Origin: Xestospongia bergquistia
Lineage: Eukaryota > Porifera > Demospongiae > Haplosclerida > Petrosiidae
Length of the DNA: 64,000 nucleotides
Reading direction: 5' to 3'
Assembly: GCA_963965975.1 (NCBI GenBank)
Contig: OZ014411.1
Coordinates: 19,310,446-19,374,445 of the forward strand
Within the stretch, counting starts at the first letter, position 1. Every line of letters starts with the position of its first letter. This document shows, one piece after another, positions 1 through 64,000 of the stretch. The translations under genes and the position numbers were made by a program. The notes beneath the pieces are model-generated. The model saw nothing but the letters and a program-made list of their open reading frames with translations, ran no database searches and was not told the DNA's origin.

Positions 1-91
1 CATAACAACTCGAAAAAATACAGGCAAGGAAAACCAGCAAATACGTCTTAATGATAGGAGTCATTTTAGCTCCACGATAAGAATTGGTCAT
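1..91 (-). CDS. PKHD1L1-like: CAP-fibrocystin-L receptor, third tandem copy (C), first codons only
   Basis: The first 91 bases, read on the minus strand, encode the signal peptide of a third array member. The start is ATG at 91-89 or, more likely, the inner ATG at 64-62, which begins MTPIIKTYLLVFLACIFSSC. Copies A and B have MAPIIKTYLL at the same place, so this copy differs by Ala to Thr at residue 2. The rest of the gene runs off the left edge of the window. The sequence upstream of it (92-706) matches that upstream of copy A more closely than that upstream of copy B. Confidence 0.8.
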   Translation of the reverse strand, partial: MTNSYRGAKMTPIIKTYLLVFLACIFSSCY

Positions 92-429
92 TCTTTTTCA
101 GTGAAAAACTAATGTCTGTTACCACATTTATACACGTTGTCTTCATTCTGTTGAAGTTAGCAGTACATTCACCAGTAGCACATTCTCAGGCACTACATAA
201 CCACGCCCTATTAATCTTCGTGTATTTTGATAGGGTGGAGCTGCAGTTGCTGAAAACTTGTAGGATCCATCGGTTTAGTTGATATATTATAAATCATAGC
301 CTATTCATTTAAAAAAATTGTTTTATAAATTTAATATATCACTAATTGTTATAATGTAGTCTAGATTTTACATAGTTAATGGTAAAAGTCGATTATTAAC
401 AAAACGAAACAAAATATATACATATTGTT
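92..429. promoter_or_regulatory. Upstream region of copy C
   Basis: Non-coding stretch between the copy C start codon and the oxidase remnant. It aligns along its length with 12,622-12,971 upstream of copy A. About 200-245 bp in its middle have no counterpart upstream of copy B, where two TACGTCA boxes stand instead. I see no clear TATA box or other named site. Confidence 0.4.
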
Positions 430-706
430 AAACAGTTTTTCTGTTGCAAAATGTACTCCATCATCAGTAGAGCAACTTATTTTGCTCCCATTGTATTCAT
501 TTCCAAAGGACTGGCAGCTTTCTCAAATCAATTAATATAGAACAGTTCTTCATTGTCTAATTAATGGTGGAAAGTACTTTGGAGGATTATAGTGTGGATA
601 GGCATTCCATTCCTCAACAGTTTCAGACTCAATTGGTCAAAACAACTTTGCCTTTTCTAATAAAGTAAGATGAACAGTAGTAAAAACTTTAAACCTAAAG
701 TTGTTA
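430..706 (-). pseudogene. Remnant of the prenylcysteine oxidase 3' exon (upstream of copy C)
   Basis: This stretch aligns with the last coding exon and stop region of the complete prenylcysteine oxidase gene at about 36,440-36,725, with many substitutions and small indels and no open frame. Homology ends near 706, where 3'-flanking sequence of array copy A begins. It is a passenger carried along when the receptor gene was tandemly duplicated. A second, similar remnant lies at 12,972-13,243. Confidence 0.75.
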
Positions 707-1105
707 AAGTATTTGTTTTTTATTGTCATTATAATACTGTTTTATTATTGTTTTGTGAACAGTATTACTTCAGAAAGTAAACAGTTCTTATTAGTACATA
801 CTTTGGTGAAGATTGAACTTTCAATTTTATATGACATAAAAATTGTTTTAAAATTGCTTGCATAATAGTGACATATATAACTCAACATAATTAAGAATAT
901 ATGATTCCTGTGGGAATTGTGACAATAAAAATAATATTATTTTCAAATTATAATGACTTAAAAATTATCATTACAGCAAAACATGACAGTTTATATAAAA
1001 CTAACTACAAAATCAATGACAAACTACTACTATTAATGAAATATTTAAAACAACAAAAACAACATTTATTTATTTTAGTCATTAGGCAGCAAATAAAATT
1101 AATAA
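707..1105. other. 3' flank of receptor copy A
   Basis: AT-rich sequence just downstream of the copy A stop codon, paralogous to 13,244-13,622 downstream of copy B. On the minus strand an AATAAA polyadenylation signal is readable at 1,070-1,065, about 40 bases after the stop. Nothing else is recognisable. Confidence 0.5.
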
Positions 1106-4100
1106 TTACAGGTTGGTGATCTTGTCATATTCAACATCATCCTGAGTCATCTGGTTAAATGCAGGCACTGGATTTCCAACCTTAACTTCTTTACTAACTA
1201 AATACTCAATTTGGTTCTTCTCATTGACAGGATCCTTAAAACTTGAATAGTCGTTCTCATTCTTTGCCATTACATATCCTTTGTTCTCATCATCAGGCAC
1301 AAGGTGAAAGACTGGATAATCTCCATCTTCATCAAATATAGGAGAGTTACGATATATAGTATGCATGGTATGTGCTTCATATAAGTTCTCTGATCCTGTC
1401 TTATTAAATGCATACTTTCCTCTTGTCCTCCTCTTTCTAATACATTGACAACATATGACAGTAATTGTTAGACATATAACTAGTAACAGTGCTCCACCTA
1501 CTGCACTACAAGCTATGATTAGAATAAAATACTTCTCTATGATACTAGTCTTAGTGGGTGGTTCTGTAGGCACTACAATAGGGTAATTTGGATCTTGTTG
1601 AACTGAACCGAGGATAAGACTGTTTCCACGAAATGAAAAATAAAGGATGTTGGAGTTTGATATGTTTTGTATGTCATTTGCAAACATAGACAGTGTATTT
1701 GCACCGTTAGTGGTGACAAAAAAGGAAGCAACAATACTACCTTCATATAATGATACATTGTATACCAATACAGTGGGATAACTCTCTTGGATGCGTGCTT
1801 TTAAAACTGACTTGAATTCATCTTCATAGTTTCTAACAGTGTCATTGTAACTGTTATTGTATGTTACAATGAAACGAGATAATGGAAACTCCTCAACTAC
1901 AAAGGTATTGCTGTCTATAGGTTGAGGTAGTTGATTGCTAGAAGAGGCAGGATTTGTAGAAACTGAAAATTGAATTTTGTATGAGCCTGCACTTTTGACA
2001 TGGATGTCTTCAAACTGAGCCACTCCTTGTTCAATATTTACAGTAATATCCTGCCCATACCTCTGTCCAGTTGAAATTAAGATAATAGCAGCAGTCATAA
2101 ACCATTGTCGTCCCCTCCATCCTAAGTTTGTAGGAACAGTATTAGTATTGCTATCCAAAATGTGAGCAGTTACAGTAGATGAGAAGGGAAATGTTGTATT
2201 GGTAACTGATGGTGGCTGAGAGATGACTTGAAGGTAGAACTGTCTTACTTGAATGTTGATAACACTACTACTACTGGTAAGAGAGAAGTTAGCAGTAAGA
2301 AGGTATGTGATGTCAAATTGTAGATGATATGTTCCAGAATGACTAAAGAGGAGATCAGAGAACTGTTCTATACCATTTCCCATATTGACTGTAGAATTCA
2401 TTAGAAAAGCACCAGTGGGCTTTGATATCAATGATACTGTTAACTGCCAAGGTTGTCCTACACCTAATGTAGACACTACAAGGCCAGCCCCATCATACAT
2501 TGCTACTTTAATTGGAGAAGTTAATAGAATACCTTCAACACCAACTGAAGGAAGATGGACAATACCGAGTCTTGTTGGAATACTTAATATAACTGGATTA
2601 GTATCATTTCTTTCTTCTTCTTCCTTTTGAAGTTGTTGATCATAAAATGTTGTCAAGTTAGCTGTACCATTATCTCCAGGCTGAGGCCTGCCAGTTACAT
2701 TTGTGGCTTTAACTCCTTGTGTTGGATCAGTGCGTATTGGCTGTGGCTCAATGACGACAGCATCAAAAATATCATAACCTATATCTTTTGATAGTTCTCC
2801 AGTTTGAATGACTTCACCAACACGAGTTGTGATATTAAGAAGCTCCTTGTAGACTGTGTCATCCTGTGGATTTGATCCAGTTTGATTGTTATAACTTCCA
2901 TCTGTTCCATTGACATTTGGTGTTGTAGTGTCATTAGAAGGTGCTGCACCTATTTCAAATTCAACTCTGGTACGTGCTGTTTCTTGTTTGCGGCCTCCAC
3001 TTTCAGAAATTACATTGACAATTCTGATACGATTTGGTGTTATGCCAAGGAGCAGGGCTAAGTTTTGAATTAGGTTGACTTCAAAAAACTCATCCACAGT
3101 AACAGGAGGAAGATCAATACCAAGTTGGATGACTTGAGTAGTTTCAATTCTAACTGGTGTGTCACCTTTGATCACAATATGTAATCTTTTAGTGTTGCGA
3201 TCATAATAATTTGTTCCATGGCTATCAGAGAGTGTTGGAATGAAATTGTCACCACGTTTATATCGAAGGTTGCCGTCCTTCATATAGCCATTAGTTGGAA
3301 TGATATACTCAGTACCAACATATACATCCAGTCTCTGTGGGTTAATATATATTATAGCTACAACAAGACCTTGAGAGTCATCGGCATTGAGAAGATAAAG
3401 GTTTGTCTTTTGAGGATTGGTACTAGTCATACCAATAGTGTAGTTTAGACCAGTTGATACTATAGCATAGAAAGTTGATATACGTTCTTGACATGTGTAT
3501 CCACCACACCATCCATGATCTTGAGGACCATTTATCAAATCTATGTACCCATTAGCACCAACGCCAATAGGAGAGAGCCGACAAATTTCTGTATCAGCAT
3601 CAAGACTTTCTATGACAAACATCATGTGATCTATATTGGTACAGTGGTAAGAGTACCATTCTGGTTCCCACTGACAATCACCAGCACTGCCTCTGTAGAT
3701 GCCCTTATATGGATAGAGTAGATTGGGATCAATTTTACTACCAGTTGGAGTAGCTAACATTGTTCTTGGAATTCGATAGTCACCCAAACCACGTCTACGA
3801 TCACCATCCCATTCAAATTCTGACTTTGAAATGAGGGAATTCAAACCTGTTGAGCCTGTGAAAGAGCCATCGAGATCTCGAATGAGAATTTTCTTTAATG
3901 CATCACAATCCATATCAACACAGTCTGAAGGATTGACACTTCCAAGTATCGGGTTGTGATTGAAGAATTTAGAAGTTTTGTTCACTGACAGAAATGAGAT
4001 TCCTTTTGTCCAAACAGGATGTCGACAGTCTTCAGATTTAGGATGTGTCATCAATGCTACTTCTTTCATAGAAGAGCAGTGAGTACCAAAGTTACAGAAG

Positions 4101-7100
4101 CTAACATTACTGAGTTTAGTGAGGCCTTTGATTGCAGGATAATTTGGAACATCTGACTGAACCACACACACGCGCGCGTGCATATATATATATATACTGT
4201 TCAGGGTAGTTGTCTCATGCTAAGGTGCTCAATAATAATATGAAATTTATACATACACCTTACCATGATATACTTTAATTAACCAATCAGATTGCTCCAT
4301 TTTAGGCCAACAAATAACTTTTGGAGTGGTCTATAAGTTCTTATACACTCTTTTCTGAGGCTATGATCTGTAAAGTTATAGTAATTAATTTGACAGAAAT
4401 TACTGCCTTATATTTCTTTTTTTCTGTAAGTAAGTACATTTACTATAACATTGCAAATATTTAAATTAGTAATAAATGCAACTGAAGACTGTTCGTATAC
4501 AGAAGACAACAGTCCTGAAAGTGTGAAACAAAAAGAGATTGTGATTTAAAGAATGAATTTGATGAATGCTTAGTAGACTGCTTGGAAATTGTAGTGATAG
4601 TCTTATGAGGTCTTCCTCTAAGCTGGCCTAAGAAGACTATTCCACAACTATTGCTACCAATCCAAGTTGGAATCTCTAGTTTATTGGTACAATGCTCAAA
4701 TAAACATCAAAGTAAGTGGTGGAGCTAACGAAGATGTAGTACTCAAGCAGAAAGTCCTGTATTGTACACAAAAGTATAGATAAGAAAGTCCATTTCTTCC
4801 ACTGGAAGTAAAATGGTAAGCTATCCTTCTTAAACTAAAGCTAACAACCAGATCTTGATGTACATGTATCCAAAGCAGCAGATGCAGTGCATCTAATGCA
4901 GCAACTGAAATGAATCAATCTGATTGGTCAACATGGTACAAGTAATTTATACACTTCAGTCTTGTTAGCTATGTGTTTATATACCTCTGGCCTCCAGTCA
5001 TTGGTGTATAAATCATGTATCAACTTTGACCTCAGTGTATAACCTGTACATATACTATGTACATACATGTATAATATGGAGTTGTTATAATGATACATTA
5101 GCTAATAACATTCAATTATATTTTAACATCTGTGATTACATACCTCCTTGTAGTGGAATAGGTCTAGAGAATTGGGTGTCAAAATAATCCCATCTTCCTC
5201 TAGTATGACTATTGGCATATGCAATTAATTCTTTATGTTCTCTTGAAGTGTTGGGACTAAGATATAGACGTAATCTATCATCAGATATAAAGTTGAAGGT
5301 ATACAAACTGTCCATAGGTGGTACAAAAAATCCAGAGTAACGTTGCTGAAATCTATATATTTCTCCAAACTCTGCAGGATAGTTGCTGTCACGATAAGCT
5401 CTCTCTTGAACTGTCCAGTTAAAACTAGTGTTAGGATAATTATAAGGACGTTCTTCAACTCTGTCTAAGTTTGACGAATAATCTTTTGTCCATACTTCAC
5501 GTACTATGCCACGCCCACCTGAAATGTTAAAGTAATTGACAATAAACCTAAACATTTCAGACATACCTGGATATACAGAACTAATGGGAGGAGCTGGTCT
5601 TGTTATACATTGTATAGTAATAGCTGTGTAGTTGACTATATCACAAGGTACTCCTAAATAAATCAAAAATATATCATATTGGTAGATTTGTAATCGAGCA
5701 AGTTAACTCATGTTATAAACAAAGCAATATATAAATGTATGTCATAGGTAATATAATATACCAGTATATAAAAAATGTACGTCATAAGTAATATAATATA
5801 CCAGTATAAAAAAAAAACATATGTTGTAGGTAACAGAATATACCAGAATAAGTAACATAATATACCAGTATATTATATTATATATCATATATAATTTGTT
5901 ACAGATTAAATAAATGCTATTTTATTACTCTCTAACATACACATGTATAAGTTAGAGACCAAGGTGGAGATTACTTTGCTGTTTATAGCCAATATAAAGT
6001 CAGATTGGCTTCTTCTGGTTACTAAGCAACAAAGTAACTGATGACAAGGTCTCTAATTAGCTTAGAAATTTTGTTTGAAACACGTCTTCGATACACTCCA
6101 GATCTCAAAAAGAAAGCACAAACTTTGAGATAACAGTAGACTTGAGCATATAGTTACATGTACATGTACCGGGTAATGTCAAAAACATTATGATCATCAC
6201 TCGTTGAAGGATTATATTAAAGTATATAGAATTATAGAGAATTTATTAAGAATTATACATCATATTAATATTATACCTGAAATAAATGCTTTAACATCTC
6301 CCAATGGATCATTAAAGTGTATTCCATATATGGCAATGAGTGTACCTCCATTAGGACTACCTAAATTAGGTTCTACTCGTGTGATATCTACCATATAGAT
6401 AATAAAGTAATATCAATAAAAGTAATATAACACATAATACCTGAGTGTGTTTGAAAGATATATTGTCGTAGTTTGTTATCTACTGATAAGTTCTCTGTTG
6501 GAATGTATGAGCTAAGGAACAATAAAGTGAATTTAAGTGTACATGTATAATATATTCATTATACACTACATAATATACATGTACATGAAATATGCCTTAT
6601 ATATTGCTATAGTGTACAATACTTTATAGTAACAATATCCATACTTACTTTCCATTATATACTACATAATATACATGTACATGGAATGTGTCCCATATAC
6701 TGTGTAAGATACTGATATAGTGCCCCACCTAAAATCCCACCCAACACACAGGCTGACATTAAACAGTCAAATATTATAGCTTGAATTATTAAGGTGTAAT
6801 CAATACTCTTATAAATAACTAATAGTGTGGACAGTACTTTATAGTAACAATATCAATACTTACTTTCCATATAAGGAGAGTACTAAAGTAGCATTCATTG
6901 AATCTAATAACAAATTAAATATAATATATAATATAGTATATGGTATATTATGTTACCTATTCTGATGGTCTCAGGTTGGCAACTGATATAACCTAGACCC
7001 CAATTTGTAGTAAGTACACCACCATATCTTATAAATAAAATATTGTGATTACTGTCTGAATTGAAAACATTAGTTCTAGTCTCATACTAGTTAAATGTGT

Positions 7101-10100
7101 TATTTAACTTCTGTAGTAAGAATGATTCTCAATGTATTTTGTGTTAGTCTGTCTATTTAACTATATTCAAGCTTATTAACTACTACTTCAGTAACAAAAG
7201 GTGTATACAATCATAACATGATATTGTAGAATTTTAGAAACTGGTGAGGTGAAAATTATTTACTAGAAGTACATATAAATATAAAATGATTAACATACGG
7301 TGTCTCTGTATCATTATTCCATGGATTACATTGTTGTCCACCAATTAACAGTCTATCTACAGTTTGAGTGATAGTGAAATCTTCATTGGCCTCTTGTGTA
7401 TCAGATACAAGATAAGAGAAGATGCGTCCACTTATTGTTATATTCATTGGGTCAATATCTACAATGAAACAAGCCATGAATGAAATAATCTACATAAAAA
7501 TTGTGAAATGTTAAATAACAGTAATATAGAGAGGCCTTTAAAACATAAAATGATAAACCAAAAGACAATCATTAAAATATAGGAGCTTACAATGTTAAAA
7601 TATAATATACAACATCTAATGACACATACTAACCAGGTATTTTAGCATGAGGTGAGACATCAGTCACGGTAGGAGTTGTCCACTCATGATACTAAAGGAG
7701 AAACCAGTAATTTAATAAACTATCTAATGTCTTTTAATTAGAATTTACCCAGAATTCACAGTTGCCATTGCAAAGTCTTCCATTTAAGTCTTTGACAATG
7801 TCTTTGCCATCCACTAGAACTTGAAGTTTGTATTCTTCATTCTTCCTCTCTGGAGATTGACTAAAGAAGACATCAACAAGGCAATAGTTTCTTTGCCAAA
7901 AATATTTACCACAAATTATTGAGACCAGTATCAAAAGAAGATAAACTATTACTTTTTCTTATTATATATTTGTTAATAACTATTAGTTATATACACTTTA
8001 TTATGGACACTTTAACAATATAAATAAAGGACAATATAAGACTGACTGACTGCAGGAGTCAACTTACCCAGTTCTACAAACTATTTTTGTTGTTGATGTG
8101 TAGTATGTCACCACTTGACATGGAATAGAATATTGGTCATTATACAATGTAACTTTATTTCCTAAATTAGGATCATCTCTGTTGAACTGGTCTTTAGAGA
8201 AACCTAAACAACAACAAACAGAACAAATGAAATCTATAACTAAATTGAAATGAAAACATCCAAAACTTATATCATATTGACAATACCATAGAGTGTACCA
8301 GACACATAATGGTATTTTTACACTTTAAATAATATTGTTGAAGTTTAACAATATTTCTAAGAGATGAATTTTTAAATTTAGGTACTCAAAATTCACATTG
8401 GATCACTAACCACCTTGTAAAACAAGATGATAAATTCAAACAAATTAATCTAAATTTTTGAGAAGCTAATGACTTTACAATGAAACATTGACTAGAGCTA
8501 TAAAGGTTATATAATTAGCAGTAATGTCTATAGAAGACTATATAGTTATAGATTACTAGAAAAAAAATTATGCAGAGAAGTAAGCTAGGGAGAAGTTTCG
8601 AGCATGATCAATCACACCCATCATTATTATTGGCATATGAAAGATATGTTTTAATTTCAATTGTCACCTTGAACAATGAAAACTAATATACCCATATATG
8701 TAAGGTGTTGTCCAAAATGATTTTGAGACTGCCTAGCATGCTGTTTGTGCCTGACACTCAATGAGGCCAGTTGCAAGACACCACTGTTTAGTGAACTACT
8801 ACATATCACTCTTGACTCATTTACTAACCTCTTCCATGAAGTGTTAGCAATGTACCACCAGCATAGCTTCCATATCCTGGAGTTATCCACCACACATCTG
8901 AAAATAATATAATCTTTTATGAATGGTTATGATTTCAACTAACGATACCACATTAGTATGTATAATAACTTACAGGGTATTGTACTATCTGTATTGTCAG
9001 TAGGATCAGCAGGTATGACATTATCAGAATTCTCAGAGGCTATCTATGAAATATAATGTAAATGTAAAACTTCAAAAGAAGTCTGTAAAACCATCAGGTG
9101 CTCACTTAAACAACTTGTTCAATGGAATCTTATTGATGATGTCATTACATAATCAAACATCAATATCACATATATCATCACTTGATGTACATAATACAAC
9201 ATTTATAACTGAATGAACTACATTGTACTGTTGTTTGTTATTGAGCACATAGTAAAAAATAGTGAATGTACATTTGATATAATTATATGTGATAATGTGT
9301 AACAGACACAACAGTATAAATATGACTATATACATATTTGCTGTTTATTAAGTAGAAAGTAACAAGATAATAATTTAAAAAATCATCCCAGAGCTACAAA
9401 GATTATATAATTAGCAGCAATGTCTATAGAAGACTAATATCTATAGAATGCTAAAAATATAGAAGAACAAGCTAGTGAGAAGCTTTGAGCATTTCAGTCA
9501 CACCCATTGTTGTATTGCTTGCAGTTAGTGTTAATTAACTTCAATGGTTGCAATATATGTTAACATTTAAAGGATGCAGTTTTCCTTCATTCATTACTCT
9601 TGAAAATCACATATAAGAATATATTAAAATTGCAAAAATGGATATATAGATATATACATAACATGTGGTCTAAAATGATTATAGGACTGCTTGGCTCTCT
9701 GTGTGTGCTAGGAAGAAAACTTATCAAAACATACATCACATTATTATTATCCTTTGTACACTATACAGTGAGTACCATATATATCTTAAATTACATAAAC
9801 TATCTTAGAAATTAATGATAGTTAAAATATGTTTACATTAGGAGATAACTTAGCTAACTACCTAATTGGAATGTGTAGATACATGTACATGTATAAATTA
9901 ATGTAAACTAAACCACTTTGTGTTTGATTACTATCTAAATAGTTAAAGAGTGGTATAAACCAATGTCTGTAGGTATTTTGAAACTATTAAAACTATTAAA
10001 CTGGTTTAAAAGTGGTTTGAATGATGTAAAGGTACATAATATAGATATAATGTGTACAATAGGTAGTATTATTAAGACAACACAGTTGTCCAACAATCAT

Positions 10101-12621
10101 ACTGAATAATCTAATGGAATCATACTATACTAACTGCTGATATTATGAAACAGTACACTATAGAATGATGATACTTAATTTTAAAGGCATTGATCATGTT
10201 AGTGAGATTACTTCAGTAACAATGGAAAGATAAAATTTGACCATACAGGATGTAAGGAAATACTATTGGTGAGGAACAGTGACAACTAAACTTAGCCAAA
10301 TTTTTAAGTACAACTATGGTTATCATAAACATTGTATCTAACAAATGATGTAGCATGTTGACATCATGAGATGAGTTGGAGTGTTTGAGGGAGGAACAAC
10401 ACCTTGTAAAAATCTGGTGAATTTCCTTTTTTTTGGGTGTAGCACTAGGAGTAACAAAGTGTATTGTTTAATGCTTAATAAGACAATTTTGTTGACTTGT
10501 ATAATAAACTATATATAAGTTTTTGAATTTAGTATGGTTTTTCTTTTATTGATCATTGTCAATGCATGTAGTAACTATCTATCAATACTAGTATAAGAAT
10601 AACATTATTGACATATAGAACACATTTGTTAGAAAACAAGTTATTTGAAGTAGTAATGAAGATTGATTTGTCTAATTTCAGTTCTTGTCCTCCCACAGGG
10701 AGGATATTATTTCATTATAAATTGTAATAAAATACTGTTGTTAAGGACTTAAATGAGCCAAATTAAATATTTAAGTTCAAAGTTGTCATGTCAGTGACAT
10801 GAAGTAGGATCATGTGATGGTTCATAACACAGGTAAGTGTTGGAGTATTGAAGTATGAAAATATGCTGTGTGTTAATGACATACCTATCTAAGGTGTTCA
10901 TTAACAGTAAGTGGATGCTCCTTTATATGACCAAGTGTCCTACAACTATTTGAATGTGCTAGTTGTTTACATGTATCTAAAGCTTTCTGAATGCAATAAA
11001 AATTGGAGATCTATACTTCAAGAGTGTACAAGAATATTTAAGGTGCTTTGAAGAAGATACTTTGAATGAATTATATTCTGTTTTATTTTCTCACAATTAT
11101 TGTCATAAAGAAAGTAATAATAATTCCACAAAGTTACGAATTTTGTAATGGACATAACATATCCAACTCAATTTTTATAATGTACATCATGTGACATCAT
11201 GATATATATTGTAAACATATTTGTAATGTATATCATCACACACACATACATACACAGACACACAAGAATACTACAAATGACATTCAAAACAAAAACAAAT
11301 CTTAAATGGCAGGTAGAAAACATAAATTGTCTACTGTCATGATCTACATACTTCATTGTTATTGTCTTTACTCTATTGATATGGTCTACCTACTCTATTG
11401 TTATGTGCAGTGTCATATTATCATTATTGTTAACTCACCACACAATCCATTAATACATTTAGGTGCATCAGTAGGACACTGACTGCAAGACTCTCCAGAG
11501 ATAGGCACAACATTAGTAACAGCTCTAAGAAATAGAGAACAGTAAATTTGTTATTTATATTATGTTATATAGTTTACATAGTAACTATTGTAATTGTATT
11601 AAGTTAAAGAAACAGATCATACTTACCCTGGTGCATAGAAACATATTACTACAACTCCAGTACCAATGGCATGACATCTTTGTTCAGGAGAGAAGTATGC
11701 AGCACCACAACCAATAAGATATGTGTTAGGAAACAAGATCTACAAAGAAAAATTATTTTATATGATGTGTGAGTTCTATATTTAATTGACAAGTAAAAGT
11801 CTACACAAAAGGCAGTGCATTTTATTACATACAATTCATTATGTCAAATGTATGTCTCTTTTAATTACATAAAATCAGTGGAATTTCTTGAATAAGAAAA
11901 ATTACTATAACTACATGTGGTGACACTATATTGGTAAGATTTTCATTAATCACTGATAATTATATTATATGCTTTTACTACCAGCTAGTTATTATCAGTA
12001 ATATGTACCTTTCTTTTATAAATTACTATCATCAAGTCAGCGTTATTAGTGTCATTTAAATCAATACTATAATTGTTTGAAATTGCTTATGTGCCAATGT
12101 TTGCTAATGTAGGTATTTCAACAATACACTTTATTTAATATAGTGATACTCACTTGATCTTGATTGATCTCCTTGTACTGACAGTCTGCAGTCCAAGTTA
12201 ACCAACAACTTAGTACTTGATTTAATACAGACTGGTTGACTTGAACAGCTGAGGAAATTAATTGACGATTCTCACCAACCCAACTAAACTTAGAATCAAC
12301 AGCTGCTGAAAGGATATCTTTAGAAGCAGGTTCATTGTTACAACTACGAGCTGTAGCTTCTGCTATTTTAGCAAGAGATTGGCTCCACTCCTTTGGAACA
12401 AGAGTAAATTGTAAATTGAAGCAGTGATGTATTGAACTCACCATTCGTCTCATGTTAGCAGCCTTTTGTTCATATCTAGCACTGTTATGCTGATCAAGAA
12501 GATACTGTTTTTGATCTCTTGTTAACTCGCCATAACAACTCGAAAAAATACAGGCAAGGAAAACCAGCAAATACGTCTTGATGATAGGAGCCATTTTAGC
12601 TCCATGATAAGAATTGTTCAT
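1106..12621 (-). CDS. PKHD1L1-like: CAP-fibrocystin-L receptor copy A, internally deleted
   Basis: Predicted exons (minus strand): 12594/12621-12442, 12390-12154, 11739-11627, 11524-11439, 9039-8974, 8897-8829, 8203-8068, 7860-7749, 7691-7634, 7458-7299, 7027-6957, 6903-6863, 6511-6441, 6387-6277, 5653-5567, 5518-5144, 4152-1106. The order is signal peptide, CAP domain, three IPT domains, first part of PA14, then directly the final ectodomain, membrane helix and tail. Relative to copy B, 11,343 bp are missing, removing the end of PA14, about ten IPTs and both G8/beta-helix blocks. The PA14 exon ends in phase 1, and an AG at 4,154-4,153 would splice to GAT-GTT in frame. Against function, exon 6903-6863 has 41 nt where copy B has 40, which shifts the frame. 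The final exon remains open for over 1,000 codons. It could be a shortened receptor with an assembly error or a young pseudogene. Confidence 0.75.
4154..4157. other. Joint of the 11.3-kb deletion in copy A
   Basis: Sequence to the left of this point matches copy B up to 16,677, and sequence to the right matches copy B from 28,017 onward. The four bases TGAC occur at both ends in copy B and once here, so the deletion used a 4-bp microhomology. Right beside it (4,159-4,196) is an alternating purine-pyrimidine run of CA, CG and TA steps. Confidence 0.9.
5700..5880. repeat. Intronic minisatellite in copy A
   Basis: Three to four imperfect tandem units of about 45-50 bp, each containing GTAA-TATAATATACCAGTATA-like sequence, lie in the intron upstream of the PA14 exon. 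The matching intron of copy B (about 29,595-29,690) holds only about two units, so the array differs in length between the copies. Confidence 0.7.
8490..8790. repeat. Dispersed repeat, copy A intron, member 1
   Basis: This stretch starts near GAGCTATAAAGGTTATATAATTA and ends after a TCCAAAATGATTTTGAGACTGC-like block. It matches 9,390-9,740 in the same orientation and has paralogues at 32,205-32,480 and 33,060-33,390 in copy B. A weaker relative is at 59,330-59,560. No coding capacity or convincing terminal inverted repeats were seen, so the class is unknown. A non-autonomous transposon is possible. Confidence 0.55.
9390..9740. repeat. Dispersed repeat, copy A intron, member 2
   Basis: Second member of the family also seen at 8,490-8,790. 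It has the same block order: a GAGCTACAAAGATTATATAATTA start, then a GTCTATAGAAGACT segment, a TCACACCCATTGTT segment and a TCTAAAATGATTATAGGACTGC segment. It sits in the large intron between the CAP and IPT parts of copy A. Confidence 0.55.
9741..11438. other. Remainder of the large CAP/IPT intron of copy A
   Basis: The intron between exons 11524-11439 and 9039-8974 is about 2.4 kb, far longer than most others in the gene. Apart from the repeat at 9,390-9,740, I found no convincing exon, RNA gene or long open frame. CA-rich steps lie at 11,238-11,265. The sequence is conserved with the copy B intron (32,736-35,073). Confidence 0.5.
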
Positions 12622-12971
12622 TCTTTTTCAGTGAAAAACTAATGTCTGTTACCACATTTAAACACATTGTCTTCATTCTGTTGAAGTTAGCACAAGTAGC
12701 ACATTCTCAGGCACTACATAACCACCCCTTACTAATTGTCGTGGTTTGAAGTATTTTTTGATAGGGTGGAGGTGTAGTTGCTTTGTACTCAAAACTTACA
12801 ACAACATTGTGTGTAGGATTTCCATCGGTTTAGTTGATATATTATAAATCATAGGCTATTCATTTCAAAAAATTTGTTTTATAAATTTAATATATCACTA
12901 ATTTTTATAATGTAGTCTAGATTTTACAAAGTTAATGGTTGATTATTAACAAAATGAAACAAAATATATAT
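12622..12971. promoter_or_regulatory. Upstream region of copy A
   Basis: Non-coding. It begins with the likely 5' leader (shared with copy B to about 12,680), then has about 245 bp shared only with the region upstream of copy C, then sequence aligning with the 3' end of the oxidase gene. The paired TACGTCA boxes seen upstream of copy B are absent. Confidence 0.45.
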
Positions 12972-13243
12972 CGTTAAACAGTTTTTCAGTTGCAAAACGT
13001 ACTCCATCATCAGTATAGCAACTTATTTTGCTCCCATTGCATTCATTTCCAAAGCACTGGCAGCTTTCTCAAATCAATTAATATATAACAGTCCTCCATT
13101 AAATGGTGGAAATTGCTCTGGAGGATTGTAGTCTGGATAGGCATACCATTCCTCAACAGTTTCAGACTCAATTGATCAAAAACACTTTGCCTTTTCTAAT
13201 AAAGTAAGATGAACAATAGTAAAAACTTTGAACCTAAAGTTGT
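12972..13243 (-). pseudogene. Remnant of the prenylcysteine oxidase 3' exon (upstream of copy A)
   Basis: Aligns with 36,445-36,725, the C-terminal exon of the complete oxidase gene, with frequent substitutions and loss of the reading frame. The homology stops near 13,243, beside the 3' flank of copy B. This junction marks one edge of the tandem-duplication unit. Confidence 0.75.
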
Positions 13244-13622
13244 TAAAGTCTGTTTTTTATTGTCTTTATAATTAGTGTTTTATTATTGTTTTGTGAACAG
13301 TATTACTTCGGAAAGTAAACAGTTCTTATTAGTACATACTTTAGTGAAGATTGAACTTTCAATTGAAGCTTATAATTATATGACATAAAAATTGTTTTAA
13401 AATTGCTTGCATAATAGTGACATATACAAGTCCAGGAATTGTGTTAATAAAAATTATTTCCAAATTATCATGACTTAAAAATAATCATTGCAGCAAAACA
13501 TGACAGTTTATATAAAACTAACTACAAAATCAATCACAAACTACTACTATTAATAAAATAATTATAATAACAAATACAACATTTATTTATTTTAGTCTTT
13601 AGGCAGCAAATAAAATTAATGA
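13244..13622. other. 3' flank of receptor copy B
   Basis: AT-rich 3' flank, paralogous to 707-1,105. A minus-strand AATAAA at 13,587-13,582 lies about 36 bases past the stop codon and is the likely polyadenylation signal. Confidence 0.5.
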
Positions 13623-16600
13623 TTACAGGTTAGTGATCTTGTCATACTCAACATCATCCTGAGTCATCTGATTAAATGCAGGCACTGGATTTCCAACCTT
13701 AACTTCTTTACTAACTAAGTATTCAACTTGGTTTTTCTCAGCATTGACAGGATCCTTAAAACTTGAATAGTCATCCTCATTCTTTGCCATTACATATCCT
13801 TTGTTCTCATCATCAGGCACAAGGTGAAAAATTGGATAATCTCCATCTTCATCAAATATGGGAGAGTTACGATATATAGTACGCATAGCATGTGCTTCAT
13901 ATAAGTTCTCTGATCCTGTCTTATTAAATGCATACTTTCCTCTTGTCCTCCTCTTTCTAATACATTGACAACATACGACAGTGATTGTTAGACATATAAC
14001 TAGTAACAGTGCTCCACCTACTGCACTACAAGCTATGATTAAAATAAAATACTTCTCAAAGATACTAGTCTTAGTGGGTGGTTCTGTAGGCACTACAATA
14101 GGGTAACTTGGATCTTGTTGAGCTGAACCGAGGATAAGATTGTTTCCACGAAATGAAAAAAAAAGGACGTTGGAGTTTGATATGTTTTGTATGTCATTTG
14201 CAAACATGGACAGTGTATTTGCACTGTTACTGGTGACAAAGAAAGTAACAATGATACTACCTTCATATAATGATACATTGTATACCAATACATTGGGATA
14301 CCTCTCTTGGATGCGTGCTATTAAAGTTGTCTTGAATTCATCTTCATAGTTTCTAACAGTGTCATTGTAACTGTTATTGTATGTTACAATGAAACGAGTG
14401 AATGGAAACTCCTCAACTACAAAGGTATTGCTGTCTATAGGTTGAGGTAGTTGATTGCTAGAAGAGGCAGGATTTGTAGAAACAGAAAATTGAATTTTGT
14501 ATGAGCCTGCACGTTTGACATGGATGTCTTCAAACTGAGCCACTCCTTGTTCAATATTTACAGTAATATCCTGCCCATACCTCTGTCCAGTGGAAATTAA
14601 GATAATAGCAGCAGTCATAAACCATTGTCGTCCCCTCCATCCTAAGTTAGTAGGAACAGTATTAGTATTGCTATCCAAAATGTGAGCAGTTACAGTAGAT
14701 GAGAAGGGAAATGTTGTATTGGTAACTGATGGTGGCTGAGATATGACTTGAAGGTAGAACTGTCTTATTTGAATGTTGATAACACTACTACTACTGGTAA
14801 GAGAGAAGTTAGCAGTAAGAGGGTATGTGATGTCAAATTGTAGACGATATGTTCCAGGATGACTAAAGAGGAGATCAGAGAACTGTGCTATACCATTTCC
14901 CATATTGACTGTAGAATTCATTAGAAAAGCACCAGTGGGCTTTGATATCAATGATACTGTTAACTGCCAAGGTTGTCCTACACCTAATGTAGACACTACA
15001 AGGCCAGCCCCATCATACATTGCTACTTTAATGGGAGAAGTTAATAGAATACCTTCAACACCAACTGAAGGAAGATGGACGATACCAAGTCTTGTTGGAA
15101 TACTTAATATAACTGGATTAGTATCATTCCTTTCTTCTTCTTCCTTTTGAAGTTGTTGATCATAAAATGTTGTCAAATTAGTTGTACTATTATCTCCAGG
15201 CTGAGGTCCACCAGTTACATTTGTGGCTCTAACTCCTTGTGTTGGATCAGTTCGTATTGGCTGTGGCTCAATGACAACAGCATCAAAAATATCATAACCT
15301 ATATCTTTTGATAGTTCTCCAGTTTGAATGACTTCACCAACACGAGTTGTGATATTAAGAAGCTCCTTGTAGACTGTATCATCCTGTGGATTTGATCCAG
15401 TTTGATTGTTATAACTTCCATCTGTTCCATTGACATTTGGTGTTGTAGTGTCATTAGAAGGTGCTGCACCTATTTCAAATTCAACTCTGGTACGCGCTGT
15501 TTCTCGTTTGCGGCCTCCACTTTCAGAAATTACATTGACAATTCTGATACGATTTGGTGTTATGCCAAGGAGCAGGGCTAAGTTTTGAATTAGGTTGACT
15601 TCAAAAAACTCATCCACAGTAACAGGAGGAAGATCAATACCAAGTTGAATGACTTGAGTAGTTTCAATTCTAACTGGTGTGTCACCTTTGATCACAATAT
15701 GTAATCTTTTAGTGTTGCGATCATAATAGTTTGTTCCATGGCTATCAGAGAGTGTTGGAATGAAATTATCACCACGTTTATATCGAAGGTTGCCGTCCTT
15801 CATATAGCCATTAGTTGGAATGATATACTCAGTACCAACATATACATCCAGTCTCTGTGGGTTAGTATATATTATAGCTACAACAAGACCTTGAGAGTCA
15901 TCGGCATTGAGAAGATAAAGGTTTGTCTTTTGAGGATTGGTACTAGTCATACCAATAGTGTAGTTTAGACCAGTTGATACTATAGCATAGAAAGTTGATA
16001 TACGTTCTTGACATGTGTATCCACCACACCATCCATGATCTTGAGGACCATTTATCAAATCTATGTACCCATTAGCACCGACGCCAATAGGAGAGAGCCG
16101 ACGAATTTCTGTATCAGCATCAAGACTTTCTATGACAAACATCATGTGATCTATATTGGTACAGTGGTAAGAGTTCCATTCTGGTTCCCACTGACAATCA
16201 CCAGCACTGCCTCTGTAGATGCCCTTATATGGATAGAGTAGATCGGGATCAATTTTACTACCGGTTTGAGTAGCTAACATTGTTCTTGGAATTCGATAGT
16301 CACCCAAACCACGTCTACGATCACCATCCCATTCAAATTCTGACTTTGAAATGAGGGAATTCAAACCTGTAGAGCCTGTGAAAGAGCCATCGAGATCTCG
16401 AATGAGAATTTTCTTTAATGCATCACAATCCATATCAACACAGTCTGAAGGATTGACACTTCCAAGTATCGGGTTGTGATTGAAGAATTTAGAAGTTTTG
16501 TTCACTGACAGAAATGAGATTCCTTTTGTCCAAACAGGATGTTGACAGTCTTCAGATTTAGGATGTGTCATCAATGCTACTTCTTTCATGGAAGAGCAGT

Positions 16601-19600
16601 GAGTACCAAAGTTACAGAAGCTAACATTACTGAGTTTAGTGAGGCCTTTGATTGCAGGATAATTTGGAACATCTGACCATGGGAACTTCGGAAAGTGACC
16701 AGGACCTGATGTAAATGAAGACAGAATTATACCCACATGTCCTTTCCAAGGACTTTGGATGCCTGAATGTGATCTGGCATGATAAGCAATGGTTGGTTTA
16801 AAACTGTACTCTGTGCAATTAATAGCACCAGAATTAATACTGGAAATAATCTCTGAGTCTTTTATAACAACAGTTTTAGTACTGACTCGATGAGATAGAG
16901 AAGCAGGTCCAATTACAGCAGTGAATATGGCAGCATAATTGTTAACAAATGTAGATTCTGTAACTAGAACACCAGCTTTAGAGTATGAGAAAAGGCCATA
17001 GTGATAACAGCTATATATTGTGAAGCCATGGAAAGATGAACACCCACTTTCGTCACCAACAAAGTGACCATCATTGTAACCCACATGAATACCATGTAAT
17101 GTGGTATGTGCTATGTTGTTTTTCCAGGTAGGACTGAAGTTAGATGATATACAGTTCTCTCCATTAGTATGATAACCAGCCTTAGCTCCACCGGCAGCTG
17201 AATTTCCAATCAAAACATAGTTGCTGGCTTTAGCAAGTTCATAGTTGGCTGTCCACTCAGCATTCCAAGGTTCATTACGACCATTATATGTTCCAGGAAA
17301 TAAAGCTACCACTGCTAGATTTTGAATCAACTGATGGTCACTGCCTGTAATATATAGAGAGGGTCCTACAGTACGATGGACTACGTTATCAGTGATTGAC
17401 ATTCCTTTAGTCCCAAATACACCAATTCCTGTATTGTAGCCTTTATGAAAACTACAGCTTTTGACATATGAACTGTTGTCCTTAACTTGACCAATATTGA
17501 GAAATGCCAGTGAGTATCTAGGATCAAAACTTTCCACAAAGCCTTCTTGACCACAACCTTTAAATTCAACTCCTTCTAGTTGAGCTGATCCAGTATATTG
17601 TATTGTACCAGAGATGTCAACAAAATAAGTACCAACAAGAACACGACAACCATATGATTGCTGATCTGAAACATCAACAGCAGCATTAGGATGTGTTCCT
17701 AGAATTTTGATGTTTCGAGAGAGAAGTCCAACTTCAGCACTGATATTGACTGAGCAGGATTTTGTGTTGTGAACTCCTCCAAGATGATTATAAGTTAAAG
17801 GACTATTAAGACTAAGAGTTAGTCCATCATTACTGATACTAGTAATAGTACGTTCTTCTGTTTGTCCTGCTTCATAGAAAGTGGATGCAATAACAATTTC
17901 TTCTCCTACTTGCCAGTCTACAGCTTGGCTTAATACAACTTGAGTGTCTCCTTCCTTTGCTGTTTGAGCCAGAAAGGTCCAAGCGGGAGAGCGATCTTTA
18001 CCATGTAAGCTTAGTTGACCAAACACTCCGATACCTTTAGCACCCAATACTGGTCCAAGATTGGGGAGACGATATTCTGGTGAATTCAAGTCACCATTAA
18101 GTATAATTGTTAATTGATGTTGAAATGGCATGTCTTCAGACCCAGCAATAAGTCGTCCATTGTCAATTAAAATCAAGTTTGCCTCTAAAATGTGGTCACG
18201 CTCATCTAGAAATTCTAGTCCTCCACAGATAGATAAAGTTTTAATACGAGGCAAAGGAACATCAACCAGAATATATAAACTACAGTTAATGTACACATCT
18301 GTATCATTTTGTGGTAACAGTTGATTAGGCCATATAGATTGGTCAGACCAGAGATAGGTGACATTAGGACGACCTGGAGGTAGAGGGCTTGGTGGTTCAG
18401 GTGGAGGAGGTGGAATACAGTTCTCGTAGAAACATCGATAAGAAGTAAAAGATACTGGAACATCAATGGGACAGGTTGGGTTACTACCATTTACATAATA
18501 TGTGACAGATGTCTCATTGTTATTGACATACCAATCTCCTAACTGTGATGACCCACCAGGTGGTATGACCAAACTGGCATTCTTTTCTTCTTTATTGATG
18601 TTTATATAGTCCACACTCTTTTTAAAATCATGTCGTATCCAAAGATAATCAGATGTTGTAATACCAGAATAAAGAGAGGAATAAGATATGTTATTAAACC
18701 TTTCTCCTTCATCCCAATCGAGTTGATATATTTCTTTGATGGGTAATAGAGCCATATAGCCAGGTCCAAGTAGAAGTCGTTTGAACACATATTCCAACTG
18801 AAGAATACCATGTTGACTGGTGACATTAAGATTTCTTGTTGTGAGAGATGATGGAGTAGGGTCAGTGAGAGCGAAACGAGCAAAGTGGACTTTATCATCA
18901 CAAACACTTCCTCTGACAGCTCCAAAACTTGAAGCAGAGTGATCACTACAATGAGGAGAAGGTAAAATAGTAGAAGTAGGTAAAAGAGCTCCTCCAACAT
19001 TGCCAGTTAATGTACCGTCCATATCTCTGAAGACTTGTTCATGTTCCCATTTCCAAGTTGCAATATTAGGACTGTTATCAAACACTAGTTTCTCAAACCT
19101 TGTTTCAAATCCTCCTTGTTTTGCTCTACAATGTGAACAAGCTTGTAGTGTGTAACAATTGTTTTCATCAAAGTTAACAAACGTAACATTGGACACAGTC
19201 AGATAGTATGAATGAGGAGTTTTAATACCAGCACCAGTACAAACTTCATTGTTAACATTATCTATATTTCTTAAAGCAGAATGAGCTACAATGAGGACAT
19301 TTTCAATGAGTGAGCCATTCTTACCCCAAGCTGCTGTAACCTTAGTGTACTCTACACCAGCAACTGTGTTATCTAACATTACACTGTCTTTTAGTTGAAC
19401 AGCACCCACTTCTGAGAATTCAACACCTCGTACATTACGCCAAGCCAAAAATTTCTTAAATACTGCAGGAGTGACTTCATCACAAGTACTAGCCTTTTCA
19501 GGATGGTAGCTAGGAAAGATCCATATACCATACCAGCCAAAGGAGTGAGCTGAGTTATTAGTAAACTGGCCAAGTGGAAGATGAAGGGGCTTTATAGCTG

Positions 19601-22600
19601 TAGTGAAGGATGGACCTGTTGGATTTTCAAGGAGACGATACCAAAACCCAAAATGTGTACCTCCAGCTGCTGCATTATGTCTCAAAGTATTGTTTGGATT
19701 AACTACCCAAAATGTTGCAGGTGTGATGTCCACATTGAGTAGACTACTGGATGCTCTAACAAATATACCCAAATTGTATTGAATAACATTGCCTTGTTCA
19801 ATGCCATCCTCCAAGAAATATGCATGGCCTAAGATGTTATATGCCACATTTTTTTCAACTAGTAGGTAGTCAACACCATGAATAGTAACAGCTCTGTTAA
19901 ATGTATGGTGAATACCACAACCTCTAACATAGGAGTCACTGACATCACCATTAAGATGGAAATGAATTGGATAACGACCAAGTCGGAATGCCTGTCCAGC
20001 ATGAGTAACTTCAATGTATTCAATTCTACCAATGACTTTGTCCCTTGGTCCTCTGTGTAACATAATCTGAGATCCAAACTGATCATCGATAGTCTCTGCT
20101 CCAAATCGTCCATTGAAGCAAGTCTGTACTGCAAACTGACCCGGATCAAAATCAGTAGGACAATTTTCAAAGAACTCATTCCATTCAGAATTTTTGTTAC
20201 CACGGACAACTACATTTCTAGTGAGGTAGCCTACTTCAGCACGTGTTTCAATGACTCGACCATGTATCACTTGTGTCACTGCTATATGTGTATATTGTAA
20301 TGGTGGATCAACTGTTATGCTCATTTTATCAGCACCAATGCTTACAATAGTCAGTTCTTCATTCTCACGCTGACTATAACTAGTAGAAGCAATAACTACT
20401 TTACCGCCAACTTCCCAGTCACACACTGTATTTTTAAGATACAGGGTTGTATTTCCTGCATATGCTGTAGTAGATAACCATGTCCATGTGTTAGCGATGG
20501 GTTTACCATGTAAGTCTAACGTTCCATTTCTAACAGCTAGGGTCTTAGCACCAAAGAGAGGAAGCTCTGTTGACAGGACATGACCGTACATGACAATCTG
20601 AGCTTTGTGTTGATATGGTTGGTCTTCAGTACCCACTTGTAACTTGCCACCATCTGTGATCAAGATGTGTTCACTGTGAAGTTGTACACCATCTTTTTCA
20701 TCATCAAATACGAGTTCACCTCCTTGAATTAAAAGTATTTTGAGAACTGGAGTATAGATATCCAAGACCAATGTCTGTCCTGCTGGTACTATGACAAAAT
20801 CTCCTTCTTTTGGTAAGCCTAATCCACCCCATGTGTACTCTGAACTCCACAGATCAACATAATAAAATTCAATATTATTGGAAATAGCATAACCTTTTCC
20901 CTCAACATAAACCATTACAGGAGCTTTAATGGTTCTACCACTAGCTCCAGTTTGACATACAATAGTAGATTGAGTCTTGTCAAGCACAAAGCAATCGACA
21001 CCAGCTATGGTGACAGTGACATCATTACTAAAGCCACTTCCTACAAGTTCAATGATAGAACCTCCAGCTGTCCCACCACGGGTACGATTAATGGATATAA
21101 TGTTAGGTGTGAGGTCTATAAGGAGAGTATAAGCTTGTGGTAGAGATACAGTTGATGACAAGCTAGTAACAGTAACATCACAAACCTGTGATGTTAGAGT
21201 TGGACTATTTTCAAGTAGATGTGAGAATGATGGTATAATACATTGTATTGATGTAAGAGATGGTCGAGTGAAACTAGGTAAACATGTCTGATTACATACT
21301 GTAATAAATGTTGATACAGGATTGAAGCCAACACCAAGAATAGTCAATATGTTTTGGCCAGCAAAACTACCATTAATAGGAGAGACACTATCAACTTGTA
21401 AAGTGTAGATGAAGGTAAGCTGACCATCAGCCTTTCCTTTATCAAAGATAACAACTTCAACTTGATAACTTCCAACATAATTAGGTCCAAGTGTGCATAT
21501 TATAATTGTCTCATTGGTAAAGGAGACATTACATTTTGAGTTACCAAAGCTTACAGAAACTAATGATGTATCACAGGTGAAACCGTGTCCTGTAATAATA
21601 ACTACATCTCCTTGCTGACCAGACATTGGTTCAATACCCATTATTTGAGGAGTAATATCTTTGCTGTACTCTAAAATAAGAATACCATCTCCATTTCCAT
21701 TAGCATCTCGTTTTCTCATCTGTCGTGATGAAGTTGCAGGGGTTACAGCAATAGCTACAGTGTAATTGCCTTCTTTACCAAGATCTGGAGTAAAGCAACT
21801 TACACTTGTATATCTACTCTCAACAATTTGACAAAAGCTATTGCCAATAGATACAGAGTTGTGACTGAGATTGTCACTGAAACCAATACCAGATATTGTT
21901 AGTTTTGTACCACCTCGTATGCTACCTAAAAGTGGAGAGATACCATCAATTCTGAGTAGACTAGTAATTGAGTTGTCTGTTTCTTCACTAAACTGTGCAA
22001 AACCATAAGTTGGAACTAAAACTGATACTAAGTATTTGCCAGCTTGAATAGGAGATAATTCACAAGTTATGTTTTCAAAGTCTGTTAAAGTGACGTTGAC
22101 ACATTCAAATGGCCCCACCATTACAGTAGAGTCAGAGTCCAATAATTCGCCACTAATTGTGATTGTTTGCATGTCGACTCCACCCACAATGATTGGATCC
22201 ATAGCAAAAATCGTCGGTGTAGCATTTGATGAATATTGATAGTCACAACCATCACTGCTATCACAGATCACTTCCCATTCTGGGCCATAGCTAACATTAA
22301 CAGGTACAATGGAGTATGGCATATTGATGTTCACTGATCTTGGAACAATACATTGAATTTGATAGTAAGAGACTTGTTTGATGGTACACCTTTGAGTTCC
22401 TACATATACAGTAAGGTTGGTTTCTACAAATGAAGCTCCTGTAATGGTGATGATGTTACCACCTAACACTGATCCAGTTAAAGGTGAAACATTTGTAATT
22501 ACTGGTATAATGACTATTGCTCTATGAACCATAGCTTCACTATTAAGGAGAGCAAAGCCATAGTTACATATGTGGAGTGATAAAGGAAGAATGTCAAATG

Positions 22601-25600
22601 GAGTAGGTTGAGATGTCATATTTAGACGACAAGTTATTAAGCTATCACTATACACAAGTGATTTACAAGAGTAGTCACCAAATTTGATAATAGCATTATT
22701 TGGATCAAGACCAAAGTAATATCCTGAGAGAGATATGTTGGAATAAAGTGTAGATATATGGTCATTAATCCATTTGACTACAGGAGTGTTACAGTCACTA
22801 TAAACAAAGATAGGACTTGATTTAGGCTCAAGCAAATTGGTTAAGTTTTGACAAGAGAGGCATTCCGTTTGACCACTACCAGGTGTTAAGTCACTGTCAT
22901 TATGGTAATCTAAGTGATACAATGCTTCAAAGTCATCCACCTTTACTATAACAGCTGTTGCTACATCCTCTAATTCTCTCACTGTAATGCTACCAGACAT
23001 TAGACATGACTGGCACACATCATCTACATATGAAGCAAAATAGTATACACCAGGCTGTGTGAATATGTATGAAAAAGTCCCTTCAACACTAGCTGTGCTT
23101 TGGAAGCCACCAGTAAGATAGTATGAAGTAGTAGGACTGGCAGTTTGATGTACTTCAAATTGACGAGGTATAACGAAACCTGCACCTGTCCAATTCCACT
23201 GAAAAATACAATAATTATAAAATGAAAACAACTATAATTACATGTCTTGTATGTATTTAACATCATGGTGGTAGTAACAATATAATTGGTATGCTTGCAA
23301 TTATAAGGTACATGTACTCAGCTTGTCATAAAAGCCCTAACTTGCATTGAACTAATGTTAATGAATACTCCAATGTTAGAACAGACTATCAGAGTATTTG
23401 TACTAATTGACCTTGATTTTTTAGGTTTTTTTAAGGACAGGGTTTTAGGATGATTCATTCAACTTTCAAACTAATTACCTATCAACTACGACATTCCACA
23501 TTTGAGGAAGGCAGAAATAAGGAAATACTACACTTTGGTTAGTGAATGATTGTGTTTTGAAATTTTCCACAACAGAAATGCTGCTGGCATAAGCACCTCT
23601 ATTGTGATTTTATTTAATTTAATGAGAGTTCATTCCATTGTATCAAACCAACAGAAGTCCATTTTGAGGCTATGACATCTGCTCTCTTTCCTGTACATGT
23701 CAATATTTTAATTTATAATAAAAACTTACAGTGACTGTGTCTCCTGATAAAATCTCAATATTAGCAGGATTCCAAGCAAAATAACGTCCAAGAACTATTG
23801 TTGAGAACATAATATGACATACACAATTAATATATATGTACTAATGTAAAAGACACATACCTGCATGTTGTCCACTATTGTCAATAAGGTGTTCCTTTCT
23901 TGTTGATGAGGTAACACATTCAATATTCTCATAAGTTACTGTGTTAACATTACACTTAGTTCCTAGTCCAGTGGTGACAGTCACATTAGATCGAAAACCA
24001 GTTCCTTTTATCGAAACTTTAGTTCCTCCAAGTAAAGAGCCACTACACGGTGTCAACTTTGTTACTATGAGTTGATACGTAAATACTGGAAGCATAAATG
24101 GAGAGGTTGTATTGAACATCTTAATAGAAGAATAGTCAAGTATTTCCATTAGTGAGATTGATTGTTCATCAATTTCATCAGTTTGTGACTCTTTGAATGC
24201 TATTCCAAATATAGTACTACGAACAGACACATCGAATAGTCCAGGATTATGAGGTGAAGTTGTACAGTTTATTTCTGTGGCAGTGAATGATGTTATAACA
24301 CACGAAGCTTGTCCAATAGTAATGACAATATCTGACATATCTGTTAAGTTGAAGTTGTTTCCAATAATGGTAAGTTCTGTTCCTCCATAGACTGGTCCAG
24401 CTGATGGACTAATTGATGTAATTGTAGCTGAGTAGTTTTCTGTGTATTCATAGCCAGAATCAACTATAGCTGTCACACCATTTACAACAACTGTAACATT
24501 GACTACATCTGAATCATGTGGTTGTGGTGTACAAGTCAATACTGTTAAGTTTGATGATATGATAATACAAGGAAAGTCATCAAAAACAACATAAAAGTCA
24601 TGTGAGAAGTAAAATGGTAAGTTAGGGGGTTTAGTGATATTGGGCAATGTTGGGAACCCCACTCCAGTAATGGTAACCAAATTTCCACCACTAATACTTC
24701 CTTTGTCAGGTTGAATGGAATTAACAACTAAAGAATATTGGAAAATGGAGGAATGTGGAGTTGATGATATTGAATAGCCAACACCATCAACATGTACACT
24801 GACATTTTGTGGTCCAGCAACATTAGGAGTTGGTACACATGATATTACAGTATCATTGAGAGATGTAATATCACAGGAACTATCACCAATAGTAACTGAT
24901 ACATTATTGATATCATCAGTAAAGCCAGTACCATAGATAGTGATTGGAGTGCTATCTTGACCACCAATAGAAGGAGAGATTGACATGATCTTCGAAGTAA
25001 CTTCAGGTGAAAATTTAAAACTACACCTTCGACTCCTACAAGAAGCTGGAATACCATTAATCAAGACTTCAACCTGTGAATTGAGAAATAGAACATACAT
25101 CTTTGCTAAAAACACTTATGTTTACATTCTACTGACAATTATTTCATGCTACTATCATTCAGTGTTATATATCATTTTCAATATTGAAAAACATGTAGTA
25201 TTTGTTATGATAATAAGATGTTGAATGTAATATTATGTACCTGTGGTTCTTGTTCAGGTAGCCGTAACATATCTCCTCGGAATGGTCTTAGCCACACCCC
25301 TCCATTAACAATGGAGGCTACAGAAATGTTTACCTTATGTCCTGACAGACCACTCCCATTAGCTTTCATCAGTGGGAGATCACCCCCTCTATTTGTCCAC
25401 TTAATACTCCATATATAACCACTACACTCTCCGCTACGAGTTACTTCAAAACCACCTTCATTTGGAAGGTATGTATCTAGTAATGTTTTAACTTCCGAGG
25501 CTAAGGCATTTGCTGGTATATTGTATACTGTTTGGTTTTCAAATGTAAGTCGAAATGCTCCAGTGACTGGTGGAGTACCAGAATAGAGTCTTGATACTAG

Positions 25601-28041
25601 TACATTGTTTGGTGAAGATGACAACAAAGGCATATTGTAACCACAGTGGTGAACTTTGAACTCTACAACATAACGTGAGACTATTAGGTTACATGACAAT
25701 GGATCTTCAGTATCATAACAGATCAAGTCAATTGTGGGAGAAGTATTTGATACACTGACTGTATCAACAAAGATACCATTAGGTCGGACAGCACGTTCCA
25801 ATTGTGTCACTATTGAAAATAAGAAACACAACAAATGAAATAAGATGCTTCTAATAATGTATACATAAAATTTAACTAGTTTATGATCTTTGATACTTTC
25901 AAAATAGATAGAAATTAATAACTAAGTCAAGTCATTAGTATTTCTCTAATTATTTATTAAGAAGAGTATACAATACACAATATCTAGAATTACCTGTAGG
26001 TAATGAAGTAGTGAACATGACTTCATCCACCCAAAAATCAGTTGAACTACTATAAAAGTAAGTACGGAGTACTTGATATGTATTGGACTGCTGATTATAA
26101 TGTTCATTAAGATAGTTATAGACATCAACACATAGGAACCTCCATTTATTTGTACCACTGTTATCAGTAACTGGAATATTATATACATAAGTTTTTGTTT
26201 GTTTATTAATACGTCCATATATACGTAGTCTAGAATTAGGTAGTATACCATAGACAGCAAAACATACCTATAATAAATATATAATATATTTAATCAAAAT
26301 AATTATGATACTTACATATTTGTACCCAATACTTGAAACTGTCATTGGATCTACTCTCTGGCCACTCCTCTCATCTAGTGTCCGATCATATCGCCACACA
26401 ATTCTGGGATTTTTCAAACTATATCGACCACAATATGGTTCATGGCTATTATCAAGAGTACCATAAAGAGTAGGTTGAACAATTACATCATAGCCATCTT
26501 TAAAATAGACATCACCAGCTCCTGTGATATAACAATTGGTTGTGAACAGTGTTAAGAGTTCTGATGTTACATTGTTAGCAGATTCATGTATTGGTATAGA
26601 GTTTGTGTGTCTTGAACTCAAAGATAAATTGAAATGGGAGGGTTGAGTAAAGTTTTGTAGTATAAAAGAGGTGTGGTTACTCTGATTGATAACTTTGAAG
26701 TCAACTAAGTCTTTTTGATCTGATATGAAGATAATTGATAGTTCCAACACATTGTCTATGTCAGTAGTAACATTTATGTAAACTATTACTCTACCAAAAC
26801 TCTTTACTGTTGGAAGATTATTTAATGCAGATGTTACAACAGAGGCATTGTCACTGTCTGTTAACTCATGAGTTATACTGTTCAAGTAAGAGAGATGATA
26901 AGTGAAGTTATCTTCTGAGTCCAAAGTGATCACTTGTATCTTGGGTTTGGCAGTGATATTGATTTCCTATTAGAAATAATAATATAAACTGTATGTACAT
27001 ATAGTTTACTCTAAACTTGCTGTGATGTATTGGACAGCAGTAGATCTGAGGGTTACCTATTACAAAGCTTATTCACTGTATTTGGAATACAGATTGGCCT
27101 ATAATATGTTTGTGGCATGCAAATACATCATTATATCTGAATAAATATATTTATGCTGTAGATAAATATATGTTACTATGATGTATGCTCTCAAAATAAC
27201 TGTATAAGGCATATCTAGACATTTTTATAATATGTATATACATTATACACAATACATATATAGACACATACATTATACATAATATATATAAATATAAACA
27301 GATCATCATGATACATATACATATACATTATACATAATATGTATAACTATATAATAATACACCTGTATTTCATTGACAACAACTGATTGTATTGTCACTT
27401 GTTGTTCTTCATGATCAGCATCAGCTCTATTATTAGTCCAATTGAGACTATGTATCTTAGCACCAATTCCAATACTCCATGGTCCCCAACCTTGTTGCTG
27501 AACTGCTTCAATGTAATAGGCTTTACCTGTAGTTAAAATGATTATAATTGTAAATACAAACCACATACTGTGCTGTGTCCAACTATCGTGATTAGGTATA
27601 ATAAGTTTGTATTTCATTATGACCGAAGCATACTGATGTCTTACTACTATTATCAACACTCAATCTGAAATGTAGTCTTATTAATATAATATGTAATATA
27701 CACATTAATACTAGGAATATGTGGATATGGATGGTTTGCCTTGCACAGTGCAAATACAGTTTTGATTTCTAGTCTGTCCAGAAAACTAGACAACTAGTAA
27801 TCTTGTGTAGCATTCATAGCATAATTTCTGTATACCTAACTTCTAACTTAGTTTTGATTTTATTCACTTTCACACTGCTCTATATGTCTTATACAGATCT
27901 TTTAATTGTTTTAATTATGTCTGCCTTTTCCTTTGTTCATGCTTATTGCATCACTAAACACCAAGTAAACATTTTTACTCTGTACCCCAGAAAAACAACT
28001 GTTGCCTTCCTTAGTGTGACTGAACCACACACATGCGCGCA

Positions 28042-28073
<32 letters not shown>

Positions 28074-31000
28074 CTGTTCAGGGTAGTTGTCTCATGCTAA
28101 GGTGCTCAATAATAATATGAAATTTATACATACACTTTACCATGATATACTTTAATTAACCAATCAGATTGCTCCATTTCAGGCCAACAAATAACTATTG
28201 GAGTGGTCTATAAGTTCTTATACACTCTTTTCTGAGGCTATGATCTGTAAAGTTATAGTAATTAATTTGACAGAAATTACTGCCTTATATTTCTTTTTTT
28301 CTGTAAGTAAGTACATTTACTATAACATTGCAAATATTTAAGTTAGTAATAAATGCAACTCAAGACTGTTCGTATACAGAAGACAACAGTCCTGAAAGTG
28401 TGAAACAAAAAGAGATTGGGATTTAAAGAATGAATTTGATGAATACTTAGCAGACTGCTTGGAAATTGTAGTGATAGTCTTATGAGGTCTTCCTCTAAGC
28501 TGGCCTAAGAAGACTATTCCACAACTATTGCTACCAATCCAAGTTGGAATCTCTAGTTTATTGGTACAGTGCTCAAATAAACATCAAAGTAAGCGGTGGA
28601 GCTAACGAAGATGTAGTACTCAAGAAGAAAGTCCAGTATTATACACAATATATAGAAAAGAAAGTCCATTTTTTCCATTGCAAATAAAATGGTAAGCTAT
28701 TCTTCTTAAAATAAAGCTAACAAGCAGATCTTGATGTACACATATCCAAAGCAGCAGATGCAGTGCATCTAATGTAGCAACTGAAATGAATCAATCTGAT
28801 TGGTCAACATGGTACAAATAATTTTACAGTTTAGTCTTGTTAGCTATGTGTTTATACACCTCTGGCCTCCAGTCATTGGTGTATAAATCATGTATCAACT
28901 TTGACCTCAGTGTATAACCTGTACATATACTATGTACATACATGTATAATATGGAGTTGTTATAACGATACATTAGCTAATAATATTCAATTATATTTTA
29001 ACATCTGTAATGTACATACCTGCTTGTAGTGGAATAGGTCTAGAGAATTGGGTATCAAAAAAATCCCATCTTCCTCTAGTATAACTAGCATATGCAATTA
29101 ATTCTTTATGTTCTCTTGAAGTGTTGGGACTAAGATATAGACGTAATCTATCATCAGATATAAAGTTGAAGGTATACAAACTGTCTATGGGTGGTACAAA
29201 AAATCCAGAGTAACGTTGTTGAAATCTATATATTTCTCCAAACTCTGCAGGATAATTGCTGTCACGATAAGCTCTCTCTTGAACTGTCCAGTTAAAACTA
29301 GTGTTAGGATAACCATAGGGACGTTCTTCAACTCTGTCTAAGTTTGACGAATAATCTTTTGTCCATACTTCACGTACTATGCCACGCCCACCTGAAATGT
29401 TAAAGTAATTGATAATAAACCTAAACATTTCAGACATACCTGGATATACAGAACTAATGGGAGGAGCTGGTCTTGTTATACATTGTATAGTAGTAGCTGT
29501 GTAGTTGACTATATCACAAGGTACTCCTAAATAAATCAAAATATATCACATTGGTAAATTTGTAATAGAGCAAGTCATACTATAAACAAAGCAATATATA
29601 AATGTATGTCATAGGTAACAAATAAACCAGTATATAAAAAATGTATGCCATAGGTAACATAATATACTAGTATATTATATTATATATCATATATAATTTG
29701 TTATTGATTAATTACTCTTTAACATGTACACGAGACCAAAGTGGAAATTACTTTGCTGTTTATAACCAATATGAAGCCAGGAGCTGGGCATTCATTGTTT
29801 TGGCTTCTTCTGGTCACTAAGCAACAAAGTAACTGATGACAAGGTCTCTAATTAGCTTAGAAATTAGTTTAAAACATGTCTCTGATACATTCCAGATCTC
29901 AAGAAGAAAGCACAAACTTTGAAACTACAGTAAACTTGAGCATATAGTTACATGTACATGTACTGGGTAATGTCAAAAACATTATGATCATGACTTGTTG
30001 AAGGATTATATTAAAGTATATAGAATTATAAGGAATTTATTAAGAATTATACATCATATTAATATTATACCTGAAATAAATGCTTTAACATCTCCAAGTG
30101 GATCATTAAAGTGTATTCCATATATGGTAATAAGTGTACCTCCATTAGGACTACCTACATTAGGTTCTACTCGTGTGATATCTACCATATAAATAATAAA
30201 GTAATATCAATGAACATAATATAACACATAATACCTGAGTGTGTTTGAAAGATATATTGTCGTAGTTTGTTATCTACTGATAAGTTCTCTGTTGGAATGT
30301 ATGAGCTAAGGAACAATAAAGTGAATTTAAGTGTACATGTATAATATATTCATTATACACTACATAATATACATGTACATGGAATGTGTCCCATATACTG
30401 TATAGTGCCCCACCTAAAATCCAACCCAACACACAGGCTGGCATTAAACAGTCAAATATTATAGCTTGAATTATTAAGGTGTAATCAATACTCTTATAAA
30501 TAACTAATAGTGTGGACAGTACTATATAGTAACAATATCAATACTTACTTTCCATATAAGGAGAGTACTAAAGTAGCATTCATTGAATCTATAACATATT
30601 AAAAATAATATATAATATAATATAATATAATGGTATATTATGTTACCTATTCTGGTGGTTTCTGGTTGGCAACTGATATAACCTAGACCCCAACTTGTAG
30701 TAAGTACACCACCATATCTAACAATGAAATAAAGTAGATCATCTTATAAATAAAATATTGTGATTACTGTCTGAATTGAAAATATTAGTTCTAGTCTTAT
30801 ACTAGTTAAATGTGTTATTTAACTTCTGTAGTAAGAATGATTCTCAATGTATTTTGTATTAGTCTGTCTATTTAATTAAATCTAAGCTCATTAACTACCA
30901 CTTCAGTAACAAAAGGTGTATACAATCATAACATGATATTGTAGAATTTTAGAAACTGGTGAGGTGAAAATTATGTCACTAGAAGTACATATAAACATAA

Positions 31001-34000
31001 AATTATTAACATACGGTGTTTCTGTATCATTATTCCAAGGATTACATTGTTGTCCACCAATTAATAGTCTATCTACAGTTTGAGAGATAGTGAAATCTTC
31101 ATTAGCCTCTTGTGTATCAGATACAAGATAAGAGAAGATGCGTCCACTTATTGTTATATTCATTGGATCAATACCTACAATGGAATAAGCCACGAATGAA
31201 ATAATCTACATAAAAATTGTGAAATGTTAAATAACAGTAATACAGAGAGGCCTATAAAACATAAAATGATAAACAAAAAGACAATCATTAAAATACAGGA
31301 GCTTACAATGTTAAAATATAATATACAACATCTAATGACACATACTAACCAGGTATTTTAGCATGAGGTGAGACATCAGTCACTGTAGGAGTTGTCCAGT
31401 CACGATACTAACAGAGAAACCAGTAATTCAATAAACTATATAATGTGTTTTAATTAGAACTTTACTCGGAATATACAGTTGCAAATTCTTCCATTTAAAT
31501 CTTTGACAATGTCTTTGCCATCCACTAGAACTTGAAGTTTGTAGTCTTCATTCTTCTTCTCTGGAGATGAGCTAAAGAAGACAACAACAAGGCAATAATT
31601 TTTTGACAAAAATTTACCACAAGTTATTGAGAGCAGTATCAAAATAAGATAAACTATTACTTTTTCTTAATATATACTTGTTAATAACTATTAGTTATAT
31701 ACGCTATATTATGGACACTTTAACAATATAAATAAAGGACAATATAAGACTGACTGATTGCAGGAGTCAACTTACCCAGTTCTACAAACTATTTTTGTTG
31801 TTGATGTGTAGTATGTCACCACTTGACATGGAATAGAATATTGGTCATTATACAGTATAACTTTATTTCCTAAATTAGGATCATCTCTGTTGAACTGGTC
31901 TTTAGAGAAACCTTAACAACAACAAACAGAACAAATGTATTCAATAACTAAATTTAAATGAAAACATCCAAAACTCATGTCATATTCACAATAACATAGA
32001 ATGTACCAGACTTCTAATGGTATTATTAGACTTAAAATAATTTTGTTGAAGTTTAACAACATTTCTAACAGATGAATTTTTAAATTTAGGTACTCAAAAT
32101 TCACATTGGATCGCTAACCACCTTGTGAAACAAGATGATAAATTCAAACAAATTAATCTAATTTTTTTTAGAAGCTAACGACTTTACAGTGAAACATTGA
32201 CTAGAGCTATAAAGGTTATACAATTAGCAGTAATGTCTATAGAAAAAATTAAAAAAAAAAATTAGGCAGAGAAGTAAGCTAGGGAGAAGCTTCGAGCATG
32301 ATCAATCACATCCATCATTATTATTGGCATATGAAGGATATGTTTTAATTTCAATTGTCACCTTGAACAATGAAAACTAATATACCCATATATGTAAGGT
32401 GTTGTCCAAAACGATTTTGAGACTGCCTAGCATGCTGTATGTGCCAGACACTCAATGAGGTCAGTTGCAAGACACCATTGTTTAGTGAGCCACTACATAT
32501 CACTCTTGACTCATTTACTAACCTCTTCCATGAAGTGTTAACAATGTACCACCAGCATAGCTTCCATATCCTGGAGTTATCCACCACACATCTGAAAATA
32601 ATATAATCTTTATGAATTGTTATGATTTCAACTAACAATACCACATTAGTATGTATAATAACTTACAGGGTATTGTACTATCATCTGTATTGTCAGAAGG
32701 ATCAGCAGGTATGCCATTATCAGAATTCTCAGAGGCTATGTATGAAATATAATGTAAAATGTAAAACTTCAAATGAAGTCTGTAAAACAATCATCAAATA
32801 AGGTGCTCACTTAAACAACTTGTTCAATGGAATCTTATTGACTATGTCATTACATAATCAAACATCAATATCACATATATCATCACTTGATGTACATAAT
32901 ACAACATTTATAACTGAATGAACTACATTGTACTGTTGTTTGTTATTGAGCACATAGTAAAAAATAGTGAATGTACATTTGATATAATTAACAACAGTAT
33001 AGATATGACTATATACATATTTGCTGTTTATTAAGTAGAGATAATAATTTAAAAAATCATCCTAGAGCTACAAAGATTATATAATTAGCAGCAATGTCAG
33101 TAGAAGGCTATTATCTATAGAATGCTAAAAATATAGAAGAAGAAGCTAGTGAGAACATTTTCAGTCACACCCATTGTTGTATTGCTTGCAGTTAGGGTTA
33201 ATGAACTTCAGTGGTTGCTATATGTGTTAGCATTTAAAGGATGTAGTTTTCCTTCATTCATTACTCTTGAAAATCACATACAACAATATATTAAAATTGC
33301 AAAAATGGATATATACACAAATACATAACAAGTGGTCTGAAATGTTTATAGGACTGCTTGGCACACTGTATGTGCTAGAAAGAAATTTTATCAAAACATA
33401 TATCATACTATTATTATCCTGTGTATACCATAGAGTGCTACATGTATTAAATTACATAAACTATCTTAAAAATTAATGATAGTTAAATTATGTTTACATC
33501 AGGAGATAACTTGGCTAACTACCTAATTGGAATGTTGTGTTTGGGTTACTATCTAAATAGTTAAAAAGAGTTATTAACCAATGTCTGTAGGTAGTTTGAA
33601 CCTATTTTGAAACTGGTTACAAATCTAACAAAAATAAAAAGTGGTTTGAATGTTATAGAGGTACATAATATAGATATAATGTGTACAATAGGTAGTATTA
33701 TTATTAAGACAACACAGTTGTCCAACAATCATACTGAAGAATCTAATGAAATCATACTATACTAATTGCTGATATTATGAAACAGTACACTACAGAATGA
33801 AGATACTTAATTTTAAAGGCATTGATCATGTTAGTGATAGTAATTGGATTACTTCAGTATCAATGGGAAGATATAATTTGATAGTATAGGATGTAAGGAA
33901 ATACTATTGGTAAGGAACAGTGACATTTAACTTAGCCAAATTTTTAAGTACAAATATGGTTATCATAAACATTGTATCTAACAAATGATGTAGCATGTTG

Positions 34001-36287
34001 ACATCATGAGATGAGTTGGAGTGTTTGAGGGAGGAACAACACCTTGTAAAAATCTGGTGAATTTCCTGTTTTTTGGGTGTAGCACTAGAAGTAACAAAGT
34101 GTATTGCCTAATGCTTAATAAGACAATTTTGTTGACTTGTAAAATAAACTATAAGTTTTGAACTTAGTCATATATTTTATGGTTAACGTTTCTTTTATTG
34201 ATCATTGTCAATGCATGCAGTAACTATCTATCAATACTATTATACAAATTATGAGAATAACATTGTTGATATATGGAACATAATTGTTAGAAAACAAGTT
34301 ATTTGAAGTAGTAATGAAGACTGATTTGTCTAATTTCAGTTCTTGTCTTCCCACAGGGAGGATATTATTTCATTATACATTGTAATAAAATACTGTTGTA
34401 AAGGACTTATATGAGCCAAATTAAATATTTAAGTTCAATGTTGTCATGTCAGTGACATAAAGTAGGATCATGTGACAGTTCATATCACAGGTATGTGTTG
34501 GAGTATTGAAGTATGAAAATATGCTGTGTGTTAATGACATACCTACCTAAGGTGTTAACAATAAGTGGGTATTCCTTTATATGACTAAGTGTCCTATGAC
34601 TGTTTGAATGTGCTAGTTGTTTACATGTATCTAGAACATTCTTAATGCAATAAAATTGGGGATCTATATTTGAAGAGTTTACAAGAATATTTAAGGTGTT
34701 TTGAAGGAGATATTTTGAGTGAATTATATTCTGTTTTATTTTCTTACAATTTTTTTGTCACAGTGTGTGCCAAAAAATATACTATTTCTTCTATGTTTTA
34801 TTTTGGTCATAGTAATGAACATAACATATCCAACTCAATGTTTATAATGTACATCATGTGACATCATGATATACATTATAAACATATTTGTAATGTATAT
34901 CATCACACCCACACACAAGAATACTACAAACAAATCTTAAATGGCAGGTAGAAAACATAAATTGTATACTGTCATGATCTACATACTTCATTGTTATTGT
35001 CTTTACTTTATTGATATGGTCTACCTACTCTATTGTTACGTACAGTGTCATAACATCATTATTGTTAACTCACCACACAATCCATTAATACATTTGGGTG
35101 CATCAGCAGGACACTGACTGCAAGACTCTCCAGAGATAGGCACAACACTAGTAACAGTTCTAAGAAATAGAGAACAGTAAATTTGTTATTTATATTATGC
35201 TATATAGTTTACATAGTAACTATTGTAATTGGATTAAGTTAAATAAACGGATCATAATTACCCTGGTGCATAGAAACATATTACTACAACTCCAGTATCA
35301 ATGGCATGACATCTTTGTTCAGGAGAGAAGAATGCAGCACCACAACCAATAAGATATGTGTTAGGAAACAAGATCTACAAAGAAAAAATATTTTATATGA
35401 TGTGTGAGTTCTATATTTAATTGACAAGTACAAGTCTACACAAAAGGCAGTGCATTTTATTACATACAATTCACTATGTCTAATGTATGTCTCTTTTAAT
35501 TACCTAAAATCAGTGGAATTTCTTGAATAAGAAAAATTACTATAACTACATGTGGTGACAGCATGGTTGGTTAGATTTTCATTAATCACTGATAATTATA
35601 TTATACGCTTTTACTACCAGCTAGTTATTATCAATAATATGTACCTCTTATAAATTACTATCATCAAGTCAGTGTTATTAGTGTTGTATGCTCTATTAGT
35701 GTCATTTAAATCAACATCTATAATATTATAATTGTTTGAAATTACTTATGTACCATTGTTTGCTAGTATAGGTATGTCAACAATACACTTTATGATATTA
35801 TTTAATGTAGTGATACTCACTTGATCTCGATTGATCTCCTTGTACTGACAGTCTGCAGTCCCAGTTAACCAACAACTAAGTACTTGATTCAATACAGACT
35901 GGTTGACTTGAACAGCTGAGGAAAGTAACTGACGATTCTCACCAACCCAACTAAACTTAGAATCAACAGCTGCTGAAAGGATATCTTTAGAAGCAGGTTC
36001 ATTGTTACAACTACGAGCTGTAGCTTCTGCTATTTCAGCAAGAGGTTGGCTCCACTCCTTTGAACAAGAATAAATTGTAAATTGAAGCAGTGATGTATTG
36101 AACTCACCATTCGTCTCATATTAGCAGCCTTTTGTTCATATCTAGCATTGTTATGCTGATCAAGAAGATACTGTTTTTGATCTCTTGTTAACTCGCCATA
36201 ACAACTCGAAAAAATACAGGCAAGGAAAACCAGCAAATACGTCTTAATGATAGGAGCCATTTTAGCTCCACGATAAGAATTGTTCAT
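13623..36287 (-). CDS. PKHD1L1-like: CAP-fibrocystin-L receptor copy B, full length
   Basis: Giant single-pass surface protein of the PKHD1L1/fibrocystin-L family. Exons: 36260/36287-36108, 36057-35821, 35374-35262, 35159-35074, 32735-32667, 32591-32523, 31911-31776, 31571-31466, 31407-31350, 31174-31015, 30717-30647, 30588-30549, 30305-30235, 30181-30071, 29526-29440, 29391-29020, 27526-27363, 26966-26316, 26267-25994, 25809-25241, 25073-23861, 23794-23730, 23198-13623. All phases match (4,816 aa). Order: signal peptide (TYLLVFLACIFSS), CAP domain (LLDQHNNAR; GCGAA), IPT repeats (about 13 in all), PA14, cupredoxin-like segment, G8 (about 20,860-20,490), beta-helix with IHFHLNGD, second G8 (18,360-17,970), second beta-helix, membrane helix (about 14,060-13,975), and a tail ending VEYDKITNL. 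Human PKHD1L1 is about 4,240 aa and, as far as I know, lacks the CAP domain. The ligand is unknown. Confidence 0.9.
23199..23729. other. Intron of copy B without further content
   Basis: A 531-bp intron before the giant last exon. I see no repeat, RNA gene or open frame in it. Confidence 0.5.
27527..29019. other. Long intron within PA14 of copy B
   Basis: A 1.5-kb intron splitting the PA14 domain. It contains the right-hand breakpoint of the copy A deletion (28,017-28,020) and an alternating CA/CG/TA tract at 28,025-28,074. From 28,021 to its end it aligns with the copy A intron at 4,158-5,143. No coding content was recognised. Confidence 0.6.
28025..28074. repeat. Alternating purine-pyrimidine tract at the deletion breakpoint
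   Basis: CA steps, then CG-rich steps, then about fifteen TA steps in a row. Such runs are prone to Z-DNA or cruciform formation and to slippage. The copy A counterpart (4,162-4,196) has a shorter TA part and a longer CG part. Confidence 0.8.
32205..32480. repeat. Dispersed repeat, copy B intron, member 1
   Basis: Paralogous counterpart of the copy A repeat at 8,490-8,790, so it predates duplication of the receptor gene. Confidence 0.5.
32736..35073. other. Large CAP/IPT intron of copy B
   Basis: About 2.34 kb between the last CAP-module exon and the linker exon. It contains the dispersed repeat at 33,060-33,390. I see no exon, RNA gene or long open frame in the remainder. Its phase-1 boundaries make the CAP module a removable cassette. 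Confidence 0.5.
33060..33390. repeat. Dispersed repeat, copy B intron, member 2
   Basis: Counterpart of 9,390-9,740, with the same block order (TATAATTAGCAGCAATGTC near the start, GACTGCTTGGCA near the end). Confidence 0.5.
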
Positions 36288-36450
36288 TCTTTTTCAGTGA
36301 AGAACTAGTGTCTGCTACCACATTTATACACGTTGTCTTCACATTACGTCACAGACAATACGTCACTCATTGTAATAACGTAGTCTAGACTTTACAAGGT
36401 TGAAGGATAAAAGTCAATTGATAACAAAAAATCAAATAAAATACATATCA
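36288..36450 (-). promoter_or_regulatory. Compact promoter of copy B with two CRE-like boxes
   Basis: Only 163 bp separate the oxidase stop codon from the first in-frame ATG of copy B, so the promoter must be here or in the oxidase tail. Two TACGTCA boxes (36,345-36,351 and 36,359-36,365) match the core of the CREB/ATF site. Their spacing is about 14 bp. They are missing upstream of copies A and C. Function is inferred from motif only. Confidence 0.45.
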
Positions 36451-38575
36451 TTAAACAGTCTTCTTCAGTTGTAAAATGTATTCTTTTGTTAGAAGTGCAA
36501 CGTTTTTGGCTCCTATTGCACTCATTTCCAAAGCACTGGCAGCTTTTTCAATACAATTAATATAGAACAGTCCTCCATTATCCAGTACAAATGGTGGAAA
36601 TTGCTCTGGAGGATTGTAGTGTGGATAGGCATACCATTCTTTAACAGCTTCAGACTCAATTGATTGAAACAACTTTGCCTTATCTGATGCTGTAAGAGGA
36701 ACAGTAGTAAAAATTTTAAAAACCTGAGTTGGTAAATCACGAAGAGGTTTGCAATACGTTTTAGCTTCTTCCACAGTCACGGTAGTAGGAATTTGGTGAC
36801 CAATACTACAGAAATTAACAGGAGAGTTCTGAAGGTCATTAGTGAGGATATCTAATGGATATGTACGAGGATATGAAGGACCAGAATATCCAAATGTCTT
36901 GGGATTAGGATCTCCTTTGATGAATGTTGCAATAGTGTGATGATAAGGTGTTTTAGCAGAGGGAGTGTAAATGGGCTTATTAAAATTGTGGAAGGCAACT
37001 TTTGATACATTCAGAGGGTGAGCAACAATAACAGCATCAAAATCGGTTGAAGTTGTGGTGGTACGTGCAAAGTCCATTTCTGGAGAAGAGGGTTCTAATG
37101 ACTTATAGTCCACAATATATTTTGTGCTCCCTGAAACAACACGAGTGACACTCAGCACATTTGCAACATGATATGTAGCTTTTGATGCTTCTAATGCTTT
37201 CACTGCTAATTGGTAGTTTCCTCCAACAACAGACCAAAGACTACTATCTTGCATACCAGCTAGTGAGACAAATGCAGCAAATGCAGCAATGTTGTTATCT
37301 TGTGTATAATTTGCTTTCATTGCAGCACATACTAAGTCATCAACTAATTTGTCATTCCAACCAAGTCCACTTTTGAAGTAATTGTTAGCAGTGACCTGTA
37401 AGGAAGTTTAGAAAACAACTAAAACATTAGAAGTTATAAATATTTTGTATATGTTTGCTGAAGTTGGTCATAAATTCTTATTTAATCATGACAGTTTATT
37501 AACAAAAGTGGGTGTGACAAAGTAAGACTAGAATTTTTCACGTCTTAATAACAAGATTATAATTGACTAATAGCAATAGTTGCTTTATAGGAAATGTGTG
37601 TATCCTTACTTGAGTTTCTTGGACAAACGTGTCTCCTCCCATTGCCCTTAACATATCTGGTACTGTCTGGAATGATTGTCCTTTAGCTTGCATGTTATAG
37701 ATGGTGGAAAAATTCTCTATTTCAAACTTTACATTACGGTTCATACGTATCAAACTCCAGCCATAGTTCCATAATACTTTTAGATTGTTTAAAATACTAG
37801 AAAAACCAAGGTGAAGGACAAATCGTTGCCCATTGAATATAGCCAGAGGAAGAGAGGGTAATGTTTTGGTACTGAACTCAGTTAAACCTATATGTAAAAG
37901 ATATCATATCATTCTCAACAATGAAGGTGTGGTCACCTTATTAATTAAAGGTCAAAGTCTATAATACTTGAGAGGTAAAATGGCCTCTACATGTAATTTG
38001 TACTATTGAAGTGAAAGTAATGATCCTCTAGTTTAATATTTCAATACACAAAAAATATCAGCACATATTGGTAGTGCTATCTAATGATAAAGATTACAAT
38101 ATTATTTGTGTGACAAGAAACAGAGGGATTAACTTTTTAGAGATAGTTAATGACTTAGTCTTGTTTTGCTAGCCCTTTCTCAAGAAGGTGGCTACATGAG
38201 ACTAGTCCCATCTTAGAGTACTTGTCATTTTTATTGATCTTACTCACCAAATTTCTCACGAAATCCAACCAGATACTTGTTACTATCGTGTATAACGGCT
38301 CCTCCAGCCTCATACGTATTCCCCTCTAATTCAATCACAGCACATCTTCCACCTGCCACAGGATCGTCGTTGAAGACATGTATATCTACAGCATCACCAC
38401 ACAATTCATTAAGGAAATAGGCAGCGCTACAACCACCAATACCACCTCCAATAATAGCTACTTTAGCAGAAGGAAAGTCTTTTGGAGGAGTTATCTGTGC
38501 TGGTGGAGTTTGGGGTCTGAAATAGTGACCAATAATAGGTATCCAGCCAAACAAAACACGTAAAACTTCACTCAT
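36451..38575 (-). CDS. PCYOX1-like: Prenylcysteine oxidase
   Basis: FAD-dependent thioether oxidase of the PCYOX1/PCYOX1L family, which cleaves prenylcysteine released from degraded prenylated proteins to free cysteine, an aldehyde and hydrogen peroxide, in the lysosomal or secretory compartment in animals. Three exons (38575-38248, 37887-37610, 37395-36451) join in matching phases to 516 aa, against about 505 in human PCYOX1. A Rossmann FAD-binding motif, VAIIGGGIGGCSAAYFL, lies near residues 39-55, followed by a GGRC block. The C-terminal exon holds the family substrate domain, with SGLGWND and the late NGGLFYINCIEKAA segment. The N-terminus (VLRVLFGWIPIIGHYF) is hydrophobic but not a textbook signal peptide. 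The gene shares a 131-bp upstream gap with the divergent ankyrin gene, and its 3' end was partly copied into the receptor array. Confidence 0.88.
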
Positions 38576-38706
38576 TTCTATAGCCCTTAGTTGATACTAA
38601 TTAATTATTGGGCGTGGCTGCAAATAATTATGAAAATTAATACGTGTCTAGGGTGGAGCTGATCGTTCAAATTTTTAACAACTTGGATATTAGAGTAGAA
38701 ATAAGT
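38576..38706. promoter_or_regulatory. Divergent promoter between oxidase and ankyrin genes
   Basis: The start codons of two genes on opposite strands lie 131 bp apart. The gap contains GGGCGTGGC (about 38,610-38,618), a KLF/Sp1-like GC box, and little else, so the two genes probably share a bidirectional promoter. Confidence 0.5.
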
Positions 38707-41679
38707 ATGTCTAGTAGATTTGACTCTGATGTTGGCGTATTGAGTGTACAACAGTCTGTACAAAGCCTATCTCAGGCTAGTACTCATTCTTCAGATAACT
38801 CCACTCTTCACAGTGATATTGACACCAAGTCCACAAATATGGTTACCTATGAGATGACAGAGCCAGGAGACACAAAGACGCAATCTAGTGATAAAAAAGT
38901 ACCATCAGATCAGTGTCTTTCTAGTGGTGACTCAAGTTTATCTGATTCTTATGATAATAGAACTAGTCGCGAGGGCAGTAGTGGATCTGCTAATGTTAGT
39001 AGTGATGAGAGTGATGAAGATGAAAAAACTAATGAAGATGAGGAAGGTAATACAGTTGTTAGTTTTGACAATAGTTATTTACCCATCAAGGAGTCCATAG
39101 TTCTGAACATTTAACGCATTGCATCAAATCTTGCCTGTAAATCAGTGATATTCTATAAGATACTATATAAGACCCAACTAACCACATTCATTTGCTTATT
39201 CTTGTGAACTAGACTCAACCCTTGATTCTTAGTCTTGTGAACCAGATCCATTACTAAATGGACAACCTGACCTATGAGACTAGTACTCCCAGTGATCCAT
39301 CACCATAATTATAATTGAAGACACTTCTATAATTATTAGTTTGGTTGATAACAACAAGTGTAAATAGTGGAATATATCATGTTACAATGATAAAATGCAA
39401 GTTAGACTTAGTGTTAATTATTTGATATTTTTTGTTTAGATTCTCATTTTAGCAGTAGCAGTGACACAACGTCTGATACATCATTGCAAATAGAACAAGA
39501 TTTTAAAGAGGATCATGCATTAATATCTAGTACCATTGCCAATAAGCAAATCTTCTTAACAGAGCCAGTTGATTCCTTTAAAACAAGCAATTTATCTGAA
39601 CTGTTATTTAAGGCTATTGAGCAAGGAGATATAGAAACAGTTAAGCATCTTCTTAAAGAGGGTGCCAGTGTAAAGATTTATGATAAGCATAAGCGGACTC
39701 CACTTCATATTGCATGTAGTCTTGGACACTTAGTTATAGTTCAGCTTCTCACTTCTTCTGGAAGTAATGTTGATGCATGCTCACTTAACAAACAAACACC
39801 ATTACATGAGGCTTGTATTGGTGGCCATGTTAAGATCATTCAGTTATTAATACCCGAGGTAGCTGATCTGGATTATGTGGACCATTTAGGACGTTCAGCT
39901 GCTCACTACTGTGCTCTTCATGGTGAAGTAAATTGCCTTAATCTTTTATGTAACCAAGGTCAGAGTTTAAGCATAATACACTTAAGTGAATATTAAATTT
40001 TGATTGGCTGCGCATAAAAAACATATAAATATTAGTATTGACTGAGTTGTGCATATAATAGGGAAAGACATATTCATTCTTCATCTTGTTGTCTTATATA
40101 GGAAGTGACATTTGCCTTGAAGATAACTTCAACAGGACTGGTGTTCATCTTGCTGCCATTAAAAATCATCCCTCTATTATTCAATGTTTAATGGAAAGAG
40201 GAGCAGAAATAGAATCCATTGACTGTGAGGGTAAAACTCCTGCTCATTATGCTGCTCAATATGGTAGCCTTGATTGCTTAAGTTTACTGTTAAAAAGTGC
40301 AGTGGATATTACTCAAGGTAGATGATATGACTAGTTGTTAAACTTGATATGGCAATGTTTGGTTTATAATGTTATTTCTTTCATAGGTGATCTGACTGGG
40401 AGTCAACCTGCTCATGAAGCTGCTTCTCATGATCAGGTAGAGTGTCTGAAGATGTTATTGAAAAAAGGGGCAAAATGTTCTGATGTCGATCACAAAGGAA
40501 GAAACATTATTCATCGGGTAAATATAGATATTAGAATTAAACAAACATTATCAATATTGTCTTATTTAGGCTGCTCAGAGTAATGCTGTAGATTGTCTTC
40601 ATTGGGTACTAGCTACAGATCGACTTGGACCAAATACTACAGATTGTATGTCATAATATGCTATGGATATTGTTATAGTTTGTACAATATTATAGTTTGG
40701 AAAGACCAAAAATACATAATGAAACCATTATTATTGACACTTTATGTACATGAATCAACTCATGCTTCTCTAGAACAAGTTACAATATTCGTTGAGTTAA
40801 TACACTTTGTAATCCATTTATTATAGATGCAGGTAACACTGGACTACACTTTGCTGCTACAGGAGGTCATTCTGAAGCTTACCATTGCCTGTTACAACAT
40901 GGTGCTAATTCAGGAATTCATAATAAAGAGGGTAATAATCCTTTAGATGTTGCTCGTAGACATGGAAAACCACAAGCCATTGGCAAAGCTAGTAAGTGTC
41001 TAAAGTTACGGTATTAATGTGTCAGACCTAATTTATGATAGTTGATGGTCTGAGGAAATGCAAATGGTGTGCTAATGAGGAGAAATTGAGAGATAAGCAG
41101 GCAATGTCCCAGTCTTCATCAATCAAACTCAAAATGAGTGCAAGTAAAGAGACATTGTTTACTTTACAGCCCTCCTCCTCAAGGTATTCACTTATAATTA
41201 TAGGGTCTTACATGGTTAATAGTTACGGAGACTTCTGAAAATTTATTTGACTTGTACAAGTAATATAATTTTTAAATGATGACCCTAGTACAATTTAGCA
41301 TCTAACAGGAATTCTAACTTTTACTATTACACATCCTTTCTGATAGCTAAATAAAGGTAGTTGAATTCTTTGACAAGAAGGTTTATATATTAAACTCTAA
41401 ATCAATTTTTGCTAGATAGTTTGTACATCTGGGTTAGCAACTCATAAATAGTCACTGTATTTATTGTACCTCTTTGAATAGAACTGAAAAATTCATATCT
41501 GTTGCTTAATGTTAGATATTATGCTTGCAATATTATATACCGTGTTTAATTGTTTTAGATCGTTGGGATGTCTAAGGCCAAAATGTTCTCAAGGTGAAAA
41601 ACCTTTCATGAAAAAGACTGTGATCAGTACCAATTCTTCACACATAGTAGCAGCCAAGTACTATGGACCATGCCATTAA
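38707..41679 (+). CDS. Ankyrin-repeat protein with a Ser/acidic N-terminus
   Basis: Exons 38707-39046, 39440-39958, 40102-40317, 40387-40517, 40570-40645, 40827-40991, 41042-41183 and 41559-41679 join in matching phases. The first exon encodes a Ser/Thr-rich, then Asp/Glu-rich low-complexity region starting MSSRFDSDVG. Exons 2-6 encode about eight ankyrin repeats (for example RTPLHIACSLGHLVIVQLL, KTPAHYAAQYGSLDCLSLLL and NTGLHFAATGGHSEAYHCLL). The C-terminus holds a CKWCANEE segment and a basic Ser-rich end. There is no signal peptide or membrane helix, so a cytosolic or nuclear scaffold is likely. I cannot assign it to a named subfamily. Start choice: the in-frame GTG upstream at 38,644 is not needed, and the ATG at 38,707 is the first ATG in frame. 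Confidence 0.82.
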
Positions 41680-41848
41680 AATATTGATTTCTTCTGGTAT
41701 TTAATATTATGTACCTTTTCAGAATTACATTCTATTATTAAAGGAGGGGCTAACTGTACAGATTCACAGGAAGTGAATACATGTATTATAGTGTAATTCT
41801 CAGGAAGACTTTTATTTAAGGGCTTACTTCATAGTGTTACTTTTAAGA

Positions 41849-44780
41849 ATGATAACCTCAGGTAAATTAGGGACAAAAAGTCAAACTGAACTCCCTACAA
41901 GTAGAGCAGGACTGCCATTACCCTCAGGTCAATATGAAGTGGGATGTGTTGATTTAATGCAAGAACCAGGTCTACTTATCAGATTGTTTTATCCAACTCA
42001 ATCTGGACTAACTACCCAGTATAAATATGCTCAATGGTCACCACATCCAAATTATCTGAAAAAAACTGTGGATTTCTGGGGAAGCCACATTTCTGATTTT
42101 TTTGATTCTCCACCTCTTCCTTGTTATGTTGGTAAGTGAAAACTGAAGTGTTTTTTGCATTGCTGGTATAGACTTGATATCTTACTTCAATGTAAACTGT
42201 ATTAAAGGTTTAATTATTAGCTTGTTCATTAGTATAGAGATATGTTTTAAGTATGGTGAGCTTTCATTGTTACTTTAGACACAATTTTCTTTAAGTAATG
42301 ATGCAGGTTTGCTCATAGAGACCCTCAAATATGTGGGGTAGAATAAATGGGGCAACAGAACAACCAAATACAGTTATAGTAGAACAGTAAAGATTAGGCC
42401 TATAAATATTATATACTCTTAATTCTTAAGTAATCTAAATCTTTGAGTTTTGTACTAGCTGCTCTTGCAAAATTGTATAGGCCTCTGTTACTTTCCTATT
42501 ACCTAAACTCACAATTTTTTCTTGATGTTGAGTGTTAGATTGGTAATACCCTTACTTGTAACACTAAAACATATGAAGGAACTTTCACTTGTCATTTTGG
42601 GAGGAAAAAGATAACACACACTTGCAAATCACCTTAGCCAGTTTGGTAATAAGAATGACAGGACAAGTATTGATACTTATGAAAACAGTTTCCATTCCGG
42701 TTTTGTTTTCTTTTTTTGTTTTAAAAGGCACCTTGTTATGATAGTGATCATTTGTATACCATTTAGATCCAGGTATTTCTTCATTTTATGGAGCACCTCT
42801 TATTAAACTAACTTCATTGTCACAAATGTCTATTCCATTGAGTAATGTAACAGGTTAGTGGAAGTTTATAGTTGAACACAAATCTGATATTTATGATATA
42901 ATGTGACTACAAGCTTTATGAATTAATCATCATTATTAAACATAGGTCGTCTTCCAGTCATTGTTTTCTCACATGGGTTGGTTGCATTTCGTGGTTCTCA
43001 TAGTGGTGTTTGTATTGACCTAGCATCTCATGGCTATGTGACTGCTGCTGTAGAACACAAAGATGGATCTGCTTGTACTAGTTTGCATCGTATACCTGGA
43101 GATGGAGTAAAAAAGGGAGACTATGATCAATATGTAGATGAATGGATACCTCATCAGATGCCAGAAAATGATGACTTTTCATTAAGAAGCAGACAGGTTG
43201 GATGAAAATACATGTTATGATTTGTTTTGTAGTGCATCTATTATTGCTCCATCTATAGTTATGGATAGGAATTGTCAATATTGTAGGTCAAAATAAGATG
43301 TCGCGAAGTATGTCAGTCATTAGATCTTCTTCATACACTAAACAATGGAGGACAAATATATAATATGATGGGAGGAGACTATGACTTCTCTCAATTTGTA
43401 GGTCGACTTGATCTTGACTTAGCTGCTGTGGTAGGTCATTCATTTGGTGCAGCAACAGTACTAACTGCACTCAGAGAAGATAAAAGATTTGTGTAAGTTG
43501 TGATATATATCTAATTTCAACTTTATTCCAACTAAAGAACACTAATTATGAGTTTATCATGTGTATGCATTTTACTTTAAAATAATAATACTGGTTGCAT
43601 ATTTATAGTGGACTACAATTTAGGACCATACTTATGTATAGAAAGCTTGTAGTAATTTTGTTTTTGTTTATGTTTGTTCTGTGTGTGTATGTGTGTGTAA
43701 ATTAATATGGATCCAAATTTAATTCATTGATTACCATACAATATTTATAATTATTTTAATATTAGAATATATCTAGCACAACAATAATTTAATTATTAAC
43801 AATCAAAATAATAGAGTATATGAAATGGACAGACGCATACATAATTTATAATTTCAAGGAAGAATTGAAGTTTTGTTAGATGAAGTTAACATGTAAAATC
43901 AATGTAGCATTGTAATTAATGATCATAATAATAAACACTGTATATGCATAACACATTGCTATAGAATCCTAACCTATAAAATATTCTTTGCATAGTAAAG
44001 TAGTGTCTAAAATAGTGGCAGTAATTGATTGATGTTTCATTTTGTGATCCTATAGGTGTGGTATAGCTCTTGACATTTGGACATTTCCTTTGGATCAAGA
44101 GTTTTATACTGCCAAATTAACTCAACCAGTAGTTTTCATTAACAGCTATGAATTTCTAAAACAAGCTAAAAATTTGGAAGGTGTTTTAAAACTTTTAAAA
44201 TCTTCAAATGAAAATGGTAATCTTTACTATCTGATAATCAATGTTATATAATATTATATAATACTATTATGATGTATAATTTATATTGTAGTTTACACTG
44301 ACATGTATTGTATCTAGCTTTAATTCTAACATTGTGATATTGTTTTCATTATATAGGTATATCAGAGTCTTCCATGTTGACAGTAAGGTATCATGCTTAT
44401 AGTAGTTAGACAACATTATGAATACCATATGTAGCAGTATTGATACTAGTTTATGACATGTTACTGTTTAAGTATTTATTTTAATATAGGGGATCAGTAC
44501 ATACAAGTCAAATAGATATTCCATTTGTCATTCCAAATATATCAATGAAGTATCAATCAAGACTAGACAAATATATAGTCTTTGATATTAACATGAAATT
44601 ATGTAACACTTTTCTGAGAAGATTTTTACACAAAGGTAATTAATATCCATCACTTATAGGCCAATCCTGGTTATCTTAATTATTATAGATCCTACCTATC
44701 AAAGCTTTATTCCTAACTTGGATGGAGGGGACAAAGCATCAGAGCATATTATATTTGGTACTAATACAGAACCATCCTAA
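41849..44780 (+). CDS. PAFAH2-like: PAF acetylhydrolase (phospholipase A2 group VII type), copy 1
   Basis: Serine hydrolase that removes the sn-2 acetyl or oxidised short acyl chain from platelet-activating factor and related phospholipids. Exons 41849-42131, 42767-42853, 42946-43196, 43287-43492, 44056-44216, 44357-44387, 44490-44635 and 44689-44780 join in phase to 418 aa, between human PAFAH2 (392) and PLA2G7 (441). The whole triad is visible: nucleophile in GHSFGAA (exon 4), Asp in GIALDIW (exon 5), and His in RGSVHTSQ (exon 7), which matches GSVHQ in vertebrate enzymes. The oxyanion region VFSHGL is in exon 3. No signal peptide is seen, so the intracellular type II form is more likely than the plasma form. 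A tandem paralogue follows 148 bp downstream. Confidence 0.92.
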
Positions 44781-44928
44781 AGCATATTATTATTAATAGT
44801 TATGGTTTTGTAAAATGATGTCATAGATTAACCAATGAATTACATTATATTTGAGGGGAGGGGCTATGATCAGTAGCTTCTTCAACAAACTATTCTTCAA
44901 GAGAGATTGTACAGCATTTCTTCGAAAA
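44781..44928. promoter_or_regulatory. Gap between the two PAF acetylhydrolase genes
   Basis: Holds the promoter or leader of copy 2. In-frame ATGs at 44,851 and 44,866 would add up to 26 residues (MISSFFNKLFFKRDCTAFLRK), a basic, hydrophobic stretch that could act as a targeting peptide. Copy 1 has no such extension, so the conserved start at 44,929 is preferred. Confidence 0.4.
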
Positions 44929-47900
44929 ATGGCTACCTCAAGTAAATTTGGGACAAGAAATCAAACTGAACTGCCTACAGGTGGAACTGGACTACCATTA
45001 CCTTCAGGTCAATATGAAGTGGGATGTGTTGATTTAATGCAAGAACCAGGTCTACTTATCAGATTGTTTTATCCAACTCAATCTGGACTAGCTACCCAGT
45101 ATAAGTATGCTCATTGGTCACCACATCCAAATTATCTAGAAAAAACCGTGGATTTCTTGGAAGGGCAGACTTCTGATTTTTTTGATTCTCCACCTCTTCC
45201 TTGTTATGTCAGTAAGTGAAAACACATATGGTAATATGGTGTATATATTGAGAACATTATATATGTATAATTATATTTAATGATGACATGTAATATTATG
45301 TTTCCATGGCTACATACAAATAAGTTGATGATCCATAAAAATGTACATAAAAGCACTCTTCACTCTTTAAGCTAAAATATACAGTATTATGGCATTAATA
45401 TTACACATATTCTAAGGATATATATCTATTAATGGGGTGATAAATGGTATGTATTACTTCTTACTACGTAACAACTTCCACACACTTAATGACAGAGATC
45501 ACAAGTAATTGTTATTTACATGTACTTATTAGATCCTGGTGTTCCTGCACTTTATGGAGCACCTCTTATTAAACCTACTTCATCATCACAAATGTTTATT
45601 CCATGTACTGATATAACAGGTTAGCAAAAGTATCAGTGTTAATATAATAATTAATATTCAACATAGGTCTTCTACCAATCATTGTGTTCTCACATGGATT
45701 GGGTGCATTTCGTAGTGCATATAATGGTGTTTGTATTGACCTAGCATCTCATGGTTATGTGATTGCTGCTGTAGAACACAAAGATGGATCTGCTTGTACT
45801 AGTTTGTATCGTATACCTGGACATGGAGTAAAGGAGGGAGATTATAATCAATATGTAGATGAATGGATACCTCATCTAAAACCTGGAGATGATGAATTTT
45901 CATTAAGAAACAAGCAGGTATTTCTACACTATATCTGTGAATAATATTTAATAATTAGCAATATTGTTATATCTTTGAGCTATATGTAATGTTGCGTTAG
46001 TTATGGAATATTTGTATGATCTATTGTAAAGAACAGATGCCAGTTGTGCGTATAAGACTGTGCTGTTAAACAATTGATAATTTTCTTTATATGCAAAAAC
46101 ATTATATATGAAGACATGGTTGTGATATTCTCTTAGTTATGTTGTTACCTTTTATATTGTAGGTCAAAATAAGAAGTCGTGAAGTATGTCAGTCGTTAGA
46201 ACTTCTTCATACACTAAACAATGGAGGACAGATATATAATATGATGGGAGGAGACTATGACTTCTCCCAATTTGTAAATCGACTTGATCTTGACTTAGCT
46301 GCTGTGGTAGGTCACTCATTTGGTGCAGCAACAGCATTGACTGCTCTCAGAGAAGATCCAAGATTTGTGTAAGTTGTGATTTAAAATGGGTCATATTAAA
46401 AATGCTTTCTTAAAAGACTGAATCCCAGGATTAATACTGTATGTGTATAATACTACCATAGATCGGGAAACTTTCGTGTTACAAAAGTTCCATGTAAAAG
46501 TTTACGTGTTAAAAAACTTCGAACACAAGAGGTGTGTACAAAAATTTATTAATCCCGAATATTTTGCCTCCCTAACTTCTTCATTTGCCTGAGCAATTAA
46601 TTGCTTGTGGCTTCATGGAAGATCATAGAGAACCTTTTAGGTCTGGAAGTCCATCTGTTGTTTTTAGATATCTCAAAAGAGCCATATTCACCTTAAACAC
46701 TGTATTACCACGACATAACACGTGTATTATATACTGTAAATATTTCAATGTGTAATAATGTTCATGTAATTTATTTTCGTACATCGTCCAATGTTCAAAT
46801 TTTTTTTAACAACGAAACTTTCCCGATCTATGGTATATCTGTTCTTTAGTTTCAGTAAGTCATTGGATGACTTTCTGATTTTTTTTTACACAGTGTATTG
46901 TTTAGTTATTACAATACGTGTAGTCATATAATTTCTACTCTAGATTGTGTTGTATGTATTATTAGTGTAATGTAACTTGATTTTCTTTATAAAATAGTTA
47001 GATAAAGTCTTATTGCTAAAAGGATTTCCTTCACTTTGTGTTCCTATAGTTGTGGTATAGCACTTGACATTTGGACATTTCCTTTGGATCAAGACTTTTA
47101 CACTGTTGGATTAACACAACCAGTAGTTTTTATTAACAGTTATGTATTTCTTAAATGGGCTATGAATTTAGAAGGTGTTTTAAAACTATTAAAATCTCCA
47201 AACGAAAATGGTAAGCTAATATTTTACACTTTGTATCTTTCCTATTCTCACTTCATCTACTCTGATTTTGTCTACTTCTGTAAACGTTAGTAAGAATTTA
47301 AAAGTTTTAAGAGCAACCTCCACAGTGTTTTTAAGCTTCAAAAGACCAAACAATTGTGGGTACAATATGAGATCACCTTATGATCAAACAATATTTGTGT
47401 AGATTAAAGTACAATTGTACAGTTTCTAGCTTTAAAATTCTGATTTTTTCACTTTTTATAGGTATCTCGGAGTCCTCCCTATTGACAGTAAGGTATGTTC
47501 ATATTATTGTAGTTATATAGCTTTAGTACATAGACTATTAATATGATGTATATGATAGATTAGGAAACTTTCACATTACAAAGTTTCATGTAAAAATATG
47601 TTGAAAAATCTTGAATGCAAGAGGCGTGCACGAAAATTTATTAAGCAATTGTCTGTGGCTGTACGGAGGATGACAGAGCATTTTGGATCCGGCAGGCCAA
47701 ATGTAGGTTTCAGATATCTCAAAAGAACCATCTCAGTCTTAGCTGCACTATGTACACTTTCAATACCACTATGTAATGCATATATTACATACCATAAATA
47801 TTCCTAACATGAATATTTCAATGTGTAATTATCTTAGTGTGTTAATTTTTCATGCGTTGTTCAATGTTTGAACTTTTTTTCACAATTAAACTTTTCCAAT

Positions 47901-48269
47901 CTACAGTAACCCTAATAATAAGAGTTAGTATAGACTTGTAATCTGTACATATTGTTAAGTATTTATTTTAATATAGGGGATCAGTACATATAAATCAAAT
48001 GGATATTCCATTTGTCATTCCAAATATATCAATGAAGTATCAATCAAGACTAGACAAATATATAGTCTTTGATATTAACATGAAATTATGTAACACTTTT
48101 CTAAGAAGATTTTTACACAAAGGTATTAATATCCATCACTTATAGGCCATTGCTGGTTATCTTAATTATTATAGATCCTACCTATCAAAGCTTTATTCCT
48201 AATTTGGATGGAGGGGACAAAGCATCAGAGCATATTATATTTGGCACCAAAATAAATCCTAAACTTTGA
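44929..48269 (+). CDS. PAFAH2-like: PAF acetylhydrolase, copy 2
   Basis: Tandem paralogue of the gene at 41,849 with the same eight exons and phases: 44929-45211, 45533-45619, 45667-45917, 46163-46368, 47050-47210, 47462-47492, 47977-48122, 48175-48269, giving 419 aa from the conserved start MATSSKFG. The catalytic blocks are kept: GHSFGAA, GIALDIW, and GSVH in exon 7, where the following residues are INQMD in place of TSQID. Exon sequences are much closer to copy 1 than introns are. Two MITEs lie in introns 4 and 6, and neither is in copy 1. An optional N-terminal extension from 44,866 could target the protein elsewhere. Both copies look functional. Confidence 0.9.
46456..46833. mobile_element. 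MITE with TA target duplication, member 1
   Basis: A 378-bp element in intron 4 of the second PAF acetylhydrolase gene. The left end CCATAGATCGGGAAA and the right end, whose complement reads CCATAGATCGGGAAA, form near-perfect terminal inverted repeats. TA dinucleotides flank both ends (46,454-46,455 and 46,834-46,835), as expected for a Tc1/mariner-type insertion. It has no coding capacity. The matching intron of copy 1 lacks it, so it inserted after the gene duplication. Confidence 0.85.
47553..47906. mobile_element. MITE, member 2 (diverged)
   Basis: A 354-bp relative of the element at 46,456, with ends TGATAGATTAGGAAA and, on the other strand, CTGTAGATTGGAAAA. It is flanked by TA at 47,551-47,552 and 47,907-47,908. 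Internal blocks such as CAAGAGGCGTGCACGAAAATTTA and AGATATCTCAAAAGA match member 1. It is more decayed and lies in intron 6 of the same gene. Confidence 0.8.
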
Positions 48270-49140
48270 GGGAAAATAGTTATTATTTTATGATGCCATC
48301 AATGTAATTATATTGTCCAATTACATGTATTATTATTATATTGTTATATGACAAACAGCTATGTTGTTATATTTTTTAATGGTTTGTCAACAAAATACTT
48401 TTTTGTTTTGATGCTCATTTAAATCATTAATTTTTTGTAAACTTTACATTTTCATTTTTATGGCTGCCACCTGTATAGCATGATCCATGTTAAAATTGCA
48501 TTTTTATTCTGAAAATTGTGTCATCAAGATGGAATTCACAGCACATGGCCAAAGAGGTGGGACCACAGCTGAATAAGTGATCTGCATACCTATTTATAAA
48601 TAGTTGCAACAATATCTAATAATGTTATAATCCAATTCAATGTGTCTGATGTTAACTTGGATATAGAACTAGAGAATGAAACTAGTGATGGTAACTTTAA
48701 TTAGGCATCAGTAAGGGTAACCATCTAGTTGTCAATAAAATTCAGAGACTAATCATGAAAAGCTGTACAATACCCATTGTAACTGTACATATGTCTTTTT
48801 GACCTAAATATTTATAATAGTATGTATGCTAATTAAGATTGCCAGCCTTAAATGAATTGATTGCCTCTAATGCAAACACTTCCTTGTTTAGGAAGTCATA
48901 TACATTTGTTAATTCATTATACATAAAGCCAAAGATAAGAAAGCAGGTTACTTATTCTTCTATTGTTTTAAAATGTGTTACAATTACGTGTTTTGTAGTC
49001 ATAATTTCTCTAATTAATCACTCTGGCAACAAATTATTTTATTACTTAATTGATTATCATTCATTGTCAAAATTAATTATAATATGAAAATATGCCTGTG
49101 GAATTACTAAATATGAATTACACATATCAATTAACTATTC
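48270..49140. other. Intergenic, nothing firmly recognised
   Basis: AT-rich sequence after the second PAF acetylhydrolase gene. A frame at about 48,839-48,945 encodes LPALNELIASNANTSLFRK and a bit more, ending at a GT. It could be a stray exon, but I cannot place it in any family. Confidence 0.3.
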
Positions 49141-51588
49141 ACAAAGGCTATTTATCTCAATTGACATCTACAAAATCAGTTGACTCTAATTATTCTACTA
49201 TTTTTTGAATATGGCAATGAACTTCAAAATAGCACATCCCTACAGCATTTTAACATATATAACAGCTGTATATATGTTGTTACTTCCTGGATTAATAAAA
49301 TTCTAAAGTTTATTGTCAGGGTCCTCAGGGATCAATCTATCAGCTTGATATTTGTGCATTTTAATTTACTAATACAGTTTTGTAACTTGAATTATGTGCT
49401 TAGCTACTTTAGTTTATAAGATAATAGATGGTTAATGTTTTAATTTTGATTTTTAATTGTTCATGCACAAATAGGGTTGAAATAATCAGGCATCTATAGA
49501 AGTCCTTCACAAATTAATAGTACTCTCTACATAATAATACAGAATTATATTCTTTTCCATTACACTGCAATATTTACTGTACTTGGTTTCTCAATGGTTT
49601 GATAATTAGAGTAACCAAGTATATATATCAAACATGCATTAATTAAGTAAACGATACAAAATTTAATAGCCAACAAAGAATCAATACTTGAGTTGTTTAG
49701 ATATTTAGTATGTATAATTTATCCAGCCTTCTTTACACACAATGCTCTTTTGTCTACCAGTATGTAAACATTTCCTTCTTGACAAATTACATTGAGGTTT
49801 TGACACTATTAATTTATAAAAGACAAAAGAAAGGAATTCATACTGTATGTACATGTGACTATATAGAAATATGTAACATCAAAGCTCAGTATTATAATGG
49901 GACATGTCCCATGTCACTTTTATAGGTTTCTACAGCTGTCTAATTAATTTACAAAATGGGACATTCCCAAGTACTGACTGTGCCTTATATTGACAAATTC
50001 ATACTTTATGTACATTATAGTCAAACATATAAATTACTTTTCTTTTGTTTTGATGTCAAAACCTCAATTGTAAGAAGGAAATGTTTACATTCTTGTAGAC
50101 AAGGAAATCTGTGAGTTTTTAAAAGAAAGGTTGTACAAGTTGTACTATTATATAGATGTGTAAACAAGGATTCCTTGATGGGCATTAAATCTTGTGTCAC
50201 AATGATCAGAGGTTGTTATTCACCAAGAAGTTAGCTTTTTAAAGACTTATGTACATGCCAAAAGCAATATAATCATAATTTTGGGTCATTGCAGTTTAAG
50301 AGCAGACAATAACTCCAGACAAGTTAAGTTTAGGCTGACATTTTAAGTTAATTTACTTAAAACAGATAAATAGTGATGTATTTGGTATATCATAATAATA
50401 TTGCTGACATGATCATACAGTTTGATAGAGAGCATATAAGTTTGAACTGTTGCAATAACATTAAGAGTAATACTGTACATTCAGTCATTCATTAACTCTT
50501 AACTAACCACTCAACATGGAAAAACCAAGTTTCCCTATGCCTATACTTATAAATATATAAACATAATCTCTAGTCTGATTCATCAATAGTCATTGTATAT
50601 GTCACATACCATAAATCAGAAAATAAAAAGATTTTACATAGTTGTCCATATATGCAAACTAAATTCCATGAATTGGTTTTAACAACCAGTCTATTTTAAC
50701 AGTGATGTATATACATATATACACTAGCATTTCATTTAATGCTAATATATGAAGCATTTTGGTATTTTAGTAAAGTTGTTATGAAGTAATTCTTCAATAG
50801 AATTCATTTTGAGTCAATTGTTACATAAAAAGATTGTCCTTGCAGTACATACACTTGTCTATAGTAGATACTCTTGTGTGGCATTTGTGAATTAGTCCAA
50901 TTGCAATAACCTATCAGTTAGTTTTAGTTTGAACTAATTTGTCAAATTATTTTTATTCTATATATGAGTCAAATTAATTTATAGTTGTATTTGTTACATG
51001 TGTTTAAGATTAAGCCATACGGTGACCTTCTACACCTTACTATTAGTATTGTCTTTTATCACCATTAGAAACCACATGATATCTCTTTAACTACCTATGT
51101 AAACATTTCCTTGTGAAGATTGACATACAGAGTAAATGTGACTAATCACATAAGCATTTAAGATATGATTAGAGATATGTTTATTCTGCTTGTAATTATT
51201 TAACAGTGAAATTACCCACAAATAATGTTAACAGGTTTAAAAAACCTGTTTGCAAATGATATTAGACTGCTAAATTTGATGTGTTATTTAAAAGTATAAA
51301 ATTGAATTTCTCATATGAGTATGGCAGTCATTAAATTGTATATGTGTTGATGTATGAAGTTAAAGGACTAGTAAACATTACAATATTTGTACAGGTTATG
51401 TTGATTGAGTGACTTTTGTAAACATTTATAATTATGGATTTATTATAGCTGTGTGTAGACTTATGACACACTGACACTAGCCATACGAGAGTAGTTACAA
51501 GAAAATATCATCAAATGTATTATTTATACCTATATACTAACAAACATTATAGTATCTGTTATAGGTAGATACAAATCAAATTTAGAAC
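49141..51588. repeat. Segmental duplication, left copy
   Basis: About 2.45 kb that recur at 54,635-57,081 with a constant offset of 5,494 bp (one less after a single-base indel near 51,170). Differences are very few, so the event is recent. Beyond 51,588 weaker similarity continues to about 51,990, and again from 52,370 to 52,440. No gene is visible inside; short open frames are shared only because the copies are young. Confidence 0.9.
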
Positions 51589-51820
51589 TCATATAAAGTT
51601 GAAATAAACAATTATTAGATTCATTGGGTAATGTAATTATTAGTATTAGAAAATGACAATCATGGATATTGTATGATGTCTATTTAACAATGACCACATC
51701 AAAAGGGAAAACTATTGAGTGACATGAAATAGAAATAACAAATTGATGTGTTAAAATTACCCACCACTATTAACAATATATTCCACAGTCCTCATAAAAG
51801 TCAATAATTAGTTTTCCTAG
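51520..51820. repeat. Dispersed repeat, member at the end of the segmental duplication
   Basis: About 300 bp around CTAACAAACATTATAGTATCTG and ACCCACCACTATTAACA recur at 57,010-57,305 and, more diverged, at 61,785-62,030. The third site is outside the segmental duplication, so this is a separate older repeat. Its class is unknown. Confidence 0.6.
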
Positions 51821-52571
51821 CATGTGCAGTTAGTTGCATTTAGTATTTAATTCATTGTGCTGGAATTGAATTTTAATACTTATAAGTAAAAGTATCATGA
51901 TATGGTATAATAGTGAGATGAACAGACTAAAATTGCACATATATACAAATGAACTTGAATACAGCATCCCCAAAAACTAGGACGTGTACTGTCTCTGTAT
52001 AATTGTTGCATGTGACTACAAAAAATTCCTATCGTAGATTGAGATTAATTTCAGTAACTGCTGTTGCTGCTCCATTAACAAAATCTTAAGGATGTATAAA
52101 CCACAGAGCAATGAAACATTATATTTATTTTTGGGGCTGACAATTTTAAACTCTTATTAAAAACCCTATATGATTTAAGTGGAGTGTTCAAGTTAATTAT
52201 TCTTTCAGTTAACTTTATTGTTTATTATTCACCCATTGGAGTAATGCATGATAACTGATAAGACTGTATTAGTAACTATATAAATTGCTTGTTTCTTGTT
52301 TATACAACCTCAATAGAAAACTTTGTTTTACTTCATTCTCCAGTCATCATTTTAAAACTATAGATTAGATTATTCTGGTACATTATCTTCTTTCTTGTAC
52401 TTACATCATGGCATGTTTCATAAGTTTAAAGAAAATTTTATTGCAAACATATATTAATAAAAATTTTACAAAAAAAGGCAGCAAAAAACTCTACAAAAAT
52501 TGACTAAATGGTAGTCCTAAGTAGTACGTTCATAGTCACACACCATGCACGGTATCATGGTGATGTGTGGA
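51821..52571. other. Intergenic; 3' flank of the cystatin gene
   Basis: AT-rich sequence with weak similarity to 57,306-57,740. It includes the likely 3' untranslated region of the minus-strand cystatin gene; an AATAAA is readable on the minus strand at about 52,443. Nothing else was recognised. Confidence 0.35.
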
Positions 52572-53028
52572 TCATGCCATTTGCACTGTAATGTAAACAG
52601 GTCGCAATGGCTCATAGAGATCCAAATCTCCTTGGAAGAAATTAAGGCAACTATCATTCTTATCTGATCCAACACAAATCATTGCATGGCAGCATTTAGT
52701 TTCACTTGTCTGAATCTATACAAATAAATAGATAATATTAATAAGAATAAATAATTATTATACCAGTACCTTGATAAGGAAGTTAGTTCCAACAGACACG
52801 TCTTGAGTACGAACAAGGATAGGAGTAAACATATCAAGCCTGCCCAACTTGGTTTCCAATTCAACTCTATGCTGTTGACATGTAGCGAATAAAAATTAGT
52901 ATAAGTTGATTTACTATTAAATACATACATGTTACACACACGCACGCACATACCGATTCTGCAAGTTGAGCCACATCTTTGTTCATTAAGAGAGGACCAT
53001 ATGGACCACCGATACTAGGAACAGCCAT
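52572..53028 (-). CDS. Stefin-type cystatin (cysteine protease inhibitor)
   Basis: Small intracellular inhibitor of papain-family cathepsins. Three exons (53028-52954, 52871-52770, 52715-52572) join in phase 0 to 106 aa; animal stefins have about 98-100. The family contact points are visible: an N-terminal glycine region (PSIGGPYGP, residues 4-12) and the first hairpin QDVSVGTNFLIK (about residues 48-59), corresponding to QVVAG followed by TNYFIK in stefins. The C-terminal second-loop segment is diverged and has three close cysteines (KCCHAMIC), unusual for stefins. There is no signal peptide, as expected for type 1 cystatins. The gene sits alone between the two copies of the segmental duplication, and the start ATG at 53,028 directly precedes the glycine segment. 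Confidence 0.8.
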
Positions 53029-53255
53029 GTCTTTGCAGTATATAATTGACAAAACGAGGGAGAACTGCTATGTGTAATGGTTGCAGTCAAGCAGAGCTTT
53101 ATATAGCACGCCGATTCCGTTTTAGTGCCAACGCTAGCTATTAGCGCATGCGCACAGTAACGTTAAACATATTGACACCTAGACCAACCCTAAACACCCC
53201 AAACTCAGTAACTCCCTCCCCCCCCCCAAAAAAAAAATTACAGTGATTTAGTAGC

Positions 53256-53417
53256 ATGAAATTAATAAAAACAAGATTGAGAGGCAGGATGAGAGAAGAA
53301 ATATTAGAGCATGCAATGAGAATATGTATTGAAGGACCTGAACGTTTAACAGATGAAACACAGGAAAAAATTATTGAAAATTACAAAACAGTCAAGAAAA
53401 GAAAAATAGCATTGTAA
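53256..53417 (+). pseudogene. C-terminal tail of a hAT-type transposase (fragment)
   Basis: A 53-codon open frame beginning MKLIKTRLRGRMREEILEHA, followed by RICIEGPERL and ending KKRKIAL and a stop. The pattern of a basic start, a hydrophobic helix, then IEGP and a basic end resembles the last residues of the hAT dimerisation domain in domesticated and autonomous hAT transposases. The upstream transposase body is absent. C/A homopolymer runs lie on both sides (53,213-53,237 and 53,501-53,525). It is a relic or an exon of an unrecognised gene; the family call rests on pattern only. Confidence 0.35.
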
Positions 53418-53539
53418 TTAATAATTATTGTTTATTCTCTTTAGTTATTCGCAGCATGTTATTCAATAAAGCTAAAAGTGCATTGGAAGTCAACTTCTCC
53501 GCCCCCCCCCACCCCCCCAAAAAAACATTCTAGATAGAA

Positions 53540-54062
53540 CGCTGATGTGGAATGGAATTTTACTTTAATATGATAATACTGGTTGTATACTTATTGTGGA
53601 TTACCATACTTGTGTATATAGAAAGTTTATAGTAATTTTGTCTTTTGTTTATATGTGTGTTTGCAAAGCAAAAGTTAATATGGATCAAAATTGAATTCAT
53701 TATCTTAATTACACCATACAATATTTATATCTATATTAATATTAGAATGCATCTAGCACAACAATATCTAATTATTAACATTCAAAATAATATAGCATAG
53801 AGAATGGACAGATGTAGACATAATTTATAATTTCAAGGGAGAAATGAATTTTGTTGGATGAAGTTAACATGTAAAATCAATGTAGCATTGTAATTAATAA
53901 TATATATTGTACACATTGCCATAGAACCCTAACCTGTGAAATATAGTAAGTAGTGTCTAAGATAGTGGTAGCACATTTTGTGTTCCTATAGGTGTGGTAC
54001 ATTTCCTTTGGATCAAGACTTTTATGGTGCTAAATTGAGTCAATCAATACTTTTCATTAAGT
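53540..54062 (+). pseudogene. Fragment of a third PAF acetylhydrolase gene
   Basis: Aligns with intron 4 and the start of exon 5 of PAF acetylhydrolase copy 1 (43,565-44,125). The exon part from 53,992 reads CG, then TFPLDQDFYGAKLSQSILFI. It lacks the ALDIW block that carries the catalytic aspartate and then ends abruptly at a repeat border near 54,062. It is non-functional and shows that a third tandem copy once existed or was partly duplicated. Confidence 0.8.
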
Positions 54063-54634
54063 TTATACAGAATTATATTCTTTTCCATTACACTGCGAAA
54101 TTTACTGCACTTGGTTTCTCAATGTTGATAATTAGAGTAACCAAGTATATATATCAAACATGCATTGATTAAGTAAACGATACAACATTTAATAGCCAAC
54201 AAAGAATTAATACTTGAGTTGTTTAGACATTTAGTATGTATAATTCATACAACCTTTTTTACACACAATCCTCTTTGTTTACCAGTATGTAAACATTTCC
54301 TTCTTGACAAATTACATTGAGGTTTTGACACCATTAATTTATAAAAGACAAAAGAAAGGAATTCATACTGTACATACATGTGACTATTAGAAATATGTAA
54401 CGTCAAAGCTCAATATTATACTGGGACATGTCCCATGTAACTTTTGTAGGTTTCTACAACTGTCTAATTAATTTACAAAATGGGACATTCCCAAGTACTG
54501 ACTGTTGACAAATCCATACTTTATGCACATTATAGTCAAATGTATAAATTGCTTTTTCTTTTGTTTTGATGTCAAAACCTCAATTATAATTTATGAAGAA
54601 GGAAATGTTTTATTCTAGTAGACAAGGACTATTT
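54063..54634. repeat. Third, older partial copy of part of the segmental duplication
   Basis: Matches 49,541-50,105 and 55,035-55,600, with clearly more differences than those two show to each other, and stops where the right copy of the large duplication begins. Confidence 0.8.
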
Positions 54635-57081
54635 ACAAAGGCTATTTATCTCAATTGACATCTACAAAATCAGTTGACTCTAATTATTCTACTATTTTTT
54701 GAATATGGCAATGAACTTCAAAATAGCACATCCCTACAGCATTTTAACATATATAACAGCTGTATATATGTTGTTACTTCCTGGATTAATAAAATTCTAA
54801 AGTTTATTGTCAGGGTCCTCAGGGATCAATCTATCAGCTTGATATTTGTGCATTTTAATTTACTAATACAGTTTTGTAACTTGACTTATGTGCTTAGCTA
54901 CTTTAGTTTATAAGATAATAGATGGTTAATGTTTTAATTTTGATTTTTAATTGTTCATGCACAAATAGGGTTGAAATAATCAGGCATCTATAGAAGTCCT
55001 TCACAAATTAATAGTACTCTCTACATAATAATACAGAATTATATTCTTTTCCATTACACTGCAATATTTACTGTACTTGGTTTCTCAATGGTTTGATAAT
55101 TAGAGCAACCAAGTATATATATCAAACATGCATTAATTAAGTAAACGATACAAAGTTTAATAGCCAACAAAGAATCAATACTTGAGTTGTTTAGACATTT
55201 AGTATGTATAATTTATCCAGCCTTCTTTACACACAATGCTCTTTTGTCTACCAGTATGTAAACATTTCCTTCTTGACAAATTACATTGAGGTTTTGACAC
55301 CATTAATTTATAAAAGACAAAAGAAAGGAATTCATACTGTATGTACATGTGACTGTATAGAAATATGTAACGTCAAAGCTAAATATTATAATGGGACATG
55401 TCCCATGTCACTTTTATAGGTTTCTACAGCTGTCTAATTAATTTACAAAATGGGACATTCCCAAGTACTGACTGTGCCTTATATTGACAAATTCATACTT
55501 TATGTACATTATAGTCAAACATATAAATTACTTTTCTTTTGTTTTGATGTCAAAACCTCAATTGTAAGAAGGAAATGTTTACATTCTTGTAGACAAGGAA
55601 ATCTGTGAGTTTTTAAAAGAAAGGTTGTACAAGTTGTACTATTATATAGATGTGTAAACAAGGATTCCTTGATGGACATTAAATCTTGTGTCACAATGAT
55701 CAGAGGTTGTTATTCACCAAGAAGTTAGCTTTTTAAAGACTTATGTACATACCAAAAGCAATATAATCATAATTTTGGGTCATTGCAGTTTAAGAGCAGA
55801 CAATAACTCCAGACAAGTTAAGTTTAGGCTGACATTTTAAGTTAATTTACTTAAAACAGATAAATAGTGATGTATTTGGTATATCATAATAATATTGCTG
55901 ACATGATCATACAGTTTGATAGAGAGCATATAAGTTTGAACTGTTGCAATAACATTAAGAGTAATACTGTACATTCAGTCATTCATTAACTCTTAACTAA
56001 CCACTCAACATGGAAAAACCAAGTTTCCCTATGCCTATACTTATAAATATATAAACATAATCTCTAGTCTGATTCATCAATAGTCATTGTATATGTCACA
56101 TACCATAAATCAGAAAATAAAAAGATTTTACATAGTTGTCCATATATGCAAACTAAATTCCATGAATTGGTTTTAACAACCAGTCTATTTTAACAGTGAT
56201 GTATATACATATATACACTAGCATTTCATTTAATGCTAATATATGAAGCATTTTGGTATTTTAGTAAAGTTGTTATGAAGTAATTCTTCAATAGAATTCA
56301 TTTTGAGTCAATTGTTACATAAAAAGATTGTCCTTGCAGTACATACACTTGTCTATAGTAGATACTCTTGTGTGGCATTTGTGAATTAGTCCAATTGCAA
56401 TAACCTATCAGTTAGTTTTAGTTTGAACTAATTTGTCAAATTATTTTTATTCTATATATGAGTCAAATTAATTTATAGTTGTATTTGTTACATGTGTTTA
56501 AGATTAAGCCATACGGTGACCTTCTACACCTTACTATTAGTATTGTCTTTTATCACCATTAGAAACCACATGATATCTCTTTAACTACCTATGTAAACAT
56601 TTCCTTGTGAAGATTGACATACAGAGTAAATGTGACTAATCACATAAGCATTTAAGATATGTTAGAGATATGTTTATTCTGCTTGTAATTATTTAATAGT
56701 AAAATTACCCATAAATAATGTTAACAGGTTTAAAAAACCTGTTTGCAAATGATATTAGACTGCTAAATTTGATGTGTTATTTAAAAGTATAAAATTGAAT
56801 TTCTCATATGAGTATGGCAGTCATTAAATTGTATATGTGTTGATATATGAAGTTAAAGGACTAGTAAACATTACAATATTTGTACAGGTTATGTTGATTG
56901 AGTGACTTTTGTAAACATTTATAATTATGGATTTATTATAGCTGTGTGTAGACTTATGACACACTGACACTAGCCATACGAGAGTAGTTACAAGAAAATA
57001 ACATCAAATGTATTATTTATACCTATATACTAACAAACATTATAGTATCTGTTATAGGTAGATACAAATCAAATTTAGAAC
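54635..57081. repeat. Segmental duplication, right copy
   Basis: Nearly identical to 49,141-51,588. Beyond 57,081 similarity continues at lower level to about 57,485 and resumes at 57,655-57,740, with the stretch 57,486-57,654 unique. Confidence 0.9.
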
Positions 57082-57305
57082 CCGTATGATTTTGAAAGGA
57101 ATATTTATTAGATTCATTGGATAATGTAATTATTAGTATTAGGAAATGACAATCATGCACATTGTATAATGTCTATTTAACAATTCTAACCATGACCACA
57201 TCAAAAGGGAAAACTATTGAGTGACATGAAATAGAAATAACAAATTGATGGTTAAAATTACCCACCACTAACAGTATATTCCATAGCCCTTATAAAAGTC
57301 AATAA
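57010..57305. repeat. Dispersed repeat, second member
   Basis: Counterpart of 51,520-51,820, with relatives at 61,785-62,030. Confidence 0.55.
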
Positions 57306-58003
57306 TTGATTTTCTTAGCATGTGCAATTAGTTGCATTTAGTATTTAATTCATTGTGCTGGAATTGAATTTTGATACTTATATCTAAGTAAAAGTATCAT
57401 GATATGGTATACTATAGTGAGATGAACAGACTAAAATTGCACATATGTACAAATGAACTCAAATGCAGCATCCTCAAAAACTAGGATGTGTAGATCTACT
57501 ATGGGGCGCCGTTTGTGTCAAAATTTGAAAATTTTTATGATGTATGTCATTATTTATTAAAATATACGGAAGCCTCAGACGGACATTCCATTTCAATATA
57601 ACGGAGTTATACGGAGTTTTAATGTCCGTCCTCGACTTCCCGACCTAGAAAATACAACAGGCAGATGATTTTGGTACATTATCTTCTTTCTTTTACTTAG
57701 GATTATGCAAGTGATTTTTTATAAGTTTAAAGAAAATTTTGGGAGAAATAATGCTTTGAGTTCTATTTACTTAGTTTTGTTCCTCTCTGTCGAACTTTTT
57801 CACTATTGGCTTTGGGAATTAACATCAGGTTATTTCTATTGCTGTTGTATTCTGTTAAATTCTCCAAGTAACTTTATAATAATGAAAAATCCAAAACGTT
57901 AGACTGACTATAACAGCAAAACAACATTATTTTATGCAAAACATCACGTGCACACAATAATACATTATTCAACATACAAAATACAACATATTCTTTATAT
58001 TTT
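57306..58003. other. Intergenic; includes a 10-bp-stem inverted repeat
   Basis: Contains the diverged end of the segmental duplication and a unique stretch at 57,486-57,654 in which GACGGACATT (57,578-57,587) and its exact complement AATGTCCGTC (57,621-57,630) could form a hairpin. A frame at 57,705-57,899 encodes hydrophobic residues (VELFHYWLWELTSGYFY) that might be a membrane segment of the following receptor remnant. This is uncertain. Confidence 0.35.
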
Positions 58004-59067
58004 TTGAAGAGCAGTCCACTGGAGCAAATTTTAATCGCTTTAAAACGAAGTGGTATGTTTATCAGCACCATATTTAGTATTACCTTTCACAAATATATGT
58101 CTAGCTATTCAATTGATCTCTGTGGTATTACTTGGACTGGCTGTTTTATTTATGTATGCAGTTTTCTCATTTGTTTTTTCTACATAACTTTTATGACCAT
58201 AATGCAGACTGATATTGTAACACTTTGGTAGAGTGTTACATAACTGCTCTTAGAGTGTGATTGTTGGACATATTGGGAGTTGTAAGTAATCATGTTTTAT
58301 GTAAGAATCACTTAATAACCTCATTAAATGATATGAATATCATAACATGCGCTTCTATATATATATATGACTCCTGCAACACATCTCTAATTTAACATAG
58401 GCCATTCCAGTGACATATGTAGGTCAATCAGATCTATCATTTATAATGTTCTGTATACAGATCATTAGTGATCTAATATTTTTTATTGTTGTAACGATAT
58501 TGAATTTTAACATTGTGATGGTCTTTTCTGAAGATAGAAGTGAATAGGTAGGATTATTATCTAGTGTTATTTTTAATATTGTTACATTTTATACAGGAAC
58601 GTATTCAGAAATACGAGAGAGAGAGAGAGAGAGTACTGCTTTATTTGTGGAATTGAAAATAACAAATTTGGAATTGAAAATGACAAATTTGAACAAGCCA
58701 AAGTAACAGCAAACAGATTGTTTTTAAAAATATTTTACATATTGTATAGGGTATAAAATGGTCACAACATGTGGAGCTACATTTATTTTGTCATACATTT
58801 AGACACTATAGATCCTAATGATCACAATGCTATGGAGAAATATGTGTATGAGAATGTAAGGTTGCATTTGATTGCCTAGTTTACATGCATTATAATTCTC
58901 TACAGCTGAAAAATCATAACAAGTGTTTCTTTCCACTGCATAAGGCTAAAGTACTTGAAGGAAAGGTCTTCGAAGGTCTTCAGTACAGGAGAATATCGTG
59001 GAATGATCGGTTGAACTTGCAGCATCAGTTAAAAGGCAAAACACTCTTTAAAGTAAACTTAAACTGA
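58004..59067 (+). pseudogene. ITPR-like: IP3-receptor-like channel C-terminus, decayed copy 1
   Basis: Pieces appear in the order of the inositol trisphosphate receptor C-terminus. SPLEQILIALKRSGMFIST (from about 58,010) resembles the stretch before the fifth membrane helix. An exon from 58,401 encodes ISDLIFFIVVTILNFNIVMV and then EDRSE, like the pore-lining sixth helix and its RSE end. The zinc-knuckle CFICG occurs near 58,640. HNMWSYIYFVIH occurs near 58,763-58,798, matching the invariant HNMW motif. A last exon from 58,907 (KNHNKCFFPLHKAK) ends with TGA at 59,067. In-frame stops, a GA repeat that breaks phase and a 21-nt internal duplication make a functional protein unlikely. The selectivity filter was not found. 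Confidence 0.65.
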
Positions 59068-59906
59068 TCTGAACTTGAAAGCTGAACTTAAATAATTAAG
59101 TACATAAATACACGTTGTAACATTATTGATCCTCCTCTTCATATTTATTGCTGAATACATAACATATTAGAATGTATATTCTCTATTACCCTTTTTACAT
59201 ATAATTTTGCTTAAAGTATAAACAATTTATACAACAGTTTTCACATTATACATATCACAGAATAACTTGGTATAACAATTTTTATAGTGCATCTAATTAA
59301 TACAGCATAAAGGATCTGCATTGACTAACCTGTAACAAGGACATTGAGATACGAACATTAGAAGTAAATACCTGTATCTTTTATTGGTAGATATATTTAG
59401 GTAGGCTTTGGAAATAGTCAATTGGTGATTGTTATTAGCACCGTAGTTATTGTAAGAGTTGTATATGGTAAGACCAACTTGTACATATAGATACTGTGTG
59501 GCCTAAAATAATCTTTGGATTACCTGGCATGTTACAAGTGTTAGACAGAAAGCAGAGCTTATCAATATACTATTACAAATTAGCTATTCTGTGAGATAAA
59601 AGTTATGTATACATGGACTGTATACTACATAACTTTGATAGAAGTGAGTAAGGCTACAAGGAGTCAGAAGCTGATAAAAACATTTGCTAAGTATAAGAAA
59701 TGAGGAGAAGGAGGAAGAAAATAACAAGATTAGATACAATGGTACATACACTTTCATCATCATTGGGGTCCTATATGAAGACTGCCAACTGACAAGTAGC
59801 AGAAGGCCAATTCTTCACTACACAAGAAAATGTTATTTATTAACTATAAGATAATAGAAATATTTATGATGTAAGTTGACTTTTGTCTTCACCTTATCTA
59901 TATTAG
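59068..59906. other. Spacer between IP3-receptor-like remnants
   Basis: The first part (to about 59,340) resembles 63,600-63,850 and so belongs to the duplicated remnant unit. The stretch 59,330-59,560 is a weak relative of the dispersed repeats at 9,390 and 33,060. No gene was seen. Confidence 0.35.
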
Positions 59907-61415
59907 AATTTTTTAGAAAGAGAACAAGATTTTCATGAAGCTAGTATGTTGTATTTCGTGAAAGACCCTATTTTCAAAGATGTTTTAAATGATCTGTTAT
60001 CATACGGATCTTTCTTTCTCTGTAAGAACAAATAAATGTTTGTTTCACAAGATAGGCAGCTAAATAAGGTTAGTTGTAATTAGAATGTACTTGACATAGC
60101 TCAAGTATATATATGCTGAGCACATTTTGGATATAAGCAAATAAACCAAAAAAAATTGTTATGTTTAATGTAATAGATCTAACTTTTTGTCAACTTTTAA
60201 TTTTTAAAACAAGGTGACATTTGTAGCCAAGCAAAATTGTTCTTAAAGTTTGTTGGTGAGAAGTGTATTGTGGACAGCGATGAAACTCAGCCTCATATAT
60301 AAATATGACAAATACATGTTATCAAAGACTAATTGCACAATTGTTTAATGAAAAAGTCAGGAATGTGTCAATGACTTGATGCTGACTACAAGTTGCCAGA
60401 AAAGACTAAATACTTTACTAGAGGTAGTTCAAAATGTTTAACTGCAATATGAATTCATTCTCTTTTCCCAGTCACAAAATAACTCAACTAAACTGCTACA
60501 AATACTTAATTTTTCAGATATGTTAAGTACATTTAATGAAAGTCAACATAAATATGCTGTAAATAATTATCAGAAGATATTTACTTTAGAAGAACTAGTG
60601 AGGTCAGTCTACAACTCATTTTAAATAGTATCTATCTATATCAACTATAGTATTATCAGTGATCCAGTTGTGTCATTTGAGAGAAAGAAATCATTTACTA
60701 GTTTGCTTCCTTGGGCTTATTTAAATGCTGAAGGTAATTCTCTTGTCTCCATATCATATTTATGTAGCAATGAGTAAGTTATTTTATAGTATTAGTATTA
60801 ATGTTGTAATATTTATATATACTAATTCAGATTATTCTGGATTCATGTAGAGCAATGCTCAGTGTTGATGATATCATTTACTACTGCTTTACCATCACAT
60901 GACTATAACTGTATGTATAAGTGTGGCAAACCTACATGAAGTGATTATTATTATTATTTGTATATCTCTTACTCTTCAGACCTGGAAAAAAGAAGACTAC
61001 TAATTTGAATATTTTACTAAAATCTAGTGAAAATGATGATAGAGTGACTCTGAATTCATTTCTGTTTTATTTAGTTGATGGCATAATACCATTAATAACT
61101 GCATTCTGTGCTCAATTACATGATCACAGTAACTCTAGCCTCATTACTGAATCAAGTTTACTTACACTTCAAGTAAAAATAGTCTTAAAGTCTATTAATG
61201 ATGCAGCAGCTGTGAGTGGAATGGATGGCTAAAATGATAGATGGATAGACAGATATGGATAAGTGAATAGATAGACAGACTAATATCAGATAAGAAAATA
61301 TAAAAGGATGAATGCTACAGAATAGCTTTATTTTTTAATATTCATGCAGATACTAGTTCAAACACATTATGCTGTTTTCGTGACAACAAAACAAGTGTGG
61401 AATCTCCTTTTAAAG
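59907..61415 (+). pseudogene. ITPR-like: IP3-receptor-like central region (copy 2), partial
   Basis: Six exon-like blocks with splice signals: 59907-60021, 60518-60602, 60651-60733, 60851-60910, 60980-61211 and 61350-61415. The first four join in consistent phase. FTLEELVSIISDPVVSFERK parallels [20 protein letters not shown] of vertebrate IP3 receptors. Further on, LVDGIIPLITAF and SSLLTLQ parallel VTEIVMSIVTTF and STTLQ in the same order. Block five needs a one-base shift in an A-run near 60,986 to stay open. No signal or ligand-binding domain lies upstream, and most of the distance to the channel domain is missing. I therefore call it a remnant, though an assembly error in the A-run is possible. 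The family call comes from remembered sequence. Confidence 0.5.
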
Positions 61416-62048
61416 GTCTTTGAACTTATGCCTGTTGGTATGGAAACTTAGGTATTTTCAAACACATAAAGGTACAAGTAGTTATGTTATTGGTAACATT
61501 GCTAAGGTTTATCACTGTCATTGTTACTCTCATAAATCAAAAATTGTTGATTAATAACGATAAATATTCAGAATAAGAATTCAGAATAAGAAATCATGAT
61601 GATGATGATTTCCTTACTCCTGAGATTTGGAATAAAGAAGAACACTTAAACACAAAATTTAAATGCTTTTTGACTAATTTTAAAGCTGTATATGCAGACT
61701 TTTCAAGCTCTAATTCTATCTTAAGCTTAAAGACGTATATTCAAATTGACTTTTATTTTTAACAATTATGCATTTAAAAACAAATGTACTATTTATACCT
61801 ACATACTAGCAAATGTTAGTATCTGTTGTAGGCACATACAAATCAAATTTACCATATGATGTTAAAATAAACAATAATTAGATTCATCAGATGAAGTAAT
61901 TAGGAAATGATAATTATGCACATTGCATGATGTCTAATTACCAATCCTAACCATGAAACTCAAATAACAAATTGATGTGTTAAAATTACCCAACACTATT
62001 AGTAATACAATTCTCAGAAAAGTCAACAATGTTCGTTCAAAAGTCTTC

Positions 62049-62100
<52 letters not shown>

Positions 62101-63120
62101 ACATATTGAGATTTATAGCCTTGTATGTAATGCCTTATTGATGGCCTAGCGGCAGGTTTACAGTCAACTGTAAGTGGAATGGTTGGTAGGTGGATAGCAC
62201 AAACACAATGTGCACGAAACAGAGCCCAAGTTTCAGCTATCTATTATCATAAACGTGTGAACATTAATTTTATTATTGTTTCCATCTTTGTGGATGTGTA
62301 CATGATATGGTGGATTAAGTTAGCAAATGTTGAAGTGCTCACAAACAGTCTACAGGCAATCATTTGTTGCAGTGAGTAATGAGTTATTGTTCTAAAAATA
62401 AGCCCATTATAGATGATTAAGATGAATATAATAGACATTATTATTTTGAAGCAGTTACATTATTATAACTATATTTTTATAGAAAACAATAAACAGAAAG
62501 TGGTATCTTCAGTGGTCTTAAATAGCTTCGTAAGTTATAATTGGTATCACATAGTCTAAGCAAGGCTAGGTATATTGCCATAGCAACAATATGGTAAAAT
62601 TAGACTCTATGAAACTGATTTCTCTAATACAGACCATTGTCAGAATGGACTTTAGTAATTTTGACTTTATTGCTGAATTTGCTCATGTTAGATGTTTTAA
62701 AATTCCACAATACCAAGGGCGAGACACAAAGTAATTATTAAGATTTGTACACATTGTTTGGTTTGTTCAATGTAGATAAATTAGTACATGTTGATCTAGT
62801 ATTGATAGTATGTATGATACAAAGATAGTGCTTATAATAAATGTAGCCTTGTTGTTTGTTGAGTGTTATGTGAAAAATTATGTATGAGAAAATATAAGTG
62901 ATACATTTGATAATTGATACTATATTTTTATAACAGTTCCATAGCTTTTGATGACAGTAATGGTTCATTTACTGTCATTACAATCCCTGACATATCTATA
63001 TGGTAAAGAAGAGTATACTGCCTCTTAATTCTGGGTATCATGCACTTTATATTAGCTGTATGATGGTAGCTGGATACTTTATATAGAAGAAAAAGACATT
63101 TCATTATCAGGGTACCATCC
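61416..63120. other. Repeat-rich stretch with unassigned exon-like pieces
   Basis: Contains a dispersed repeat member (61,785-62,030), a TA microsatellite (about 62,051-62,098) and two exon-like pieces between AG and GT: about 62,632-62,728 (MDFSNFDFIAEFAH) and about 62,938-63,001 (SIAFDDSNGSFTVITIPDIS). I cannot assign these pieces. They lie on the same strand as the receptor remnants and may belong to them. Confidence 0.3.
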
Positions 63121-63560
63121 ATACAGCCAATATAAAGTGAATGATATATGAGAAAGAGTACTGCTTTATTTGTGGAATAAAAAATGACAAATTTGAACAT
63201 GGACAGCAAGCCAAAGTAACAGTAAACATACTGCACTTATTTTTTTTACATACTATAGGGTTTTGACAATCATGTACAAAAGATCACAACATATGGAACT
63301 ATATCTATTTTGCTCTCCATTTGGACATTAACCTCTTGATGATCACAATGCTATGTGTATGAGAATGTAAGCATGCATTTGTTTTCCTATTTTATTTGCA
63401 TTGCAATTCTGTATAGCTGAAAAAAAAACAAATGCTTCTTTCCATTGTGTATGGCTAAAGTATTTGGAGGAAAGATCTCTGAAGATCATAGTCAATCTGC
63501 ACCACAAGAGAACCAAGATATGGTGAAACTTAAAATGTTGTAAGGGTCTCTGGAAACTAA
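63121..63560 (+). pseudogene. ITPR-like: IP3-receptor-like C-terminus, decayed copy 2
   Basis: Paralogue of 58,600-59,067. YEKEYCFICGIKNDKF is readable from about 63,144, with CFICG and no GA expansion or 21-nt duplication. A diverged HNIWNYIYFALHLD follows near 63,285, after which the frame is lost by a small deletion. A degraded version of the last exon follows near 63,417. It is broken. Confidence 0.6.
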
Positions 63561-64000
63561 ACTGATCTGAACTTAAATAATTAAGTAACTAATTCTACAG
63601 TTAAACATTGTAACTTAAGAGTAACATTATTGAAGCTGCATTATTTTTAGATTTATGGATAAGAGATTAGAACATATATTATCTATTACTACTTTCACAT
63701 ATATTTTTCCTGATATTAAGTAAAAGCTTGTTATATTCTTCAGTTGTCACATCATGTACACCGCATAAATAAATGGTGTAAGACCACTTACAGTACATCT
63801 AATTAAGACAGCATATTATAAAGGGGACTGCATTAACTGAACTGTAGCAAAGGGTATTGATGATCTAGCTGTTAATTTTAAGAATCCAGATATTATTATT
63901 TGATGGAATTAAATTGATAAACAAAGATAATATTGTTAGTATCCTAGTGATCTAAGGAAAGACATAGTAAGTGTTTTATAGTTGCCATGAATATGAATAT
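63561..64000. other. End of window, nothing recognised
   Basis: AT-rich. To about 63,850 it resembles 59,090-59,340, the sequence following the first IP3-receptor-like remnant. The remainder shows nothing I can support. Confidence 0.35.

Follow-up and report, generated by a model that had tools for sequence, protein, structure and literature searches.

Predicted structure of the fused gene

At this locus, exons for a CAP domain lie upstream of exons for a fibrocystin-L-type receptor, raising the question of whether the two belong to one gene and, if so, how they came to be joined. We analyzed a window of 64,000 nt from an animal, probably a sponge, and rebuilt the gene model of one copy, copy B, from the DNA, with introns constrained to GT/AG during building (Table 1). 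The model lies on the minus strand (36287-13623) and has 18 exons totaling 14,352 nt, or 4783 codons plus the terminal stop. The sequence-only reading had given 14,451 nt without frame conflict; the frame was indeed open throughout, and the two totals differ by 99 nt (33 codons) through exon choices. Along the predicted protein, the order was signal peptide, CAP, Cys-rich hinge, linker, IPT repeats, PA14, two G8/beta-helix units, membrane helix and a Tyr-rich tail of ~114 residues before the stop. The signal peptide and membrane helix were called by eye.

Table 1. Features of copies B, A and C0 in the window
Feature	Position in window	Genome position	Strand	Evidence
Copy B exon 1: start codon, signal peptide, CAP start	36108..36287		-	donor GTGAGT; hydrophobic leader MAPIIKTYLLVFLACIFSSCYG by eye
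Copy B exon 2: CAP core, GEN motif	35821..36057		-	gene model, Pfam profile, GLIPR1 alignment
Copy B exon 3: CAP core, IGCGAAFFS and CFYAP	35262..35374		-	gene model, Pfam profile, GLIPR1 alignment
Copy B exon 4: Cys-rich hinge ESCSQCPADAPKCINGLC, exits in phase 1	35074..35159		-	gene model, GLIPR1 alignment, copy comparison
Copy B exon 5: acidic linker, 69 nt, phase 1-1	32667..32735		-	gene model, copy comparison
Copy B exon 6: first IPT exon YVWWITPGYGSYAGG, entry phase 1	32523..32591		-	gene model, copy comparison
Copy B exons 7-11: remaining IPT1, IPT2, PA14 start	29020..31911		-	gene model, Pfam profiles
Copy B exons 12-17: PA14 end, spacer, exon 16 with four TIG stretches	23730..27526		-	gene model, Pfam profiles; exons 14, 15, 17 and most of 13 outside domain scan
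Copy B exon 18: seven TIG stretches, two G8, two CEMIP-type beta-helices, membrane helix, tail, stop	13623..23198		-	gene model, Pfam profiles
Copy B G8 domain 1	20475..20834	C1:19330920-19331279	-	profile search
Copy B G8 domain 2	17967..18332	C1:19328412-19328777	-	profile search
Copy B predicted membrane helix YFILIIACSAVGGALLLVICLTITVV, approximate position	13974..14051		-	hydrophobicity by eye in gene model
Copy A exons 1-4: signal peptide, CAP, hinge	11439..12621		-	copy comparison
Copy A linker exon and first IPT exon	8829..9039		-	copy comparison
Copy A remainder, ~11 kb deleted relative to B	1106..8828		-	copy comparison
Copy C0 exon 1 start, crosses left edge of window	1..64		-	copy comparison

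The architecture proposed from sequence alone (CAP, IPT, PA14, G8, beta-helix, membrane helix) was borne out by Pfam profiles for the domains and by eye for the helix. The CAP profile scored 38.2 bits in copy B and 35.7 bits in a further copy, D (cut-off 21.1). PA14, a feature of the PKHD1L1/fibrocystin-L family, scored 33.8 bits in copy B (cut-off 24). Two stretches each of G8 (219 bits) and CEMIP_beta-hel (231 bits) were above their Pfam cut-offs. TIG likewise exceeded its cut-off: three scanned pieces of copy B held 13 TIG stretches, with exons 14, 15, 17 and most of exon 13 outside the scan.

The four CAP exons combined aligned with human GLIPR1 (3q2r) through the hinge (B, E = 7.2e-10; D, E = 5.3e-9), as in the GLIPR1/CRISP group of the CAP superfamily, where the CAP domain is followed by a C-terminal Cys-rich hinge. 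The hinge pattern after the CAP core, CxxCPxDAxxCxxGLC, aligned to the GLIPR1 hinge, and its four cysteines were invariant across the aligned copies B, D, C3 and C0. The Cys-rich sequence originally quoted, ESCSQCPTDAPKC, belongs to copy A; that of copy B is ESCSQCPADAPKC. The cavity of CAP proteins carries a His-Glu-Glu-His tetrad. At these positions the alignment read Pro, Glu, Val and Asn. Because only one of the four residues was retained (the Glu of GEN), the CAP head is probably a binding module instead of a full CAP cavity site. The fused protein further differs from the GLIPR1/CRISP group in being a giant membrane protein and not a small secreted one.

Conservation of the joins among copies

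A genome search identified six fused copies, five in tandem (A, B, C0, C3 and C4) and D, 2.8 Mb away. Exon 4 exits in phase 1, the linker exon is 1-1 and the first IPT exon enters in phase 1. These joins had been noted in A and B; we observed identical phases and GT/AG sites for the CAP exons, linker and first IPT exon in all six copies. C0, C3 and C4 were read outside exons 7-15 and 17 (for C4, up to the tail), and D was spliced through exon 6. The last exon carried a stop-free frame of 3201-3276 codons in C4, C3, C0, B and D, and the C-terminal tails of C0 and C3 were located in the genome. Two of the five tandem copies were damaged: C3 has an in-frame stop inside exon 16, and in A ~11 kb of the sequence present in B is missing, with the junction near 4150-4205. 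Of the architecture, copy A thus retains only the 5' and C-terminal portions, and it is either a short gene or a pseudogene.

We compared B and D on exact exons for exons 1-6, since local matches misplaced codons at exon boundaries (exon 3 dS 0.18, vs 0.04 exact). dS was 1.17 in exon 1, 1.49 in exon 4, 0.50 in the linker and 0.67 in the IPT1 exon. Across exons 1, 4 and 5 pN was 0.33 against a pS of 0.56 (P = 0.001, Fisher), and in the linker the codons were nearly unconstrained (dN 0.46, dS 0.50). For exons 2 and 3 the constraint test was not significant (P = 0.22). B and D are strongly alike in exons 2-3 and the gene middle, where dS was mostly 0.03-0.17, so they are not independent witnesses there. 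At the join the two copies are deeply diverged (dS 0.5-1.5), and the frame and hinge cysteines are nevertheless retained. One fused copy appears, from these values, to have branched off long ago.

One transcript or two

The intron between the hinge and the linker (intron 4) bears on whether two neighboring genes, one for a secreted CAP protein and one for a fibrocystin-L protein driven from a separate promoter inside the 2.3-kb intron, could account for the locus. Intron 4 is long in the five tandem copies (2338-2474 nt), as such a promoter would allow, and just 136 nt in D, where a separate promoter would be hard to keep. In-frame extensions upstream of exons 5 and 6 ran into a stop after 2-27 residues (12 extensions, six copies). 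An ATG, which could favor a separate start, occurred in three of them (C3 and C4 upstream of exon 5, D upstream of exon 6). These ATGs are not common to the copies and B has none. By eye, no clear leader followed them and none of the 12 extensions resembled a leader present across copies, so a separate receptor would be without a signal peptide. The phases of exon 4 and the linker are also unchanged in the diverged copies. Taken with intron 4 length and the upstream extensions, this makes the separate-gene arrangement very improbable.

Read-through from exon 4 into intron 4 met a stop within 8-10 residues, and in five of the six copies AATAAA or ATTAAA followed 22-35 nt past that stop. This could suit two genes, or a single locus that yields the whole fused receptor and also, through an intron 4 poly(A) site, a secreted CAP-hinge protein. 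D is among the five, with an intron 4 unrelated to that of the tandem copies. However, ~12-14% of the 60-nt windows in this DNA contain one of these hexamers, which makes it weak evidence, and one was found in three of the 13 copy B introns long enough to test, intron 4 included. The four tandem cases reflect common descent, and copy A lacks the hexamer. We regard a second, secreted product as doubtful.

Origin of the CAP module

A paralog in the same genome, E (C3:2.654-2.708 Mb in genome coordinates, distinct from gene copy C3), has its signal-peptide exon joined straight to IPT1. This join is in phase 1 and falls at the codon position that is interrupted, also in phase 1, in the fused copies. 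A search for CAP exons in the 62-kb region of E gave a best match of E = 0.19. Like the fused copies, E has a signal peptide, IPT1, further IPT and two G8 and, by eye, IPT2, a PA14-like stretch and a membrane helix; unlike them, it has no CAP and its exons are far more fragmented. The introns of E contain peptide-transporter-like frames.

Mouse PKHD1L1 is described, in the available part of the source, with a signal sequence, 13 IPT, two G8, PbH1 repeats, one membrane helix and an 8-aa tail, and with no CAP (PMC6707252), in line with the initial statement that vertebrate PKHD1L1 is not known to have this domain. The fused genes resemble it in signal peptide, IPT array, two G8, beta-helix repeats, single membrane helix and a length of >4,200 residues, as far as that source extends (PMC6707252). 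They differ in the added N-terminal CAP, hinge and linker, so that in none of the six does IPT directly follow the signal peptide, and in forming a tandem multicopy family. The copy B tail also contrasts with the 8-9 residues given for mouse PKHD1L1 and for FPC-L (9 aa) in the portions available (PMC6707252, PMC13424714). A literature search pairing fibrocystin with CAP-type words found no paper.

We propose, with a probability of roughly 0.88, that the CAP module was gained by exon shuffling and the fused gene then copied, as the E junction and the CAP-less mouse protein, within the text available, suggest for the earlier proposal of a shuffled module at the gene front. A GLIPR1-like module (signal peptide, CAP, Cys-rich hinge and short acidic linker) would have entered a fibrocystin-L (PKHD1L1-type) gene at the phase-1 intron that separates the signal peptide from the first IPT. 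Duplication of the fused gene would then have produced one copy 2.8 Mb off and a tandem array of five. A promoter upstream of the CAP exons would drive a single transcript, presumably spliced across all joins, for a type I membrane protein of ~4,780 residues. The head of this protein, made up of CAP and hinge, would be carried on the distal tip of an IPT/PA14/G8/beta-helix rod, with the Tyr-rich tail inside the cell. This reading rests on copies B and D and paralog E. A genome-wide search with the CAP Pfam profile recovered a single ordinary CAP frame, on C9. It did not pick up the split CAP exons, so failure to find a donor CAP gene means little.

Gain at that intron predicts both a CAP-free E and the mouse organization, as described in the text available (PMC6707252), and these two are what argue for gain over loss. 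A CAP head ancestral to fibrocystin-L would fit B and D being old duplicates at the CAP end (exons 1 and 4), but would require two losses, in gene E and in vertebrates, as far as the available description of mouse PKHD1L1 goes (PMC6707252); we consider it quite unlikely.

Implications

Under the exon-shuffling model, one genome would hold both the earlier and the later state, a CAP-free fibrocystin-L gene alongside six copies that carry CAP at the corresponding phase-1 codon position, which would make a textbook exon-shuffling event testable. More speculatively, and with low confidence, the fused genes may be lineage-specific surface recognition receptors, their ectodomain homogenized between loci by gene conversion while the outer tip (CAP ends, hinge and linker) and cytoplasmic tail diverge. 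If true, a common scaffold would serve differing binding and signaling, as in self/non-self or microbe recognition. In vertebrates the fibrocystin-L family is known from hearing and the stereocilia coat and, via PKHD1, from kidney disease. Here a secreted-protein domain would have been placed on the outer end of a member of this family, in an animal that probably has neither a stereocilia-bearing hearing organ nor a kidney.

A predicted in-phase join of a CAP front to a fibrocystin-L receptor

The gene model for copy B comprises 18 exons and 14,352 nt, and its sole stop is the terminal one. All 17 introns are GT/AG by construction of the model. The sequence-only reading had joined CAP/SCP exons in phase 1 to the linker and IPT exons of a fibrocystin-L receptor; these joins were recovered, but its length of 14,451 nt was not, being 33 codons away from ours. 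Three pieces of the model were scanned against Pfam: the first 700 residues, exon 16 and exon 18. In the first piece CAP scored 38.2 bits against a cut-off of 21.1 and PA14 scored 33.8 against 24, with two TIG stretches alongside. Exon 16 contained four TIG stretches, and exon 18 contained seven, together with two G8 domains and two CEMIP-type beta-helices.

When joined, the four CAP exons, Cys-rich hinge included, aligned with human GLIPR1 (3q2r) in both copy B (E = 7.2e-10) and the dispersed copy D (E = 5.3e-9). Because this join yields one known continuous domain plus its hinge, it is not expected by chance. The cavity tetrad of CAP proteins is His, Glu, Glu and His. Three of these four residues are replaced in the GLIPR1 alignment, the Glu of GEN being the sole survivor.

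The join is conserved in six gene copies

Nine Wnt matches at three loci indicate an animal genome, Wnt not being known outside animals. We searched this genome (146 Mb, 21 contigs) with the CAP-to-IPT1 stretch and obtained 37 matches from 30 scored candidates, a search that may miss more distant relatives. The matches resolved five tandem copies (C4, C3, C0, A and B), copy D and two additional CAP exon pairs (see table). Exons 1-6, from signal peptide to the start of IPT1, were present in all six gene copies with identical entering phases (0, 0, 0, 2, 1, 1) and retained GT/AG sites. The joins previously read in A and B thus extend, in the same phases, to four further copies. Copy B has a linker of 69 nt and each of the remaining five copies one of 66 nt; the frame is kept in all.

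In C4, C3, C0, B and D the last exon contains a stop-free frame of 3201-3276 codons; C0, C3 and C4 were read in exons 1-6, 16 and 18. D could be aligned to B over most of its length, with splicing worked out to exon 6. Copy A has lost ~11 kb; the sites flanking the loss match B 16.7 kb and 28.1 kb. A weak splice site at the deletion junction would preserve frame, and A may accordingly encode a short receptor or be a pseudogene. In copy C3, exon 16 is interrupted by a single in-frame stop, so this copy may be a pseudogene or the source of a short product. Pieces of a prenylcysteine lyase gene recur upstream of tandem copies, indicating that the duplication unit took in that gene's end.

We also surveyed TIG-bearing frames across the genome (150 of 199 candidates scored). 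The clusters on contigs C9 and C2 suggest that small IPT proteins form tandem families there.

Coordinates of receptor copies and other features (W, window, C1:19310446-19374445; other prefixes are contig names)
Feature	Position	Remark
Copy B	W 36287-13623	minus strand
Tandem copies C4, C3, C0, A, B	C1:19.26-19.35 Mb	
Copy D	C1:16.52 Mb	additional CAP exon 1-2 pair upstream
D region compared with B	C1:16513099-16540285	2.8 Mb from B
Copy A deletion junction	W ~4150-4205	intron joined to interior of last exon
Copy C3, region with exon 16 stop	C1:19275901-19277400	
Stray CAP exons 3-4 pair	C3:7.323 Mb	in-frame stop in first of pair
Prenylcysteine lyase gene, last part	W 36451-37407	directly upstream of B; Pfam 3e-66
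Prenylcysteine lyase 3'-end pieces	W ~379-741, 12949-13256	upstream of A and C0
Direct repeat, near-identical, ~2.5 kb	W 49083-51680, 54600-57170	offset ~5494 bases; apart from CAP-receptor genes
Paralog E	C3 2.654-2.708 Mb	
Peptide-transporter-like frames, up to ~600 codons	C3:2658300-2671000, 2690500-2695400	between E exons; identity by eye
TIG-bearing frame cluster	C9:2.48-2.88 Mb	many frames 222 codons
TIG-bearing frame cluster	C2:8.58-9.62 Mb	
TIG domains	C13:5681395-5682243	within single open frame of 13,759 codons

One gene or two

The intron that separates the CAP hinge from the linker (intron 4) spans 2338-2474 nt in the tandem copies and 136 nt in D. Extending the reading frame upstream from exon 5 or exon 6 met a stop after 2-27 residues in 12 of 12 cases. 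Three extensions contained an ATG (exon 5 of C3, exon 5 of C4, exon 6 of D), and those of copy B contained none. By eye, no clear leader followed the three ATGs, so a receptor made without the CAP exons would have no signal peptide. Of the three copies inspected ahead of exon 1, B and C0 have a TATA-like TATAAA and A has TTTAAA. Counting against a single product, read-through into intron 4 meets a stop within 8-10 residues, and a hexamer resembling a poly(A) signal follows 22-35 nt beyond it (5/6 copies); a secreted CAP-only isoform is possible. However, such hexamers have a base rate of 12-14% per 60-nt window, so they argue only weakly for this isoform.

Divergence and constraint between copies B and D

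B-D dS was high in exon 1 (1.17), exon 4 (1.49), the linker (0.50), exon 6 (0.67) and the membrane helix and tail (~1.5). It was low in exons 2 (0.15) and 3 (0.04) and mostly 0.03-0.17 across exons 7-18 (exon 17, 0.32; exons 8 and 10 gave no data). Mid-gene stretches crossing exons and several introns aligned at 80-95%. Deeply diverged ends around a middle that is alike, several introns included, suggest that the two loci have been homogenised by gene conversion or some other exchange. The simplest reading is an old duplication with a later homogenised middle.

Across exons 1, 4 and 5, pN was below pS (0.33 vs 0.56; P = 0.001, Fisher test), failing to be so in 3 of 2000 bootstraps. Exons 2 and 3 together gave a non-significant result (P = 0.22), and the linker alone was nearly unconstrained (dN 0.46, dS 0.50). 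Four hinge cysteines are invariant across B, D, C3 and C0. The join frame and these cysteines have thus persisted through heavy synonymous change.

Paralog E and the probable origin of the fusion

In paralog E, a CAP-less fibrocystin-L gene, profile searches identified TIG and two G8 domains, and inspection by eye added a PA14-like stretch and a membrane helix. The exon encoding its signal peptide leaves in phase 1 (donor CAAA/GTAAGT), and an acceptor of matching phase opens IPT1. The split codon lies eight residues ahead of YGS in both genes (E, K/ITWIWPRYGS; B, Y/VWWITPGYGS). Within 62 kb around E, neither the CAP exons (best match, E = 0.19) nor the linker (E = 0.08) was found, the credible matches being IPT exons. 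Mouse PKHD1L1 resembles E in placing IPT after the signal sequence (signal sequence, 13 IPT, G8, PbH1, membrane helix, 8-aa tail; PMC6707252). Gain of a phase-1 module between signal peptide and IPT1 would account for the E join, the shared codon position, the CAP-less E region and the mouse layout. From E and mouse PKHD1L1, we infer gain rather than loss of CAP.

Proposed role of the product

PKHD1L1 is described as a coat protein of hair-cell stereocilia (PMC6707252). By analogy, the sponge product would be a long surface rod, with CAP as its putative outer head. With most cavity residues gone, binding is the favoured role for this head, at somewhat less than even odds. The predicted tail of copy B has ~114 residues with several tyrosines, whereas the vertebrate FPC-L tail has 8-9 residues (PMC13424714, PMC6707252). 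This difference suggests that the long, tyrosine-bearing tail may have a signalling role.
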